NCBI RefSeq assembly: GCF_014205845.1
Contig: NZ_JACHCR010000001.1
Coordinates: 248,001 to 312,000, forward strand
Direction of reading: 5' to 3'
Source: Mucilaginibacter cryoferens
GTDB taxonomy: Bacteria; Bacteroidota; Bacteroidia; Sphingobacteriales; Sphingobacteriaceae
Length of the DNA: 64,000 nt
Shown here: piece after piece, positions 1 through 64,000 of the stretch
Position numbering within the stretch: position 1 is the stretch's first letter
Layout: every line of letters begins with the position of its first letter
Notes under the pieces: generated by a model
What the model was told of the DNA's origin: nothing
The model's database searches: none
Seen by the model: the letters and a program-made list of their open reading frames with translations, nothing else
Position numbers and translations under genes: made by a program

Positions 1-82
1 TCTTTGAAGTATCCGTTAAACCTTGTCCATAGGCCGATAAATGCAGGCCCGAAATGATGATTACCTTTATTATATTTTTCAC
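1..82 (-). CDS. exported protein, 5' fragment (27 codons visible)
   Basis: Reading leftward from a GTG codon at 82, the frame is open to the window edge. It begins with a basic N-terminus (M-K-N-I-I-K), then a hydrophobic stretch and an A-Y-G-Q type signal-peptidase site, which is a convincing Bacteroidota signal peptide. The only in-frame codons between the preceding stop (TGA) and the GTG are ATA, ATA and CCA, so GTG is the best start. It lies 99 bp downstream of the susD stop, beyond a terminator-like hairpin, and could be the next member of the same uptake locus, for example an enzyme. The mature protein is outside the window, so no function is proposed. Confidence 0.55.
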   Translation of the reverse strand, partial: MKNIIKVIIISGLHLSAYGQGLTDTSK

Positions 83-121
83 TGGTATTATTCAACTTAG
101 TTTTAAAAATTCCATCTAATG

Positions 122-154
122 AAAAAGGAGGAGATAAATATAAATACCTCCCCC
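122..154 (-). terminator. terminator-like hairpin after susD
   Basis: On the minus strand a 10-bp stem (two G-T wobbles) with an 8-nt A/T loop is followed by five T residues. It lies 28 bp past the susD stop and would end or attenuate the transcript before the exported protein at the left edge. Confidence 0.6.
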
Positions 155-181
155 ATTTTCACAACATTATATACACTTCAA

Positions 182-1660
182 CTAAAAGCCCGGGTTTTGT
201 TTGGCAAGCGGATTGGTGTTTAATTCATCCAACGGAAGCGGGTACAACAAATAATTGGTATTGGCCGTACCTCTTTGCTGTTTGATGATATCCATCGCCG
301 CCACTTTATGCACAGCCGAAGGGTCGGCAATCATTTGGTTACTGTACCTCACCAGGTCAAACCACCTGTCGCCCTGGAAAGCCATTTCAAACCTGCGCTG
401 CTGATCTACCTCATCTCTGAAAAGATTTTTGCTGGCCAATATAGCAAGTGATGTTTCACCAATCCCTGCCCTCACCCGTATGGCATTAAGCCGGGCAAGG
501 CCATCGGCTGTTGGTCCATTGAGCTCGTTTGATGCTTCTGCAAACATCAAGTAAACATCATCCAGCGTTAGCAGCGGATAGTTATCCTTACTCGCAAAAA
601 AATTGGTGCTGCGCCATTTATATACAAACCAGCCCCCGTCATTACCATCTCCGGTTCCAAGTATAGCACTGGTATAGCTGGTGCCGCCTTCCACTGTTCC
701 CCTGTTTTTCCACCTTTGGTCATTAACCGTATCTACCGCGTTCATCAGGTTATCTGTTGGAATATTGTATTTAGGAAAAGAATAGGAAGCTGGCGGGGAG
801 GGTAAAACGAGGTCGGGCAAGGTAAACCCACCGTCATCGGTACCAGCATATTGCACCTCAAAGATAGATTCCTGGTGATTTTTGAAAGGCAGCAAGTCAT
901 TAAACGGAGTGTTTAAACTTGTACCATAGTTTGCATTGCTCATCACTTTACCAGCAGCACTGATACATAGTTGCCATTTACGTTCATACAAATAAACCTT
1001 AGCCTGCAAAGCGTTCACCGCACCTTTAGTAGCCCTTGTACGGTCGATACCTGTATTGCCAAAACTTTCGGGCAGTAAACTTTCGGCTAAAGTAAGGTCA
1101 CTTTCAATTTGTGTATAAACCTGGTCGGTTGTGGAACGGGCCATAGCCGACTGGCTTTCTGTTTCTGTAGGTACTAAATGCAATGGCACACCACCAAAAC
1201 ATTTTACCAGGTTAAAATAATGCAGCGCTCTTAAAAAATAAGCTTCACCCAGTATCTGGCCACGTCTTTGGGTAGTAATACCCGTTGTTATAGATGGTAC
1301 ATATTTGATGACCGAATTGGCCCTATTGATGCCCTTAAAAGCATTTAGAAAAAGCCTGCCCGGTTGACTGGTTGTTGCGGTCCACTGAATTTTATCGAGC
1401 GCGAACACATCGGCATTAGCCGAGCTAACATCGTCAGAAGGCATTTCGCCCAACAGGTTCAATACAGAACCGTAATAGCCATCGTCCTGCAAAGCATCGT
1501 AGCAGCCTGTAATGGCCGATTCTGCGTCGTCGCCATTTTTGAAATAATTATCGGCAGTAATGGCGGTTAATGGTGGTTTGTCAAGCACTTTTTTACATGA
1601 CATGGTGCCGCAAAGCAGCATAGCCAGTACAAAAAGGAATTGATTAATATATCGTTTCAT
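182..1660 (-). CDS. SusD/RagB-family nutrient-binding outer-membrane lipoprotein
   Basis: A 492-residue SusD-type glycan- or nutrient-binding lipoprotein that would sit on the outer face of the outer membrane as the lid of the adjacent SusC channel. It has a lipoprotein signal with the acceptor Cys at about residue 22 (T-M-S-C followed by K-K), an N-terminal SusD-like region with TPR-type helices, a motif of the form L-R-A-L-H-Y-F-N-L near residue 145, and a C-terminal RagB/SusD region ending with F-Q-G-D-R-W-F-D-L-V-R. It starts 25 bp after the susC stop, so the two genes are almost certainly cotranscribed. The ATG at 1660 directly precedes the signal peptide. The ligand cannot be deduced from the sequence, because no enzyme gene of this locus is complete in the window. 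Confidence 0.93.
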   Translation of the reverse strand: MKRYINQFLFVLAMLLCGTMSCKKVLDKPPLTAITADNYFKNGDDAESAITGCYDALQDDGYYGSVLNLLGEMPSDDVSSANADVFALDKIQWTATTSQPGRLFLNAFKGINRANSVIKYVPSITTGITTQRRGQILGEAYFLRALHYFNLVKCFGGVPLHLVPTETESQSAMARSTTDQVYTQIESDLTLAESLLPESFGNTGIDRTRATKGAVNALQAKVYLYERKWQLCISAAGKVMSNANYGTSLNTPFNDLLPFKNHQESIFEVQYAGTDDGGFTLPDLVLPSPPASYSFPKYNIPTDNLMNAVDTVNDQRWKNRGTVEGGTSYTSAILGTGDGNDGGWFVYKWRSTNFFASKDNYPLLTLDDVYLMFAEASNELNGPTADGLARLNAIRVRAGIGETSLAILASKNLFRDEVDQQRRFEMAFQGDRWFDLVRYSNQMIADPSAVHKVAAMDIIKQQRGTANTNYLLYPLPLDELNTNPLAKQNPGF

Positions 1661-1685
1661 ATCATTTAAGCTATTTAGTCATGAA

Positions 1686-4600
1686 TTAAAATTGAACGTT
1701 GATACCCAGTGTATAGGTTTTAGCGGGAGGATAAACACCATAATCCCTGCCGAAACCAGTATTGGATAGCGGATCGGCATTCACTTCAGGATCATACCCT
1801 TTGTACCTGGTAAATGTTAATATATTTTGCCCGGTAGCAAAAATCCTCAAAGAAGAGATCCCTACTTTTTTAATAAGGCTTACCGGAAAAGTATAACCAA
1901 GGGTTAAGTTTTTCAATCGCACGTAAGTACCACTTTCCAGGTATTGGGTAGAAAAAGTGCTGTTACCATTCGGGTCACCATAAACTTCACGTGGAAGATT
2001 GGTTTTTTGTCCGGCGTGGGTCCAGCTGTTCAACACATCAACAGATTGATTAAACGGGTTCACCATATTCTCTAACAGGGTACGGTTTTGATTGTATATC
2101 TGGTTACCAAAGCTGCCCTGGAAAAAGAAACTCAGGTCGACACCCTTATAACTAAACGTGTTGGTAATACCACTGATGAATTTGGGGTTAGGGTCGCCAA
2201 TAACCTTACGGTCCTTTGCATCAATCACACCATCATTATTCAAATCCTCAAAACGCAGGTCGCCGGCAGCAGCATTGGGCTGGGTTGGCGCTGCCGCCAC
2301 TTCTGCCGGTGTTTGGAAGATCCCTTTAACCACATAGCCATAAAACGCGCCCAAAGGTTGGCCCTTTTCACTGATGGAGTAGTCTCCGATGATCGTTCTA
2401 TCCACAGTTTTCCCGTTCTCATCAACTAATTTCCCCAAATCAAGCACTTTGTTGCGGTTAAGGCTAAAGTTGAACTGTGTGCTCCAGGTAAAGCCATTTA
2501 ATGAGCGGATGTTGACGGTATTAATACCCAATTCAAAACCTTTATTTTGCACCTGGCCCAAATTCTGAACGATGGTTGTAATCTCGGCCCCTGAACTGAT
2601 GGAAAGTGGCACCTCTGTAAGCAGGTCCTTGGTTCGTTTCAAATATACATCGGCCGTAATATTTACCCGGCTATTAAACAAATCCATATCAAACCCTGCA
2701 TCATATTGGTAAGTAGTTTCCCATCTTAATTTATCATTACCTATACGTTGAGCAGCTATGCCACCCGCTACAGAACCATCGCCTGTATAGTTGCTGTAAT
2801 TATAACCTGTTCCATAAGTACTGTAACGGTCATAAACCCCTACGTTTTGGTTACCATTGGCACCAAAACTGCCCCTGAGTTTCAGTTCGGATATGATGCT
2901 GTTTTTGTTGAAGAAAGGTTCCTGCGAAATTCGCCAGGCAGCAGAAACTGCGGGGAAATAACCATAACGGTTATTAGGTGCAAAACGGCTTGATCCATCG
3001 GCACGCATACTGGCTGATGCATAATACCTATCTTTGTAATTATAATTTGCCCTTAAAAAATAGCTCACCAATCCCCATTGCTCTTCATAACTGGACATAC
3101 TTTGTTTAATGCTGGCGGCATATAAATAAGGTACCGCGTTTGACGGAAAACCATAACCGGCGGCACTTGAAGTAAATAGTTCCGAATTTTGTGCCGATTG
3201 ACCGGCTAATAAGGTCAGGTTATGATCGTTCTTGAATGTGGTTTTATAGGTAAGTGTATTTTCCCATAACCAAATGGTGCCCGTATTGGTTCCGGTGGCC
3301 GCGCTGCCCCTGCTGGCCGAGGGGGCGTTTTCAAAACCAGGGTTTTCCCTATCGATAAACTGGTTTTCTATTTGCGCCCTGTAATCAATACCTATTGATG
3401 AGCGGAAAGTAAGGTTTTTAAGAATATTGTATTCGCCATACATATTACCAAAAACCTGGTTCATCTTAATCATATTATGGGTGGTTTCATTATCACCATA
3501 AGGGTTATCTGATTGCGAAAAAGGGTTCAGTGCATAAGTGCCGTCGGCATTATAAATAGCCAGCGTTGGTATCTGTTCCAGTGCCCCCAATACCACGCCC
3601 GAGTTATTCAATTGCATCTCAGACCGCGTACTGCGGTTATTTTTAGTATTGGCTAAGCTTAAGCTGGTTCCTATTTTAAACTTATCGGTTACCTGTTGGT
3701 CGAGGTTGATCTTCACAGAATAACGCTCAAAGCCCGAGTTACGAATGATCCCGTCCTGGTTAAAATAAGCGCCTGATATATAATATTTTGTTTTATCGTT
3801 GCCGCCCTGTACGCTAAGCTGGTAGTTTCTGATGGGCGCGTCGTGATAAAGCAAATCCTGCCAGTTGGTATTGGTGGTTACCGTATCTACATCATAAGCG
3901 GGATCTTCGCCGGCGTTAACCAGCGATTGGTTAAAAACCGAGGCAAATTGTTTCCCATTCAATAATTTGATCTTTTTAACCAGTTTTTGCTGACCGTAGT
4001 ACATGTTAAAATCTACCTGCGGCTTGCCGGCTTTACCCCTTTTGGTAGTTACCACCACCACACCGTTTGATGCCCGCGAGCCGTAAATAGCAGCCGCGGC
4101 ACCATCCTTCAAAACATCAATGGATTCGATATCACTGGTTGCCAGCGTACTTAATGGGTTAGGCCGCTGATTACCAATTCCTAATTCTTCGTCATATCCG
4201 GGTTGCACGGGTACACCATCAATCACATATAAAGGCGAGGTACTTAAGCTTAAAGAATTTTTGCCCCTGATGCTGATATTAATGGCCGAGCCTGGTTGCC
4301 CGGTTGGATTGTTAACCTGCACGCCGGGGGCCTGCCCCTGCAACGCATTCTCAAAGCTGCTTACTACCTGCCTGCCCAATGCTTTTGAGCCTACGGTTGC
4401 CACCGCTGTACTCAGGTCTTTTTTGTTTTGTGTACCATAACCAACCACAACAACCTCGCCCAGTTTACCTGTTTCGGGGCTTAAAACAATGCTTAGATAA
4501 GTTGTAGACGCAGTAATTGTAATTTGTTTTGGGGTAAGGCCGATGTAAGAAATCACCAATACATCGCCCACCTGGGCATCTATAGCAAAAGTTCCGTCTA

Positions 4601-5114
4601 TCCCGGTAACCATTACGCCTGCCTTGCCTTTAATTGTTATGGTGGCCGCAGGTAAAGGAGCACCTGTGGTATCTGTAACCTTGCCCGTTATCCTTACAGG
4701 TGGAACAGGGACGCTTAACTGATTTTTTGCTACCGAAATTACAATGGTTTTGTTTTCGATAGCATAATCTAAAGACTGGCCGGCAAAACAATCTTTTAAA
4801 GCCTGCTCCAATGGCACGTTTTTAACATTCAGGTTAATGGGCCTGGCTTTCTGCAACAGATCATAACTATAAAAAAACACGTAACCAGTTTGCTTACGTA
4901 TAGATTTAAACACTTTTTCCAAAGCCACATTCTTGCCCGAGTAGGTTACGGTTTGCGAATAACTACTGGCATGCACATGCATAAATGCAATAGTTAATAA
5001 AATTAAGGTTAGCTTCATGATCCGCCAGGTTTGATAGTATTTGTTTCCGGGATTTCTGGCTTTGTAAGGCGCAGGGGATGATCCGCCGGAAATACGACAA
5101 GTAATAAAATTCAT
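1686..5114 (-). CDS. SusC/RagA TonB-dependent outer-membrane receptor with STN signalling domain
   Basis: A TonB-dependent importer of about 1142 residues. In order: an N-terminal leader with a hydrophobic signal starting near residue 33 (M-K-L-T-L-I-L-L), an STN domain at about 55-125, a carboxypeptidase-regulatory-like beta domain at 140-225, the plug with G-Y-G-T-Q, and a beta-barrel ending in a C-terminal Phe. The STN domain is typical of receptors that signal to a FecR/ECF sigma pair, and such a pair lies directly upstream. I place the start at the ATG at 5114. A longer frame to 5207 would start with TTG inside an intergenic hairpin and seems unlikely; an ATG at 5018 that starts directly at the signal peptide is the alternative. 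The substrate is unknown. Confidence 0.93.
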   Translation of the reverse strand: MNFITCRISGGSSPAPYKARNPGNKYYQTWRIMKLTLILLTIAFMHVHASSYSQTVTYSGKNVALEKVFKSIRKQTGYVFFYSYDLLQKARPINLNVKNVPLEQALKDCFAGQSLDYAIENKTIVISVAKNQLSVPVPPVRITGKVTDTTGAPLPAATITIKGKAGVMVTGIDGTFAIDAQVGDVLVISYIGLTPKQITITASTTYLSIVLSPETGKLGEVVVVGYGTQNKKDLSTAVATVGSKALGRQVVSSFENALQGQAPGVQVNNPTGQPGSAINISIRGKNSLSLSTSPLYVIDGVPVQPGYDEELGIGNQRPNPLSTLATSDIESIDVLKDGAAAAIYGSRASNGVVVVTTKRGKAGKPQVDFNMYYGQQKLVKKIKLLNGKQFASVFNQSLVNAGEDPAYDVDTVTTNTNWQDLLYHDAPIRNYQLSVQGGNDKTKYYISGAYFNQDGIIRNSGFERYSVKINLDQQVTDKFKIGTSLSLANTKNNRSTRSEMQLNNSGVVLGALEQIPTLAIYNADGTYALNPFSQSDNPYGDNETTHNMIKMNQVFGNMYGEYNILKNLTFRSSIGIDYRAQIENQFIDRENPGFENAPSASRGSAATGTNTGTIWLWENTLTYKTTFKNDHNLTLLAGQSAQNSELFTSSAAGYGFPSNAVPYLYAASIKQSMSSYEEQWGLVSYFLRANYNYKDRYYASASMRADGSSRFAPNNRYGYFPAVSAAWRISQEPFFNKNSIISELKLRGSFGANGNQNVGVYDRYSTYGTGYNYSNYTGDGSVAGGIAAQRIGNDKLRWETTYQYDAGFDMDLFNSRVNITADVYLKRTKDLLTEVPLSISSGAEITTIVQNLGQVQNKGFELGINTVNIRSLNGFTWSTQFNFSLNRNKVLDLGKLVDENGKTVDRTIIGDYSISEKGQPLGAFYGYVVKGIFQTPAEVAAAPTQPNAAAGDLRFEDLNNDGVIDAKDRKVIGDPNPKFISGITNTFSYKGVDLSFFFQGSFGNQIYNQNRTLLENMVNPFNQSVDVLNSWTHAGQKTNLPREVYGDPNGNSTFSTQYLESGTYVRLKNLTLGYTFPVSLIKKVGISSLRIFATGQNILTFTRYKGYDPEVNADPLSNTGFGRDYGVYPPAKTYTLGINVQF

Positions 5115-5190
5115 TACATTTGAATAGTTTGGAGTGAAAAAATAAAGTGAATTGCAAGAAGAATTTTGTTTAAACCAAGCCAGACTTTTT

Positions 5191-5222
5191 AGCCGGAAGC
5201 GCGCCAACGCTTCCGGTTTTTT
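5191..5222. terminator. hairpin between fecR and susC
   Basis: A perfect 9-bp stem (CCGGAAGCG and its complement) with a 6-nt loop is followed by six T residues on the plus strand. Transcription here runs on the minus strand, where no T-run follows. It may therefore be a processing or attenuation hairpin separating regulator and receptor expression, or a terminator for antisense reads. Confidence 0.45.
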
Positions 5223-5250
5223 CCAGATGGTTTGTTAGGCTATATAAAAT

Positions 5251-6468
5251 TTATTGCATAACAACCACCTCCTTCCCTTTGATGATAAAGTGTAACTGAC
5301 TTTTTTCGAGAATATGTAATACTTGTGATAAGCTGAGGTTACGCTGAATGGCACCTCCAAAATCTTTTGATGGTACCGTACCCTTGTAAATCACAGTTAC
5401 GTCGTACCAGCGGGATATTTGCCGCATTACTGTTTGAATGTCAGAATGGTTAAACTGAAAGTAACCATCTTTCCACGCCACTGCATCGCCGGTATCCAAA
5501 TCCTCATCTACCATAATTTTATTTGCCAATCCTAAAGTGATACGGGCAGTTTCACCGGGTTTAATCAATGCCTTTACCTGCTGATAGGCAATTTGAATAC
5601 TACCCTCCAGCAATGTTGTTTTTATAACCCGCTCATCCTCATAAGCATTGATGTTAAAGTGTGTACCTAATACCTTCACCGTTTGCCCCGCCGATTTAAC
5701 ATAAAATGGCATAGCTGCATTTTTAGCAACTTCAAAATAGGCTTCGCCGGTTAGCTCCACATTTCTTTCAGAGCCCTTAAACGCTGTTGGGTATTTTAAA
5801 GATGAGGCCGCGTTTAACCACACTTTACTACCATCGGGCAATATTACCTGGTATTGGCCTCCACGGGCGGTAGTTATCGTATTATAACTTACCGGCAACT
5901 CTTCGGCAAATTTATTCCCGCTTTCAACCCTGCTAACAAGTTGTCCACTCTTTGTTTTAATAGTAGCTGTCCCGTTCTGCCGCGCTACTATCCCATTTTT
6001 AACATCATCTAATTCAATTTTTTTACCGTTGCCCAAAGTGAGCACAGCTTTATTACCGCCCGGTAATATGTCATTTTGAAGTTGTTTTACAGCCATTTGG
6101 GCAAGCGGAGGCTTTACCCCCTCCTTGTTCAAATAAAAATAAACACCTGCCGATATGAAAATTAAAATGGCAGCCGCAGCAGCAAATTTCGACCACATTA
6201 GCCTGTAGCGAGATCTGCCAACAGCAGTATCTTTCCTTATTTGAGTAATAAGATTATAGTGAACCTCCTGTACTGCGGCTTCAACATCTGGCTTAATTTC
6301 TGTTTCTGCTCCCGCTGCTGTTTCAAAATAATCCAGGATGGCCGCTTTTAATGCTTCTTCATTTTGAGGCTGCCCAAATGCCTGCATTAAAACATTGATC
6401 TCATCAACAGTACATTGCCTGTTCAGAAATTTTTTAATTAAAATATCCGGTTGTTCTTTGTTTTCCAA
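5251..6468 (-). CDS. FecR-family anti-sigma factor
   Basis: A 405-residue inner-membrane sigma regulator that would relay signals from the STN domain of the neighbouring receptor to the ECF sigma factor. It has a cytoplasmic N-terminus, one transmembrane helix at about residues 95-113, a periplasmic FecR domain at about 195-290 (G-G-Q-Y-Q-V-I-L-P-D-G-S-K-V-W-L-N-A type motif), and a C-terminal DUF4974 region at about 325-400. Gene order sigma, fecR, susC, susD is the classic Bacteroidota trans-envelope arrangement. The only upstream in-frame start candidate is TTG at 6468; an ATG at 6475 is in another frame and gives 13 codons. The next in-frame Met would remove residues 1-27, so TTG initiation is the best reading. 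Confidence 0.9.
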   Translation of the reverse strand: MENKEQPDILIKKFLNRQCTVDEINVLMQAFGQPQNEEALKAAILDYFETAAGAETEIKPDVEAAVQEVHYNLITQIRKDTAVGRSRYRLMWSKFAAAAAILIFISAGVYFYLNKEGVKPPLAQMAVKQLQNDILPGGNKAVLTLGNGKKIELDDVKNGIVARQNGTATIKTKSGQLVSRVESGNKFAEELPVSYNTITTARGGQYQVILPDGSKVWLNAASSLKYPTAFKGSERNVELTGEAYFEVAKNAAMPFYVKSAGQTVKVLGTHFNINAYEDERVIKTTLLEGSIQIAYQQVKALIKPGETARITLGLANKIMVDEDLDTGDAVAWKDGYFQFNHSDIQTVMRQISRWYDVTVIYKGTVPSKDFGGAIQRNLSLSQVLHILEKSQLHFIIKGKEVVVMQ

Positions 6469-6577
6469 AACACATCTTTTCTACTAATACGCTGTAGAAA
6501 AAAATGATGTCTGCTCTGAATTAAAAATAATTCAAAAAAAGATTAAAGTATGGTCAAGAAGAGTCCTTTTGGAGTCT

Positions 6578-7174
6578 TTAATATATAAAGATGATAGCTG
6601 CAAGTGAATAAGCAACAAGGTCGGGGTGGCTATTCAGGTAACTTCTAACCGCATAATTGGCTTTTACCATATGATCATGAATGGTGGAGGTAGAGATATG
6701 CAACTCCTGGCTCACCTCTTCATAACTTTTCCCCTCGAGCTTACATAAAATAAATACTTTTTTTCGCTGAGGCGGAAGTTTATTCACAGCGCTCCTGATC
6801 AGGTTCATGTTGTCTTTATTAACTATGGCTTCTTCAATATGGGTATACTGATCAACAGCCATCAACAATAAATGAGAGGCCAGCTGTTTATCCCTGCCAG
6901 CCTTACGAAAATGATCATAAACAAGATTGACACCAATTGTATACAGATAAGATTTGAATGACTTTTCGGGATCTATGTGTTTACGATTCTCCCATATTTT
7001 CATAAACAGATCCTGGAGGAGCTCTTTAGCAGAATGCTCATCATTAACCATATGAAATATCTTACGAAACAGCTGTTTACTATATAACACATATATAGCG
7101 TTAAAAGCAACTTCATCGCCTTTTTGAAAAAGACGCAATAATTCCTTTTCACTATTACCTTCTTCCCAGTTCAT
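6578..7174 (-). CDS. ECF RNA polymerase sigma-70 factor
   Basis: An extracytoplasmic-function sigma factor of about 198 residues, of the Bacteroidota expansion type. Region 2 is visible (a motif like A-K-E-L-L-Q-D-L-F-M-K-I-W, then the Y-L-Y-T-I-G-V-N-L-V-Y-D-H-F-R-K segment), followed by region 4 with an L-P-P-Q-R-K-K-V-F start and a helix-turn-helix around S-Y-E-E-V-S-Q-E-L-H-I-S. I chose the ATG at 7174, giving M-N-W-E-E-G, because the product then has the usual length; a TTG at 7240 would add 22 residues. It is followed after about 110 bp by fecR. A promoter matching the Bacteroidota consensus lies about 100 bp upstream. It should control the receptor operon 1686-5114. Confidence 0.9.
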   Translation of the reverse strand: MNWEEGNSEKELLRLFQKGDEVAFNAIYVLYSKQLFRKIFHMVNDEHSAKELLQDLFMKIWENRKHIDPEKSFKSYLYTIGVNLVYDHFRKAGRDKQLASHLLLMAVDQYTHIEEAIVNKDNMNLIRSAVNKLPPQRKKVFILCKLEGKSYEEVSQELHISTSTIHDHMVKANYAVRSYLNSHPDLVAYSLAAIIFIY

Positions 7175-7210
7175 ACCCGTTAAAAGCTTTAAATATGGTT
7201 TATAAATTCC

Positions 7211-7238
7211 GTCGATTGGGTTTCCGTTTGGAATCGAC
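7211..7238 (-). other. leader hairpin upstream of the sigma gene
   Basis: Seven-base arms (GTCGATT and AATCGAC) flank a 14-nt loop, between the proposed promoter and the chosen ATG at 7174. It could form in the 5' leader of the sigma-factor mRNA. No function is shown. Confidence 0.3.
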
Positions 7239-7276
7239 AAGAATTACGAGTGTGTATCATTCGCCATAGACACATT

Positions 7277-7308
7277 CAAACTTATGAATTTCTCCTTGTG
7301 ATTACAAA
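7277..7308 (-). promoter_or_regulatory. Bacteroidota-type promoter for the ECF sigma gene
   Basis: On the minus strand a -33 TTTG (7308-7305) is separated by exactly 20 bases from a -7 TAAGTTTG (7284-7277). This matches the TTTG / TAnnTTTG consensus of the major Bacteroidota sigma factor, with spacing inside the usual 19-21. Transcription would start near 7270. Confidence 0.6.
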
Positions 7309-7374
7309 CTGTAAGTTATGGCGTTTAAGCGGATAGGTGTGGATATCCGGGAGCTATTGATCACTTCATCCCAA

Positions 7375-7437
7375 ACTGGCAAACCAGTACCCGACTGCTA
7401 ATAAAGTATTTTAACGTACGCTATTAGCAGTTTTTTT
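7375..7437 (+). terminator. two tandem hairpins with T-run, no gene in front
   Basis: The 508-bp gap between the divergent sigma and AraC genes (7175-7682) holds a small hairpin (ACTGG, 4-nt loop, CCAGT) at 7375-7388. It is followed by a 9-bp perfect stem (CTGCTAATA and its complement, 7395-7403 and 7422-7430) and seven T residues. It has the form of a plus-strand intrinsic terminator, yet no plus-strand protein gene precedes it, so it could end a short RNA or an antisense transcript from the sigma promoter region. Confidence 0.45.
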
Positions 7438-7610
7438 ACTAATTTGATAATACCCGGATAATTTCTATACCGTTCCTTATTAGTCAGTTGGTCATAATAG
7501 AGTTGCAAATTTAATTACCTTCTCATATACCAATTTGCAAACCACAACTTTCTACTAATATCGCTTTACCATAAAAAAATAATTATTTACCATATAAAAA
7601 CATCGTTTTA

Positions 7611-7635
7611 ATAGTCAGAAATGACTATATATTTG
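7611..7635 (+). promoter_or_regulatory. putative promoter and small operator before the araC-family gene
   Basis: A -7-like TATATTTG (7628-7635) fits TAnnTTTG, 47 bp before the ATG at 7683. Immediately upstream is a 6-bp inverted repeat TAGTCA/TGACTA with a 5-nt spacer (7611-7627). No clear -33 TTTG was seen, so activation or autoregulation is possible. Confidence 0.35.
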
Positions 7636-7682
7636 TATTACCCAAATTATCCTGAGTTGTTGAATTTGCTAAATAAAAATTT

Positions 7683-8555
7683 ATGACAAACTATGTTTTT
7701 AAAGCACCTGTTGTAAAAAAAGTTCAAAAGTTTTTACTCGGCGATTTTATTCAGGAAAATGACGCTTTTCATATTGCAAGGGCCACCATACATTCCAGGG
7801 GAGATCTCTCCATGCATAGCCATGATTATGCGGAAATATTTTGGGTAGAAAAGGGTAAAGGTTTTCACCTGGTCAATAACCAAAAAGTAGTTTTGCAACC
7901 CGGGCACCTGGTAATGATCCGGCCGGATGACAGGCACACCTTTACATCTGACAAACATGGGCTAACCATTATGAACCTGGCCTTCTCTACAGACACATTA
8001 ACACACCTCAAGGCCAGGTATTTTCCCGATTCCAAATCATACTTTTGGACTAATGACCAGCTTCCTTTCCAAAAACTGTTGGATTTAAATACTATCAACC
8101 AAATTTCTAAAAGAGCGGAGGGTTACTGGAAATGCCAGAAATCTAATCTATATGTTGATAGTCTTTTACTAAGCATATTCCGTTTTATCAGCATCTACGA
8201 TAAGGTAAAGGTAGACAACCAGCAAATCCCTTCATGGCTGAACAAAGCTTTGCAGGAATTTACGTCCCCTGAATTATTTAAGGCCGGTCAAAATGGTTTT
8301 GCCGATCTGTGTGAAAAAAACATCGATCACGTAAACAGAACGATCAAAAGAGTATTCAACAAAACATTAACCGAACTGATCACCGAATTAAGAATGAATT
8401 ATGCCGCCCAGCAGCTTTCTATAACCAATACCCCCATAAAGCTTATCTGCATGGATTGCGGGTTAACAAATCTTGCGCACTTCTACACTATTTTCAAAGA
8501 AACCTACCACCAGCCGCCGTCTGTTTACAGAAAAGCTACCCAAACCATTGTCTAA
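7683..8555 (+). CDS. AraC-family regulator with N-terminal cupin
   Basis: A 290-residue transcriptional regulator. An N-terminal cupin-like sensor spans about residues 30-100, including M-H-S-H-D-Y-A-E-I-F-W and a later R-P-D-D-R-H-T-F. A C-terminal AraC helix-turn-helix pair spans about 190-285, with a second helix near G-L-T-N-L-A-H-F-Y-T-I-F-K. The overall plan resembles ChbR-like sugar regulators. It sits directly upstream of, and in the same direction as, the susC/susD/GH47 genes, 409 bp before susC, so it is the natural candidate regulator of that locus. The sensed ligand is unknown; a mannoside is an inference from the GH47 downstream. Confidence 0.88.
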   Translation: MTNYVFKAPVVKKVQKFLLGDFIQENDAFHIARATIHSRGDLSMHSHDYAEIFWVEKGKGFHLVNNQKVVLQPGHLVMIRPDDRHTFTSDKHGLTIMNLAFSTDTLTHLKARYFPDSKSYFWTNDQLPFQKLLDLNTINQISKRAEGYWKCQKSNLYVDSLLLSIFRFISIYDKVKVDNQQIPSWLNKALQEFTSPELFKAGQNGFADLCEKNIDHVNRTIKRVFNKTLTELITELRMNYAAQQLSITNTPIKLICMDCGLTNLAHFYTIFKETYHQPPSVYRKATQTIV

Positions 8556-8816
8556 GTCGTTTCAGCATAAATAATATAAGCCTCAGCCTAAAGTATCACT
8601 ATTCTTTTACCAGATTCAGCCCGATATATTTACCTGTATAATAGCCAGTTATAATTTTCAATAAATCGTCATGGTCAACTCTGTATCAGATTGTATCCTG
8701 ATTAACCATGCCTTTTTATTTATCATCTGTAAAGCTGATTGTTCCAATTCTGGTTCAATTGCTGGCTTTTTTAAGGATATGATAGTATACACAATTTTAA
8801 AAAGTCAAAATTTCGT

Positions 8817-8835
8817 TTGCACGAATATCGTGCAA
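8817..8835. promoter_or_regulatory. palindromic operator candidate
   Basis: TTGCACGA-ATA-TCGTGCAA: perfect 8-bp arms around a 3-nt A/T centre, about 130 bp before the susC ATG. Its symmetry suggests a dimeric repressor or activator. AraC proteins usually bind direct rather than inverted sites, so a second regulator encoded elsewhere is possible. Confidence 0.45.
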
Positions 8836-8916
8836 TTGGAAACAATCCCCACACCATTAATTTCTTTTTCCGAAAACGTTTATGCCGATTCTTCCTAGCC
8901 TCTTTAACTAATACTC

Positions 8917-8945
8917 TGTCTATAAAATCATATTGTCTATAAAAT
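8917..8945 (+). promoter_or_regulatory. 12-nt direct repeat close to susC start
   Basis: TGTCTATAAAAT occurs twice, at 8917-8928 and 8934-8945, with a 17-bp period, ending 19 bp before the susC ATG. Directly repeated half-sites fit AraC-family binding, and the AraC-type gene is the next one upstream. Alternatively it is simply A/T-rich promoter sequence. Confidence 0.4.
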
Positions 8946-8964
8946 TTATTAATAAAAATGTTAC

Positions 8965-11900
8965 ATGAATCAAAAAGTATTACTCATTTATAGCCTTCTG
9001 TTATTTTCACTTTTGGCCACTTCGCTACCTTTCGAAGTATATGCACAGTCATCCTCCAGTTCAATTGAGATCAAAGGAACAGTTGTGGACGAAAATAACC
9101 TGCCGCTTCCGGGCGTAAGTGTTCATGAGGTTGGGACATCGAGAGGCACCCAAACAGATTTACACGGCGAATTTAAACTGATTGCAAGCAGTAATGCTAC
9201 ACTCTCTTTCAGCATGATCGGCTATAGCAATAAAGAGTTGGCAGCTGGCCACAAACAACCCATACAGGTTATCCTGAACAGTACTGCGCAAAACCTAAAG
9301 GATATAGTGGTAATTGGATACGGCACTCAAAAAAGAGCGGATGTAACAGGCTCCATATCCAGCATCAAGGGCGCTGATATTGCCAATACCCCGGTCATCA
9401 ACGTGCTTGATGCCCTTGCAAGTAAAGTTCCGGGGCTTAACATCGCCGACAACTCCGGTCGTCCGGGAGGTGATCTGCACGTTTCCATCCGCGGAATCAA
9501 TTCCATCAATGCTTCCAATGATCCTTTATATGTTATTGATGGCCTGGTAGGTGGTGATATTCAAATGCTCAACCCATCAGATATAGAATCGGTAGATGTT
9601 CTTAAAGATGCATCTGCCACCGCTATCTATGGCTCCAGGGCATCAAACGGGGTAATTATTGTTACTACCAAACATCCTAAAAAGGGAGAATCTGTTCTTA
9701 CCTATGATATGAACCTGAGTGCCGGCAAACTTGCACGTGAAACCGATATGTTGGATGCTAAAGGTTATTTGGAATATGAAAAGCGTGCATGGGAATATGA
9801 TCCTGCCCGCGGATCATTTCCTACCGATCAGCTTTATTCTTATTATCCTGATCTCTTTAACGCTGATGGATCTCCCAAATATAATACCGACTGGCAAAAG
9901 GCTGCAACCCGTACCGCGTTCTCAGACCGGCATGCACTTTCGCTAACCAGTGCAACCGATAAATCAAGGCAAGGTTTGTACCTGGGTTATCAAAACGAAC
10001 AGGGTATATTGCTAAATACTTACGACAAAAAATATTCGGTGAGGTATACCAGCGAGGTCACAATTAAACCATGGCTTACTTTAGGGGGCTCATTAACTTA
10101 TAACAGTACCAAAAAGAACCAGCCAGACCTGTATGGCATAGGTTCCATGAATGCTACCAGAACCCTGTCGGGAATGATCCCTATTCTGCCGGTTACTTAT
10201 CCAAATGGTACAGCCAGTACAATGGAAGACTTTGGTTTTGGTTTTAATGCAGATGGCAGCGCCTATAAAAGCGGAATCTATACCGCTGATAACCCGGTAA
10301 CCTTACTAAACGACGTTGTTTATATCCAAAATGCTTACCAGGCACTTTCCAATCTTTACGCCACAGTAAAAATCACTAAGGATCTGGAATTTAGAACAAC
10401 ATTCGACTCCTGGATAAATGATACCAAGGATGATATTTATGTTGGCAAGGATATACTCGACATCGGCGCTCCTACCGCAGGCGTGGCCAGTTCAGACTAC
10501 AATAAAAATGTTTATTGGCAAATGGAAAGTTTTCTGTCGTATAAAAAAACGATTGGGGAAAAACACCGCATCAACCTGGTAGCCGGAGCCAGCTGGAGTG
10601 ATAGCGAAACAGAGGGATTCAGCGCCAGTTCAACAGGCTTTTCAACCGACTACTATCAATATAATAACCTGGGTGCAGGCGCGGTAAAAGGAACACCCGG
10701 TTCTTACTACCTGGACGAGAGATTAAACTCCTATTACGCACGGGCCAATTATGCTTATGACAATAAATACCTGCTTACTTTTACCGGCCGCACTGATGGC
10801 TCATCGAAATTTGGCGATGCCAACAAGTTTGCTTTTTTCCCCTCTGGCGCTATCGGTTGGATTGTTTCCAGGGAATCTTTTTTGAAGAATAGCACGGTAA
10901 TATCAAATTTTAAATTAAGAGCAAGTTACGGCATAACTGGTAATTCGGGCATCAGCCCATATTCTTCCCTAAGTACCATCAATAATTACTCGGTTTACCT
11001 CAATGATAACCGTTATGTAGGCACCGCCCAGGGCCGGGTACCTAATCCGGATTTAAAATGGGAACAAACTGCCCAAATGGATATCGGATTTGACCTGGGG
11101 CTATTTGGTAACCGCATAAACCTGATAGCCGATTATTACAATAAGAAAACCACCAACTTATTATTAGACAATCCGCTGTCCATAGTGTCCGGCTATTCCA
11201 GTGTATCAGACAATATTGGCAGCGTTAGAAACCGGGGTTATGAGTTTGCATTGAATGGCATGGTGATTAATGGAAAGGACATCAGCTGGGCGCTTGGTGT
11301 TAATTTAAGTAGCAATAAAAACACTATACTGGCACTGGGAACTAATAATGCCGATATTTTTCCGGGTTCACAGTTGCCCGGAGGAATTAATTATACCATA
11401 CTGCGCAAAGGCGGATCGGTGGGCGACTTTTTTGGCTATACCAGGTTAGGAACCTGGGGTACAGCAGAAGCCGCAGAAGCAGCCAAATATGGCGACAAAC
11501 CCGGAGACATCAAACGTAAGGATGTTAATGGTGATGGCCAGTACACCATAGCAGATGCCGGCGTGCTGGGTAACATGTTTCCTAAATATACCATGGGGAT
11601 CAATACTACCGCGCATTACCGCAACTGGGACCTGAGTGTTGATATTCAAATTGTTCATGGCAATGATGTAATCAACGCTTCTGCTTTTGAGCTGGAAGAC
11701 CGGCAATATTACCTGAATAGCTATGCCAGCCTCTTAAAGGATGCGTGGACACCGCAACATCAAAACACCATGGTACCCGCAATACGTTATATTACCGATA
11801 ACAATGCAAGCGACTACCCGTCGGGCTATATGGATAGCCACTGGCTGGGAGATGGCAGCTATATCCGCGGAAAAAATATAACGCTTGGCTATACTTTGCC

Positions 11901-12096
11901 GGGTAGCGTGTTATCCGCCCTTAGTGTTAGTAAAATACGGATTTACGCTAACGCACAAAACTTTTTCCTGATCACCAAATATCGCGGCTACGACCCGGAA
12001 TCATCTTCTGTAAGCGGCCCCTTTACACAGGGAACAGATTACTTCGGCTATCCCAAGGCACGTACCTATTCAATCGGCTTAAACGTAATTTTTTAG
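8965..12096 (+). CDS. SusC/RagA TonB-dependent outer-membrane receptor
   Basis: A 1043-residue TonB-dependent glycan importer without an STN domain. It has a signal peptide ending near residue 28 (V-Y-A-Q), a carboxypeptidase-regulatory-like domain at about 35-110 (I-K-G-T-V-V-D-E-N-N-L-P-L-P-G-V), a plug starting with V-V-I-G-Y-G-T-Q near 112, and a 22-strand-type barrel ending with a terminal Phe. susD follows after 10 bp. With GH47 in the same transcription direction, the imported ligand may be a mannose-containing oligosaccharide, but that is inferred from context only. Regulation is probably by the upstream AraC-type protein, as no STN domain or local ECF pair serves this receptor. Confidence 0.94.
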   Translation: MNQKVLLIYSLLLFSLLATSLPFEVYAQSSSSSIEIKGTVVDENNLPLPGVSVHEVGTSRGTQTDLHGEFKLIASSNATLSFSMIGYSNKELAAGHKQPIQVILNSTAQNLKDIVVIGYGTQKRADVTGSISSIKGADIANTPVINVLDALASKVPGLNIADNSGRPGGDLHVSIRGINSINASNDPLYVIDGLVGGDIQMLNPSDIESVDVLKDASATAIYGSRASNGVIIVTTKHPKKGESVLTYDMNLSAGKLARETDMLDAKGYLEYEKRAWEYDPARGSFPTDQLYSYYPDLFNADGSPKYNTDWQKAATRTAFSDRHALSLTSATDKSRQGLYLGYQNEQGILLNTYDKKYSVRYTSEVTIKPWLTLGGSLTYNSTKKNQPDLYGIGSMNATRTLSGMIPILPVTYPNGTASTMEDFGFGFNADGSAYKSGIYTADNPVTLLNDVVYIQNAYQALSNLYATVKITKDLEFRTTFDSWINDTKDDIYVGKDILDIGAPTAGVASSDYNKNVYWQMESFLSYKKTIGEKHRINLVAGASWSDSETEGFSASSTGFSTDYYQYNNLGAGAVKGTPGSYYLDERLNSYYARANYAYDNKYLLTFTGRTDGSSKFGDANKFAFFPSGAIGWIVSRESFLKNSTVISNFKLRASYGITGNSGISPYSSLSTINNYSVYLNDNRYVGTAQGRVPNPDLKWEQTAQMDIGFDLGLFGNRINLIADYYNKKTTNLLLDNPLSIVSGYSSVSDNIGSVRNRGYEFALNGMVINGKDISWALGVNLSSNKNTILALGTNNADIFPGSQLPGGINYTILRKGGSVGDFFGYTRLGTWGTAEAAEAAKYGDKPGDIKRKDVNGDGQYTIADAGVLGNMFPKYTMGINTTAHYRNWDLSVDIQIVHGNDVINASAFELEDRQYYLNSYASLLKDAWTPQHQNTMVPAIRYITDNNASDYPSGYMDSHWLGDGSYIRGKNITLGYTLPGSVLSALSVSKIRIYANAQNFFLITKYRGYDPESSSVSGPFTQGTDYFGYPKARTYSIGLNVIF

Positions 12097-12106
12097 AAAA
12101 CCCATT

Positions 12107-13591
12107 ATGAAGAAAATAATTCTCGCATTTGCACTAATTATCAGCGTTAGTTCATGCAAAAAATGGCTGGATGAAAAACCGAGATCCACCATCACCACTA
12201 ATTTATATTACAAAACATCAGACGATGCAGAATCCGCGGTAAACGGCATTTATAATTTTATCAGTGCGCCCTACAATAAAGGTGGCTTTGATGATATGCC
12301 GTATTCTATGCTTGAACTGGTAACCGGAATATGGAATAATGAGGCGCAGTCGGCCATTTCCATGGACTTTTATAACCTGGTGTACTCGCCAGCAAGTCCT
12401 TATGTATCCACCTGGTGGAGCAGTTCATACCAGGGAATTGAAGCGGCAAACCTGGCGATCTCTAATATACCGGCTATCAATATGGATGCTACCGAGAAAA
12501 GTAACCTGCTGGGTCAGGCACAGTTTCTGCGCGCTTATTTTTATTATAACCTGGTAAATATCTTTGGAGAAGTTCCGCTGAAATTAACGCCTACCCTGAA
12601 GCCTTCTGATGGCAACTTACCTAAATCATCAATCAAAGATATTTATGAAAAGGGCATTGTACCTGATCTGTTAGCTGCAGAAAAACAATCAATGGTTAAC
12701 ACACCCGATGGAAACGGCCGGGTATCTTTAGGCGCTGTAAAAGCATTGTTGGCAAAAGTTTACCTCAGCATGGCTGGTTTGCCGCTGAAAGAAACTGATA
12801 AATATGGATTGGCGAGAGATAAATCGGCTGAGCTGATTGCCAATGGCTGGTTTTCATTATTTCAGTCTGATGCATCGCTTACCTGGTTCAATAAGTTAAA
12901 CAACACAGCTTTTGATAATAAGCAGGAAAATATCTTCGGTGTAAATTATACCCTTAATGATGCAAACGCCTCAGTGCCGGTGTATTTTCTGCCAAAAGAA
13001 GTTAAATTTACGCGTACCAATTCCCTGCAATTCGGCGGATTTTATCCAACTTCCAATTTTATAAATTCTTATGATCCTGCCGATTTAAGGGGTAAGCACA
13101 ATATGGGCTTCTTTTATAATACCATCACGGTAGATGGCACCGTTTACAATTTCCCCTGGGCTGTTTATAAGTATTTTGACCAGGGCCTTCTTGACCATGC
13201 CCCGAATAGTGGCAAAGACTTTGCGCTTTTACGTTATGCAGATATACTGCTAACTTATGCCGAGGCGCAAAACGCAGCCGATGGAAGTCCAAACGCCGCT
13301 GCTTACACCGCTTTGAACGGTATCCGTACCCGGGCCGGTTTGCAGCCTGTGGGTGCTTTGAGCCAAGATGCTTTTCAGCAGGAAGTTTGGAAAGAACGGT
13401 ACTGGGAGCTTTGTGCCGAAGGCAAAAACTGGTTTGATATTGTAAGAACGCAACAGGTATTTAATACGGCAACAAAAGCATTTACCAACATTGTAGGCTA
13501 TACCATGCCAAGCGGCGTTACGTTCAAGACGGAAGATCTTAAATTCCCCATTCCCGAGAGCGAAGTGCAAATCAATCCTTTACTCAAATAA
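12107..13591 (+). CDS. SusD/RagB-family outer-membrane lipoprotein
   Basis: A 494-residue SusD partner of the receptor just upstream (10-bp gap). The lipoprotein signal has its acceptor Cys at residue 17 (V-S-S-C-K-K). The SusD-like N-terminal region follows, with A-Q-F-L-R-A-Y-F-Y-Y-N-L near 145. The C-terminal region contains L-R-Y-A-D-I-L-L-T-Y-A-E-A-Q and ends close to P-I-P-E-S-E. It should bind the substrate at the cell surface and close the SusC channel. A strong 17-bp hairpin follows 23 bp after the stop, so expression of the downstream enzymes may be lower than that of the SusCD pair. Confidence 0.93.
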   Translation: MKKIILAFALIISVSSCKKWLDEKPRSTITTNLYYKTSDDAESAVNGIYNFISAPYNKGGFDDMPYSMLELVTGIWNNEAQSAISMDFYNLVYSPASPYVSTWWSSSYQGIEAANLAISNIPAINMDATEKSNLLGQAQFLRAYFYYNLVNIFGEVPLKLTPTLKPSDGNLPKSSIKDIYEKGIVPDLLAAEKQSMVNTPDGNGRVSLGAVKALLAKVYLSMAGLPLKETDKYGLARDKSAELIANGWFSLFQSDASLTWFNKLNNTAFDNKQENIFGVNYTLNDANASVPVYFLPKEVKFTRTNSLQFGGFYPTSNFINSYDPADLRGKHNMGFFYNTITVDGTVYNFPWAVYKYFDQGLLDHAPNSGKDFALLRYADILLTYAEAQNAADGSPNAAAYTALNGIRTRAGLQPVGALSQDAFQQEVWKERYWELCAEGKNWFDIVRTQQVFNTATKAFTNIVGYTMPSGVTFKTEDLKFPIPESEVQINPLLK

Positions 13592-13614
13592 TACCTGTAA
13601 TTCAAATTACCGGT

Positions 13615-13653
13615 ATTTGACATAAGATGTGACTTACACATCTTATGTCAAAT
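13615..13653 (+). terminator. 17-bp perfect hairpin after susD
   Basis: Two perfectly complementary 17-base arms (13615-13631 and 13637-13653) flank a 5-nt loop. Only a short, mixed T tract follows. It probably works as an attenuator or mRNA 3'-end stabiliser between susD and the enzyme genes. Confidence 0.6.
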
Positions 13654-13794
13654 TTAATATCGCAAAGGCCTCACAAATCTCATAAAAGTCGCTCTACCAT
13701 AATTAACTCTTGTTCTGCAACAATATTGAAACCTATCATGAAAAACATTTTAGCACTACTTTTATCCTATAACCAAATACGTTTTTAATCTATA

Positions 13795-14610
13795 ATGAAG
13801 CTAAAATTTTTTTGTCCTTATTGGGGTATGCGTCACCTTTCGCTTTATACAGCTTTAGCACAAATAAAAGCAGCAGGCTATGACGGGGTTGAACTAGCCA
13901 TAGATCCGGATACCGACGTTTACAACCAGGCCGTTCCCTTATGCACCAAATACAACCTGTTGCTGATTGCTCAGCACCCCTATGGCAAAGGCAATACTGT
14001 TTCTGAACATTTGCAGGATTACAGCCGGAAGCTGGAGATGATAATGGCGTTAAAGCCGGTGATGGTTAATTGCCATACCGGCAGAGATTATTATAACATT
14101 GCCCAAAACCTGCAATTTTTAAAAGCCGCTGCCCAATTATCAGAAAAGTACCAGGTGCCTGTAGCGCATGAAACACACAGGGGCAGGTTTAGCTTTTGTA
14201 CCACCGCTACAAACCGGTACCTGAAAGCTTTTCCACAGCTGGCTTTAACGGCCGATTTTTCTCACTGGTGTGTGGTTTCGGAATCATTATTAACAGAACA
14301 AAAAAAATTGATGAATAAAGTGATCCCGCATTGTGTACACCTGCATGCAAGGGTAGGCTATGCCCAGGGGCCACAGGTTCCAAACCCGGCTGCACCAGCG
14401 TATTCGCAGGAATTAAAGGCACATATGAAATGGTGGAAGCAAATGGTTAAGCAACACATTAAAAACGGTAAAGATCAGCTAACCATAACCTGTGAATTTG
14501 GACCGCCGCCTTATCTGCCGCCTGGTTCATATACCAGGGATGCTGCAGTTACCCAATGGGAATTAAACCTGTTTATGAAAAACTATTTAACTAAAAATCT
14601 TTTAAAATGA
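13795..14610 (+). CDS. sugar phosphate isomerase/epimerase-like TIM-barrel protein
   Basis: A 271-residue protein of the xylose isomerase-like / AP endonuclease 2 TIM-barrel family (PF01261 type). The metal-site pattern is visible: Glu126 (A-H-E-T-H), Asp154 and His157 (A-D-F-S-H), His182/His184 (V-H-L-H-A-R) and Glu234 (C-E-F-G-P-P-P-Y). There is no signal peptide, so it is cytoplasmic. Its stop overlaps the ATG of the dioxygenase-like gene by 4 bases, so the two are translationally coupled and probably act on one substrate. Members interconvert keto and aldo sugars, cyclitols or related compounds; the exact substrate cannot be read from the sequence. Confidence 0.8.
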   Translation: MKLKFFCPYWGMRHLSLYTALAQIKAAGYDGVELAIDPDTDVYNQAVPLCTKYNLLLIAQHPYGKGNTVSEHLQDYSRKLEMIMALKPVMVNCHTGRDYYNIAQNLQFLKAAAQLSEKYQVPVAHETHRGRFSFCTTATNRYLKAFPQLALTADFSHWCVVSESLLTEQKKLMNKVIPHCVHLHARVGYAQGPQVPNPAAPAYSQELKAHMKWWKQMVKQHIKNGKDQLTITCEFGPPPYLPPGSYTRDAAVTQWELNLFMKNYLTKNLLK

Positions 14611-15365
14611 CAAATGTCAATCAACAAGAACTATCTCTAGCTGAAGTTAGCTTTTACCAGAAAAATGGCTATCTGTTACCAGACCGCCCTATGTTTAATG
14701 AAGAAAAATTCAAACTTCTGTTTGATATATTTGAAGACCATTTACAAAACCGGGGTGAACTACAACCCGATGAACTGGATGTGCCTCATCACAAAGACAG
14801 CCGGTTATTTGAATTTTTAATGGCCAAAGAGGTGCTTGATGTGGTGGAGAAAATTATAGGCCCCAATATTGGCTTATGGAGCAGCCATTTCATTTGCAAA
14901 GAACCTAAAACCGGTAAAAATACTCCCTGGCATGAGGATAGTGCCTACTGGCAGGGCCGTTTCAACAGGTTTGATAGTATTGTAACCATTTGGCTGGCCA
15001 TTGATGATGCCAATATTGCAAATGGCTGTATGGGCGTACTACCGGGCTCGCATGATAATGGATTTTCTGAGTATCAGGAGATCGAAAACAACAAGCACAA
15101 AATATTCAACATTGAAATAAAGAATAAAGTTGATGAAGATAAGATAGTATGGTTTGAACTAAAAAAAGGGAATTATTCTTTACATGATTCACGTATTATA
15201 CATGGGGCGCATGCCAATACCAGCAACACCCGCAGAACGGGTTATACCATGCGTTACTTTAGTACCGACCTGATTTTGGACAGCACCCATCCCAATAATA
15301 TGCAACACAAAATTTATCATTGCAGGGGCCAAAACAACGGGAATAATCCATTAATTTATTTATAG
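14607..15365 (+). CDS. phytanoyl-CoA dioxygenase (PhyH)-family protein
   Basis: A 252-residue Fe(II)/2-oxoglutarate oxygenase of the PhyH family. The iron-binding triad is intact: His109-x-Asp111 in P-W-H-E-D, and His199 in I-I-H-G-A. An Arg at 209-210, about ten residues further on, is placed to bind 2-oxoglutarate. It overlaps the isomerase-like gene by 4 bases (ATGA) and precedes the GH47 gene by 29 bp. No signal peptide is present. PhyH proteins hydroxylate many small molecules, so despite the family name phytanoyl-CoA is unlikely here. A modified sugar or cyclitol released from the glycan is an inference. Confidence 0.85.
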   Translation: MTNVNQQELSLAEVSFYQKNGYLLPDRPMFNEEKFKLLFDIFEDHLQNRGELQPDELDVPHHKDSRLFEFLMAKEVLDVVEKIIGPNIGLWSSHFICKEPKTGKNTPWHEDSAYWQGRFNRFDSIVTIWLAIDDANIANGCMGVLPGSHDNGFSEYQEIENNKHKIFNIEIKNKVDEDKIVWFELKKGNYSLHDSRIIHGAHANTSNTRRTGYTMRYFSTDLILDSTHPNNMQHKIYHCRGQNNGNNPLIYL

Positions 15366-15394
15366 TTAGTATTTACAAAAAAGAAAAAAAATAA

Positions 15395-16777
15395 ATGAAG
15401 AAATATTTGTTCGGCGCGATAATCGCGTGTTTAATAGGTTTATCTGCAAATGCCCAGGATAAAAAAGTATATACCGCGCAAGATGTAAAAGACGAATTTG
15501 TACGTACCTGGCAGGCATATAAGCAATATGCATGGGGGCATGATGTGTTGCTGCCAATTACCAAAACCAATGCCGACTGGTATAAAGAATCGTTACACAT
15601 ATCTCCAATTGACGCTTATAGTACCATGAAGGTGATGAAATTGGATAAATATGCAAAGGAGGTGGAGCAGTACATTAAAGATAGTGTAAGTTTTGATAAG
15701 GATATTTACGTTAAGACCTTTGAAGTAAATATCCGGGTACTTGGGGGGCTGCTATGCATGTACCAATATACCAATGACCCGCGCATATTGGCCCAAACAA
15801 AAGATTTTGGCGACAGAATGCTGAAGGCTTTTAACTCACCCACCGGTATCCCTTATTATTGGGTAAACTTAAAAACAGGACAGGTAAAGGGATCTGTAGT
15901 AAACACCGCAGAGGCGGCCTCTTATATGTTTGAAATGGGGATACTTAGCTACTATACTAAAAATCCGGTTTATTACCAGGCCGCAAAAAAAGCAAATCTT
16001 TACATCTGGAATAAACGTTCAAAGATTAACCTTGTAGGTAATGTGATCAATAATGAAACAGGTGAATGGATAGATCGTAACAGTTACGTAGGTGCAGGAG
16101 ATGATTCTTATTTTGAATATTTGCTAAAAACCTGGGTGCTATTTAAAGACCCACAGCTAAGAACCATGTGGGATAAAAGTATTGCCGCCATTAACAAATA
16201 TATCCCAGAGCAAACAAATACAGGTGTTTGGTACGGCTATGTAAATATGGATACGGGCGAAAAAACAAAACCAACCGTAACTTTATATGATGCCTTTTGG
16301 CCGGCGCTATATGCCTTGGATGGTGACCTTAAAAGAGCTGAAGCATTTGATGATACCTGGGATGGTTTATGGAATAAATACGGATTGGAGCCTTCTGGTT
16401 ATGATTACAAAAAAGAAGAACCAACCTATCCGGTATATGATCTTAACCCCGAGATTATAGAATCGGCATACTACCTGCGTTACTATACCAAAAATCCAAA
16501 ATACGAGGCAAGAGGCCAGCAATATTACAGGGATATTCTTAAATACTGCAAAACCGATATAGCCTTTTCATCTATTGCAGATGTAAGAACGATGAAGCAA
16601 AACAATGAATTGCCCACATTTTTCTTTGCCGAAACCATGAAATACTTTTACCTGCTGTTTGGTGGTAACCCCGATGTAAACCTGCAGCAATATGTATTTA
16701 ATACGGAAGCACATCCATTTAAAAAATCGGGATTTATTCCAAAAGAAATTAAAAAACGTTTAGGTATCAATAATTAA
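15395..16777 (+). CDS. GH47 family alpha-1,2-mannosidase, secreted
   Basis: A 460-residue glycoside hydrolase family 47 protein with a signal peptide cleaved near residue 20 (A-N-A-Q). Family hallmarks are all present: Y-A-W-G-H-D near 45-50, the acid region F-E-V-N-I-R-V-L-G-G with Glu110, D-D-S-Y-F-E-Y-L-L-K with Asp237, N-P-E-I-I-E-S with Glu353, F-A-E-T-M-K-Y with Glu413, and the calcium-binding F-N-T-E-A-H-P with Thr437. GH47 enzymes are Ca-dependent inverting exo-alpha-1,2-mannosidases. They are mostly eukaryotic (ER and Golgi N-glycan trimming), with a minority in bacteria. It closes the locus that begins with AraC and SusCD, which suggests use of high-mannose or fungal mannan-type glycans. 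Confidence 0.9.
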   Translation: MKKYLFGAIIACLIGLSANAQDKKVYTAQDVKDEFVRTWQAYKQYAWGHDVLLPITKTNADWYKESLHISPIDAYSTMKVMKLDKYAKEVEQYIKDSVSFDKDIYVKTFEVNIRVLGGLLCMYQYTNDPRILAQTKDFGDRMLKAFNSPTGIPYYWVNLKTGQVKGSVVNTAEAASYMFEMGILSYYTKNPVYYQAAKKANLYIWNKRSKINLVGNVINNETGEWIDRNSYVGAGDDSYFEYLLKTWVLFKDPQLRTMWDKSIAAINKYIPEQTNTGVWYGYVNMDTGEKTKPTVTLYDAFWPALYALDGDLKRAEAFDDTWDGLWNKYGLEPSGYDYKKEEPTYPVYDLNPEIIESAYYLRYYTKNPKYEARGQQYYRDILKYCKTDIAFSSIADVRTMKQNNELPTFFFAETMKYFYLLFGGNPDVNLQQYVFNTEAHPFKKSGFIPKEIKKRLGINN

Positions 16778-17174
16778 TTGATTGGATACCATCTTGGGCG
16801 ATTTGTAGAATTGCACCTGCGCCTGATGGCAGATCCGTTACCAATTTGTAGAAGTATTTATCTCCTTATAAGGTTAAGGTATCCGTATTATCTGTTACCA
16901 TTATTGGGCATTGTTTGTTTTAGATGTGCTGATTGGCGATTTTTAATATATTTTGAAACCAATTAAACATTTAAATTACCTTCTTTCATTGCCCAAAAAC
17001 AAGTCGCTAATAATCAAATCATTAGCGACTTATTTTATAAGTCCGGCGTTTTTGGAAAGGGTTTTAATAAACAATTATTTAATTTAAAATACTCATTTAA
17101 AACAAGTTAATTAATTCATTATTCCAATCCCACACTATGCCAAAATCAGCATTTTTATCAGTTACCCATCTATT
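16778..17174. other. intergenic region after GH47
   Basis: Convergent gap of 397 bp between the GH47 stop and the ECF sigma stop. Apart from the hairpin at 17001-17031 I see nothing: the short open frame at 16778-16966 is compositionally unremarkable and has no start signal. Confidence 0.4.
17001..17031. terminator. bidirectional hairpin between convergent genes
   Basis: Perfect 11-bp stem (AAGTCGCTAAT and its complement) with a 9-nt loop, flanked by an A-rich left side and a T-rich right side. It can serve the plus-strand GH47 transcript and, on the other strand, the transcript of the sigma factor. Confidence 0.6.
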
Positions 17175-18032
17175 TTAGTCGGCACTACCCTGCACCGCCC
17201 CAAAAAAATCACCTACTTCGCCAATCGCCGTCCTGGTGCATCTCATAATAATATCCTGCAGGTCGGCGCCAGAACTATGCAGTGGGTCAATAGCTTTTAC
17301 CAATTTTGTTCTTAAGGCAAAAAGTTCTGCTCTGTTAAATTTACTTGACTCTTTTACTAATTCCAGTTTCATTCGCTGCTCCTGTTGATCTTGTTTCGGA
17401 TTAAATATTCCATTCAGTTGGCTGCATTGGTCGCAGACACCATTTTTGTTTACCAGGGCACAACGGTTATCGAAAATGCCGGTCATCGTATCTCTGGAAT
17501 AGCTTAGAAGATGTTTTACAACTCCCTCCGTTTTCTCCAGGATGAGGCAAATTTCTTTGGTTTGAAAATCGTAAATATCTTTTAAGATCAATGCTACCTG
17601 GTTTTCTATGGGTAAAGTTTTTGAGATGCAGGTGAAACAAAAATCAATGTGCTCTTTCATTTCATAGGTTCCGGCGTTAGAAGCCTGATGAACAATTCTG
17701 AACGACTGCTGGATCTCCTCGGTGCCAATGGCTAAATACGCGCCTTTATCCTGTGCATCTGCCGGCCATCTGTTTAATTTTCTCAGATGATCATAGGCCA
17801 GGTTGGTAGCTATTTTAAACACCCAGGTTTTGAGCGAAGACTCCTGGTTGAAGGTGGATATTTTATCAAATGCCCTAATGAAAGTATCATGCGTTAGATC
17901 ATCCACGCCATTCCGATCTGCCAGTAAACGATAGAGATAAGATTTCAGTTGGTTTTGAAATCCGGCAAACAGTATTTGAAATGATTTTATATCGCCGGTT
18001 AAAGCGTTTTTAAGTATTTCTTCTCTTTCCAT
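17175..18032 (-). CDS. ECF sigma factor with Cys-containing C-terminal extension
   Basis: A 285-residue sigma-70 family protein. Region 2 occupies about residues 20-90 (V-D-D-L-T-H-D-T-F-I-R-A-F and the L-K-T-W-V-F-K-I-A-T-N-L-A-Y-D-H-L-R-K block). Region 4 lies around 140-185 (L-P-I-E-N-Q-V-A-L-I-L-K, then F-Q-T-K-E-I-C-L-I-L). It continues about 100 residues beyond region 4, with a C-A-L-V-N-K-N-G-V-C-D-Q-C segment that could bind metal or sense redox state. It has no anti-sigma gene beside it; instead an SDR-fold gene lies 68 bp upstream on the same strand. The C-terminal extension may take the place of a separate anti-sigma factor. Confidence 0.85.
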   Translation of the reverse strand: MEREEILKNALTGDIKSFQILFAGFQNQLKSYLYRLLADRNGVDDLTHDTFIRAFDKISTFNQESSLKTWVFKIATNLAYDHLRKLNRWPADAQDKGAYLAIGTEEIQQSFRIVHQASNAGTYEMKEHIDFCFTCISKTLPIENQVALILKDIYDFQTKEICLILEKTEGVVKHLLSYSRDTMTGIFDNRCALVNKNGVCDQCSQLNGIFNPKQDQQEQRMKLELVKESSKFNRAELFALRTKLVKAIDPLHSSGADLQDIIMRCTRTAIGEVGDFFGAVQGSAD

Positions 18033-18100
18033 TTAATCTATTTTATGTTAGGTAATAAGCAGGTTGCACACTTGCAGGAAGACTGCAACCCATAAATGTA

Positions 18101-18904
18101 TTATAATAAATTTAGTTTTCCGCAATCAAAATCTACAACATGACTATTGAAAGCTACTCCATTTTCAGAAACCAGGAAGGCGGCCGTCTCGCCTAATTGT
18201 TTCAATGTCGGCCCCGATTTCAGGATATCAAATCTGGTGTAGTTTAAAGCCATTTCTCCGGGAGAAATACCCGCGAGTTTGGCAAAATCATTAATCATTC
18301 CCTGGATCTTATTCGTCTCCATCAAGGCTCCGGAGCAAATGCAGATCGCCTTGATCCCATACTGGCCAAACTCGGCAGCCATAACCCTCGTTAACCCTTC
18401 TATGGCTGCGCAGGCTGCGGCAAACCCTGCCATATTAGGGGTTTTAGTCCTTGCCATAGATGCGTTGAACAGTAAGATAGTCCCCTCAGACCCGGATTGG
18501 ATCATATACCTTGCAGCTACCCTCGAAGTAAGGAACTGCGACCCACAAATTCTTTGTAGCGGATTCAGAAATTGCTCAAAAGTGGCTATTGTTGTAGGGA
18601 TACCACTACCGGCATCCTGGTAATAGCTCCCAATACCATTGAATACCATATCCAATTGGCCATTCTCTGCAATAACCTTTTGTAAATAGCTGTCGATCTC
18701 GGTCTCGGTCAACGCGTCTACTTTGCCGGCCTCGGCGCGTCCGCCATTGGTATTGATCTCTTCGGCCAAAGCTTTTACAGCATTCAGGTTCAGCGCGGTA
18801 ACATACACCTTTGCCCCATGTTGAGCGAATGAACGGGCAACTGCTCCCGCCACTTCGCCCGATGCCGCAAATATCACGGCTACTTTGTCTTTTAGACTTT
18901 CCAT
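18101..18904 (-). CDS. SDR-fold protein lacking catalytic Tyr and Lys
   Basis: A 267-residue short-chain dehydrogenase/reductase-like protein. The fold is recognisable: an N-terminal beta-alpha-beta (V-A-V-I-F-A-A-S-G), N89 of the N-N-A-G position, a Ser at 149 and an I-C-S-G segment. The catalytic Y-x-x-x-K is F161-A-A-A-C165, and the T-G-x-x-x-G-x-G cofactor motif has lost two glycines (F-A-A-S-G-E-V-A). It is therefore unlikely to be an active oxidoreductase and may be a binding or regulatory protein. I start at the ATG at 18904; a longer frame to 18991 begins with an atypical 29-residue extension. It precedes the ECF sigma gene by 68 bp and is probably cotranscribed. Confidence 0.82.
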   Translation of the reverse strand: MESLKDKVAVIFAASGEVAGAVARSFAQHGAKVYVTALNLNAVKALAEEINTNGGRAEAGKVDALTETEIDSYLQKVIAENGQLDMVFNGIGSYYQDAGSGIPTTIATFEQFLNPLQRICGSQFLTSRVAARYMIQSGSEGTILLFNASMARTKTPNMAGFAAACAAIEGLTRVMAAEFGQYGIKAICICSGALMETNKIQGMINDFAKLAGISPGEMALNYTRFDILKSGPTLKQLGETAAFLVSENGVAFNSHVVDFDCGKLNLL

Positions 18905-19232
18905 TTTGTTTGTTTTTATCTTTTGACGATTGAGACATCCAAAACGATCGGGTTTTAATGAAATAGTTTTAATAAAAACAACAATGGCCATATACCCATG
19001 GGGTTAACCTATCTGATAACCAGGAAAAGAATGTTCTAAAGGGTTTAAACGGGAAGTAGAATTTATACATTATCGAACCAGGTAGCAGGGATCAAGCAGA
19101 AAAACACGCGGGATTGTTAAAAAACGTTAAAATGAATATTAAGTTTACAATATATCTTTAAACTTCATGTAAGGTTCAGATTAGGTAGGCATATTTGGTA
19201 ATAAGATTGCTTATTAACGAAATGAAGACCAA
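18905..19232. other. divergent intergenic region, SDR-like gene and outer-membrane protein
   Basis: A 328-bp A/T-rich gap between divergent genes. It must hold both promoters, but I found no element that matches TAnnTTTG exactly; CATATTTG at 19190-19197 is one base off. No hairpin or coding potential was seen. Confidence 0.35.
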
Positions 19233-20480
19233 TTGCCATTGAACGCTCTAAAAACTTCAGTTTTCATACTTGCAGTTTTCTGCACTTCGAAAGCCTTTTC
19301 CCAAACGGATACCGGCAGGGTAAACAAACGTTTAACTGAAGGACAGGAATCGGTATTAAGCGTTGCCGATTCAGCCAGCCAGCGGGATGTGATCGGTTTC
19401 TTTGATCACCTATTGAATAAAAACACCTCTACTAATGCAGGCAAACAGGTTAAAAAGTATAATTTTTCGGCGGTTCCCGCTTTAGGGTATACGCTTTCTA
19501 CGGGCTTTGCCGTTGATATAACGGGCAACGCAGCATTCTATACCGGCAGCGCCCAACACGAAAATTTGTCTACCATGCAAGCCGATCTGTCGTACGATAC
19601 AAAGGCTCAGCGCTTGTTATTTAACCGGGCAGAGATCTGGTTCCCCGACAATAAATACCGTCTTGTAACTGATATTCGCTGGGCAAAATTCCCAACAGAA
19701 ACCTATGGGCTTGGAACCTTAACCACACCCGCACAAACCAATGAGATAGATTTTAATTACGTAAGGATATATGGCACGTTATACAAAACATTACTACCCG
19801 ATTTTTATGCTGGTGCCGGGTATAATTTAGATTACCATTGTAATATAACTGCAAACGGCAATCTGGATAAAAGCACCTCAGATTTTGAAAAATATGGGCA
19901 AACTGCTACATCCACCTCGTCGGGCATTAATCTCGATCTGTTGTATGACAGCAGGCGCAATAGTATAAACGCACTTGGTGGTGCCTATGCCAACCTGGTA
20001 TATCGTCAAAACCTTACGTTGCTGGGCAGTAATAAAAACTGGCAATCAATAGAACTTGATGTGCGCAGGTATCTAAGGCTGTCTGCCAATTCAAATAATG
20101 TACTGGCATTCTGGGGCATGGCCTGGTTGTCATCGGCCAATACCCCCTACCTGGATTTGCCACAAACAGCTGGAGATATGTACAACAATAGTGGCCGCGG
20201 TTATGCTGAAGGACGATTTCGGGGCAGAGATATGCTGTATCTTGAAACGGAATACCGTTTTAGCATCAGCCGCAATGGTTTGTTTGGGGGAGTCGTTTTC
20301 GCCAATGGCCAAAGCTTTACAGACTATCCCGGCAATTCATTTAAAGGTATAGCCCCTGGTACAGGCGCAGGTATACGGATAAAAATAAACAAGCATTCAA
20401 ATACCAACGTTTGTATTGATTACGGCGTAGGCACCAATGGTTCGCACGGTTTTTTTGTTAACCTGGGCGAGGTTTTTTAG
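19233..20480 (+). CDS. outer-membrane beta-barrel protein, surface-antigen (Omp85 C-terminal) type
   Basis: A 415-residue exported protein with a signal peptide (A-F-S-Q site near residue 24). Alternating-pattern beta strands continue to the end, including L-L-Y-D-S-R-R-N-S near 235, and the last residue is Phe. This matches bacterial surface antigen/BamA-like barrel domains that lack POTRA repeats, often annotated as BamA/TamA-family outer-membrane proteins. Function is unknown; some such proteins are linked to lipid or polyphosphate metabolism. No ATG is in frame upstream of the signal peptide: TTG at 19233 or 19239 must serve, or the ATG at 19222 (another frame, 6 codons) marks a one-base frameshift. 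Confidence 0.7.
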   Translation: MPLNALKTSVFILAVFCTSKAFSQTDTGRVNKRLTEGQESVLSVADSASQRDVIGFFDHLLNKNTSTNAGKQVKKYNFSAVPALGYTLSTGFAVDITGNAAFYTGSAQHENLSTMQADLSYDTKAQRLLFNRAEIWFPDNKYRLVTDIRWAKFPTETYGLGTLTTPAQTNEIDFNYVRIYGTLYKTLLPDFYAGAGYNLDYHCNITANGNLDKSTSDFEKYGQTATSTSSGINLDLLYDSRRNSINALGGAYANLVYRQNLTLLGSNKNWQSIELDVRRYLRLSANSNNVLAFWGMAWLSSANTPYLDLPQTAGDMYNNSGRGYAEGRFRGRDMLYLETEYRFSISRNGLFGGVVFANGQSFTDYPGNSFKGIAPGTGAGIRIKINKHSNTNVCIDYGVGTNGSHGFFVNLGEVF

Positions 20481-20559
20481 CACCTATCAATTAGCAGGGC
20501 AATTGTATCATCCCTATCTGATTTTGTGCTGCCTTTTCATTCGGGGCGTTGAATTTAAC

Positions 20560-21456
20560 CTATGCCGAACGGGTAGCCTTCTCAATATTATCCCACATTG
20601 CATCCGGTATCATTTCGAGCGCACTAAACTGACCGGCTCCCTGCAGCCATTCGCCGCCATCGATGGTAATTACCTCTCCGTTTATATAGCCCGAAAAATC
20701 CGACACCAGAAAAGCGGCCAGGTTGGCCAATTCCTGGTGTTCACCTACCCGTTTAAGGGGTACCCTGTTTTTAAAATCGAATTTTTGAGCCATGTCTCCT
20801 GGCAACAGTCTTTCCCATGCGCCCTTAGTGGGGAACGGGCCGGGCGCAATGGCATTGGTACGTATGCCATGCCTGCCCCACTCAACCGCCAGAGACCTGG
20901 TCATGGCCAACACACCGCCTTTTGCACAAGACGACGGCACAACGTAGGCCGAACCTGTAAAGGCATAGGTTGTAACAATATTCAATATGTTACCGGGTAT
21001 TTTTTCGTTGATCCAATATTTGCCCAAAGCCAATGAACAATTGGCCGAGCCCTTTAAAACAATATCAATTATAGCCGAGAACGCGTTTGCCGACAAGCGC
21101 TCGGTAGGCGAAATAAAATTACCTGCCGCATTGTTCAACAATACATCCACCCGGCCAAAAGCTTCAATGGCTTGTTGCAGCATGTTTTCAACTTCGTCAT
21201 ATTTTCGTACATCGCAAGCAATTGGTAATACCTTAACCTGGGTTTCCGATTCCATTTCGGCAGCCGTTTGTTGCAACACATCCAGCTTGCGGCTGGTGAT
21301 TACCAGGTTAGCGCCTAATTGCAAAAAGTAAGTCCCCATTGCTTTACCCAAACCGGTTCCGCCGCCGGTTACAATAATGGTTTTGCCTTTCAAAGCATTT
21401 TCCTTTAACATTCCACCGGCGTTTGCAGAATCATTTGAAGTTGTTGGATCTGTCAT
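20560..21456 (-). CDS. 2,4-dienoyl-CoA reductase-like SDR
   Basis: A 298-residue SDR with an intact T-G-G-G-T-G-L-G cofactor motif near residue 33 and N-N-A-A-G. In place of Y-x-x-x-K it has P-S-S-C-A-K, and downstream P-G-P-F-P-T-K-G-A-W. This is the pattern of mitochondrial DECR1, which uses a Ser/Lys arrangement, rather than a degenerate site. It would reduce 2,4-dienoyl-CoA with NADPH, letting polyunsaturated fatty acids enter beta-oxidation. It is the last gene of the beta-oxidation block, 6 bp after the enoyl-CoA hydratase stop. The ATG at 21456 is preferred to a TTG two codons earlier. Confidence 0.85.
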   Translation of the reverse strand: MTDPTTSNDSANAGGMLKENALKGKTIIVTGGGTGLGKAMGTYFLQLGANLVITSRKLDVLQQTAAEMESETQVKVLPIACDVRKYDEVENMLQQAIEAFGRVDVLLNNAAGNFISPTERLSANAFSAIIDIVLKGSANCSLALGKYWINEKIPGNILNIVTTYAFTGSAYVVPSSCAKGGVLAMTRSLAVEWGRHGIRTNAIAPGPFPTKGAWERLLPGDMAQKFDFKNRVPLKRVGEHQELANLAAFLVSDFSGYINGEVITIDGGEWLQGAGQFSALEMIPDAMWDNIEKATRSA

Positions 21457-21462
21457 CGTCAA

Positions 21463-22239
21463 TTAATTAGCAGCGGTATTTTTTGATTTTAAATTTTGTA
21501 TCATCATTTGCAAACCTTGCCGGGTTGCCGGTGCCCACCATTGCTCCAGCATCTTATTTAAAGTATCGGTTTGATCGGCTTTTAATTTGCCTATCAACTC
21601 CTTACGCAAATTTAATTTACTCTCACTCCAGGTAACAGGGTTTAGTTTCATATAAGCCTTTACCTTTTCTACGGCTGCATTCATCAGGTTCTCGGGCCCG
21701 CTAATTTCATCAATCAACCCTGCTTCCAGGGCTTCGTTCACCTTAAGCAATTTGCCCTCCATTAAATACTGATAAGCTTTACGCTGACCAAGCCAAAACG
21801 AATACAAATTAAAAACAATATCGGGAACAATAATACCTACCGGAATTTCATTTAACCCGATAATGAATGCCCCTGCTGCCATTACACGGTAATCGCAGCA
21901 AATAGCCAATATGCAACCACCGGCAGGGCTGTGGCCACTTATGGCGGCTACCAACGGCTTTCTGAAAGCTGTTAACGTATTTTGCAGGGCTAAAAAATCG
22001 ATCCAAAATTCGCGGCTTTGCTCTTCATTATAATCATAGGCCTCAATCAGATCTATCCCCGACGAGAAAAAACCCTCCTTACCGGTTAAAATCACCCCAC
22101 ACACACTATCATCACTCTCCAGCATTTTTATGCAACCGGCCAGTTCTTTAACCATTTGATGATTGATAGCATTTGAACGCCCCCTATCGAGTGAAATTAC
22201 CACCAGGTTGCCCTGTATCGTTGTTTGAAATGTATTCAT
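21463..22239 (-). CDS. enoyl-CoA hydratase/isomerase family protein
   Basis: A 258-residue crotonase-fold protein. Visible hallmarks are the first oxyanion-hole segment (F-F-S-S-G-I-D-L near residue 58) and the second (A-A-I-S-G-H-S-P-A-G-G-C near 100). The usual acidic catalytic Glu region reads I-G-L-N-E-I-P-V-G, so one Glu is retained. It could hydrate or isomerise enoyl-CoA, for example the delta3-delta2 shift needed for unsaturated acids. It starts 8 bp downstream of the acyl-CoA ligase stop and is followed immediately by the dienoyl-CoA reductase gene, which supports a role in unsaturated fatty-acid breakdown. Confidence 0.86.
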   Translation of the reverse strand: MNTFQTTIQGNLVVISLDRGRSNAINHQMVKELAGCIKMLESDDSVCGVILTGKEGFFSSGIDLIEAYDYNEEQSREFWIDFLALQNTLTAFRKPLVAAISGHSPAGGCILAICCDYRVMAAGAFIIGLNEIPVGIIVPDIVFNLYSFWLGQRKAYQYLMEGKLLKVNEALEAGLIDEISGPENLMNAAVEKVKAYMKLNPVTWSESKLNLRKELIGKLKADQTDTLNKMLEQWWAPATRQGLQMMIQNLKSKNTAAN

Positions 22240-22247
22240 CAGGTTAA

Positions 22248-24062
22248 TTAATTTGCAAAGGTTGGATTCTCGCTTACTTCGCTGGGATACATTTTATCTA
22301 TTTCGGCCTTGTATTTTTCGGTGATCACTTTCCGTTTCATTTTCCCGGTTGGTGTAAGTTCGCCGCTGTCTATAGACCATTCATCCGGAAGCAAGGTTAT
22401 TTTCTTCACCTGTTCAACATGGTTAAATTCGGGATTATAGGTATTAATAATTGATTGATAAAGTTCAATCACCCTGGCATCTTTAATTAATTCCTTGTTA
22501 GATAAAAAAACGATCTCGTTTTGTTTGCACCAGGGTTTTAAATGGGTGTAAGAAGGTACAATGAGCGCTGCAACAAACTTCCTTTCAGATCCCACAACCA
22601 TCATCTGCTCAATAAAATAATTTTCCTTCATCTTGTTTTCGATGGGTAGCGGAGCTACATATTTACCGCCCGAAGTTTTAAATATCTCCTTTTTACGATC
22701 TGTTATTTTCAGGAACGAGTCCTGATCCAGTTCGCCTATATCCCCGGTGTGGAACCACCCGTCTTCCAATACCTCAGCCGTAAGCTCGGGGTTTTTATAA
22801 TACCCCAACATAACATTAGGACCTTTGCAAAGGATTTCGCCATCGGCAGCAATTTTAACCTCCACACCACTCAACAACGGACCAACTGTACCAAATTTCC
22901 TTTTGCTTTTTTCATAGCAATTAACAGCTATTACCGGCGAAGTTTCGGTAAGCCCGTAACCTTCCATGATAACGATATTAGCTGCGGTAAAAATTCTTTC
23001 CAGTTTAATAGGGCAGGCCGAACTGCCAACTACTATTGCTTTTATATTTCCGCCAATAGCATTACGCCATTTGCTGTAAACCAATTTATCGGCAATGGCC
23101 AGCTTTATTTTATACCACAGACTGGTATCATTAATTTCATACGCTTCGGCCACTTTTACGGCCCAAAAAAAGACCTTCCTTTTTATACCGGCTAGTTTCT
23201 GGCCCTCTACCATAATTTTTTCAAACACTTTTTCGAGCAAACGAGGCACAGCAGTAAAAAGAGACGGTTTTACCTCTTTCATATTTGCACCTATGGTGTC
23301 CATATTCTCGGCATAGTAAATAGAAAAACCGTAGAAGAGATAAACGTAGGTACACATCTTTTCAAAAATGTGGTTCAGGGGCAAAAAGCTCAAAACGCAT
23401 TTTTCTTTCAGTGGTATCTGACTAAGCACATCGCCGGATGCTGTGGCATTGCTCAATATATTCTTATGAGTGAGCATTACCCCTTTGGGCCGGCCGGTGG
23501 TACCCGATGTATAAATGATAGTTGCAACATCGTCTTCGGTGATCCTATCGCTTATTTTGTTTAATTGTTGCCTGTAATCTTCCTTTAATGGCTTAAGTAA
23601 TACGCTCCAATGGGTGCATCCGCTTATATGGTCGAAAGTAAAAATGGCTTGCAGCGATGGTATATTTACCTGCACCTCTTTTACTTTATCGCATAAGTCC
23701 CGGCTGCTTACAAATACAAATTTAACTTCAGCCTCATTTAATATCTGCTCAATCTCCTTCGTGCCGGTATTGGGGTATAATGGAACTAATATAGCGCCTG
23801 TTTGCTGCACAGCCAGATCGGTTATCAGCCATTCGGGCCTGCCGTTGCTTATCAGCCCTATTTTATCGCGCCCCGTGGTGGTACCATCACCGCCCGAAAT
23901 TCCCCTATCCAGCAGTGCCGCAGATAACTGGTAAATCATAGTATGTACTTCCTGGGTACTGTATGATTTCCAGGAACCGTTCTCTTTTGCATTCAAAAAA
24001 TTGGCCCTGGGCTCTTTAGCCTGGATATCCATGCAATCAAACAATCTTGTCGCTTTTTCCAT
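22248..24062 (-). CDS. long-chain fatty acid-CoA ligase (AMP-forming)
   Basis: A 604-residue AMP-binding enzyme of the long-chain acyl-CoA synthetase class. The P-loop reads T-S-G-T-T-G-R-P-K-G-V at 185-195, followed by E-G-Y-G-L-T-E-T-S-P-V and W-F-H-T-G-D-I-G in the adenylation core, and a C-terminal lid ending in T-P-T-G-K-M-K-R-K with the conserved Lys. It activates fatty acids to acyl-CoA with ATP, the entry step of beta-oxidation. No signal peptide or membrane anchor is present. It lies 32 bp after the thiolase stop in the same operon. Confidence 0.93.
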   Translation of the reverse strand: MEKATRLFDCMDIQAKEPRANFLNAKENGSWKSYSTQEVHTMIYQLSAALLDRGISGGDGTTTGRDKIGLISNGRPEWLITDLAVQQTGAILVPLYPNTGTKEIEQILNEAEVKFVFVSSRDLCDKVKEVQVNIPSLQAIFTFDHISGCTHWSVLLKPLKEDYRQQLNKISDRITEDDVATIIYTSGTTGRPKGVMLTHKNILSNATASGDVLSQIPLKEKCVLSFLPLNHIFEKMCTYVYLFYGFSIYYAENMDTIGANMKEVKPSLFTAVPRLLEKVFEKIMVEGQKLAGIKRKVFFWAVKVAEAYEINDTSLWYKIKLAIADKLVYSKWRNAIGGNIKAIVVGSSACPIKLERIFTAANIVIMEGYGLTETSPVIAVNCYEKSKRKFGTVGPLLSGVEVKIAADGEILCKGPNVMLGYYKNPELTAEVLEDGWFHTGDIGELDQDSFLKITDRKKEIFKTSGGKYVAPLPIENKMKENYFIEQMMVVGSERKFVAALIVPSYTHLKPWCKQNEIVFLSNKELIKDARVIELYQSIINTYNPEFNHVEQVKKITLLPDEWSIDSGELTPTGKMKRKVITEKYKAEIDKMYPSEVSENPTFAN

Positions 24063-24094
24063 GTTTGCAGCAATTATTTAGATAACGTAATTTC

Positions 24095-25270
24095 CTATAA
24101 CAATTCAAATACACCGGCTGCACCCTGCCCGGTGCCTACGCACATAGTAACCATACCATACTTTTTATCCCGCCGCTTCAACTCGTTAAAAAGTTGAACG
24201 GAAAGCTTGGCCCCGGTACAGCCAAGCGGGTGGCCAAGCGATATTGCGCCTCCATTTACATTTACTATTTCGGGGTTAAGCTCCAACCCTTTTATTACGG
24301 CCAATGATTGCGAAGCAAAGGCCTCGTTCAATTCTATCAGATCAATATCCTGTTGTTTCATCCCGGCCATTTTTAACACTTTTGGGATAGCTACAAGCGG
24401 GCCTATACCCATAATGCGCGGCGGCACACCCGCAACGGCATAACTAACCAGCCGGGCAATGGGTTTAAGGTTATTCTCTTTTAAAAAGCGTTCGCTAACT
24501 ACCATTACAAAGGCTGCCCCATCGCTGGTTTGCGACGAGTTGCCGGCAGTTACCACCCCTTTTGCATTAAACACAGGCCTAAGTTTGGCCAATGCATCAA
24601 TTGACGTATCGCTGCGCGGACCTTCATCCGTATCTATCTTAAACTCTCTTTTCTTTTTTTTGCCGCTCTCATCAATATATGTTTCTACAATATTTACCGG
24701 AACTATTTCATTTGTAAACTTACCTCCCTTAATAGCGCTGATGGCTTTTTGGTGAGAGTTATAAGCAAACAGATCCTGCTCTTCGCGACTGATATTATAT
24801 TCTTTTGCAACGGCTTCGGCTGTGAGGCCCATACCCCAGTAATAATCGGGATGCGCAAGGGCAACATCGGCATTAGGCACAATGCGCCAGCCCCCCATCG
24901 GTATCAGGCTCATACTTTCTACACCGCCGGCAATAATGCAATCGGCAATGCCACTATGTATTTTTGCCGAGGCTATGGCAATAGTTTCCAGGCCCGATGA
25001 GCAATAGCGATTTACCGTCATACCGGGTACCTTATCGGTATCAAGCGCCATTAACGAGATCAGCCGGGCTACATTTAAGCCCTGCTCGGCCTCGGGAGTA
25101 GCATTGCCCACAATCACATCATCTATCTGCTCTTTATCTACGTTAGGCACTGATGCCAGCAGGTGCTTGATAACATCTGCTGCAAGCGTATCCGGGCGGG
25201 TAAATCTGAATCCGCCACGGGTAGCTTTTCCAACAGCGCTGCGGCTAGCTGCCACTATATATGCGTTCAT
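24095..25270 (-). CDS. fadA: acetyl-CoA C-acyltransferase (thiolase)
   Basis: A 391-residue degradative thiolase. The nucleophile is Cys90 (R-Y-C-S-S-G-L-E-T-I), the catalytic His347 is in G-H-P-L-G-C-T-G-A, and the second Cys377 is in M-C-V-G-T-G-Q-G. It cleaves 3-ketoacyl-CoA to acetyl-CoA and a shortened acyl-CoA. The stop of the upstream bifunctional FadB/FadJ-type gene is 27 bp away, so the two subunits of the trifunctional activity are cotranscribed, as in other Bacteroidota. Confidence 0.94.
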   Translation of the reverse strand: MNAYIVAASRSAVGKATRGGFRFTRPDTLAADVIKHLLASVPNVDKEQIDDVIVGNATPEAEQGLNVARLISLMALDTDKVPGMTVNRYCSSGLETIAIASAKIHSGIADCIIAGGVESMSLIPMGGWRIVPNADVALAHPDYYWGMGLTAEAVAKEYNISREEQDLFAYNSHQKAISAIKGGKFTNEIVPVNIVETYIDESGKKKKREFKIDTDEGPRSDTSIDALAKLRPVFNAKGVVTAGNSSQTSDGAAFVMVVSERFLKENNLKPIARLVSYAVAGVPPRIMGIGPLVAIPKVLKMAGMKQQDIDLIELNEAFASQSLAVIKGLELNPEIVNVNGGAISLGHPLGCTGAKLSVQLFNELKRRDKKYGMVTMCVGTGQGAAGVFELL

Positions 25271-25297
25271 TTTATTTAGATTTTGTACTTGTTAAAA

Positions 25298-27679
25298 TTA
25301 GTTTCTTAATACTTTTCCGCCTGTTAATATAGATTGTATCCGCTCAAGCGTTTTCTTTTCGGTGCAAAGTGCAACAAAGGCTTCACGCTCCAGACCCAAT
25401 AAATATTCTTCGCTTACGATGGAAGGCTGAGAAAGGTCGCCCCCCGAAAGCACGTAGGCCAGTTTTTGCGATATTTTTACATCATGCTCGCTAATGTAAT
25501 TGCCGCTGTACATGGTATTGGCACCTACATAACCCAAACCAAGGGCCTGCTTGCCCAATACCCTGATATCGCTGCGCGGGATGGGCTGTACATACCCTTC
25601 ATTTGCCATTTGCAGGCATTGCTGTTTCGCTTCGGCAAGTAACCTGTTACGGGATACCACCACCAGATCTCTACCCTTTTTAAGGTAGCCAAACTCAAAA
25701 GCCTCATAAGCCGAGGTTGACACTTTTGCCTGGCCAATGGTTAAAAAGCGGTCGCGGAAATTATTTAGTTCTATATCACCGTCCTGTAGTTCGTCTGAAA
25801 GCCGCAGCGCAAATTCTTTTGTTCCGCCTCCGCCTGGTATTAAACCAACGCCAAACTCAACCAGGCCCATATACAGTTCGGCATGAGCCACCACTTTGTC
25901 GGCATGCAAACACATTTCGCAACCACCGCCCAAAGCCATCTGATGAGGCGCTATTACAACCGGAATAGATGAATAGCGTATCCGCATCATGGTATTCTGG
26001 AAAGCCTTTATTACCATATTCAGTTCATCAAACTCCTGTTCAACAGCCATCATAAATATCATGCCCACATTAGCGCCGGCGCTGAAATTGGCCCCCTCGT
26101 TTGATATAACCAACCCTTTATAGCTTGCTTCGGCAAGGGTAATGGCTTTATTAATCCCTTCAATTACTTCGCCACCTATTGTATTCATTTTGGTGTGAAA
26201 CTCCAGGTTAAGTATACCATCGCCAATATCGGCAATGGTGGTACCGCTGTTTTTCCATACGGTATTAGTTTCGCGGATATTATCCAGCAAAATAAACCCT
26301 TCTGTACCCGGAATTATCTTGTAAACTTTCGACGGAATATCATAGTACAAACGTTTACCATGCTCTATTTTATAGAAGCTTTTAGCACCTGCCGCCAGCA
26401 TATCATATACCCATTGGGCGGGTCTATTCTCCGCAGCTTCCATAGCTTTAACCGTATCTTCAACGCCCAGCGCATCCCATTTTTCGAAAGGACCCATTTC
26501 CCAGCCAAAGCCGGCATTGGTTGCCGCGTCTATTTTATAAAGCTCGTCGGATATTTCGGGAATGCGGTTACTGGCATAAGCAAACAACTGGTAAAATGTA
26601 GCCCGGTAAAAATCACCGGCTTTATCCTTCGCCGCAAACAGAATTTTAAGCCTGTCTTTCAGGTTATCAACCGCTTTTGTTGTTTCAAGAGAGGCGAATT
26701 TTACTTTTCGAGAAGGCTTATATTCCAGCGTTTTCAAATCAAGCGCATAAAACTGGTTTACCCCATCAACTTTTTCTTTTTTATAAAAACCCTGACCGGT
26801 TTTACTCCCCAGCCAGTTATTTTTTACCATTCCATCTACAAATGAAGGGATCTTGAATATTTCTCTCGCTTCATCATCCGGCGCGTTTTGGTAAAGACCA
26901 TTGGCAACATGCACCATGGTATCTAAGCCCACCACATCATTGGTACGAAACGTGGCCGATTTGGGGTGCCCAATTACCGGCCCGGTGAGCTTATCTACCT
27001 CATCAACTGTCATCCCCGTTTTTTCTACATAATGCAACACACTCATAATGCTGAAAACGCCAATACGGTTACCTATAAATGCAGGCGTATCTTTGGCAAG
27101 TACGGTAGTTTTGCCCAGGTATTTCTCGCCATACTCCATTAAAAAACCCACTACACCGGGCAGGGTATCTTTTGCCGGGATAATCTCCAATAACTTTAAA
27201 TACCGTGGAGGGTTGAAGAAATGGCTGCCACAAAAGTGTTTTTTAAAATCATCGCTGCGGCCTTCGGCCATTAAATGTATGGGAATGCCGGAGGTGTTTG
27301 AAGTGATCAGCGTTCCGGGTTTCCGGTGCTTTTCTACTGTTTCAAATACTTTCTGTTTAATGTCCAGCCGTTCAACCACTACTTCTATCACCCAATCGCA
27401 ATCGGCAATTTTGGGCATATCATCTTCAAAATTCCCGGTGGTGATACGCCTTGCAAATGTTTTTTGGTAAATGGGCGATGGGTTTGATTTTAAAGCAAAA
27501 TCCAGCGCATCATTAACAATTTTGTTTCTGGCTTTTTTATCGGCCGGGGGGGCATCCTTAGGCACAATATCAAGCAACAGTACCTGCACGCCGGTGTTTG
27601 CAAAATGGCAGGCTATACGACTGCCCATTACGCCCGACCCCAATACTGCAACCTTTTTTATAATTCGTTTAGCATCCAT
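25298..27679 (-). CDS. 3-hydroxyacyl-CoA dehydrogenase / enoyl-CoA hydratase, bifunctional
   Basis: A 793-residue multifunctional protein in the Bacteroidota order. The NAD-binding dehydrogenase domain comes first (G-S-G-V-M-G at 14-19), then the dehydrogenase C-terminal domains including S-N-T-S-G-I near 128. The crotonase-type hydratase is at the C-terminal half, with M-A-L-G-G-G-C-E and L-I-P-G-G-G-G-T-K. E. coli FadB has the opposite order. It performs hydration and oxidation of the beta-oxidation spiral. It starts 31 bp after the DUF2147 gene's stop and is followed by the thiolase gene. Confidence 0.94.
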   Translation of the reverse strand: MDAKRIIKKVAVLGSGVMGSRIACHFANTGVQVLLLDIVPKDAPPADKKARNKIVNDALDFALKSNPSPIYQKTFARRITTGNFEDDMPKIADCDWVIEVVVERLDIKQKVFETVEKHRKPGTLITSNTSGIPIHLMAEGRSDDFKKHFCGSHFFNPPRYLKLLEIIPAKDTLPGVVGFLMEYGEKYLGKTTVLAKDTPAFIGNRIGVFSIMSVLHYVEKTGMTVDEVDKLTGPVIGHPKSATFRTNDVVGLDTMVHVANGLYQNAPDDEAREIFKIPSFVDGMVKNNWLGSKTGQGFYKKEKVDGVNQFYALDLKTLEYKPSRKVKFASLETTKAVDNLKDRLKILFAAKDKAGDFYRATFYQLFAYASNRIPEISDELYKIDAATNAGFGWEMGPFEKWDALGVEDTVKAMEAAENRPAQWVYDMLAAGAKSFYKIEHGKRLYYDIPSKVYKIIPGTEGFILLDNIRETNTVWKNSGTTIADIGDGILNLEFHTKMNTIGGEVIEGINKAITLAEASYKGLVISNEGANFSAGANVGMIFMMAVEQEFDELNMVIKAFQNTMMRIRYSSIPVVIAPHQMALGGGCEMCLHADKVVAHAELYMGLVEFGVGLIPGGGGTKEFALRLSDELQDGDIELNNFRDRFLTIGQAKVSTSAYEAFEFGYLKKGRDLVVVSRNRLLAEAKQQCLQMANEGYVQPIPRSDIRVLGKQALGLGYVGANTMYSGNYISEHDVKISQKLAYVLSGGDLSQPSIVSEEYLLGLEREAFVALCTEKKTLERIQSILTGGKVLRN

Positions 27680-27710
27680 CAGTATCTGCTTATTTTATTA
27701 AAATTTAAAT

Positions 27711-28163
27711 TTATTCTGCCCGCGACCAGGTTGTAGTACGCCCGAAAAGCGAAATACCGACATATCCCCGGATGTCTAAGGTTTTACCTTTGTAAGTTAT
27801 TTTGCAGGAGTACGTTTTGCCGTTGTTAGGATCATAAATTGTTCCGTCGGTATATTTGTTATCCCCATCTTTCACAAAATCGGCCAGTACGGGTAAACCC
27901 AACCTGGGCCTTGTGCGTAATTTTTCATCGGCGTTTAGTTCGTCAACTTTAGGTTTCCCGTTTTTTAAGGGTTCCTTAAGCCAAACCACCTTACCATAAA
28001 ACTTACCGTTGCTCTCTTTTGTGATTTGGATTTTGGCACTTTTTACATCGTTGTACCACAGGCCCTCAACTTTATCAGTTTGCGCTTTTACACTGATACT
28101 TACAGATACAGCTGTTAGCATTACTAATACAAAACGGATGAAATGTTTTTTTGATACAGGCAT
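27711..28163 (-). CDS. DUF2147 exported protein
   Basis: A protein of about 150 residues with a signal peptide (M-P-V-S-K-K, then a hydrophobic core, ending V-K-A-Q near residue 28). The mature part matches DUF2147: V-E-G-L-W-Y-N at the start, G-K-V-V-W-L, D-G-T-I-Y-D-P-N-N-G-K-T-Y, and L-D-I-R-G-Y-V-G near the end. The family is a small periplasmic beta-barrel of unknown role that is common near lipid or acyl-CoA genes. The ATG at 28163 places the signal peptide at the N-terminus; a longer frame to 28229 has a 22-residue extension and is not preferred. It lies between the acyl-CoA-binding protein gene and fadB-type gene. Confidence 0.88.
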   Translation of the reverse strand: MPVSKKHFIRFVLVMLTAVSVSISVKAQTDKVEGLWYNDVKSAKIQITKESNGKFYGKVVWLKEPLKNGKPKVDELNADEKLRTRPRLGLPVLADFVKDGDNKYTDGTIYDPNNGKTYSCKITYKGKTLDIRGYVGISLFGRTTTWSRAE

Positions 28164-28416
28164 TGCTTCAGGTATTATTTCTATAACTAAAACCATCTCT
28201 TTTTTGAGCCATATCCATGCTTTTTGCAATTACCAAACGGCAATACCCGGCATCAGAAGCTATCTTTTAAAAAAGAGACAGGTAGAATTATAAAATGGTT
28301 TAATAATTTAGTCCCGATAATTAGCGGGATGGTTTATAACAACAAATATCCTTTACGGCAGCTATTTACAAAGGTCTAAATGACGGAAACATTTGTCAAT
28401 ACTTCGGATATTAAAG

Positions 28417-28686
28417 TTAATCCGTTTTATTTGATAATTGCGCTACCAGGCCAATATATTGCTGCATGGCATTATCGGCGGTAGTGCCCTTTTGTTTTAA
28501 CCAGGCATCGTATTTTGCTTTAGCCACAAAATCAAACATACCCGGAGGGTTTTCTGTATTTATATCGCCTTCGGTTGCTTGTTTGTATAAACTATACAAG
28601 CGCAATAATGTTTCATTATCTGGCTTTGACGGTAATTGTTTACTCTCTTTAACTGCTTCTTCAAAAGCATCTTTCAGATCAGTCAT
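28417..28686 (-). CDS. acyl-CoA-binding protein (ACBP)
   Basis: An 89-residue protein that matches the ACBP family in length and motif: an N-terminal helix with F-E-E-A-V, the L-Y-S-L-Y-K-Q-A-T-E-G-D segment, P-P-G-M-F-D-F and A-K-Y-D-A-W. These Tyr and Lys residues contact acyl-CoA in known ACBPs. It would buffer and deliver long-chain acyl-CoA in the cytoplasm. ACBP is typical of eukaryotes and found in a minority of bacteria; its place inside the beta-oxidation block fits its role. A repeat-filled gap of 418 bp separates it from the thioesterase gene upstream. Confidence 0.93.
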   Translation of the reverse strand: MTDLKDAFEEAVKESKQLPSKPDNETLLRLYSLYKQATEGDINTENPPGMFDFVAKAKYDAWLKQKGTTADNAMQQYIGLVAQLSNKTD

Positions 28687-29104
28687 GGTTAAATTTGGAT
28701 TTATGACGTTGTGGGTGGGTTATTCTATTTCAGTTAGCTTCTACATAGCTTTTCCTAAGGGCCATCGGCCCGAAACATGTTATAGCCACGGGTTTCAACC
28801 CGTGGATGATTGACCAAAGAACCACAAGAGTGCCATTGGCACGGCCCATGTTTTAGTGTAAATCCAGGTATTTTCGTTTTGTTCAAACGATATATACCCA
28901 TTGAATAATATGGATCGAACCTACGGCTCTCAATCATTTTCTTCGTTTTTTTCCACGGGTTAAAACCCGTGGCTACAAAATTGGCCGAGGCTACGCCTCT
29001 AATTCCTGTTTAACAAGCCCTGTTGCGCCAACAAAATATATCCTTAGAAACTGATTTAGCAACCACATCGATGTTACTATACAAAACGTCATAGACCTTA
29101 AATT
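28687..29104. other. repeat-bearing gap between thioesterase and ACBP genes
   Basis: This 418-bp interval contains a composite palindromic element (28750-29010, listed separately). Short flanks on either side hold nothing I can identify. No promoter matching the Bacteroidota consensus was seen in front of the ACBP gene. Confidence 0.5.
28750..29010. repeat. REP-like element, two inverted copies of a three-hairpin unit
   Basis: Two copies of a unit face each other. Each has a 9-bp hairpin CCACGGGTT / AACCCGTGG with a 2-nt loop (28786-28805 and 28953-28972), with a 5-bp, 3-nt-loop hairpin on each side. In copy 1 these are GGGCC-ATC-GGCCC and GTGCC-ATT-GGCAC (28830-28842). In copy 2 they are GAACC-TAC-GGCTC (one mismatch) and GAGGC-TAC-GCCTC. 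The spacing of copy 2 mirrors that of copy 1. This is the layout of REP/BIME elements mobilised by RAYT (TnpA-REP) transposases; no transposase is in the window. Confidence 0.7.
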
Positions 29105-29554
29105 CTAATCGCTGACATGATTGCCCTCTTCAACATAATCGCTGCTCCGGGGCGCATTCATAAACATCTGGCTTAATGCTGCCGGTAATATGGCAAGCTT
29201 GCGCTTCTCCATATCTATCCATGAGCCCTCGGCATTTATTATGGCGGCTTTAACGCCATCGCCCCGGTACAGTTCGTGCCTTATTGCCCAGCGGGAGCCG
29301 TCTGGCCGCGCTTTGATAAGCTCGCAGGTTACGCTGATGCGCTCATTGATCCCTATCTCACGCAGATAGATCAATTCTTCCCTGAATAACACTGGCCCTA
29401 TTTTATATTCGTAAAGTGTGGGCAGCTTTAAACCGAGGCTTTCGAGCATAATTATCCGCGCCTGAGCTGCAAAATCGGCATAAGCAGAATGTCGCATGTG
29501 CTGGTTCGAGTCTATCTGCGACCATAGCACCTGTCCTTCATAAAAAAATTCCAT
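29105..29554 (-). CDS. acyl-CoA thioesterase, hotdog fold (4HBT)
   Basis: A 149-residue single hotdog-domain protein. The active-site helix start reads Q-I-D-S-N-Q-H-M-R-H-S-A-Y (Asp15 and His19), the 4-hydroxybenzoyl-CoA thioesterase pattern. It probably hydrolyses acyl-CoA to control the free CoA pool during fatty-acid breakdown. No signal peptide is present. It begins 13 bp after the etfA stop, so it belongs with the ETF genes. Confidence 0.87.
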   Translation of the reverse strand: MEFFYEGQVLWSQIDSNQHMRHSAYADFAAQARIIMLESLGLKLPTLYEYKIGPVLFREELIYLREIGINERISVTCELIKARPDGSRWAIRHELYRGDGVKAAIINAEGSWIDMEKRKLAILPAALSQMFMNAPRSSDYVEEGNHVSD

Positions 29555-29567
29555 ACCCCTGATTATT

Positions 29568-30545
29568 TTATTTATGATGTTCTTTAAACTTTTTAATGGC
29601 TGCTGTTAGTCTTGGTAAAATCTCCATGGCATCGCCTACAACGCCATAATTAGCCGCTTTAAAAAACGGGGCTTCCGGATCTTTGTTGATCACTACAATA
29701 GTTTTTGAACCGTTAACGCCGGCAAGGTGCTGTATGGCCCCCGATATACCCACCGCGATATACAAATTAGGGCGCACCGTGCCACCTGTTTGGCCCACAT
29801 GCTCGTGATGCGGCCTCCAATGAGCATCGGCCACCGGGCGCGAACAGGCTGTGGCAGCCCCCAGCTCTTTTGCCAGATCCTCCAGTATGCCCCAATTTTC
29901 GGGGCCCTTCATGCCTCGGCCACCAGAAACTACCAGGTCGGCATCAGCAAGCGGTACCGCGCCGGTTACTTTATTTACTGCTTTAACTTTTACGCCAAAA
30001 TCCTTATCGCCAAAGCTTACCTCCTGTTTCTCTACAACAGCCTTACCCTCAACTTTACCTACCGGAAAGGTGTTGGGCATCAGCATAATTACCTTTACAT
30101 CGCTTAAAATATTAACATAAGCGAATGCTTTACCCGAAAAAACCGCCTTTTTAATAACAAACCCTTTTTCCATATCGGGATACGAAAGCGCACCGGCCAC
30201 CAGGCCAGCTTTTAACGTTACGGCCACCCGCGGTGCAACCATTCTGCCCTTAATATCATGAAGTGTTACAATTACTTTACTGCTCTCCTTTTGCGCTGCA
30301 GCTACCAATGCGCTGGTATATGCCCTTGCATGTAATTCATCCAAACGGCTATCGGCAACATGTAACACTTTTTGAGCACCGTATTCGCCAAGGCTCTCCA
30401 TTTCGGCATCGGCAACATTGCCTAAAACAACCGCGGTAACCGTGCTACCCATTTGTTTGGCTATTTGCGCGGCATATTGCACAGCCTCAAAGTTTTTCTT
30501 TTTTATAATTCCTCCGGTATGTTCTACCAATACAATTACAGACAT
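29568..30545 (-). CDS. etfA: electron transfer flavoprotein, alpha subunit
   Basis: A 325-residue ETF alpha subunit. The C-terminal FAD-binding domain is clear: [12 protein letters not shown] near 210, then [10 protein letters not shown] near 265, and [10 protein letters not shown] near 288. It pairs with EtfB (the next gene upstream, 58-bp gap) to carry electrons from acyl-CoA dehydrogenase to the quinone pool via ETF-quinone oxidoreductase, which is not in this window. Confidence 0.95.
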
Positions 30546-30603
30546 ATTTTTATTTTTTTGTTAAGATGCTCCGGTGCGGATGCCACGGGCAATAAATTTT
30601 CTA

Positions 30604-31347
30604 TTAAATAACCTTAGTCTCTGCGTGCAACAACTCTACCAGTTCGTCCATATTATCGGGGCTTACCAGTTTTATACCTGCCTTGGCCGGTGGCAATTCA
30701 TAAGTTAATATTTTTGTTACCGCCGTTATTTTTGAAGGCACAACAACTTTTAACGGGCGTGTACGTGCGGCCATTATACCACGCATATTGGGTATGCGGG
30801 CTTCGGCAACACCTTTTTGGCAGGAAATAACCACCGGTAAATTACACACATCTGTTTCTTCGCCGCCTTCTATTTCTCGGGTTACAACAGCTGTATTAGC
30901 TTCTACCTGGATACCTGTTGCAAAACCAATGTAGTCAACGCCCAACAATTCGGCCAGCATGGCACCTGTAGTACCGTTATTGTAATCGATAGATTCTTTG
31001 CCGCATAAGATAAGATCATAACCCACCTCGGCAGCATATTCAGCTATATAATTGGCAGTTTCGTAAGGATCATCGTTATCTGCATCAATGCGGATGGCTT
31101 CATCGCCGCCCAATGCCAGAGCTTTCCTTATCACAGGCCCAACATCAAATCTATCTACAGTTACAAGGTGAACCTGGGTAGCAATCCCGCTTTCTTTTAA
31201 TTCAATGGCCCTGATCAATGCATACCATTCATCATAGGGGTTAATTACATAGGTAACACCATCGCTATTAACGGAGGTGTTATTGTTTTTTAATATAATT
31301 TTAGTACTGGTATCAGGCACCTGACTTATGCACACTAGTATTTTCAT
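30604..31347 (-). CDS. etfB: electron transfer flavoprotein, beta subunit
   Basis: A 247-residue ETF beta subunit with the family's N-terminal K-I-L-V-C-I-S-Q-V-P-D-T and the AMP-site segment C-G-K-E-S-I-D-Y-N-N-G-T-T-G-A near 130, followed by a recognition-loop region. It forms the heterodimer with EtfA, encoded 58 bp downstream. The 325 bp in front of it contain a palindromic element, so it may be transcribed separately from acyl-CoA dehydrogenase or by read-through. Confidence 0.95.
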   Translation of the reverse strand: MKILVCISQVPDTSTKIILKNNNTSVNSDGVTYVINPYDEWYALIRAIELKESGIATQVHLVTVDRFDVGPVIRKALALGGDEAIRIDADNDDPYETANYIAEYAAEVGYDLILCGKESIDYNNGTTGAMLAELLGVDYIGFATGIQVEANTAVVTREIEGGEETDVCNLPVVISCQKGVAEARIPNMRGIMAARTRPLKVVVPSKITAVTKILTYELPPAKAGIKLVSPDNMDELVELLHAETKVI

Positions 31348-31672
31348 TATTTGATTTTTGTTTTTTAGGTTGATGTTATTAAAATGGCGGGGGATTACCC
31401 ATGACGTATTTTCGTTTTACACGAACATTCGTTTGAACGCCGGTTAAGACTCACCCCGGCTACACTGCGCTGGCCGACCCTCTCTCCGGCTTACGCCGCA
31501 AAGAGGGTTAACTCCATTTTTATTTTTTTTTGCCCCTCTATGCAACGAAGTTGGAGAGAGGGGCAGACGGGCGTAGCCTCGTCGGGGTGAGTCTTCGCCA
31601 CCATGCGATATGCGGCATTTCCCCTTCAAAATTTCACGAAATTTTACACCTCAGGATAATAATCTTTAATAC
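31348..31672. other. repeat-bearing gap between acyl-CoA dehydrogenase and etfB
   Basis: A 325-bp gap whose centre is the 150-bp inverted-repeat element described separately. The bases between that element and etfB (31348-31445) show no consensus promoter. Confidence 0.45.
31446..31595. repeat. 150-bp element with 13-bp terminal inverted repeats
   Basis: The ends are perfect inverted repeats, AAGACTCACCCCG (31446-31458) and its complement (31583-31595). Inside are two further hairpins, one with ACCCTCT / AGAGGGT arms and one with GCCCCTCT / AGAGGGGC arms (31532-31539 and 31557-31564), separated by a T-rich tract. Base composition differs from its surroundings and there is no transposase. It looks like a non-autonomous MITE or interspersed palindromic repeat. 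A 61-codon frame inside it is a by-product. Confidence 0.65.
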
Positions 31673-33469
31673 TTAAAAACAGTATTTATTTTCAGCTATC
31701 AGCTTCGCTGCAATATTGCGGCGTGCCTGGGTGGTATTAATGTCTTCGGTTTTGGTGAAGCGCTTAAGTCCCATCATCATCATTCTTTTTTCATCGCCTT
31801 CGGCAAAAGAGTTTAGTGCTTCTTTGCCCGATCTGGCAATATGTTCGGCTGCATCATTGATATACACCCGCATAATATCCAGTTGTTCTTTACAGGCATC
31901 CTCGCTTCTTAAACCAACCAGTTTCTCAACCCTCAATTGTAACGACTCGCTCACATAAAGCTCTATCAGCATATCGGCCAGGTTCATCAGTACTTCCTGT
32001 TCTTTACCCAATTGTGTCATCAGTTTTTGAACAGCCGAGCCGGCTACCATCAATATGGCCTTTTTAAAATTGGCAATGTATTTTTTTTCTTTGGTAAACA
32101 GGCCACCCTCTTCGGCAGCACCAAAATCGGGTATGCTCACCAGTTCACCAGCCACTTTCTGAGCCGGCCCCATCAGGTCGAGTTCTCCTTTCATGGCACG
32201 TTTAAGCATCATATCAACGGTTAACATCCGGTTAATTTCATTTGTACCTTCAAATATCCGGTTGATCCTCGAATCGCGGTAGGCCCTATCCATTGGTGCC
32301 TCTGCACTATATCCCATACCACCATATATCTGTACGCCTTCGTCTGTTACATAATCCAAAACTTCTGAGGCATGAACTTTAAGAATTGCTGCCTCTATGG
32401 CGTACTGCTCTGTCCCTTTCAGTTTTGCCTTTGTTTCATCAAGTCCGGATGCGATCAGCATTTCTGTTGCCTCTTCCATATTTTGGCTGGCCCTATAAAC
32501 TGCCGATTCTGAAGCATAGGTGCGGATAGCCTGCTCGGCCAGTTTATATTTTATGGCTCCATATTTGGAAATCGGGCGCCCAAATTGTTCACGTTCATTG
32601 GCATAACGCACTGATGCCGTAATTACATCCTTACTGGCCCCAACGGTTCCACCCCCTAATTTAATACGGCCAATATTTAGTATGTTAACCGCTATCTTGA
32701 ATCCATTTTGCCGCTCGGAAAGCAGGTTCTCAACCGGTACCTTGCAATCGTTAAAAAACACCTGCCGGGTTGAGCTTCCTTTAATACCCATTTTATGCTC
32801 TTCGGTATTTAATGACAGGCCTTCAAAATCTTTTTCAACAATAAACGCGCTCAGGTTTTCGTCATTATCTATTTTAGCGAAAACAGTAAATATATCGGCG
32901 AAGCCCGCATTAGTGATCCACATTTTTTGACCGGTGATGAGGTAGTACTTACCATCGGCAGATAGTTTTGCACGTGCTTTACCCGAATTGGCATCAGAGC
33001 CCGAGCTTGGTTCTGTAAGGCAATAAGCGCCTTTCCACTCGCCGCTTGCCAGTTTGGGGATATATTTTTGTTTTTGAGCTTCGTTGCCATAGTACAATAT
33101 AGGCAATGTACCTATACCTGAATGTGCCGAAAACGCGACAGAAAAGGAATGCCCGGCTCCCAGTTTTTCGGTAACCAGCATAGATGTTTTAAAATCTTTA
33201 CCAAAGCCGCCGTATTCTTCAGGTACGGATATACCCAATAAGCCGAGTGCACCGGCCTCGTCCATTAAATGACGCATTAATCCCTCCTCCTGCTCGTCAA
33301 TACGCTGCAGGTTTGGTGTTACCTGCTGCGCAAGAAAATTGGTACAAGTTTCGGCAATCATCAATTGCTCTTCGTTCCATTCTTCAGGAATAAAAATGCT
33401 ATCAGCGGCAGTTTCCCTGATCAAAAATTCTCCTCCTTTTATGGCTTTTACAGATTCAGTGGCATTCAT
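31673..33469 (-). CDS. acyl-CoA dehydrogenase, long VLCAD-like form
   Basis: A 598-residue flavoprotein, about 200 residues longer than ordinary acyl-CoA dehydrogenases and so similar to VLCAD/ACAD9-type enzymes with a C-terminal helical extension. It shows Y-C-L-T-E-P-S-S-G-S-D-A at 149-160, W-I-T-N-A-G at 184-189, and R-I-F-E-G-T-N-E-I-N-R at 404-414 with catalytic Glu407. It catalyses the first oxidation of the beta-oxidation spiral and passes electrons to ETF. It is the first gene of the block and carries the shared 39-bp box about 215 bp upstream of its ATG. Confidence 0.94.
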   Translation of the reverse strand: MNATESVKAIKGGEFLIRETAADSIFIPEEWNEEQLMIAETCTNFLAQQVTPNLQRIDEQEEGLMRHLMDEAGALGLLGISVPEEYGGFGKDFKTSMLVTEKLGAGHSFSVAFSAHSGIGTLPILYYGNEAQKQKYIPKLASGEWKGAYCLTEPSSGSDANSGKARAKLSADGKYYLITGQKMWITNAGFADIFTVFAKIDNDENLSAFIVEKDFEGLSLNTEEHKMGIKGSSTRQVFFNDCKVPVENLLSERQNGFKIAVNILNIGRIKLGGGTVGASKDVITASVRYANEREQFGRPISKYGAIKYKLAEQAIRTYASESAVYRASQNMEEATEMLIASGLDETKAKLKGTEQYAIEAAILKVHASEVLDYVTDEGVQIYGGMGYSAEAPMDRAYRDSRINRIFEGTNEINRMLTVDMMLKRAMKGELDLMGPAQKVAGELVSIPDFGAAEEGGLFTKEKKYIANFKKAILMVAGSAVQKLMTQLGKEQEVLMNLADMLIELYVSESLQLRVEKLVGLRSEDACKEQLDIMRVYINDAAEHIARSGKEALNSFAEGDEKRMMMMGLKRFTKTEDINTTQARRNIAAKLIAENKYCF

Positions 33470-33680
33470 AAATAAGTATTTAATGGTTGTATTTTATCCT
33501 TCTTAAAATTTATTTCTCCGCATCAATCCTGATACGCAAAATCTATTTTACTTAGCTGTACTTTATATATTAATAGTTGCTGATTTGTATCAGTTTCCTG
33601 GTAACAAAGTGCCCCTGCTTTTATCGCAGCGTTTTAGTTTTATAATCAGGAGTAAAATTAACGGCGTTGTTAAACTAAAG

Positions 33681-33719
33681 AAAGGGCTGCAATGCGGAGA
33701 TATTAGTCAAAAAGTCGGA
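33681..33719 (-). promoter_or_regulatory. 39-bp shared element upstream of the beta-oxidation operon
   Basis: Identical at 37 of 39 positions to the reverse complement of 34918-34956, with 29 contiguous identical bases at 33691-33719. In the minus (transcribed) direction it lies about 215 bp before the acyl-CoA dehydrogenase ATG, in the same orientation as the other copy has to fadL. Probably an operator for a fatty-acid regulator, the AraC-type protein between the two copies being the first candidate. Confidence 0.7.
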
Positions 33720-33730
33720 AAGAGGGATTG

Positions 33731-33758
33731 GGTTGATTGAGTTGGGTTGATTGGGTTG
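33731..33758. repeat. tandem 14-nt repeat
   Basis: Two consecutive 14-nt units, GGTTGATTGAGTTG and GGTTGATTGGGTTG, differ by one base. A degenerate complementary tract (C-A-A-C-C rich) lies at about 33901-33935, running into the end of the AraC-type gene, so the segment could fold back on itself. Confidence 0.5.
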
Positions 33759-33931
33759 AAATAAGTTTTTATAATTAACTACTCACTCCGTCAAAATAGT
33801 TCTTCAGGTTAGGATATGGAACTGTTTCGATTTTGTTGTGGTTTGACTTCGGTAAAATAGTCGAAATTAATTCATATACAAAAATCAACCAGTCCAACTT
33901 AACCAACCACTTAACCTAATCAACCACCCAC

Positions 33932-34819
33932 TCAATGAGCAGATATCGCCCTATAATCAGACGGCGACACGCCGGCATGTTTCTTAAAATATTTGCCAAA
34001 CGAAGATTGATCTGGGAAATGTATGTCTTCGGCTACCCGGGCAATGCTTATTTCATGGTTTCTTAGTAATACCTTGGCCTCAAGTATTACCGCATCGTCT
34101 ATCCATTCTCCGGCGGTTCTCCCGGTTACTTCCTTTATGGTTTCTGTTAAATGTTTTGGAGATACATAAAGTGCATCGGCATAATATTGTACATTACGAT
34201 GTTCTTTATAATGATAAAAAACAAGGGCCTGAAAAAGCACATTCAGCTCCTGTTTCCGGGTTTGTTTTCCTTTTATTATTATATGTTGTTTTTCGTAAAT
34301 AGCTTGTATTTCATAAAGCAGTGTCATTAAAATACTTCTGGATATTGCAATATGGTACGGATGCCCTTCACGTTCCAGCTTTTGCTGTATCAATAAATAA
34401 ATTTCCAGTATCATTCTTGCATCTGCATCATCAGGGTAAATTACCGGGATAGATGCATTCTTAAAATAACTGAATGATTCCAAAAAATGGCTATTGACAC
34501 TATTTTCTGTTAAAAAGGCTTTGCTAAAAACAACAAACCGGCATAAAAAATCGGCGCTACTGTCATATATCCTTAAAACATGAAAGGGAGTTGCCAAAAG
34601 CATGGCATTGGGCCGGGCATCATATACTTGTAGGTTCACCTCTACTTTAGCTGTTCCGCGCGTACAGATACCTACAATATAACCATCCGATCGATAGGGA
34701 AATTCGCTTAAACTCAATAATTTTCGCTCGTCAACAACAAAAAAATCGGCACCGGCCAGCTTGTCAGCGTAAAGATCTGCAAATTTTGATAGGCTTAATT
34801 GTCCAACCTTATTATTCAT
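33932..34819 (-). CDS. AraC-family transcriptional regulator
   Basis: A 295-residue regulator with an N-terminal sensing domain (about 1-170) and a C-terminal AraC helix-turn-helix pair at about 195-293. The second helix reads F-P-D-Q-S-S-F-G-K-Y-F-K-K-H-A-G-V-S-P-S-D-Y-R, the usual AraC signature. It lies between the beta-oxidation operon and fadL, bracketed by two inverted copies of a 39-bp element, so I infer that it controls fatty-acid uptake and breakdown. Whether it responds to acyl-CoA or free fatty acid cannot be told from sequence. Confidence 0.88.
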   Translation of the reverse strand: MNNKVGQLSLSKFADLYADKLAGADFFVVDERKLLSLSEFPYRSDGYIVGICTRGTAKVEVNLQVYDARPNAMLLATPFHVLRIYDSSADFLCRFVVFSKAFLTENSVNSHFLESFSYFKNASIPVIYPDDADARMILEIYLLIQQKLEREGHPYHIAISRSILMTLLYEIQAIYEKQHIIIKGKQTRKQELNVLFQALVFYHYKEHRNVQYYADALYVSPKHLTETIKEVTGRTAGEWIDDAVILEAKVLLRNHEISIARVAEDIHFPDQSSFGKYFKKHAGVSPSDYRAISAH

Positions 34820-34917
34820 ATAATTTCGATATTGTAGTTAAACTATTGTATTTATTCCCCCCTGAAAAGGTAGATTTTAAAGCGATTTTCCCTGCATAAT
34901 ATTAAAAATAAGCTTTA

Positions 34918-34956
34918 TCCGACTTTTTGACTAATATCTCCGCATTATAGCCCTTT
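34918..34956 (+). promoter_or_regulatory. 39-bp shared element upstream of fadL
   Basis: The second copy of the 39-bp element, in forward orientation to fadL, ending about 90 bp before its ATG. It differs at two positions from the copy at 33681-33719. It contains TTGACT and, in this copy only, TATAG; the latter is GCAG in the other copy, so it is not a shared -10 element. Confidence 0.7.
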
Positions 34957-35046
34957 TTTTCTTTTCAATCCAAACTAATTTTATGTTCGATAGCTGCAAG
35001 TTGCAATCCACATGCAATTGCCTATTTATTAACCAATTACATTCTT

Positions 35047-36270
35047 ATGAAAAAAATTCTACTTTTGGTGCTCTCCATAGCGCCGCTGTTAGCTTTTTCC
35101 CAGGGTTTCCAGGTTAACCTGGAGGGACAAAAGCAGATAGGTATGGGCCATACCGGCACGGGTACCCTGCAAGATGGTGCTTCTGTATTTTTTAATCCCG
35201 GCGCAGTGGCCATGCTCCCCGAAAATTATGTACAGGGAGGTATAAGCCCGTTATTTTTCAAATCTGATTTCAATCCTTCCGGTACATCGATACAGGATCG
35301 TACGGCAAATAAGGTGGCAACTCCGTTCGAGTTTTATGCTGTATGGGGACCTAAATCTTCTTTCTGGAAACTGGGATTGGGTGTTTATACCCCTTTTGGT
35401 GGTTTAACCGACTGGGGCAACACCTGGCAGGGTAAATATGTGCTGGAAAGCCTCGATCTGAAAGCCATTTACATTCAGCCCACACTGAGTATAAAACTGG
35501 CCGATTGGATGAGCATTGGCGGTGGATTTGTTTATAACCGCGGCAGCGTTGATCTGACACGGGCCATCCCATTGGCAAACAGCTCCGGCCAGCCGGGCCA
35601 GGCCGAGTTGAAAGGCAGCGGCAAAGGCTACGGATGGAATGCGGGCGTCTACTTCAAAACAGAATCGGGTGTAACTATAGGAATCACACACCGGTCGCAG
35701 GTAAATACCACCATTCCTTCGGGCAATGCTATTTTTAGTGTACCTGCATCATTGCAAAGCAGTTTCCCTCAGCCCAACACCTTTAGCGCAACCATACCAT
35801 TACCCGCCGTTAATTCCATTGGCTTTGGGTTTTATCCCAGCAGTAAATGGATACTGGCTCTTGATGTAAATATTGTTAACTGGGATTCTTATAAAACATT
35901 ATCGTTTGATTATAAATCCAATACAGCAGCTTTACAGGATACTCACTCTCCCAGAAATTACCAGCAAGCATATAGTTTACGTGGAGGTGCCCAGTATAAG
36001 GCTACCAATAAACTTGCCCTGCGTTTTGGCGGTGGCTATGCCAGCACCGCTGTTGCGGATGGTTATGTAACTCCCGAAGCTCCGGATGCCAATCGTGTAT
36101 ATGGCACGCTGGGTTTAGGCTATACGATGGCCAAACACCTCGATATAGATATCTCCTTTGAGTATGAGCACCTGATGCAGCGTACCCAAACCAATATCGA
36201 ATCGCAGTTATCGGGAACATTTAAAACCGACGTATATATACCAGGTATCTCATTGGCTTATCATTGGTAA
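35047..36270 (+). CDS. FadL/OmpP1-family outer-membrane fatty-acid transporter
   Basis: A 407-residue outer-membrane protein with a signal peptide (A-F-S-Q near residue 19). It has the FadL N-terminal pattern G-M-G-H-T-G-T-G and V-F-F-N-P-G-A-V near 55-60, the hatch and barrel-entry region that follows, and strand-rich sequence to the end (S-L-A-Y-H-W). It would admit long-chain fatty acids or other hydrophobic compounds across the outer membrane. It shares the 39-bp upstream element with the beta-oxidation operon and is followed after 20 bp by a GDSL lipoprotein gene, so uptake, ester hydrolysis and breakdown appear to be one regulon. Confidence 0.92.
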   Translation: MKKILLLVLSIAPLLAFSQGFQVNLEGQKQIGMGHTGTGTLQDGASVFFNPGAVAMLPENYVQGGISPLFFKSDFNPSGTSIQDRTANKVATPFEFYAVWGPKSSFWKLGLGVYTPFGGLTDWGNTWQGKYVLESLDLKAIYIQPTLSIKLADWMSIGGGFVYNRGSVDLTRAIPLANSSGQPGQAELKGSGKGYGWNAGVYFKTESGVTIGITHRSQVNTTIPSGNAIFSVPASLQSSFPQPNTFSATIPLPAVNSIGFGFYPSSKWILALDVNIVNWDSYKTLSFDYKSNTAALQDTHSPRNYQQAYSLRGGAQYKATNKLALRFGGGYASTAVADGYVTPEAPDANRVYGTLGLGYTMAKHLDIDISFEYEHLMQRTQTNIESQLSGTFKTDVYIPGISLAYHW

Positions 36271-36290
36271 CCCTTAAAAGAAATTAATAC

Positions 36291-37610
36291 ATGAAAACAT
36301 TTAAACAACATATTTATATTATTGCGGGGTTACTGTTATTAGGTGCCTGCAAGCCCGAGATACACACGCCAAAACCATCTGCCGGCTCTGTTGATTTTTC
36401 AAGATACATCTCGTTAGGTAATTCGCTTACCGCCGGATATGCCGATGGCGGCTTATACCTTGCAGGTCAGCAGGTATCTTACCCCAGCATTATAGGTAAG
36501 CAAATGCAATCGGTTGGTGGGGGCGCGTTTACGCAGCCATTGTTTAGTACCGCCCAGGCAAATGGATCTGGCTATTTATCATTAACCGGGTTTAATGCCG
36601 ATGGCACACCTATTACAACTGCGGTAACTACCAACCTTGCCATACGCGGGATACTTCCTGTTCCAGGTTTTGGAAACGTTACCTTATATACTAAGTATAC
36701 CGGTGATATTAATAACTATGGTGTACCCGGCATTAAGCTGATACATATCACCTATGCGCCATACGGCAACCTTAACGGGTATTATGAGCGCCTGTTGCCC
36801 GGTAATTCTCCAACAAACTCCACCACCTATCTTGATTTTGTTATGGCCAAACCATTCACCTTTTTCTCTAACTGGCTTGGAAACAATGATGCTTTAAGTT
36901 ATGCAACATCTGGCGGAGCCGGCGATGTGCTGACGGATAAAGGCACCTTTGCTTATTTGTATAACGTATTGATAACTACCTTAACAGCCAAAGGGCAAAA
37001 AGGCGTAGTTGCAACAGTACCCGACGTAACTTCGATCCCCTATTTTAATACTATCACCGTTTCGGCCATACTGGCCGGTGTACAAAAAGCAAATCCGGCA
37101 GCCAAAGCGCTGTATATTAATGCACTGGTGTCTGGCACTACCTACGCGCCGCGCCAGGCAACAACTAAAGACCTTATCGTGCTTACCTTTCCAACAAGCA
37201 TGATAGGGCAGCCGGTTTCAACGCCGTATGGCACATTGCCTTATGGCTTAACACCTTATACACCCATAGACAACCAATACGTACTTGACGAAAACGAAAC
37301 TGCCCTTACCGAAGATTATGTTACTTCTTACAACACAACAATAAAATCTGTAGCGGCATCAAAAGGACTGGCAGTATTTGACGCTTACACTTTTCTTCAA
37401 AATGTAAAGCAGAATGGCCTGGTGGTTGATGGGGTAAGTGTTAATTCTAACTATATCAGCGGTGGCCTTTTTTCGCTGGATGGAGTACACCTCACGCCAC
37501 GTGGTTATGCCATAGTGGCCAACCAATTTATCAAAGCCATTAATGATAAATACAACTCATCAATACCACAGGTAAACATATCAGATTATAATGGGGTTAA
37601 GTTTCCTTAA
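36291..37610 (+). CDS. SGNH/GDSL-type lipoprotein hydrolase
   Basis: A 439-residue lipoprotein with the acceptor Cys at residue 20 (L-G-A-C-K-P). The SGNH nucleophile is Ser45 in S-L-G-N-S-L-T-A-G-Y, and the C-terminal Asp-His pair is in L-D-G-V-H-L-T-P-R-G-Y-A. It probably hydrolyses lipid esters at the cell surface or in the periplasm, feeding fatty acids to FadL, with which it is cotranscribed (20-bp gap). The natural substrate, lipid or other acyl ester, cannot be decided. Confidence 0.87.
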   Translation: MKTFKQHIYIIAGLLLLGACKPEIHTPKPSAGSVDFSRYISLGNSLTAGYADGGLYLAGQQVSYPSIIGKQMQSVGGGAFTQPLFSTAQANGSGYLSLTGFNADGTPITTAVTTNLAIRGILPVPGFGNVTLYTKYTGDINNYGVPGIKLIHITYAPYGNLNGYYERLLPGNSPTNSTTYLDFVMAKPFTFFSNWLGNNDALSYATSGGAGDVLTDKGTFAYLYNVLITTLTAKGQKGVVATVPDVTSIPYFNTITVSAILAGVQKANPAAKALYINALVSGTTYAPRQATTKDLIVLTFPTSMIGQPVSTPYGTLPYGLTPYTPIDNQYVLDENETALTEDYVTSYNTTIKSVAASKGLAVFDAYTFLQNVKQNGLVVDGVSVNSNYISGGLFSLDGVHLTPRGYAIVANQFIKAINDKYNSSIPQVNISDYNGVKFP

Positions 37611-37703
37611 TTCAGTGAGCGGTATTTAGTAATCGTTTGCCGGTGAGTTGCAAACCGCAAAATATCTTGGAAGCGTTACAATAAATCTTCATTATTTCAA
37701 CAC

Positions 37704-37745
37704 AAATAGAATAAGCTGCCCGGATACAGGCAGCTTATTCTATTT
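37704..37745. terminator. bidirectional terminator
   Basis: A 17-bp perfect stem with an 8-nt loop between convergent genes, with A-rich and T-rich ends. It serves the GDSL gene on the plus strand and the patatin gene on the minus strand. Confidence 0.8.
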
Positions 37746-37781
37746 CAATTAGGCATGAACCATATTTTTGTTGGCCCGTTT

Positions 37782-38591
37782 TTACTTTTTTTGTGCCTGG
37801 ATAACCTCTTTCAATTTTTCGTTGCTGTTAATAGTTTTTAACCCTTCTTCGTAGCCTATCATATAAATTTCCTCGGCTGCATCGGTGTCAAATATACCGT
37901 ACCCACCCAAATCGTGCGGCTCGATAAGCACATCGCACAACATTTTATGCGTATTGAGGCCCGAGTTGATGGCTATCATAGCAGCCCTGTCAATCAAGTT
38001 TCCGAAAGATCTGATTGTTGTAACAACCGGCAAATGATTACAGTACGAGCCAATGATCAGGTCGCAATTACCCACCAATGGCTCAACCGGAAAATTATTG
38101 AGTATGCCGCCATCAACAAACATGTGATCATTAATTATAATAGGCTTAAAAATGCCTGGTAAACAGCAAGAAGCTAAAATTGCTATATCCAGTTCGCCTT
38201 CGGTGAAATAAACCAGCTTTGCTTCACCCAGATCAACAGCCGGAATGGTAACACGCGTTTTGAGTTTTTGAAAAGAATTATGCGGAATATATTTTTCAAT
38301 TAAAACCCGGGCATGTAATATAGAAACTAAACCGTTACCACCAAATGCAGGGCGCATCAATTTAAGCAGGCTGTTGTCTTTAATCACCTGTAAAATTTCT
38401 TTCGGTGCATATCCCTCCGCAAAAAAGGCCGCGGCAATTGCCCCCGCACTTGTGCCCGATATGTGCGAGAATTTGATACCATGATCGGTAAGAGCCTGCA
38501 TCACGCCTAAGTGTGCCACGCCCCTTACACCGCCTCCGGAAAGCGCTAATCCTATACTTTTAGAGTTATTTTGATCGATGCCTGTATTCAT
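37782..38591 (-). CDS. patatin-like phospholipase
   Basis: A 269-residue patatin-like acyl hydrolase. The catalytic dyad is visible: the oxyanion motif G-G-G-V-R-G at 19-24, the nucleophile Ser48 in G-T-S-A-G, and Asp160 in V-D-G-G. No signal peptide is present, so it is probably cytoplasmic or membrane-associated. It would release fatty acids from phospholipids. I prefer the ATG at 38591 (M-N-T-G-I-D); an ATG at 38615 would add eight residues with an odd K-K-C-K sequence. It lies after, and convergent to, the FadL/GDSL genes, a lipid-metabolism neighbourhood. Confidence 0.9.
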   Translation of the reverse strand: MNTGIDQNNSKSIGLALSGGGVRGVAHLGVMQALTDHGIKFSHISGTSAGAIAAAFFAEGYAPKEILQVIKDNSLLKLMRPAFGGNGLVSILHARVLIEKYIPHNSFQKLKTRVTIPAVDLGEAKLVYFTEGELDIAILASCCLPGIFKPIIINDHMFVDGGILNNFPVEPLVGNCDLIIGSYCNHLPVVTTIRSFGNLIDRAAMIAINSGLNTHKMLCDVLIEPHDLGGYGIFDTDAAEEIYMIGYEEGLKTINSNEKLKEVIQAQKK

Positions 38592-38870
38592 TTTACATTT
38601 TTTATATGCCATCATCGGCCACTAACAGTGGCAGGTGCGCTGCGTATGGAGGTCAATATATTACTTTAATTCAAATAAGGTTTAAATTATATCAAATCGT
38701 ATTTTTCATCATTAATGTTGTTAAATAAACGATTATAAATTCTTGTATATTATTAAATCCCTGATTGATGGTTTTCCAGCTTTTTTAGGTCTAAACAACC
38801 CGACAATAAAATACTTCATTTAAACAAGTTGAACAAAGTTAACGATCATCTACTTTCCGAATTGTCCTTT

Positions 38871-38884
38871 TTGATTTAAATCAA
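38871..38884. promoter_or_regulatory. FNR/CRP-like palindrome TTGAT-TTAA-ATCAA
   Basis: TTGATTTAAATCAA is a perfect 14-bp palindrome matching the classic FNR box TTGAT-N4-ATCAA. Its centre is about 40 bp upstream of where transcription from the -7 element at 38907 would start, which is the position of a class II activator. The two downstream Crp/Fnr proteins have E-x-x-S-R recognition helices like FNR, so either may bind here. Confidence 0.6.
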
Positions 38885-38906
38885 TGTTAAGCAAAAAGCA
38901 ACAATA

Positions 38907-38914
38907 TATCTTTG
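38907..38914 (+). promoter_or_regulatory. -7 element of the MFS operon
   Basis: TATCTTTG fits TAnnTTTG, 18 bp before the ATG at 38932. No -33 TTTG was found at the right distance, in keeping with the need for an activator at the neighbouring palindrome. Confidence 0.5.
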
Positions 38915-38931
38915 CGGCCTAATCAAATAAT

Positions 38932-40176
38932 ATGTTTACTTCTTTACAAAAAAACACACTGCCTGCCCGCGAACACCAAACGGATAGCAGCAGTATTTTA
39001 ACATACCTGCTCACTATTTTCGGAATCATTTTTCTTGAATTTCTGATCATGGGAATATCCCTTGGGGTGTTGCCTTCATATGTCCATAACCAGCTTGGAT
39101 TTAGTAACCTGGTTGTTGGTTTGGTTATAGGAATACAATACGCAGCTACATTGTGTACGCGCCATTTTGCAGGAAAAATGGCCGATTCAAAAGGGGGAAA
39201 ACACGCTGTTGTTTTGGGAATCATCCTGTCTTCGGTATCCGGGCTGTTTTGTCTTTTATCGCAGGTATTAACGTCGATCCCCATACTTAGTCTGGCTGCG
39301 TTGATAGCTGGAAGAATATTACTTGGCGTTGGTGAGAGTTACCTGGTGATTGGCATTTTTGCATGGGGATTTATCCTGGTTGGCCCCAAAAATACTGGAA
39401 AAGTAATGGTGTGGAATGGTATGGGGATGTACGGCGGTATGGCCTGTGGCGCACCGCTGGGTATTTTACTACAATCGAAACTAACACTTGCAGCATCATT
39501 CGCAGGCATTGTACTATTTCCGGCCATTAGCTTCGCGGCTATGCTGTTGCTTCCAGAAGTGCAATTACTTAAGCAAGCCGTAAAGCTGCCTTTTTACAAA
39601 GCTGTTAACCTGGTGTGGAAATCGGGCACCGGACTTGCCCTGGCAAGTATAGGGTTTGGTGGTATAGCTTCCTTTATAACCCTTTATTTTATTCAACGTT
39701 CGTGGACCGGTGCCTCGCTTGCTATTACGGCTTTCGGAGCCGGGTATGTAATTATGAGGATATTTTTTGCCGGTTTCCCGGATAAGTTTGGAGGAGCACG
39801 GGTAGCCATGGTATCTTTGATTATAGAAGTTGCCGGACAGCTACTGATATGGGGAGCACCATCCGGACCTGTGGGGATCATTGGCGCCGGGCTTACGGGA
39901 ATCGGCATGTCACTAGTATTTCCGTCTTTTGGCACTATTGCAGTAAAACGGGTTGCTGCAGAAAACAGGGGAATGGCCATGGCTGCTTACAATGCTTTTT
40001 TTGATCTGGGAGTGGGGCTAACCGCACCGGTTGCAGGCTTAATTGCAGGCGCCGGACATTACAATAATATTTACCTGCTTGGCGCGGTGGCCGCGGTTGT
40101 TAGCGCGCTACTGGCTTACCTGGAATACAAACGGGATGCTTTACTAAAAAATACGCGACCATTAATCATTAACTGA
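38932..40176 (+). CDS. MFS transporter
   Basis: A 414-residue major facilitator protein with about 12 transmembrane segments. The first loop carries the A-G-K-M-A-D-S-K-G-G-K motif typical of MFS proteins. Similar to YhhS/arabinose-efflux-type sugar or drug exporters. It starts 18 bp after a -7 element and is followed after 2 bp by a Crp/Fnr regulator, so the operon is MFS, regulator, regulator, epimerase. The cargo is not known. Confidence 0.85.
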   Translation: MFTSLQKNTLPAREHQTDSSSILTYLLTIFGIIFLEFLIMGISLGVLPSYVHNQLGFSNLVVGLVIGIQYAATLCTRHFAGKMADSKGGKHAVVLGIILSSVSGLFCLLSQVLTSIPILSLAALIAGRILLGVGESYLVIGIFAWGFILVGPKNTGKVMVWNGMGMYGGMACGAPLGILLQSKLTLAASFAGIVLFPAISFAAMLLLPEVQLLKQAVKLPFYKAVNLVWKSGTGLALASIGFGGIASFITLYFIQRSWTGASLAITAFGAGYVIMRIFFAGFPDKFGGARVAMVSLIIEVAGQLLIWGAPSGPVGIIGAGLTGIGMSLVFPSFGTIAVKRVAAENRGMAMAAYNAFFDLGVGLTAPVAGLIAGAGHYNNIYLLGAVAAVVSALLAYLEYKRDALLKNTRPLIIN

Positions 40177-40178
40177 AA

Positions 40179-40751
40179 ATGCTGAAGCAAAAATTATCGG
40201 AACATATAAGAGGAATTATTACCCTTACCGACGAGCAACTGGAACTGGCATTGAGTTTTTTCAAGTATGCCCAATATCAAAAGAATGAGTTTTTGGTGAA
40301 TGAAGGGCAGATAAGCCAGCACATGAATTTTATTGTTAAGGGATGTCTCCGCATTTTTTTTATCCGCGAGGATGGTCAGGAAGCTACCCGCCACCTGGCA
40401 TTTGAGCAGCAATTTGCAACGGGATTAGCCAGCTTTATTACACAAACGCCATCGGGCGAGTACATACAGGCCATGGAAGAAACCATGCTTTTACGTATTA
40501 CCCGTAAAGATTTTTATTACCTTCTCAACATCATTCCGGCATGGGAAAAGTTTTACCGGAATTATCTGGAAAACGCGTACATCAATAATATACAAATATT
40601 TAAAAGAGAAATTACCAAAGATGCTGAACTGCGCTACAAGGAGCTATTGGACCGTAACCCGGAAGTTGTTCAACGGTTATCTAACAAGGTGGTGGCCTCT
40701 TACCTTAACATGTCTCCCGAAACCCTTAGCCGGATCAAGTCAAGACGCTGA
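40179..40751 (+). CDS. Crp/Fnr-family regulator 1
   Basis: A 190-residue protein with a cyclic-nucleotide-binding-like beta-barrel (about 20-120) and a short C-terminal DNA-binding helix ending at residue 190. The recognition helix S-P-E-T-L-S-R-I-K-S-R has Glu181, Ser184 and Arg185, matching the FNR E-x-x-S-R that reads TTGAT. No cysteine cluster for an iron-sulfur centre is present. It follows the MFS gene after 2 bp. It may bind the palindrome upstream of the operon. The signal it senses is unknown. Confidence 0.85.
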   Translation: MLKQKLSEHIRGIITLTDEQLELALSFFKYAQYQKNEFLVNEGQISQHMNFIVKGCLRIFFIREDGQEATRHLAFEQQFATGLASFITQTPSGEYIQAMEETMLLRITRKDFYYLLNIIPAWEKFYRNYLENAYINNIQIFKREITKDAELRYKELLDRNPEVVQRLSNKVVASYLNMSPETLSRIKSRR

Positions 40752-40809
40752 TTCATTAATAACCTCCAGATGATCTAACGCTAAAACATTATACCCTAAT
40801 AATAACCAG

Positions 40810-41385
40810 ATGCATAATTACCTGCTAAACTTAATATCTCAAAAAGTTTCATTAACCGAAGCTGATATTGATCTATGTAAAACCAGTTTTGAGCCAGTAC
40901 TGTTTCCTAAAAACCGGATCATTGAAGAAGCAGGTACAACTCCACAGTATTTATACTTTGTTATCAAGGGGTTTATGCGCTTATTTCATTACAACGAAAA
41001 CGGCGACGAAGTAACTACCCATATCAACTGCCCACCGGGATTTTTAACTTCTTATTCTCATTTCATTAATCAAACCCAAACAAATGAAAATGTAGAGTGT
41101 ATAACCGAGTGTGAGCTGCTTAGGATCACTAAAAGTAATTTGGACCTCCTGACCAGCCAAAGTACCGCGTTTAAAGATTTTAGCATTCAGGTATTTCAAC
41201 AGTCCATCACCTACAATGAAACCCGTTCAAAAGAATTAGCTACTTTAACAGCAGAGCAACGCTATAAAAAGCTGATCGAAAACTATCCGGGTATTATCCA
41301 TCATGTACCGGTTCAATATATCGCTTCGTTTCTGGGTATGAAGCCCGAGAGCCTGAGCCGGATACGCAAACGGATAAATTTCTAA
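40810..41385 (+). CDS. Crp/Fnr-family regulator 2
   Basis: A 191-residue protein of the same plan as its neighbour at 40179: an N-terminal cNMP-binding-like barrel and a C-terminal helix-turn-helix, with the recognition helix K-P-E-S-L-S-R-I-R-K-R (Glu180, Ser183, Arg184). The two proteins are clearly paralogous but diverged. It lacks an iron-sulfur cysteine cluster. Gap to the first regulator is 58 bp. Two tandem Crp/Fnr regulators suggest heterodimer formation or sequential control. Confidence 0.85.
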   Translation: MHNYLLNLISQKVSLTEADIDLCKTSFEPVLFPKNRIIEEAGTTPQYLYFVIKGFMRLFHYNENGDEVTTHINCPPGFLTSYSHFINQTQTNENVECITECELLRITKSNLDLLTSQSTAFKDFSIQVFQQSITYNETRSKELATLTAEQRYKKLIENYPGIIHHVPVQYIASFLGMKPESLSRIRKRINF

Positions 41386-41452
41386 CATTTGTCAAGTGGT
41401 TTCGGCTTAACAGTAGGCAGATTTGTGCTTTCAATTATTAAAAAATAAGTAG

Positions 41453-42475
41453 ATGGCAAATCAGCAATTATCACTCGTTAATGGTGCAAACGGGCACCTT
41501 GGCAATAATTTATTAAGGCTACTGATTAGTAAAGGCATTCATGTACGGGCCGCTGTCAGAAATATGAACAATACTGAACCTTTCGCCGGTTTAAATTGCG
41601 AAGTAGTACAATCAGACATTACCGATAAGCAATCCTTAATAAAGGCGTTACAAGGAGTAGAAACCTTTTATGCCGTAGGAGCCGCGTTTAAGCTTTGGGC
41701 AAAAGACCCGCAAAAAGAGATCTATGATGTAAACATCAGGGGTACAAAAAACATGATTGAAGCCGCCGCAGAGGCCGGGGTTAAAAGAATTGTGTATGTG
41801 AGTTCGATAGCGGCGTTAAACTATAGCAACATTCCGGTAAGGGAAAGTTATGGTTACAACCCCGACCGTAGGGATATGTACTACAATTCTAAAAATGACG
41901 GCGAAAAACTGGCTTTTGAACTGGCAAAAAAACATAACATTGAGTTAGTAGCTGTATTACCGTCGGCAATGATAGGCAGCGAGGCCTTTGCCCCGTTAAA
42001 CGTTTCGTACAATATCATTAAATTGATTCTGCAAAAGGAGATCCCGGTAGAAACTAAAATTGCACTTAACTGGGTAGATGTGAAAGATGTTGCAGAAGGT
42101 TGCTATTTAGCGGCAACTAAAGGTGTAAACGGCGAAAGATATATATTGGCAAATGAAAAATGTACTTCTATTAAGGATACTACTAAAATTGCACAACAGC
42201 TTTTTCCCGGTTTAAAAATCAAGTTACCGGTTGCAGTACCCAAACCCATTTTATTTGTTATTGCCTGGCTAATGGAATTAGGCAGTAAGATAAATGGCAA
42301 AGCACCGCTGTTAAGCCCTAAAGATATAGCTATGTTTTCGGGCTTACAGCAAGACTTCGATATATCGAAAGCAAGAAACGAGCTGGGCTTCAACCCTAAA
42401 AACCCAGATATGGCCGTAAAGGAAGCTATGGTTTACCTGTTGAATAATAAAGGCCATAACACTTTACTGATGTAG
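41453..42475 (+). CDS. NAD-dependent epimerase/dehydratase (extended SDR)
   Basis: A 340-residue extended SDR with the nucleotide-binding motif G-A-N-G-H-L-G at 11-17, a Y-V-S-S segment near 115-118 and the catalytic Y143-x-x-x-K147. It resembles dihydroflavonol 4-reductase-like proteins. A likely role is reduction or epimerisation of a small sugar or ketone, but no substrate can be assigned. Its last codons form one arm of a strong hairpin. It is 67 bp after the second Crp/Fnr gene and may be part of the same operon. Confidence 0.85.
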   Translation: MANQQLSLVNGANGHLGNNLLRLLISKGIHVRAAVRNMNNTEPFAGLNCEVVQSDITDKQSLIKALQGVETFYAVGAAFKLWAKDPQKEIYDVNIRGTKNMIEAAAEAGVKRIVYVSSIAALNYSNIPVRESYGYNPDRRDMYYNSKNDGEKLAFELAKKHNIELVAVLPSAMIGSEAFAPLNVSYNIIKLILQKEIPVETKIALNWVDVKDVAEGCYLAATKGVNGERYILANEKCTSIKDTTKIAQQLFPGLKIKLPVAVPKPILFVIAWLMELGSKINGKAPLLSPKDIAMFSGLQQDFDISKARNELGFNPKNPDMAVKEAMVYLLNNKGHNTLLM

Positions 42476-42499
42476 TATCATCAATAAAGTGTTATGGCC
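42452..42499 (+). terminator. hairpin spanning the stop codon of the epimerase gene
   Basis: Perfect 15-bp arms (GGCCATAACACTTTA and its complement) with an 18-nt loop. The left arm lies in the last codons of the epimerase gene and the loop contains the stop codon. No clear T-run follows, so it could be a stop-codon-overlapping terminator or mRNA-stabilising element. Confidence 0.5.
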
Positions 42500-42500
42500 C

Positions 42501-42575
42501 AGTCTTCAGCCGGAAGTCATCATTTCGAAGTATAGAAAAGAGAAAAATCCGAATTATGACTTCCGACTAAAGACT
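42501..42575. repeat. imperfect 20-bp inverted repeat
   Basis: Arms AGTCTTCAGCCGGAAGTCAT and ATGACTTCCGACTAAAGACT pair at 18 of 20 positions with a 35-nt loop. The two arms, in the convergent gap between epimerase and hexosaminidase genes, may be a short interspersed repeat. Confidence 0.5.
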
Positions 42576-42609
42576 GCTGGCTTGACCATACTATGGCTTT
42601 TTTACCACA

Positions 42610-45171
42610 TTAAAAAGGTAAAAAAGTAAACATCCATTTTACCGCATTGCCGGGGCTATTTTCTTTAAAACCGGCAACCGGCAATTTTACCAAAATATTG
42701 TTCCAACCCTGTTTGAATAATATACGTGCAGGCTGCCTATACTCGTAGCCTTCATCAACCAGCGGCCATTCCAGGTTTCCTTTTCGGCCGGCATATTTCC
42801 ACACCGGCGGATCGACCAGGCAGCCATTTACCCAAACCGCGCTTTGCTTATCATCCCACAAATTGGGGCCTGGCGTATCCGTGGTATATGAACGTGAAAG
42901 GTTGTTAAAGCCTATCCAGCAGTTTTTGTAGCCTTGTTCATTACTCCAGATTTTTGCAGTTGCATACCATGTTGTATTTTCTTCGGGTTGGGTAAGTAAA
43001 CCTTTAACCAGGGGCTGCCACCAATGCCTTAACACCAATGTGCCACCAATGGCCGTAAAAGATGTGCCATCCCTAAACAAAGTATCAGTTTCGGGTTTAA
43101 ATTTCGTGGTTAAATTTCCGCCATTTTTATAAGGCCCGTGAAATGTCCATACCATATCAGCCTGCCGGTAATAAGGGAATGGTAATCCTTTAAAATATTG
43201 TTGCTTCTGATCAAGCAAACGGCTCTCAAACTCCTTAAAATTATTTAACGCAGATGTATCTGCCGATGCGATGGTGGCTGTCCAACCGGGTTGGCCTCCT
43301 CCCTTCCAACTGCGTTCGGCAAAAGCGAGCATGGCCGGATACACCGGGTTCATCGTTAAAACATCTTCCTCCTTATTTACAACCCTATCATTCCATAAAC
43401 AAATTTCGCCACCCAAAACATTGTTATTGCCAACAGGCACATCGCCTATCATCCGGTAAAAAAGGGTAACAACGCTTTCCAGTGGGTCCATGTGGTTGAG
43501 GTACATATGCCGTGAGTCGATATATTTAACCGTTTTGCTTGTAGCACCCTCTTTCATCCATAACTGCCTCACCGTAGTGGCAGGCAAATTGCCGCCGGGG
43601 CTCCACCCTATTGTTTTTGTACCATATTGTTCAACCGTACGGCAAATCCCGGGCAGAAAAGCAGCATTACTTATCTTAACCTCATCGCCCCCTATATGAA
43701 GATAAGCCGGTTTGTAAGTTTCACATACTTCGCGGATAATATCCTTCAATATCCTTATGCCGGTATCACTTTGCATATCTACATGAAATGCCCTTTTAAA
43801 TGCATCACTGTGGCCGGGCATATCAATTTCGGGTACAAATTCAATATGTCGTTCTTTACAAAAATGCTGCAATTCCAGAATATCCTCTGTGCTATAAAAC
43901 CGGCCTTTATCACGCAGCATATTACCGGGCAGGGTGAGTTGTGGGTATTTTTGTATCACTAGGCGCCAGGCAATACTTTCTGTGAGGTGAAAATGGAATA
44001 CATTCATTTTGTACAAAGCCATCATATCAATCTGCTGTTTCAGCTGTGTTACTGACTGATAATTGCGGCCAACATCAACCATATAGCCTCTCCAGGCGAA
44101 TGCCGGCCAATCGGTAATATCGCAGGCATCAAGCGCTACATTATCACGCAGTAATTGCACAAGTGTTTTTATACCATTGAAAATTCCATGAGGGGTATTC
44201 GCCGTTATTTGAACAGCGTGTTCTGTAACACGTAAATGATAAGCCTCTTCCTGATTGTGCGGAGCCTTAACTCTTCCGAGTGTTAATTTGATATAAGGTT
44301 TACCACCTATTGAATCCTGACTAATGTATTGCGCGCCATTTGCTTTCAGCAGCTGTTCAAGAACGCCAACCTCATTAACTAAACCTTTATCGGCTATAAT
44401 TGCACTGCATTTATAGAAAGGAAAAAGACCTTGCATCCATTTTAAAGATTGCGGCCCCGGCAACAGCGCCGGCTTAAGCTGCAAATTAAACACATAAGGA
44501 TAAAGCAGGTGTTTCCAAATTAAATAGCCCTCTCCTTTTAAATGAAGTCCGTCGTTGGTCAGATCAGGCCGAAGCAGACCATCCGGGCCACAAAAAGCAT
44601 CATGAATATTGATGTAAACATAACGATGGCCGGCTGCCTGCATCTGTAACTTTGAATTTACCTCCGCTATTTGTGCCGACTTACCGGTATGTGTACCAAA
44701 TTTATTATAGATCTTATTAACAGGTAAAATGCTTTGCACGTATACCTGTGTAGCAGGGCTTGTTTCATGAAGATAACCAGCTATCAGCATAATATTTTTA
44801 ACCAAGCTATCCGGCGTCACATTACGCGAAAGATCGTTAACCCCTATCAGCAAGAAAACCTTTGCAGGCTTGCGGTTGGCCACCTCGGGCAATCTGGCAA
44901 TTACTCCGGCGGAGACATCCCCGCTGATACCCCGGTTTTTAATATGGTAATCGCCAAATAATTCATTCCATTCGGCGCCGTCGGTAATACTGTTTCCTAA
45001 AAAAATAATATCGCCCGTTGTTTGTGGCAGTGTTTTAAAATGAGTTGCCCGCTGCTGGTAATAGGTAGAGAATAATGAATCGGGGTAAAGCGGCAGTCGT
45101 ACCTGTGCCCCTGCCATTAGCCTGCAAACCAGCAATAAGCAGCAGATAACAAATATTTTTTTACCAGCCAT
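42610..45171 (-). CDS. secreted SGNH hydrolase / GH20 beta-N-acetylhexosaminidase fusion
   Basis: An 853-residue protein with a signal peptide (M-A-G-A-Q near residue 20). It has an SGNH/GDSL-type N-terminal domain (G-N-S-I at 59-62 with Ser61, G-V-N-D at 110-113, D207-G-L-H210). A GH20 domain follows: an N-terminal subdomain, then a barrel from about residue 355 with L-H-I-G-G-D-E-V, catalytic Asp496/Glu497. A C-terminal region of unknown role completes it. GH20 enzymes remove terminal GlcNAc or GalNAc; the SGNH part may deacetylate the glycan. It is the last gene of the sialic-acid operon, overlapping the sialidase gene by 11 bp, so it likely trims glycans after desialylation. Confidence 0.9.
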   Translation of the reverse strand: MAGKKIFVICCLLLVCRLMAGAQVRLPLYPDSLFSTYYQQRATHFKTLPQTTGDIIFLGNSITDGAEWNELFGDYHIKNRGISGDVSAGVIARLPEVANRKPAKVFLLIGVNDLSRNVTPDSLVKNIMLIAGYLHETSPATQVYVQSILPVNKIYNKFGTHTGKSAQIAEVNSKLQMQAAGHRYVYINIHDAFCGPDGLLRPDLTNDGLHLKGEGYLIWKHLLYPYVFNLQLKPALLPGPQSLKWMQGLFPFYKCSAIIADKGLVNEVGVLEQLLKANGAQYISQDSIGGKPYIKLTLGRVKAPHNQEEAYHLRVTEHAVQITANTPHGIFNGIKTLVQLLRDNVALDACDITDWPAFAWRGYMVDVGRNYQSVTQLKQQIDMMALYKMNVFHFHLTESIAWRLVIQKYPQLTLPGNMLRDKGRFYSTEDILELQHFCKERHIEFVPEIDMPGHSDAFKRAFHVDMQSDTGIRILKDIIREVCETYKPAYLHIGGDEVKISNAAFLPGICRTVEQYGTKTIGWSPGGNLPATTVRQLWMKEGATSKTVKYIDSRHMYLNHMDPLESVVTLFYRMIGDVPVGNNNVLGGEICLWNDRVVNKEEDVLTMNPVYPAMLAFAERSWKGGGQPGWTATIASADTSALNNFKEFESRLLDQKQQYFKGLPFPYYRQADMVWTFHGPYKNGGNLTTKFKPETDTLFRDGTSFTAIGGTLVLRHWWQPLVKGLLTQPEENTTWYATAKIWSNEQGYKNCWIGFNNLSRSYTTDTPGPNLWDDKQSAVWVNGCLVDPPVWKYAGRKGNLEWPLVDEGYEYRQPARILFKQGWNNILVKLPVAGFKENSPGNAVKWMFTFLPF

Positions 45172-46324
45172 GTTGGGTAAATACTATCTGTTTATAATCA
45201 TCTTTTTCATACAGAATGCCGATATGCCTTTTGTCAACCGGTACCAGGTCTGAGTAAGCACTGAAATCGCCCTGGTAACCTGCAGGAGATTTTGCTATAA
45301 CATCATTTTGTTTCCAGGTTTTGCCTTCATCAAAACTAATGCGCAGGGTAAGATTATCCCGGTGCAAAGTATCGGCATCATTACAAACGGCCAATATTGC
45401 TTTGCCCTTGCTTTTACCCACATTTAAAATACTGCCCTGGCAAATAGGATCTGGCAAATGGGCATCAAAATAAGTGGTATCCCAGGTTTGCCCGCCATTA
45501 CTGCTTACAGCAATTATCCTTTGTTTTATATTACCCAACTGGTTACGAATATTCATCATTAGCTTATTACCGGCAAGTTCAACAGCCATATTTTCGTTGG
45601 CACCAGGCATATTAACTTCATCGCTTAGCTTAAATGTTTGGCCATGATCATCTGTATAGTAGCCAAAAGCACGGCCATCTGCGTAATGTTTTTGCGGTTC
45701 GCCAGCCGAGTGGTTGGCTGCTACGTAAATGCGGCCTTTGTATTTGCCGGCTGCCAGTTGTATGGCATGGCCCGGGGTATTGGCATAACTGCGCCAGTCT
45801 TCTTTAAAATTATAGGCACTGTTTACCTGCGGTTGCTTAGGCTTGTGTACCTGCAACGTAATATTTACCGGGGCCGCCCAGGTTAAGCCATTATCGGTTG
45901 ATGTTTTATACCATACTTCGCGCAGCCCTTTCCCCTTGCGCACCATATTTTCGGAAGCGTTGCCTGTATTATAAAACAGAAACAATCGTCCTTTAGGATA
46001 TGCCGGATCGGTGCTATCAACCACCGGGGCGGCGTTACCAGTTTGCAGCGTATCATTAGAAGCCACCACCTGTAGCCCTCCCCAGTGTTTTCCGCCATCG
46101 CTGCTTCGTTTCAGCACTATCTGAATATTGCCAAAATCGCCGCCGCCGTTTACCCTGCCTTCGGCAAAGGCGAGCAGGTCGCCATTGGGAGCTTTAGTAA
46201 TGGCCGGTATTCTGAATGACCGGTATCCGTCAAACCCTGATTTAAAAACTGCTACTTCCTGCTGTTGCGCGTAAACGGCCGTAACAAGCAGGTTGATCAA
46301 TATATAGGTAGTTAATTTTTTCAT
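45161..46324 (-). CDS. sialidase (GH33)
   Basis: A 387-residue secreted exo-sialidase. A signal peptide ends at V-Y-A-Q (residue 20). The catalytic arginine motif F-R-I-P is at 37-40, four Asp-boxes (S-x-D-x-G-x-x-W form) lie at 74-81, 142-149, 274-281 and 330-337, and the nucleophile Tyr357 is in S-A-Y-S-D. Sialidases release terminal sialic acid from glycoconjugates. The ATG at 46324 is chosen because it puts the signal peptide at the N-terminus; an earlier start would overlap the epimerase gene. It lies 2 bp after that gene's stop and overlaps the hexosaminidase gene by 11 bp. Confidence 0.93.
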   Translation of the reverse strand: MKKLTTYILINLLVTAVYAQQQEVAVFKSGFDGYRSFRIPAITKAPNGDLLAFAEGRVNGGGDFGNIQIVLKRSSDGGKHWGGLQVVASNDTLQTGNAAPVVDSTDPAYPKGRLFLFYNTGNASENMVRKGKGLREVWYKTSTDNGLTWAAPVNITLQVHKPKQPQVNSAYNFKEDWRSYANTPGHAIQLAAGKYKGRIYVAANHSAGEPQKHYADGRAFGYYTDDHGQTFKLSDEVNMPGANENMAVELAGNKLMMNIRNQLGNIKQRIIAVSSNGGQTWDTTYFDAHLPDPICQGSILNVGKSKGKAILAVCNDADTLHRDNLTLRISFDEGKTWKQNDVIAKSPAGYQGDFSAYSDLVPVDKRHIGILYEKDDYKQIVFTQHGW

Positions 46325-46326
46325 TA

Positions 46327-47505
46327 CTATATTATCTGTTTTAATAATTGCATACAATACCATTCCTGGCGCGGTAAATGAAAAGGCCCCTTAAATAAAT
46401 TGCCTTTAGCGGTTTGTGCGATACTGCCATCCTTGTGCAGGTAGCCAAACCATTCGCCGTTTACCGGATCATGAAATTTGCTGTAAGCATAATCATGCAC
46501 CATTTTGTGCCAACTGGCATATTTTGGGTTACCGGTAAGTGTATAAGCCAGCAAGGTGGCTATAATTACCTCGTTATGCGGCCACCAAAATTTCATATCC
46601 TGCCAGTACTCCTGTACCGGTTTATCATAAACATCTCGGTAGTACAAAATACCGCCATGTTCTTTATCCCATCCCCGCTCCCACATATAATCAAGCATGG
46701 TGCAACCCAATTCAATCAGGCGCGCGTCATTGTTACGATATTTGGCTTCGTGCAAAATAAACCAGGCACCTTCTATAGCATGACCCGGGTTTAATGTCCT
46801 CCCATCAACATGATCAATAATGCTTCCATCTGGTGCAACCTGTTCCATTACGCATTTAATATCATGTTTCACAAAATCGGTTTCAATTTCTTGTATCCAT
46901 TTGGTGATATACCCATCGCATCTATCATCACCTATGGTTTCCCGCAATTGCTGGGCCGTATTGATCATAATCATGGGCACGCCAATTCCCTTTGAAGGGC
47001 GGGTTGACGTAAATTTAGCCGGAAGTAAACCGGGAATCGTAGCATATTCAATGCATTTGCCAAACAAATCCCTTGCTTTTTGAGCAATACCCTCGTCGCC
47101 AGAAGCCCGTGCATAAGCCGCCATAGCAATCACCGCAAATGTTTCTGAGAAATAGTAACGTCGCTTGCGTATCGGGCTCCCATCACGGGTTACGTGAAAA
47201 AACATCTGCCCATCGGTATCAAAGCAATGATCAAGTAAAAAGTTAATACCTGTAAGCGAGCCATCCAGCCACTCCTGCCGCGGCTCTACCGTATTATATA
47301 AGGTGGCCAGCAGCCATGCAGCCCTACCCTGTATCCATACGGCCTTATCATCGTCAATTAAACTACCGTCCTCATCACGCATAAGCAGGTAACCTCCATA
47401 TTGTTCATCAATACTACGGGGGAACCAAAAAGGGACAGTATCCTGCAGCAACTGCTGCTCGTAAAATGTTTTTAATGTGTTTAGATCGGTATCAGTATAA
47501 CTCAT
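46327..47505 (-). CDS. N-acylglucosamine 2-epimerase (AGE)
   Basis: A 392-residue AGE-family epimerase. It has D-E-Q-Y-G-G-Y at 33-39, K-A-V-W-I-Q-G-R-A-A-W at 54-64, and later G-H-A-I-E-G-A-W and W-W-P-H-N-E. It is cytoplasmic and converts ManNAc to GlcNAc, which is the route taken by Bacteroidota nan pathways in place of NanK/NanE phosphorylation. It follows the esterase gene after 10 bp. I start at the ATG at 47505; an upstream start would add 12 residues with an odd basic-Cys sequence. A GlcNAc kinase is not encoded here and must lie elsewhere. Confidence 0.92.
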   Translation of the reverse strand: MSYTDTDLNTLKTFYEQQLLQDTVPFWFPRSIDEQYGGYLLMRDEDGSLIDDDKAVWIQGRAAWLLATLYNTVEPRQEWLDGSLTGINFLLDHCFDTDGQMFFHVTRDGSPIRKRRYYFSETFAVIAMAAYARASGDEGIAQKARDLFGKCIEYATIPGLLPAKFTSTRPSKGIGVPMIMINTAQQLRETIGDDRCDGYITKWIQEIETDFVKHDIKCVMEQVAPDGSIIDHVDGRTLNPGHAIEGAWFILHEAKYRNNDARLIELGCTMLDYMWERGWDKEHGGILYYRDVYDKPVQEYWQDMKFWWPHNEVIIATLLAYTLTGNPKYASWHKMVHDYAYSKFHDPVNGEWFGYLHKDGSIAQTAKGNLFKGPFHLPRQEWYCMQLLKQII

Positions 47506-47515
47506 TTTTGTAGAT

Positions 47516-49624
47516 TTAATAAAACACGTTTTCCTTTTCATGCAGTTGCATGGTAAATGTTGGAGCGGGCAACCCCGCTTCGTTAATTAAATTAGCCCTG
47601 CTAAATGGCTGCATAGCGTAATTGATGGCTTTTATGCTTTCACCCACCGGAACGGTGAGATACACTTTGCTCCCTTTAATGGAGGCAGCTGTTAAAATGC
47701 TTTGCCCTTTATTATTAACCAGTTCAAAACCAATCAATGGCTTGCTACCTGCCGTTTTTAACTGCTGCGCAAATACAAAAGACACTATGATATGATCATT
47801 GGTTTTGCGGGCCATTGTTGGCTCGGGCCCATTGGCTTTAACAGCCTGGTGATAGGTGTAACGCGCTGCCAGCAAGGCAAGCCTTTCTCCTATTTCCCGT
47901 TTCCTGGTTGGGTGCACGTTCAACGAATCGCCCAGATCAAAACTTACTGCCATTTGGGTACCGGGTATCTTTTTTTGCAGCTTACGCTGAGCATCCCTGA
48001 AAACCGGCCACGAAGGCCTGTTGATGCCCGATAGTTGTACGGTATAAAAAGGTAAATCATATCCCCATTTTTGCCGCCAGCTACTAACCAGCGTTGTAAA
48101 AAGATGAGTATAAAGTTCAACGTTATGTGTGTTGCTTTCGCCCTGGTACCATACCACGCCTTTTATCGGAAAACGGGTGAGTGGATCAATGGCGGCTTCG
48201 TAGTTATAGCAGGGCTCATAAGTGTGTCGCTGCTTTAAATTGGTGGTATTTTTTAGGTTAATGGCCTCCCTATCTCTGCAAAACTGCATTTCATAATCCG
48301 AGGTACGCCAATTGTTAAGCATATCAACCAACTGATCGTCCTGCTCCATCATATACCTGTCTATCCATGATTCTGTTGGCGAACCGCCAACCGCCACTTC
48401 AATTAAACCAACAGGTACCCCTGCATCCCTGGTTATTTTTTGACCGAAGTAATAGGCTATTGCCGAAAAGTCGGCCACGGAACTGCTGTCACAGGCTTTC
48501 CAGGTACCAGAAAAAAATGTCAGCTTATTAGCTTTAGCCAAACTAACCGAATCCCAGGTTACCTGGTCGGTTTCTGCCTGCAAATTAAGCTTATACAGAT
48601 GCAGGTTTGTATTCTTCTCTGCCGTTTTCATGGCAGCGCTTGCCCCTGCCGAACGGTTTAAGGGGAAATACATATTAGACTGCCCGGCACAAAGCCAAAC
48701 ATCACCCAATAAAATATTGTTAATGGTAATACTGGTGTCTTTAGCAGTAACCTTCATTTGAAAAGGACCTCCTGCTTTTGATGCAGGCAACATCACCTTC
48801 CATTCGCCATTTTCATTAACCTTTACTTTTGCAATGATCCCTTTAAATGTAACGCCAATTATATCGCCGGCATTGGCTTTACCATATACTGGGATGGGCC
48901 GATCGCGCTGTAATACCATTTGATCGGCAAATACGGCGGGTAATTTTAAGCCTCCGTAATTCCCGGTAAGCTTTCTGTAAACGGTTTCGGCCAAAATTAG
49001 TGCACCTTCTTTATCCGGGTGCAAATTATCAGCAAAAAGGTTAGGCCGGTTATAAAGCGGTTCGTGAAAATCCATTAGACCGGTATTATTTGCCCTGGCA
49101 ATAAGCGGGATGAGGTTTTGAATTTGCCCATACCACTCCCTTGTGCCCGATTTAAACCTCGGGTGCCCGCTGAAGATGGGGCTTAGCCTACATATAAATA
49201 TATGCACATGCGGGTTTGCCTTCCTTATGGTGTCAATAAGCCATGCATAATCAGCTTCAAAATTTTGCTTAAAATCGGGCCAGTCCCGTGGGTCGGTATC
49301 GTTCAGCCCAAGGTGAATAATGGCTATATCGGGCTTGGAGGCTATTAAACCGGTAAATTCGGCAGTTTTGAAATAAGGATTGTGCCCTTTTTTTATTAAA
49401 GTAGCACCACTATGCCCCCAATTTGATACGCTATATGGGGTTCCTAATAGTTGTTGCAATTGGGCAGGATAGCTCTCCTGCGCAGGTTTAGCCAAACCAT
49501 AACCGTACGTTACCGAATTACCAACACAAGCCACTTTAATAACCCCATTTTGGCCATATAGCTGTTTTACCTGAATTGATAAAGTAAGCAGCAGTAATAT
49601 CCAATACTTGTTTTTAAATTTCAT
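47516..49624 (-). CDS. sialate O-acetylesterase with N-terminal SGNH domain
   Basis: A 702-residue secreted protein with a signal peptide ending near Q-L-Y-G-Q (residue 25). The N-terminal SGNH domain has G-N-S at 35-37, G-L-N-D at 106-109 and D199-N-L-H202. The C-terminal sialate O-acetylesterase domain (about 228-640) has C-A-G-Q-S-N-M and V-V-W-Y-Q-G-E-S-N. Sialate O-acetylesterases strip 9-O-acetyl groups that block sialidase and lyase. The double esterase suggests that O-acetylated glycans, such as mucins, are used. It follows the transporter gene after 24 bp. Confidence 0.92.
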   Translation of the reverse strand: MKFKNKYWILLLLTLSIQVKQLYGQNGVIKVACVGNSVTYGYGLAKPAQESYPAQLQQLLGTPYSVSNWGHSGATLIKKGHNPYFKTAEFTGLIASKPDIAIIHLGLNDTDPRDWPDFKQNFEADYAWLIDTIRKANPHVHIFICRLSPIFSGHPRFKSGTREWYGQIQNLIPLIARANNTGLMDFHEPLYNRPNLFADNLHPDKEGALILAETVYRKLTGNYGGLKLPAVFADQMVLQRDRPIPVYGKANAGDIIGVTFKGIIAKVKVNENGEWKVMLPASKAGGPFQMKVTAKDTSITINNILLGDVWLCAGQSNMYFPLNRSAGASAAMKTAEKNTNLHLYKLNLQAETDQVTWDSVSLAKANKLTFFSGTWKACDSSSVADFSAIAYYFGQKITRDAGVPVGLIEVAVGGSPTESWIDRYMMEQDDQLVDMLNNWRTSDYEMQFCRDREAINLKNTTNLKQRHTYEPCYNYEAAIDPLTRFPIKGVVWYQGESNTHNVELYTHLFTTLVSSWRQKWGYDLPFYTVQLSGINRPSWPVFRDAQRKLQKKIPGTQMAVSFDLGDSLNVHPTRKREIGERLALLAARYTYHQAVKANGPEPTMARKTNDHIIVSFVFAQQLKTAGSKPLIGFELVNNKGQSILTAASIKGSKVYLTVPVGESIKAINYAMQPFSRANLINEAGLPAPTFTMQLHEKENVFY

Positions 49625-49648
49625 CTGTTTTTTTGGAATAAAATAAAA

Positions 49649-50890
49649 TCAGGCATCCACGTATTCATCATGTACCGGCCGCAAAAAATAAAGCTGTATT
49701 GCCAGGGCAACCACAACCACAATCGCCAGCATCGCAAAATCACTGCCCAGGTTTCCGGCATCTGATGATTTGCCTAAACTATCGGTTATGAATGCACCAA
49801 AAAAAACGCCCGTCATGTTCATGATACCGTAAGCGGTTGCCCGGTACTTTGCCGAAACAAACTGACACAGGATAGGCATGTTATTGGCATCGAACATGCC
49901 AAAGCCCAGCCCGAAGCAAACACCGGCACCCAGTACATATATAAGCGAGTGGCCAAAACCCATCAGTAACAAGGCGGGAATTGTAAAAGCCAGGCCAATG
50001 GCGCTTGTAAACACCCTGCCTCTTTTATTAACCTGCGCCCACCTGTCTGATAATAACCCGCCCATGATTACGCCGATAAAAGAGGAAGCGGCAATAGTTA
50101 TAGTGGATAACGGACCGGCAGTAGCCATAGGGATGTGCAAATTTTGGGCAAAGAGTGTAGGCAGCCAATTTTTGGTAGCCCAACCCGGTAAACTGGATAC
50201 GGCAAAGTAAAACAGGATTACCCAAAACGCCCTGTTACTTAACAACGTACCCAAGCCCTTAAACAGGTTAATGCCTGGTTTAGCCCGATGCACTATCTTG
50301 AGTGTTTTATCGGCAGTTTTATCTTTCTCCCTTAAAAACAGGATGAGTATGCCCGAATAGATCATCCCTACAACACCAAATGATTGAAAAGTAGCCTGCC
50401 ACGAAAAAGCGGCAGCAGCAGTAGCTCCAAAACCGCCCAGGGCTTGCCCTACATATAAACCGGTCATATGTACACCTACAGCAAGGGATCGCGATTTTGT
50501 AGTATGAAAATCAGCGATCAACGACAAGCCCGCCGGAATATACAAGGCCTCACTAATGCCCATTATAGCCCGCAGGATATAAAGCTGATTAAATGTGGTT
50601 GCATATCCCATGGCAAATGTTACGCCCGACCAAACGAATAAACTATAAACAATTAACCATTTGCGGTTCAACCTATCGGCAATGATTCCCGAAATGGGGC
50701 TCATCAGGCCATAGATCCATAGGAATACAGCCATCAGGTAACCAAAGTTGGTAGCCGATTTCAATTCGGCGATATCTATTTGCATAGCCGGTTTCATAAC
50801 CGATAGCATTTGCCTGTCCATATAATTGAGCAGGGCTACTACCCATAACAGGGCAACCAATATCCAGGGGTAATTTTTTCCTTCTTTCAT
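49649..50890 (-). CDS. MFS transporter, sialic-acid or hexuronate type (ACS family)
   Basis: A 413-residue MFS protein with 12 transmembrane segments. The N-terminus reads L-L-N-Y-M-D-R-Q-M-L-S, typical of the anion:cation symporter (ACS) family that includes ExuT and SiaT-like carriers. It overlaps the mutarotase gene by four bases (ATGA) and lies inside the sialic-acid operon, so N-acetylneuraminate is the inferred cargo, carried from periplasm to cytoplasm. Confidence 0.85.
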   Translation of the reverse strand: MKEGKNYPWILVALLWVVALLNYMDRQMLSVMKPAMQIDIAELKSATNFGYLMAVFLWIYGLMSPISGIIADRLNRKWLIVYSLFVWSGVTFAMGYATTFNQLYILRAIMGISEALYIPAGLSLIADFHTTKSRSLAVGVHMTGLYVGQALGGFGATAAAAFSWQATFQSFGVVGMIYSGILILFLREKDKTADKTLKIVHRAKPGINLFKGLGTLLSNRAFWVILFYFAVSSLPGWATKNWLPTLFAQNLHIPMATAGPLSTITIAASSFIGVIMGGLLSDRWAQVNKRGRVFTSAIGLAFTIPALLLMGFGHSLIYVLGAGVCFGLGFGMFDANNMPILCQFVSAKYRATAYGIMNMTGVFFGAFITDSLGKSSDAGNLGSDFAMLAIVVVVALAIQLYFLRPVHDEYVDA

Positions 50891-52080
50891 TTAGTTTTGA
50901 GTTTCCCCATGCTGATGGCTGCTGAACGAATACCTGGTTTTATTTCGCCTCCGGGAATAAATATTTCATTATCCCATTTTACCGCGGTAGTAGTTACCTG
51001 CCCATAAAAAGGCAGTTCGCCAACTTTTTTCCAGGTGTAATTAAGGGTATTAAACAGGTAAACATCCTTACTAAAACCCCGGTGATTATTCAGCAGCGTT
51101 AATTTCTGTTGCTGTAACTGCTGCTTTTCTTCTTCGGTACCGGCCTTGGCAATAAGCGCGTTGTACGTTTCTATCTGGTGAAAAACATCTCCTTTATCGC
51201 CACCAATCAGCAGTATCTCATGCATACCACTGGCTATGGCTGTTGCAGCCGACATATTGGTTATATGTTTGCCATCGCCCACGTTACCCAGTTTAATCCA
51301 TTTATTATACAGCGGATCATAGCAAAAAGTGTAACCATGCAAGGCACTTATGCCCAACGCGGTACTACTTCGGCCGCCAATAACGTAGATACAGGGATAT
51401 TTGCCGTTAGATTGGGTAACTGCAACAGAATGAGACATGGCGGCAGGCAAAGCTGCAAAAACTTTCCATCTTGCCTTTTTATCAGCCATATTAAGGGTAA
51501 AGCATTTGGCCGATGGCTTACCTTCACTCTCGCCGCCAATTAAATAAATCACCTGCCCAATACTGCTCATGCAGGCATTGGCAACAGGTATTGGTAACGA
51601 TGGCAGATCGGTTAAAACAACGTCTTGCTTATTAATATCCCAACTCATCATAAAAACCCGGGTACTTCCCGGTTCCTTTTCGGTTTCTCCGCCCACACAT
51701 ATAACACCCTGAGGTATGGTAGTACTTGCCCCGTAAGCTATCTTTTGCAACAGTTGGTTTGTTTTGGGCTTAAGCCAGGTAAAAACATCGCCTTTTGTTT
51801 TTTGCAACACATAAACATCATCATAATGGAGCTTTTTACCACCTTGCCAGGGCATGGCGCCATCTGCAAAATTTGAACCGCCTGCAACAATTAAAACGCC
51901 ATTGCTTAGCCCGGTGAAAACACCGGCCAGGCCTAACTGCTTAGCCATACCCGGTGCAGCGGGTATCTGCAAGGGTGCAGACCATACTATTCTTTCCGAA
52001 CTTTTATTTTGTGCCATAAGATTACCTGGCGTTAACGCTATACTGCCTGTCATTAAAAGTAGATAGATTACGAATTTCAT
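50887..52080 (-). CDS. nanM: N-acetylneuraminate mutarotase/epimerase, kelch-type (NanM)
   Basis: A 397-residue exported kelch-repeat beta-propeller protein with a signal peptide (L-M-A-Q near residue 24) and repeats such as V-A-G-G-S-N and L-I-G-G-E-S-E. This is the cyclically permuted kelch/NanM family. NanM accelerates the alpha-to-beta anomer conversion of free sialic acid, favouring uptake. The stop overlaps the start of the transporter gene by four bases, and it follows the lyase gene after 3 bp. Confidence 0.88.
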   Translation of the reverse strand: MKFVIYLLLMTGSIALTPGNLMAQNKSSERIVWSAPLQIPAAPGMAKQLGLAGVFTGLSNGVLIVAGGSNFADGAMPWQGGKKLHYDDVYVLQKTKGDVFTWLKPKTNQLLQKIAYGASTTIPQGVICVGGETEKEPGSTRVFMMSWDINKQDVVLTDLPSLPIPVANACMSSIGQVIYLIGGESEGKPSAKCFTLNMADKKARWKVFAALPAAMSHSVAVTQSNGKYPCIYVIGGRSSTALGISALHGYTFCYDPLYNKWIKLGNVGDGKHITNMSAATAIASGMHEILLIGGDKGDVFHQIETYNALIAKAGTEEEKQQLQQQKLTLLNNHRGFSKDVYLFNTLNYTWKKVGELPFYGQVTTTAVKWDNEIFIPGGEIKPGIRSAAISMGKLKTK

Positions 52081-52083
52081 TTT

Positions 52084-53022
52084 TTAAAGGCTTGCAGCGG
52101 GTGCAACAGACTTAAAACCGTCAAAACCCAGTTCAGAAACGTCTAATTTAAAGTTTTCAAACTGATCTGCAGTCATATTGGCAACGGGCAATCTAAATTC
52201 ACCACAATCAACTCCAACCAATTTCATATAAGCCTTACCTGTAGCAATACCTCCGTATTTGCCCAACAGACGAATCATATCTATTGACTTTTGCTGAAGC
52301 TGCTGCGCTTTGCCAAAATTGTTATCATCAAAAGCAGCTATCATCTGGTAATATAAAGGGGCCGCATAGTTAAATGTACTGCCAACTGCACCTTTGGTAC
52401 CCAAGGCAAGCGCCGAAAGCATATTTTCATCTCGCCCCCAAAGCATATCATATTTACCGTTTTTAAAACTGATGCAGCTCTGAAAATCCATAAAATCCTC
52501 GTGGGTATATTTAATGCCGGCCAGGTTATCAATTTTGCCATCCAATGCTTTTAGCAACTCAAACATAGAGAAGTTGCCCCCCGTTAGTACCGGTATATGG
52601 TAATAATAAAATGGCATGTTTGGCACAGCCGATGCCACCGCTATACAGCTATTTGCCAATATACTAACATTTGCCGGCTTAAAGTAAAATGGCGATGTTA
52701 ACGAAACCGCGTATAAACCAGCCTCCTGCGCATGCCTGGCCAGGTCTATACAATCGGCCAGGCAGGTGCCGCCTAAAAAGGCCATCACTTTAAAATCAGG
52801 GTCGTGGTTGGATGCTTTGGCCCAGGCTTCGGCAATCAGTTTCTTCTCGCTTAAGGTTAACGATACCCCTTCGCCGGTTGAGCCATTGATGAACGCACCG
52901 GTAACACCGTTGTGTTTTAAAAATGCGTAATAAGCAGGGATAATATCCAGATCCAGTTCGCCTTTACCATTTAATGGTGCGAAAGGCGCACTGATCAATC
53001 CTTGTAGGTGTTCGATTTTCAT
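52084..53022 (-). CDS. nanA: N-acetylneuraminate lyase
   Basis: A 312-residue class I aldolase of the DHDPS/NAL family. G-S-T-G-E-G is at 47-52, the catalytic Tyr141 is in F-Y-Y-Y-H-I-P, and the Schiff-base Lys171 is in G-I-K-Y-T-H-E. The G-S-T-G-E motif and its place next to nanM, the AGE epimerase and sialidase favour sialic acid over DHDPS activity. It cleaves Neu5Ac to ManNAc and pyruvate in the cytoplasm. It is 72 bp after the susD stop and starts the catabolic part of the operon, beyond an 11-bp hairpin. Confidence 0.92.
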   Translation of the reverse strand: MKIEHLQGLISAPFAPLNGKGELDLDIIPAYYAFLKHNGVTGAFINGSTGEGVSLTLSEKKLIAEAWAKASNHDPDFKVMAFLGGTCLADCIDLARHAQEAGLYAVSLTSPFYFKPANVSILANSCIAVASAVPNMPFYYYHIPVLTGGNFSMFELLKALDGKIDNLAGIKYTHEDFMDFQSCISFKNGKYDMLWGRDENMLSALALGTKGAVGSTFNYAAPLYYQMIAAFDDNNFGKAQQLQQKSIDMIRLLGKYGGIATGKAYMKLVGVDCGEFRLPVANMTADQFENFKLDVSELGFDGFKSVAPAASL

Positions 53023-53045
53023 GTATGTTTTATAAGTAAGAAATA

Positions 53046-53073
53046 TTAACCGGGAGATGATACTCCCGGTTAA
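53046..53073 (-). terminator. 11-bp hairpin between susD and nanA
   Basis: Perfect stem TTAACCGGGAG and its complement with a 6-nt loop in the gap between the uptake genes and the catabolic genes. No T-run follows on the minus strand. It probably lowers read-through or protects the susCD transcript 3' end rather than ending transcription fully. Confidence 0.5.
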
Positions 53074-53093
53074 ATAGTAATAATTATTATTTG

Positions 53094-54638
53094 TTAAAAA
53101 GAAGAATAGCCCGCGGTTTGCACCAGCAACCTGTTATTGGTTAATGTGGTACGGTCTATAGGCCAAAACAACGCGTAAGCCTGCGATGGCAGCAATGTGG
53201 TATGCTCAAACACAAAGCTATCGCCCGCCCTGCGCAGATCGTACCAGCGCTTACCTTCAAATACAAACTCAAAGAAACGCTCCTGTAATATTGCTTCCAC
53301 AGGTTTTGCATCCACCGCCTGGTTAGGAAATCCCTGTAAGGCGGCATTATAATTAGTGCCAAAAGCCCTTGTCCGCACCTGGTTAAGTTCTGTTACCGGC
53401 GATTCGCCTAATATCACTTTCGCCTCTGCCATCATCAGGAGCAGATCGGCATAGCGATAAATAGGAAAGTCGTTAGTAATAAGCCTGGCACCTGCGTTTT
53501 GCTCGCCCTGGTACTTATCTGTAAAGCAGCCGGCAATTTTGAAAGTGCCATCAGCTAATTTTTGATAGGCCGGCTGCATACTAGTCAGTTTACGGCTATC
53601 CTTATCATCAAACACTCTGAAAGCGGCTATCCTTACAGGCGCTCTGAGCAAGCCACCCCAGTTGTCTGTAATTGGCGAAAACTGACGATTGGCCAATGAG
53701 TCGTAAAAATTGGAGATCAACCCGCTCTGCGGTACAAAACTGCTTTGCACAAAAGACATGGTAGCCTCATTAAGCTGGTAATGGCTTACAAATATCATTT
53801 CGGCATTGCCTTTGGTAGTTGTAGCAAATACATCGCTGTATTTAGGCAGCAATTGCAGGGCCGGTACATTGGTTTGTATGTCGGCTAAGGCAGCCTTAGC
53901 GGTAGTTGCGTCTGCCGAGCCACCGCTGCGGTTAGCTGTCCATAAATAAACATCGGCTTTAAGCATTAGCGTTGCTGATTTTGACCAATATGACTTCAGA
54001 TTCCTGAAAGTGTAATCCGTACCAAAACTTGCAACCGACTTATCAATATCGGCTTTGATGAGGGTCATTACATCAGCTGCCGGAGAGGCCGCCTTAGCCA
54101 GGTTAGATATATTAAGTGTAGAACCGGAGGTAGGGTCGGTTTGTATGATAACACTACCCCAGCTACGGTAAAGCTGGTAATAATAAAATGCACGCATACC
54201 ATACGCAATACCCAGGTAATAGTTTTTATTTGCTGCTGTTACAATAGCAGTACTGTTTAACTTACCAATTAGCAGGTTAAGCTGATTAATATTGTTGTAG
54301 AAGCCGCCGAAGCTACTTACACCCGGGTTGTCGAGGTTCAGATTTTGTGTCCACAAACGTTCAAGGCCCTGGGTAGCTTCACCAGTAAAGGAGCCATTGG
54401 TTCCTGGATCTGTCCCGAAGATATCTGCACGCATTTCGCCCAAAGTCTGGAAAGCGGCGTTATTGGATCTGAATTGGGCATGTACACCGGCTACAAAAGA
54501 ATCAAACTGATCGGAGGTTTTCCAGAAATTGCCATCGGTAACGCTGCTTACCGGGGCAAGGTCCAGCTGTTTGCGGCAGGAACTTGCAAATACCAGGATC
54601 AATAATCCCGATAAAATAATGTATGAATATTTTTTCAT
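53094..54638 (-). CDS. SusD/RagB-family lipoprotein (sialoglycan binding)
   Basis: A 514-residue SusD partner of the receptor at 54656. The lipoprotein acceptor Cys is residue 21 (F-A-S-S-C-R-K). It shows the SusD N-terminal region with G-M-R-A-F-Y-Y-Y-Q-L-Y near 150, and a C-terminal E-F-V-F-E-G-K-R-W-Y-D-L-R motif. Sialic acid or sialoglycan capture at the cell surface is inferred from the operon, comparable to NanU of Tannerella and Bacteroides. It starts 17 bp after the susC stop. Confidence 0.92.
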   Translation of the reverse strand: MKKYSYIILSGLLILVFASSCRKQLDLAPVSSVTDGNFWKTSDQFDSFVAGVHAQFRSNNAAFQTLGEMRADIFGTDPGTNGSFTGEATQGLERLWTQNLNLDNPGVSSFGGFYNNINQLNLLIGKLNSTAIVTAANKNYYLGIAYGMRAFYYYQLYRSWGSVIIQTDPTSGSTLNISNLAKAASPAADVMTLIKADIDKSVASFGTDYTFRNLKSYWSKSATLMLKADVYLWTANRSGGSADATTAKAALADIQTNVPALQLLPKYSDVFATTTKGNAEMIFVSHYQLNEATMSFVQSSFVPQSGLISNFYDSLANRQFSPITDNWGGLLRAPVRIAAFRVFDDKDSRKLTSMQPAYQKLADGTFKIAGCFTDKYQGEQNAGARLITNDFPIYRYADLLLMMAEAKVILGESPVTELNQVRTRAFGTNYNAALQGFPNQAVDAKPVEAILQERFFEFVFEGKRWYDLRRAGDSFVFEHTTLLPSQAYALFWPIDRTTLTNNRLLVQTAGYSSF

Positions 54639-54655
54639 TTTAAATGCTTTTTAAA

Positions 54656-57600
54656 TTAGAATGAGGCTTGTACACCCACTACAAATGTTTTAGGCGTTGG
54701 ATAAGTACCCTGGTAAATACCGGTTAATGAACCATTGGATACCGGAGCCTCCGGCGTAGGTCCGCTGAATTTCTTTATGTAGAACAGATTTTCTGCACTG
54801 GCGTATAACCGCACTTTCGACAGGAAACGGGTTTTGTCGAGCACCGATTTAGCAAAATCATAGGACAAAGTAATTTCCCGGCAGGCCAGGTAATTGCCGC
54901 TTTCATAAAAATTAGAGTTATTGCCGTTTAACACCGCACTGCCATTATTGCCTCTTGTATAGTTTTGTTTAGAACCAACTACCTGATCGGCGTAATAAAC
55001 TTTGGGTATGTTGGTATTGGTGTTGGTTGGCGACCATGCCTGTTTTTGCAGATCGATATAGTTAAAGGTTCCCTGGTAATTACCTAAAGTACGTGCCACA
55101 AGGTCGTTGTAAATGGTGTTACCTAATGTGTATTCAAACCTGGTGTAAAACGAGAATGCTTTATAAGATACATTCACATTAAAGCCTCCTGTCCATTTAG
55201 GGTATATATTACCAAGGTATACCTGGTCGCGCGAATCGATGGTGTCGTTTTTGTCAACATCCTGCCAGTTTACATCGCCCGGGGTAATATGCCCGCCTTT
55301 ACCTGCCGCCAGATTTGGCCCGGTTATACCGGCCACATTATCCACACGGTTACCTGCATTGGCTGCCACGTCTGCGGCATCTTTAAATATGGATACCTGT
55401 TTATAACCATAGATCTGCCCTAAAGGCTGACCTTCCTGGATACCACCTACCCAAATAAGCTTGCCCGATTTTGGGTCATAAACCTGTAAACCGCCTTGCC
55501 TGTTATTGGCATTGCCATTATAAGGCAATTTAAGCACTTTGTTTTTTACAAAAGATGCCGTAGCGCCAATATCAATCCTTAAGCCACGAGGGTTATTAAG
55601 CACATTGGCCTTTACAGTAAATTCGTAACCCTTGTTTTGCAAGGTACCAAGGTTGGTTTGAATGCTGGAGAAACCGGTATAGCTTGGTAAAGGCAAATTG
55701 GTTAGCAGATCGCTGGTGATACGGTTGTAATAGTCAAACAAAAAGCTTACCCTATCATGAAAAAAGCCCAGGTCGGCACCAATATCTGTGGTGCGGCTTT
55801 TTTCCCATCTTAAGTTGGTGTTGGTTAAACCGGTGTTCAGGAAACTGCCCTGTCCGTTATATAATGTTTGAGCAGCATATATCCCCTGTACATCATAATT
55901 ACCTAAGCCAGCTATATTACCGTTAGAACCGTAACTTGCACGTGGTTTTAAAGTAGAGAATACTTTATTTAATCCCCAATCTTCAAAGAAGGTCTCTTTG
56001 GTAACATTCCAGCCTGCCGATAAACCAGGAAAGTAGCCTATCCGGTTATTAGGGGCAAGTTGCGATACACCATCTTCTCTAAGTACAAATGTTAACAGAT
56101 ACTTATCATCATAAGCGTAGTTTAACCGGGCAAATGTTGAAATGATACGATTTTCGGCCTGATTACTATAATTACCACTAACGCCAAACGTATTGGTGGT
56201 AGCAACAGCAAATATAGTTGAGGCGTTTGCTGTAGATATATTATCTGTAGGTGCATTGGTACCATCTACCTGTATAGTTAAGGCTTTTTGATCGTAATAT
56301 TCGGCACCTATCATCGCACTTATATCGTGCTTGCCAAAAGTTTTGTTATAGTTAAGTATCGCGTTATAAGTTTGCTGAAAATTTCTGGAATAACCGGCAA
56401 TGGCATCCCTGCTGGTACTACTATAAGCCGGTGGGTTGGCAAACAATGTAGCATAGGTTTGCGTAGCCTGCTGAAACGACTGCGTAGTTTGCTGGTTTAA
56501 ATAACCACTGCCCGACACCTTGAAAAATAAGCCTGGTGCAATATCCCATTTAACAGAGGCATTGGCCGTTACCCTATCTACCTCGTTGCTACGCTTTAAC
56601 TTGCCCAGCCAATACAATGGGTTACCATCGCTTATGCTGTTACCTGGGTTGGGCTGCGTTTTGGCAGCATCCAGCCAGGGATTAAAAGTTGGCCATAAGG
56701 CCAAAGTACGGTACAGCGAATTTACATCACCCGCCGGAGCGCCTAATTGCGAAGAGGTGGAAAGTGTAACGCCTGTAAATACTTCTACATTAGGTTTCAC
56801 CTTGTATGAGCCATTAAAATCGCCGGAGTAGCGGTTGTAGTTTGATCCTACAATTACACCATCTTCATTATAATAGTCTAAACTGGCAAAGTATTTACCT
56901 TTATCGTTGCCGCCCATCGCGCTCAGGTAATGATCTTGCGTGCGGGTGTTTCTGAATAACAGGTTTTGCACCTCTTTACTGTGATCTTTATAAATAATTT
57001 TATTGCCGGGATTGGCCGGGTCATCCAAATCTTGCCAGCCTTGCGACAACAGGTTAACGTTGGCCGGCGTTTCGGCCCTGATATCAAAGGAGGCCAGGTT
57101 GGCCGCATCTGTTAATAATCCATAACCACGGGTGGCATTTATCTGGGCAAGAGTTCTGCCAGAGTTTACGTTGCCCAGGCGATTATAATAAATATAATCA
57201 CCGGCGTTCATATACTTGTAACCTTGGCGCTGCTGGTTAAAACCTTCGGTAAATTTGTAAGTTATCTGTGCTGCACCCGATTTACCTTGTTTGGTGGTAA
57301 TTAGTATTACGCCATTATTGGCCCTTGCACCGTATATTGCAGTAGAGGCCGCGTCTTTTAAAAGATCAACAGAAGCAATATCATCTGCCGGGATATCATT
57401 ATAAGCCCGGATAATGCCATCAACCACCACCAACGGTGCTCCCGGACTGTTGATAGAAGCGCCTCCTCTTAATACAATTAGTGGGGTGGCGCCCGGCGCA
57501 CCGCTGGTGTTCACCACCTGCAAGCCGGATATTGTACCCTGTAAGGCACTACCAATATTAGCCCGGGGGGCGGTTGCCAGTACTTTATTATCTAAAGTAG

Positions 57601-57979
57601 CAATGGCACTGGTAACGCTTCTACGCGATTGAGTACCATACCCAATTACTACAACTTCGTTAAGCGCCTTATTATCTGGCTTAAGCGCTACGTTAATTAC
57701 AGTTTGCCCGCCAACTTTAATTTCGCGGGTGGTGTAACCCAAAAAACTAAATACTAATACATCTTCTACAGATGCATCAATACTATAGTTGCCATTTGCT
57801 GTAGTGGGGCCGCCTTTGTTGGTGCCTTTAATGGTAATACTCACGCCAGGTAATGGGCCATGGTCGTCATCAGCGATGACCTGCCCGCTGATCTTTTTGG
57901 TTTGGGCCTGTGCAAATGTAAAAAGCAATAGGCCAATTACAGTAAGCAGTGCCCGGTGAAGGGTAAAATTTTGGTTCAT
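54656..57979 (-). CDS. SusC/RagA TonB-dependent receptor (sialoglycan uptake)
   Basis: A 1107-residue TonB-dependent receptor with no STN domain. It has a signal peptide (A-Q-A-Q near residue 25), a carboxypeptidase-regulatory-like domain at about 28-105, a plug with V-V-V-I-G-Y-G-T-Q near 109, and a beta barrel ending in Phe. It would import sialic acid or sialylated oligosaccharides like NanO of Bacteroides. It is the first gene of a ten-gene operon running to 42610 on the minus strand. Its start lies 14 bp from a 15-bp-arm palindrome, which also overlaps the proposed -7 element. Confidence 0.93.
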   Translation of the reverse strand: MNQNFTLHRALLTVIGLLLFTFAQAQTKKISGQVIADDDHGPLPGVSITIKGTNKGGPTTANGNYSIDASVEDVLVFSFLGYTTREIKVGGQTVINVALKPDNKALNEVVVIGYGTQSRRSVTSAIATLDNKVLATAPRANIGSALQGTISGLQVVNTSGAPGATPLIVLRGGASINSPGAPLVVVDGIIRAYNDIPADDIASVDLLKDAASTAIYGARANNGVILITTKQGKSGAAQITYKFTEGFNQQRQGYKYMNAGDYIYYNRLGNVNSGRTLAQINATRGYGLLTDAANLASFDIRAETPANVNLLSQGWQDLDDPANPGNKIIYKDHSKEVQNLLFRNTRTQDHYLSAMGGNDKGKYFASLDYYNEDGVIVGSNYNRYSGDFNGSYKVKPNVEVFTGVTLSTSSQLGAPAGDVNSLYRTLALWPTFNPWLDAAKTQPNPGNSISDGNPLYWLGKLKRSNEVDRVTANASVKWDIAPGLFFKVSGSGYLNQQTTQSFQQATQTYATLFANPPAYSSTSRDAIAGYSRNFQQTYNAILNYNKTFGKHDISAMIGAEYYDQKALTIQVDGTNAPTDNISTANASTIFAVATTNTFGVSGNYSNQAENRIISTFARLNYAYDDKYLLTFVLREDGVSQLAPNNRIGYFPGLSAGWNVTKETFFEDWGLNKVFSTLKPRASYGSNGNIAGLGNYDVQGIYAAQTLYNGQGSFLNTGLTNTNLRWEKSRTTDIGADLGFFHDRVSFLFDYYNRITSDLLTNLPLPSYTGFSSIQTNLGTLQNKGYEFTVKANVLNNPRGLRIDIGATASFVKNKVLKLPYNGNANNRQGGLQVYDPKSGKLIWVGGIQEGQPLGQIYGYKQVSIFKDAADVAANAGNRVDNVAGITGPNLAAGKGGHITPGDVNWQDVDKNDTIDSRDQVYLGNIYPKWTGGFNVNVSYKAFSFYTRFEYTLGNTIYNDLVARTLGNYQGTFNYIDLQKQAWSPTNTNTNIPKVYYADQVVGSKQNYTRGNNGSAVLNGNNSNFYESGNYLACREITLSYDFAKSVLDKTRFLSKVRLYASAENLFYIKKFSGPTPEAPVSNGSLTGIYQGTYPTPKTFVVGVQASF

Positions 57980-57992
57980 GTTAGTTTAATTA

Positions 57993-58025
57993 ATTATTGT
58001 ATTATGTCATACATAATACAATAAT
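57993..58025. promoter_or_regulatory. 33-bp perfect palindrome, candidate operator of the sialic-acid operon
   Basis: Perfect 15-bp arms ATTATTGTATTATGT and complement, with a 3-nt centre. It overlaps the susC -7-like element (58019-58026) and lies 14-46 bp before the susC ATG. The divergent FadR-type regulator is encoded 130 bp away, and GntR proteins bind palindromes. A TGTAT...ATACA core resembles other FadR-family sites. Repression in the absence of sialic acid is the likely role. Confidence 0.75.
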
Positions 58026-58052
58026 AGGAATTTTTATTTTACATTCACAAAA
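58019..58052 (-). promoter_or_regulatory. putative susC promoter of the sialic-acid operon
   Basis: On the minus strand a TTTTG (58052-58048) is followed after 21 bases by TATTATTG (58026-58019), one base from TAnnTTTG. The -7 element overlaps the right arm of the palindrome, as expected for a repressor-controlled promoter. Confidence 0.45.
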
Positions 58053-58135
58053 CAAATCGGGATATATTTTTTATTTGATTATCTGAGTGTTATGAATACA
58101 CTTATATAATTTTAATAATTACACACAGCTATTTG

Positions 58136-58143
58136 TATGTTTG
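58136..58143 (+). promoter_or_regulatory. -7 element of the GntR-family gene
   Basis: TATGTTTG fits TAnnTTTG, 13 bp before the ATG at 58157. No -33 TTTG was found at the expected distance. Its position gives a very short leader. Confidence 0.4.
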
Positions 58144-58156
58144 CAATGAGAGAAAT

Positions 58157-58864
58157 ATGAACAATAACGGCCTTATTCAAAACATTAAAAATGTGGATAC
58201 CAGTTCGCTGGTAGACCGGGTTGAAAAAAACCTGATCGAGTTTTTTATTGAAAAAAACTTTAAGGTGGGCGATGCTATTCCTAAAGAGCTGGAATTATCG
58301 GCATCCCTGGGTGTAAGCCGAACGGTGATAAGGGAAGCCCTTCTGAGGCTGCGATTAATGGGGCTGATTGATTCCAGAAAAAAACGTGGCGCGGTACTTA
58401 CCAGCCCCGACCTGGTATCGATTCTGGAGAAGAGCATGAATCCGCAGATATTAGATGTATCTACGTTAAAAGAGATATTTGAAATGCGCCTTGCCCTGGA
58501 AATAGGCATGGCTGATTTTATTATAGAACGTGTAACACCAAGCGATATCGCCGAACTTAGGTCGATAGTTGCCGTTGAGCCTGCTCAGGCACAGGCTGCC
58601 CTGTTTGATGTAGAACAGGAAATTAAGTTTCACGGAAAGCTGTACGATATAACTGGTAATGAAACCCTGCACAAATTTCAGAAAATGCTGCTCCCGGTAT
58701 TTAATTATGTGCACCAAAGCGGTTTGCTTAAAAAGCCCGTTAAACTCAAAAAATTTGTTTCGCATACCGGGTTGATCGACCTTATCGAAAAAGGATCGGC
58801 AGAAATGCTCCGCAATGGTATGCGCAATCACCTCGAAAATCATTTTGCCAGGCTGTTTGAGTAA
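58157..58864 (+). CDS. GntR-family regulator, FadR (FCD) subfamily
   Basis: A 235-residue transcriptional regulator. A winged helix-turn-helix lies at about 15-80 (I-P-K-E-L-E-L-S-A-S-L-G-V-S-R-T-V-I-R-E-A-L). An FCD ligand domain at about 95-225 retains metal-type Asp/His residues (F-D-V-E-Q-E-I-K-F-H near 155-165, V-S-H-T-G and N-H-L-E-N-H-F at the end). Divergent from susC with a perfect palindrome between them, it is probably the sialic-acid pathway repressor; NanR of E. coli belongs to the same subfamily. The ATG at 58157 is preferred to an upstream alternative. Confidence 0.9.
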   Translation: MNNNGLIQNIKNVDTSSLVDRVEKNLIEFFIEKNFKVGDAIPKELELSASLGVSRTVIREALLRLRLMGLIDSRKKRGAVLTSPDLVSILEKSMNPQILDVSTLKEIFEMRLALEIGMADFIIERVTPSDIAELRSIVAVEPAQAQAALFDVEQEIKFHGKLYDITGNETLHKFQKMLLPVFNYVHQSGLLKKPVKLKKFVSHTGLIDLIEKGSAEMLRNGMRNHLENHFARLFE

Positions 58865-58959
58865 TACCTCAATAATAAATTTAGTGCCCTATAATCACAC
58901 CCCTGTTAAAAGAATGGTGGTACTTATTGATTTGGTATCTTAACTCATTAAATGCAAAA

Positions 58960-59970
58960 CTATAAGGCAAGCTTTTGTTTTATCCGCCTTACTATACCCT
59001 CCTGGGCAGCCCGCTTATCTAGATCTGAAGGCCGGGCATTATTCAGTACATATTTCTTTTGTTCTATGTTTTCATTGTCGTACCCTGCAATCAAATGAGG
59101 CGACAAAAGATCACGGTTTAATTGCCTGGCGTATAGCTGATATCCCAGTACGGTTAAAGTATCACCCGCAATCAATTCAAACAATTCCAGCTCATTGCCC
59201 TTAAATTCCTTTAAAAACTTATTGGTATTATCCGTCATGATCGGTTTTTCGAGGTTACTCCACATTTCGCCGGATGCCGCGGTAATTTTTGAAGTTTTGG
59301 AGGTATAATACTGCAGCATGTTATCGCTATAATCAATATCCAGAAAAGCGCAAAGCTCACGCACCATTTCTTCGGGTTTGCTTATCAGGTTTTCGTAGTT
59401 GAGCGAGAAAAAGCGTGCTGCCGGTACTTGTTTAGCCAGGGCCAGGCAGGCATCCTGGTCTTTTTTCCATTGCCGGGCTATGTGGTAGATGTGCTTATCG
59501 CCAACTACCGCTTTCTGGAATGACAAGGCTACATCCCTCCCATCCCTATATAGGTAAATGTATTTTAACTTATCTTTTTGTGCTTCCAGCTCATCGGCAA
59601 AGTAAACGTTATTCATGCTTTTACAGCACCAGTATTTGGCTTGTTTGCTTTCGGCAGCCTTTTCATAAATAAGCCGGTTTAGCTCAAATAACGAGTTGAC
59701 TTCAGATTGCCCATAAATTTCATCAGCATTAAGTTGTACCCCTTCCCAGGGTACCGGATTGGCGTTTACATAGGCTACCACATCATTAACCAATGTTTTG
59801 TAATTGGCATCATCGGCAAGCGAACCATAAAGTGCTAACAACGGGACAAAGGTTACCAATATATGTGGCGGATGTGGTGATGCTATCTCTGGCGATTGAT
59901 CTAAAATAACTCTTAATAAATTAGAACCCGACCTTTGTGTACCTATAATTTGTATACCTGATGCTTTCAT
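58960..59970 (-). CDS. PAPS-type sulfotransferase family protein
   Basis: A 336-residue sulfotransferase-fold protein. The 5'-phosphosulfate-binding loop reads G-T-Q-R-S-G-S-N-L-L-R close to residue 9, and the 3'-phosphate region reads Y-L-Y-R-D-G-R-D-V-A-L-S. It would transfer sulfate from PAPS to an unknown acceptor in the cytoplasm. It begins 2 bp after the CHR transporter stop. The ATG at 59970 is chosen over TTG at 59976. Family members act on lipids, glycans or small molecules. Confidence 0.82.
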   Translation of the reverse strand: MKASGIQIIGTQRSGSNLLRVILDQSPEIASPHPPHILVTFVPLLALYGSLADDANYKTLVNDVVAYVNANPVPWEGVQLNADEIYGQSEVNSLFELNRLIYEKAAESKQAKYWCCKSMNNVYFADELEAQKDKLKYIYLYRDGRDVALSFQKAVVGDKHIYHIARQWKKDQDACLALAKQVPAARFFSLNYENLISKPEEMVRELCAFLDIDYSDNMLQYYTSKTSKITAASGEMWSNLEKPIMTDNTNKFLKEFKGNELELFELIAGDTLTVLGYQLYARQLNRDLLSPHLIAGYDNENIEQKKYVLNNARPSDLDKRAAQEGIVRRIKQKLAL

Positions 59971-59972
59971 AC

Positions 59973-61205
59973 TCAACTAAATATAAAACCTAAACAAATT
60001 GCGCCCAATATTAAATAAACCGGACTCACCTTAAATCTGAAACTTAAAACAAATGCTACAACAGCAACAGCTACTATTGCCTTATCCAAAACCAGCGAAC
60101 GCAGCAGTATAGCTGCCGATGCGATGATCATACCAACAACTACCGGTTTAATACCTGCTAAAATACGCTGCATAGCCAGATGCTTTTTATTACGCTTAAA
60201 AACATTGGATACAATAAGCATTAAAGTGGCCGATGGTATAAATATGGCCGCAACAGCAATTAAACCACCCAAAAAACCGGCAAGTTTGTAGCCTACAAAC
60301 AACGCGCTTATCAATATAGGGCCTGGTGTTACCTGGCTAAAAGTAATGCTATCTACAAATTGCTGACTGTTAAGCCATTTTAAATCGCCTACTATTAATG
60401 ATTGCATAATGGGAACAATAACGTAGCCACCGCCAAACAACGACAGGCTAATCCCCGAAAAAACCGAAATGAGTTTCAGGTAAATATTGCTGATCCAGGC
60501 CGCGGAGTTGGTTAAAAAACCAAGCTCTATAATACCCAAAATTGCCAGCAATAACCTGCTCAGCCAGCTTAACCTGAAATTACCAGCGGGTGACAATGCA
60601 TCAACCACTTTCAGCTTACTTTTATTATCGGGATTAATAAAATACCCTAATAATCCCCCCGCCATCATCAGTCCTAAAGTGATGAAATAGCCTTTGGCAA
60701 ATATGGTGATTGCAATAGCCGCCAGGCATATCAGTGTTTTTAGCGCTTTACCATGAATCTCTTTTTTATAAATATTTGCGCCTGTAGATAATATGATGGC
60801 GCTAACAGCACCGGCAGTATATACCATAATATCGGCCAAATGAACCTTGTAGGCAAAGTTGAAATAGCACCACGATATAACAAACATTAATGTACAGGCC
60901 GGCAACAAAATGCCCAGCATACTTATAGCTGCCCCTTTTTTACCCTGTAAGTGGTAACCAATATAAGCTACCACATTAACCGCCACCGGCCCGGGCAGTA
61001 GGCTGGCTATGCTGATGCCATCAATAATTACATCCGCATCAACAGTTTTATCCTTATCCACCATTTCGCGCTGAATTACGGCTATAAGGGCCATGTGGCC
61101 TCCAAAGGAAACCAACCCTATTTTTAAAAAGGTTAAAAACAGGTAGCGCAGATCAACCAGCTTTTTGTTTTCAGTTTCAATATCTATTTCGACCGAACTT
61201 TTCAT
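59973..61205 (-). CDS. CHR-family transporter (ChrA-like), two-domain
   Basis: A 410-residue membrane protein with two homologous halves, each starting with a G-x-x-S-F/L-G-G motif: G-L-V-S-F-G-G-H near residue 28 and S-L-F-G-G-G near 270. Later motifs are L-L-P-G-P and V-T-P-G-P-I. This is the duplicated CHR architecture of chromate transporters. Chromate is a sulfate analogue, and the genes on either side are sulfotransferases, so sulfate or a sulfated product is a possible cargo here. The ATG at 61205 overlaps the arylsulfotransferase stop by four bases; an earlier frame to 61283 would run deep into that gene. Confidence 0.85.
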   Translation of the reverse strand: MKSSVEIDIETENKKLVDLRYLFLTFLKIGLVSFGGHMALIAVIQREMVDKDKTVDADVIIDGISIASLLPGPVAVNVVAYIGYHLQGKKGAAISMLGILLPACTLMFVISWCYFNFAYKVHLADIMVYTAGAVSAIILSTGANIYKKEIHGKALKTLICLAAIAITIFAKGYFITLGLMMAGGLLGYFINPDNKSKLKVVDALSPAGNFRLSWLSRLLLAILGIIELGFLTNSAAWISNIYLKLISVFSGISLSLFGGGYVIVPIMQSLIVGDLKWLNSQQFVDSITFSQVTPGPILISALFVGYKLAGFLGGLIAVAAIFIPSATLMLIVSNVFKRNKKHLAMQRILAGIKPVVVGMIIASAAILLRSLVLDKAIVAVAVVAFVLSFRFKVSPVYLILGAICLGFIFS

Positions 61206-62623
61206 TTCATTACGGGTTTGGGCATTAAAAATCCGGGAGCTTCTTCCAGGCGGTAAGGGTCGCCCCCTACTTTGATGTCCCATAGTATTTTGCCGCCTTT
61301 ATCGGTCACCAAAAACGACCTGGGATCGGTAAGGCAAAACAGGATCTTATCACCATCAAACAAATGAGCATCCCCTTTGGCAGTTGTATAATAGTCATGT
61401 GGCAGCGTTACTATTAAAGTAGATTTGGCTGTTTTTGCAGCCTCGTTCATATCAAACGTTATGGCACGGGTAATACCTGTTTTTGTGCCATTATCCAACA
61501 TCATCAGCTGGCCTTTGGCGTTGATGTGTACAGCATGCTGCGAGGCAAAATACTCATTTTTCTGTAAAGGAAAATCTCCGCCTTCGCCAAATTTCCATAA
61601 AACTTTACCCGTTTTATATTCCACCTTCCAAACCTGGTTCAGGTCGCGGTAGGAGATCAGAAAATTGCCATCCTTATCCTTAAACAACGAATTGGCGTGT
61701 ACCCAATCCTTTTTATGTTTTAATATTAAAGGATCTTTAAGCGGATCGAGGTGATCCAGTACCGACCATTCCCACAATTTATGGCCCAGCCTATTAAAAA
61801 CCACAATACCATCAGCATGTACGGTATCCTTAGCCAAGCCGCCAACCTTAGTTAAATCCCAAACGCGCTTATCAAAAGTAAGGGCATAAATGTTGTTATC
61901 ATTATCATAACGCAACTCGTGGTGTACCAGTTTATCCATTTCGCCCTTGCCTACACGCCAATGCAAAACCTCCTTGCCAGCCAAATTGGTTTCCACTATC
62001 TCGTCTCCGCCCGACGATGGGATCTTCTCAGCACCTACAATGCTTAAAATGGTATGGTGAGGTGTCCAGTTGGTAACTTTTACCCCTTTTTTAAATGGCT
62101 GGTACCAAACAATATCACCCTTGTAATTTATGATCACCATTGATCCTGGCTGCGTCAATATCTGGGTTAAAAAGTATTTACCCTTCATTTCCTTTTCAAT
62201 AGACGGATCGATACTTTGCAGATCAAAATAAGGAGTTGCCTGGTAAATGGACTGGGTAGCAAACTGATGCGGATTACTACTGGTAGTATCGGCACCATTA
62301 CCGGCCATCACCACAAAAGTATAGTTGGTTTTGGCAACTGTACACATCACATTTAGCGTATGGGTAACGCTATCGGTGCTTAGATCAGAGTAAAGGGTAT
62401 CGTTGCTATTGCGTATCCAGTATTTTAAATACATGGAGCATTTTTTGTTGGCTGTTACCCGCACCTTAAACCTCAACCTGTTATCGGGCAGGTTAATTAA
62501 CTGGATACTTTTAATTTTAATGGGATAAATATAGCTGCTCACCAAATCATTCTGCAACAGTAAAAACAGCAGCAAACCGAGTGCAGCAACACAACCTATG
62601 ATGATCTTGTAAATTTTACGCAT
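61202..62623 (-). CDS. arylsulfate sulfotransferase (ASST) family protein
   Basis: A 473-residue protein with an N-terminal hydrophobic segment at about 7-25 (signal anchor or uncleaved signal) followed by a beta-propeller domain of the arylsulfotransferase family. The putative active-site residues are His235 (H-H-E-L), His309 (W-V-H-A-N-S-L), Arg326 (S-Y-R-D) and His363 (S-Q-H-A-V-H). Their order and the 17-residue H-to-R spacing resemble E. coli AssT (His252, His356, Arg374, His436, as I recall). ASSTs move a sulfuryl group between phenolic compounds without PAPS, normally in the periplasm. It overlaps chrA by four bases and lies after the SusD gene beyond a terminator. Confidence 0.85.
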   Translation of the reverse strand: MRKIYKIIIGCVAALGLLLFLLLQNDLVSSYIYPIKIKSIQLINLPDNRLRFKVRVTANKKCSMYLKYWIRNSNDTLYSDLSTDSVTHTLNVMCTVAKTNYTFVVMAGNGADTTSSNPHQFATQSIYQATPYFDLQSIDPSIEKEMKGKYFLTQILTQPGSMVIINYKGDIVWYQPFKKGVKVTNWTPHHTILSIVGAEKIPSSGGDEIVETNLAGKEVLHWRVGKGEMDKLVHHELRYDNDNNIYALTFDKRVWDLTKVGGLAKDTVHADGIVVFNRLGHKLWEWSVLDHLDPLKDPLILKHKKDWVHANSLFKDKDGNFLISYRDLNQVWKVEYKTGKVLWKFGEGGDFPLQKNEYFASQHAVHINAKGQLMMLDNGTKTGITRAITFDMNEAAKTAKSTLIVTLPHDYYTTAKGDAHLFDGDKILFCLTDPRSFLVTDKGGKILWDIKVGGDPYRLEEAPGFLMPKPVMK

Positions 62624-62633
62624 TCATTAATTT

Positions 62634-62664
62634 AAAAATGCAGTGGCTTTAAAAGGCCACTGCA
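62634..62664 (-). terminator. terminator between susD and the arylsulfotransferase
   Basis: A 9-bp stem (TGCAGTGGC and its complement) is followed by five T residues on the minus strand. It lies between the SusD stop (62672) and the arylsulfotransferase start (62623), so the sulfotransferase genes are expressed only by read-through or from a promoter of their own. Confidence 0.65.
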
Positions 62665-62671
62665 CGATGAT

Positions 62672-64000
62672 TTATTTTACACGGCCCGCATTAACACTCG
62701 GGCTTAACGATGTATTGCTCTGGATCTCGTTTTGCGGATAAGGATAAAATTGGTAGTTAACCGCATCAGAATACGTTGTCTGATCTCTGAGCAAAGGCAC
62801 CACCTTTTGTTTAAATTTCAACAGTGGCGTTGCCCCATTAGATGCGCTTTTACCCCAGCGGATCAAATCTTCCCTCCTTCGCCCTTCCATAAAAAACTCC
62901 TTGTTACGCTCGTCAAATATAGCATCCCTCAGGGTTTCTTTGGTAAAACCTGTAAGCGCAAGCCCTGGTAAATTACTCCGGGTACGAATCTGGTTAACCA
63001 GATTGATGCTTTCGGCATTAGGCCCGTTAATTTCATTTAGCGCTTCTGCACGCATCATCAATACATCGGCATAGCGCAAAATAGTAACATTATTAAAGCC
63101 TGCATAATTGTAATTATTTACAGCAGGATATTTTAAATTATACACGTATTTGGCCAAAACAGTATCGGGTGCCGAGCCGCCAAGGCCGCCATACTCCTTA
63201 GGCACATTCACTATCTGCCCGTACAGGGTTTTGTAGCTGCCAGTGAGCAGTGTGTTTCTGCGGTCGTCGTTTTTATCAAACAGGGCGTAAAATTGCAGGT
63301 GTATCGGAAAATTACCGTATCCTCTGTTCAAATCCCAGGGGGTAGAGTTAATACCAAAACTATTGGAGTTGATGCCATAAGCACCGGCCTCGTTTGATGA
63401 TTTCAGCACAAATATAAATTCGTTATCGCTACGGTTATTGGTATTAAACATTGATGCCAGGCCGCCTTCGGCTTTGGTGCGCAAATCGTAACCTTTACCC
63501 ATCACCTGCGATGCCATATCCGCAGCTTTTTGCCATTGGCCCTGGCGCATATACAACCTGGCCAACAGCGCTTTTGCAGCCCCGTTTGTGGCCCTTGCCA
63601 CTTCGTTTGATGCGTAAGAATCTGGCAGGTTTGCGGCAGCATACTCCAGATCGGCTACCATGGCTGCTTCCACATCGGCCTGTTTGGTTAATGTAGGATT
63701 TTGATCGGCCTCGGTAAAGTGGGCTGATGATTTAAGGATGAGCGGAACATCGCCCCAAAGCGATGTAGCATCATAATAAGCCAGGGCACGTAAGAACCGG
63801 ATCTCGCCTAGGTTTTGCAATTTCAGGGCGTTGGTTGATCCTTTTGCTGCGTAGTCAATCCCGTTTATCAGTTCTTCGGCCTCGTTGGTGCGCGATATCA
63901 TTTTAAATATACTCACCCAAACATCATTAATTACCGAGTTGGAGGCATCATAAGTTAACTGATCTAACTGGATGCCCTGCCGTGATGTAATGGTGGTAGT
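62672..64000 (-). CDS. SusD/RagB-family lipoprotein, 5' end cut by the window edge
   Basis: The frame is open from the right edge (64000) for 442 codons to the stop at 62672. The N-terminal signal and lipobox are missing because the gene continues beyond the window. SusD features are clear: I-R-F-L-R-A-L-A-Y-Y-D near the visible start, L-R-Y-A-D-V-L-M-M-R-A-E-A-L, and F-M-E-G-R-R-R-E-D-L-I-R-W. A GTG codon at 63916 is not the start, since the coding pattern continues upstream of it. A susC gene is expected immediately to the right. The downstream neighbours are sulfuryl-transfer genes. Confidence 0.9.
   Translation of the reverse strand, partial: TTTITSRQGIQLDQLTYDASNSVINDVWVSIFKMISRTNEAEELINGIDYAAKGSTNALKLQNLGEIRFLRALAYYDATSLWGDVPLILKSSAHFTEADQNPTLTKQADVEAAMVADLEYAAANLPDSYASNEVARATNGAAKALLARLYMRQGQWQKAADMASQVMGKGYDLRTKAEGGLASMFNTNNRSDNEFIFVLKSSNEAGAYGINSNSFGINSTPWDLNRGYGNFPIHLQFYALFDKNDDRRNTLLTGSYKTLYGQIVNVPKEYGGLGGSAPDTVLAKYVYNLKYPAVNNYNYAGFNNVTILRYADVLMMRAEALNEINGPNAESINLVNQIRTRSNLPGLALTGFTKETLRDAIFDERNKEFFMEGRRREDLIRWGKSASNGATPLLKFKQKVVPLLRDQTTYSDAVNYQFYPYPQNEIQSNTSLSPSVNAGRVK

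What the first reader, a model, noticed from the sequence alone, without database searches (positions are those of the whole stretch)
33681..34956. A 39-bp box brackets an AraC gene and faces both fatty-acid uptake and breakdown operons
The element at 33681-33719 and the reverse complement of 34918-34956 agree at 37 of 39 bases, 29 of them contiguous. Each copy is in the same orientation to its own target, the acyl-CoA dehydrogenase/beta-oxidation operon on one side and fadL plus a GDSL lipase on the other. The gene between them encodes an AraC regulator. This is strong evidence for a shared operator and a fatty-acid regulon run by an AraC protein rather than by FadR or a TetR regulator.
Basis: partly seen in the sequence, partly recalled or inferred. 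Interest (0 to 1): 0.72.

Follow-up and report, generated by a model that had tools for sequence, protein, structure and literature searches.

The report
AraC activator runs fat-burning genes
In Mucilaginibacter bacteria a short repeated DNA box sits in front of each operon of a fatty-acid uptake and breakdown cluster and was found nowhere else in the genome, and its layout suggests that it is the docking site through which a neighbouring AraC-type protein switches the pathway on.

Summary
In detail: 37 of 39 bases agree, 29 contiguous, each copy in the same orientation to its operon. A profile finds only these three sites in the 6.95-Mb genome. Of 149 genomes of the genus (Mucilaginibacter, by named relatives), 63 carry the AraC orthologue; all 63 carry the box, 53 exactly three times, none more (E <= 0.001). 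In the six near-complete genomes with fewer, operons are merged or fadL is not beside araC, and boxes match operon heads; Chitinophagaceae-type genomes have one operon and one box. The box is two direct half-sites, 21 bp apart, as AraC-family sites are. Its end lies 19-20 nt from a Bacteroidota -7 element (101 of 102 copies within 18-21 nt): class II activator geometry. In 28 of 44 loci with distant AraC homologues the best match lies beside araC, 27 of 28 with the same spacing. Conclusion: an AraC activator with a compact beta-oxidation regulon, new in target, built on a known AraC plan. Binding, activation and inducer (perhaps a fatty acid or acyl-CoA) are inferred; I found no experiment.

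The parts
33681..33719 (+). Box 1 (acd operon copy): two direct half-sites, 21-bp period; the target operon is on the minus strand to its left
33653..33660 (-). Predicted -7 element TAATTTTA of the acd promoter, 20 nt from the box end
   Evidence: 26 of 26 acd boxes have a -7-like element at 20 nt
34918..34956 (-). Box 2 (fadL copy, in the araC-fadL divergent intergenic region)
34976..34983 (+). Predicted -7 element TAATTTTA of the fadL promoter, 19 nt from the box end
   Evidence: 33 of 33 fadL boxes have a -7-like element at 19 nt
28370..28408 (+).
28343..28350 (-). Predicted -7 element GATATTTG of the DUF2147-fadB promoter, 19 nt from the box end
33932..34819 (-). AraC-family regulator, 295 aa: N-terminal cupin-type domain, C-terminal double helix-turn-helix
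31673..33469 (-). acyl-CoA dehydrogenase (FadE-type), first gene of the box 1 operon
30604..31347 (-). electron-transfer flavoprotein subunit (called etfB here)
29568..30545 (-). electron-transfer flavoprotein alpha subunit (etfA)
29105..29554 (-). acyl-CoA thioesterase-like protein (4HBT_2)
28417..28686 (-). acyl-CoA-binding protein (ACBP), just upstream of box 3
27711..28163 (-). DUF2147 protein, first gene after box 3 (start codon chosen by eye, like those of relatives)
25298..27679 (-). 3-hydroxyacyl-CoA dehydrogenase / enoyl-CoA hydratase fusion (FadB-type)
24095..25270 (-). acetyl-CoA C-acyltransferase (thiolase)
22248..24062 (-). acyl-CoA ligase (FadD-type)
21463..22239 (-). enoyl-CoA hydratase/isomerase
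20560..21462 (-). SDR, best matched by 2,4-dienoyl-CoA reductase (below that model's cut-off)
35047..36270 (+). FadL/TodX-type outer-membrane transporter
36291..37610 (+). GDSL lipase/acylhydrolase, second gene of the fadL operon

Best explanation
The 39-bp box is the operator of the AraC-family protein encoded between its two near-identical copies. A dimer binds the two direct half-sites (consensus G-K-C-N3-A-N3-CGGA, 21 bp apart, so on one face of the helix). Its promoter-proximal half-site takes the place of a weak or absent -33 element, about 20 nt upstream of a Bacteroidota -7 element, and recruits RNA polymerase: class II activation, as at araBAD. Three promoters are served: fadL-GDSL lipase (uptake), acd-etf-thioesterase-ACBP (first oxidation step and electron transfer) and DUF2147-fadB-thiolase-fadD-hydratase-reductase (rest of beta-oxidation). 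The N-terminal cupin domain probably senses a fatty acid, an acyl-CoA or a pathway product, so that uptake and breakdown are induced together. Shown by sequence: box, symmetry, promoter spacing, co-occurrence, genome-wide exclusivity. Inferred: binding, activation, operon structure, inducer.
For: Exclusivity: three profile hits in the own genome, E 1.7e-14 to 5.7e-11, the next 7.9. Co-occurrence in 149 genomes of the genus: AraC orthologue in 63, box in all 63, exactly three copies in 53, never more, at E <= 0.001. Of ten genomes with a fadB homologue but no AraC match, nine lack the box. Boxes follow operon heads: in the six genomes of at least 95% completeness with one or two boxes, acd (with or without thioesterase or etf) runs on into fadB with 83-327 bp before fadB (in G122 this is seen from the thioesterase gene on, acd being on another contig), and in four no fadL lies beside araC in the stretch fetched; genomes with one merged operon (L107, L108, L110, L114) have one box; two ORFs are inserted between araC and the acd box in G023, and the box faces etfB where acd has moved. 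21-bp direct repeat: 1.24 excess per column, 0.58 or less at the other offsets; 1 of 20,000 permutations. -7 element 18-21 nt from the box end in 101 of 102 copies, shuffles 11.4 on average, 22 at most. Box 96%, rest of intergenic region 46% over 32 relatives. Distant AraC homologues: in 28 of 44 loci the best match lies within 600 bp of araC, 3.5 expected; 27 of these 28 have the -7 element at 19-20 nt, shuffle mean 1.6. G049 and G078, with a box but no orthologue and no fadB at the cut-offs, have it beside a 32-33%-identical AraC gene. Model: cupin plus double HTH.
Against: No binding or expression data were found. Four further genomes with one or two boxes are 61-84% complete and were not examined. 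The box also has a weaker partial inverted symmetry (0.95 per column over 13 pairs). Box 1 and box 3 are about 200 bp from the start codon in the window, so a further promoter or a leader is possible there. The exact generic pattern TTGAC-N20-CCTTT-N20/21-ANNTTTG is not enriched outside the genus (13 hits, about 26 for its reversed control). Sixteen of 44 distant AraC loci have no best match beside araC. Related genomes are not independent, so the counts overstate the number of events. For the inducer there is only pathway context and fold.
Confidence: 0.87

Rival explanations
1. The AraC protein binds the boxes but acts as a repressor (or switches between both), and a fatty acid relieves it, like FadR.
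For: The box overlaps the -33 position, where a bound protein could also block polymerase. Fatty acids inhibit DNA binding by the AraC-type proteins ToxT and HilD (PMC9247172, passages seen).
Against: At fadL and acd no TTTG stands at the -33 position; the box end takes its place, and the spacing to the -7 element is nearly fixed across the three promoters and the distant homologues; this fits a promoter that depends on the activator. Direct repeats placed this way are the araBAD activator layout (recalled).
Confidence: 0.09
2. The boxes are read by another regulator encoded elsewhere, and AraC is only a neighbour.
For: No binding data; the own genome has 36 AraC-like matches.
Against: 63 of 63 co-occurrence, AraC-type 21-bp direct repeats, related boxes next to distant members of the AraC family in 28 of 44 loci, and the paralogue-plus-box pairs in G049 and G078, which lack this fadB.
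Confidence: 0.03
3. The box is a mobile or palindromic repeat element, or a conserved RNA leader, without a regulator.
For: Near-identical copies 1.2 kb apart in inverted orientation look like a repeat family at first sight.
Against: At most three copies per genome, in the genomes looked at only at fad promoters or, in G049 and G078, beside another AraC gene; the box lies upstream of the predicted -7 element, so outside the predicted transcript.
Confidence: 0.01

Closest known systems
E. coli AraC at araBAD (I1-I2 direct repeats; recalled) and AraC-family rhamnose regulators, Bacteroides among them (PMC3870299, passages seen)
   Same: AraC-family protein with cupin-type sensor domain and double HTH; direct-repeat site with 21-bp periodicity; promoter-proximal half-site at the upstream promoter element; local catabolic regulon.
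   Different: The target is fatty-acid uptake and beta-oxidation, not a sugar; three promoters in one cluster carry the same single box; the promoter is of Bacteroidota -7/-33 type. Half-site sequences were not compared.
E. coli FadR (GntR family) and TetR-type fad regulators (PsrA, Bacillus FadR; TetR types recalled)
   Same: Same job: fit fatty-acid uptake and breakdown genes to the fatty-acid supply (FadR: PMC9247172, passages seen).
   Different: FadR represses fad genes and is released by acyl-CoA; here an AraC-family protein at an activator-type position. No FadR_C domain in this genome.
ToxT and Rns, AraC-family proteins with bound fatty acids (ToxT: PMC9247172, passages seen; Rns with decanoic acid: title)
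   Same: AraC family, cupin-type N-terminal domain; both are at the top of the Foldseek list.

Membership tests
AraC/XylS transcription regulator family | C-terminal double helix-turn-helix of AraC type | tested here: met
   HTH_18 4e-20 and HTH_AraC 9e-11 over their cut-offs; the modelled C-terminal domain matches AraT, MarA and AraC DNA-binding domains
AraC/XylS transcription regulator family | N-terminal cupin-type sensor/dimerisation domain of the AraC/RhaR branch | tested here: met
AraC-type operator | Direct repeat of half-sites, two helical turns (21 bp) apart | tested here: met
   Best offset 21, 1 of 20,000 column permutations, not corrected for the 21 offsets tried; a weaker partial inverted symmetry also exists
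Class II AraC activator promoter | Proximal half-site at the -35/-33 position, at fixed distance from the -10/-7 element | tested here: met
   -7-like element 18-21 nt from the box end in 101 of 102 copies; transcription start sites not mapped
Class II AraC activator promoter | Regulator binds and activates transcription | not testable with these tools
   needs binding and expression experiments
FadR (GntR family) regulon | FadR_C domain protein in the genome | tested here: not met
   PF07840: no match in the own genome; of 14 control genomes the search rings in E. coli alone
TetR-type fad regulator (PsrA / Bacillus FadR) | TetR protein with palindromic operator at the fad genes | not tested
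   No TetR gene was sought genome-wide; the box is best described by direct repeats
Mobile intergenic repeat | Many copies at unrelated places | tested here: not met
   three copies, one locus, in the 6.95-Mb genome (150 of 3194 first-look candidates were scored)

The most novel reading that the evidence does not exclude
In this branch of the Bacteroidota an AraC activator that senses a fatty acid or acyl-CoA in its cupin domain took over control of beta-oxidation. It belongs to an AraC subfamily spread over several Bacteroidota families (other likely targets: HlyD-type efflux proteins, pirin, nitroreductase, a PLP aminotransferase) that shares one promoter plan: a 39-bp, 21-bp-period box fused to the -33 position, with a constant GGTC..AA part and a variable CGGA-like part that sets which member reads it.
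Probability: 0.4. Interest if true: 0.65.

Novelty: new member of a known kind. Interest (0 to 1): 0.53.

Why it matters
It predicts who controls fat breakdown in many members of a genus whose fad regulation my searches did not find in print, by a family of regulators better known for sugars. It gives a precise rule (box, 21-bp period, 19-20 nt to the -7 element) for finding targets of related AraC proteins in Bacteroidota. And it offers a natural series (one operon and one box, two and two, three and three) for studying how a regulon grows or shrinks with its operons.

Tried and rejected
Mobile repeat: rejected by the genome count. FadR (GntR): no domain match. Generic class-wide promoter pattern: 17 hits in 15 of 395 genomes; the four in the genus are fad boxes, the 13 elsewhere are fewer than the roughly 26 of the reversed control, so I do not claim a general promoter type. 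The half-site pattern with 2 mismatches gives about as many hits in relatives as its control; only the profile separates true sites. Profile hits with E of 0.05 and worse were not followed, nor were the ten genomes outside the genus with profile hits of E 3e-4 to 0.007. ToxT/Rns similarity as proof of a fatty-acid ligand: too weak, RhaR is closer. Ten paper searches ran: three returned nothing; no listing showed AraC control of beta-oxidation in Bacteroidota; the library is open-access only and I saw listings and, for five papers, passages.

Full report
Observation. Seen from the target, both read TCCGACTTTTTGACTAATATCTCCGCATT..AGCCCTTT; 211 bp separate box and start codon at the acyl-CoA dehydrogenase, 90 bp at fadL.

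A third copy. Written as two half-sites, the box is GNCNNNAANNCGGA-N7-GNCNNNAANNCGGA. In the own genome this pattern with up to two mismatches occurs at the two known places and once more, at window 28374-28408. There it faces the second beta-oxidation operon: DUF2147, a 3-hydroxyacyl-CoA dehydrogenase/hydratase fusion, thiolase, acyl-CoA ligase, enoyl-CoA hydratase and a dienoyl-CoA-reductase-like SDR. On its own a two-mismatch hit could be chance (reversed control: 7), but the site is kept in relatives, in the same place and orientation.

Only here. A sequence-only profile R1 of 24 boxes from nine genomes finds three sites in the own 6.95-Mb genome with E from 1.7e-14 to 5.7e-11; the next has E = 7.9 (150 of 3194 first-look candidates scored). 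In 149 genomes of the genus 67 have a box at E <= 0.001 and 63 have the AraC orthologue at E <= 1e-80. All 63 are among the 67; 53 of them have exactly three boxes, five two and five one, none more. Of the four others, G125 and G152 have the box beside fad genes (G152 with a fragment of araC, G125 at a contig start), and I read both as assembly breaks; G049 and G078 have one box each beside a different AraC gene, 32-33% identical over residues 1-290, followed by a pirin-like and a TolC-like gene by inspection (Pirin_C_2 domain for L227). Ten genomes have a fadB homologue at E <= 1e-200 without an AraC match; nine of them lack the box (the tenth is G125). Seven of the nine have a fadB of only 68-74% identity; in G012 (88%) the gene is cut off at a contig start and in G005 (87%) the contig ends inside DUF2147, before the place of the box. 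The co-occurrence is therefore with AraC, though the fadB controls are few and diverged.

Boxes match operon heads. The named relatives place the window in Mucilaginibacter; 40 orthologue loci (L076-L115, 68-92% identity, some partial) were scanned with the window (104 matches up to E = 1; the weight matrix keeps 103). Of these 41 sources 30 have three boxes, two have two and nine have one; the eleven include partial contigs. Boxes stand before fadL, before acd or etfB (in L096 before the thioesterase gene), and before DUF2147 or fadB. In G023 two ORFs lie between araC and the acd box, and the box stayed with acd. In L097, L101-L104 and L106 acd has moved behind the thiolase and the box faces etfB. 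In L107, L108, L110 and L114 (Flavipsychrobacter and Chitinophagaceae records) fadB, thiolase, acd, fadL-like and GDSL genes follow each other in one orientation where the contig reaches that far, and there is one box, before fadB. Ten of the 63 AraC genomes have fewer than three boxes. I fetched the six that are at least 95% complete: in G139, G164 and G130 acd leads straight into fadB (83-115 bp before fadB), no fadL lies beside araC in the stretch, and there is one box; in G122 the thioesterase gene leads into fadB within 116 bp on another contig, no fadL lies beside araC, and there is one box; in G149 and G093 acd leads into fadB (176 and 327 bp before it), fadL is present, and there are two boxes. 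So the number of boxes fits the number of operon heads in all six. The other four are 61-84% complete and were not examined.

Symmetry and promoter. Over 67 distinct sites the column profiles match best at an offset of 21 (1.24 excess per column; the best other offset 0.58), and 1 of 20,000 permutations of the second half reaches this (not corrected for 21 offsets). Inverted symmetry is weaker (0.95 over 13 pairs). AraC-family rhamnose regulators in Bacillales, Bacteroides and Enterococcus are described with direct repeats of 21-bp periodicity (PMC3870299, passages). Bacteroidota promoters have TAnnTTTG at -7 and TTTG near -33 (PMC7366714 and PMC2483708, passages). At 101 of 102 boxes with enough sequence an element with at least five of six matches to TAnnTTT(G/A) starts 18-21 nt after the box end (fadL 19 in 33 of 33; acd 20 in 26 of 26; the miss is L093 box 3); base shuffles give 11.4 on average and 22 at most in 200. 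One box (L098) was dropped because its contig ends. In the araC-fadL region of the 32 relatives with that arrangement the box is on average 96% identical to the window, the -7 element 96%, the spacer 73% and the rest 46%. The box therefore takes the -33 place, which is the class II activator layout of araBAD (recalled). These genomes are related, so the counts are not independent events.

The wider AraC subfamily. Forty-four loci with distant homologues (28-40% identity; L116-L155, L045-L048) were scanned with a weight matrix from the 24 boxes. In 28 of 44 the best match of the whole locus lies within 600 bp of the araC gene, 3.5 expected. Of these unfiltered 28, 27 have the -7 element at 19-20 nt, shuffles 1.6 on average and 6 at most in 1000; of the 16 loci with a best match elsewhere, 2 have it. 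The 28 fall into 17 groups of similar sites. By eye many share AGGKC..AA and TTGGTCAAAA and differ in the CGGA parts. First ORFs behind ten such boxes (of 31 listed) were scanned: HlyD-type membrane-fusion protein in four, PLP aminotransferase, TetR, nitroreductase, alpha/beta hydrolase, and pirin-type in two.

The protein. The model (mean pLDDT 85, 51 sequences) has a cupin-type domain and a double HTH. The regulatory domain of RhaR is the closest solved structure by Z (18.5, rmsd 2.4, 159 residues); BgaR and AraC regulatory domains follow at about 12-14, and the fatty-acid-binding ToxT and Rns reach 12-14 over the whole chain at rmsd over 7. A profile search gives weak matches to ToxT residues 28-94 (E 2e-4 to 6e-4, no single stretch passing) and to stand-alone cupins. 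That the inducer is a fatty acid or acyl-CoA is a guess from the pathway.

Verdict. It is a compact AraC regulon for fatty-acid uptake and beta-oxidation, most likely run by activation. The kind of system (AraC-family local activator with 21-bp direct repeats) is known; its use for beta-oxidation and its box-per-operon layout in this group did not turn up in the searches I made.

Noticed in passing
window 28417-28686 (-): An acyl-CoA-binding protein (ACBP, 89 aa) ends the acd-etf-thioesterase gene row directly before box 3; such proteins are mostly known from eukaryotes (recalled).
   Followed up: partly
window 33728-33758 and 33883-33927: Two short degenerate tandem repeats (GGGTTGATT-like and its reverse complement AATCAACC-like) lie between box 1 and the araC stop codon.
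   Followed up: no
L277, L278, L280 (G130, G139, G164): Genomes that keep this AraC, acd and fadB in one row without the etf genes and without fadL beside araC in the stretch fetched; where those genes went was not looked up.
   Followed up: partly
L127, L130, L145, L152, L154, upstream of araC: In these Pedobacter loci the related box lies upstream of araC and faces a PLP-dependent aminotransferase-family enzyme (domain scanned for L127) that resembles serine palmitoyltransferase by eye, perhaps another lipid gene.
   Followed up: partly
L227 and L228 (G049, G078): An AraC paralogue with a box much like the fad box but beside pirin-like and TolC-like genes: a natural specificity twin for testing box recognition.
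   Followed up: partly
window 42610-45171 (-): An 853-aa protein joins a GDSL esterase domain to a family 20 glycoside hydrolase.
   Followed up: no
window 40179-40751 and 40810-41385 (+): Two adjacent Crp-type proteins of 190 and 191 aa with only the cyclic-nucleotide-binding domain recognised.
   Followed up: no
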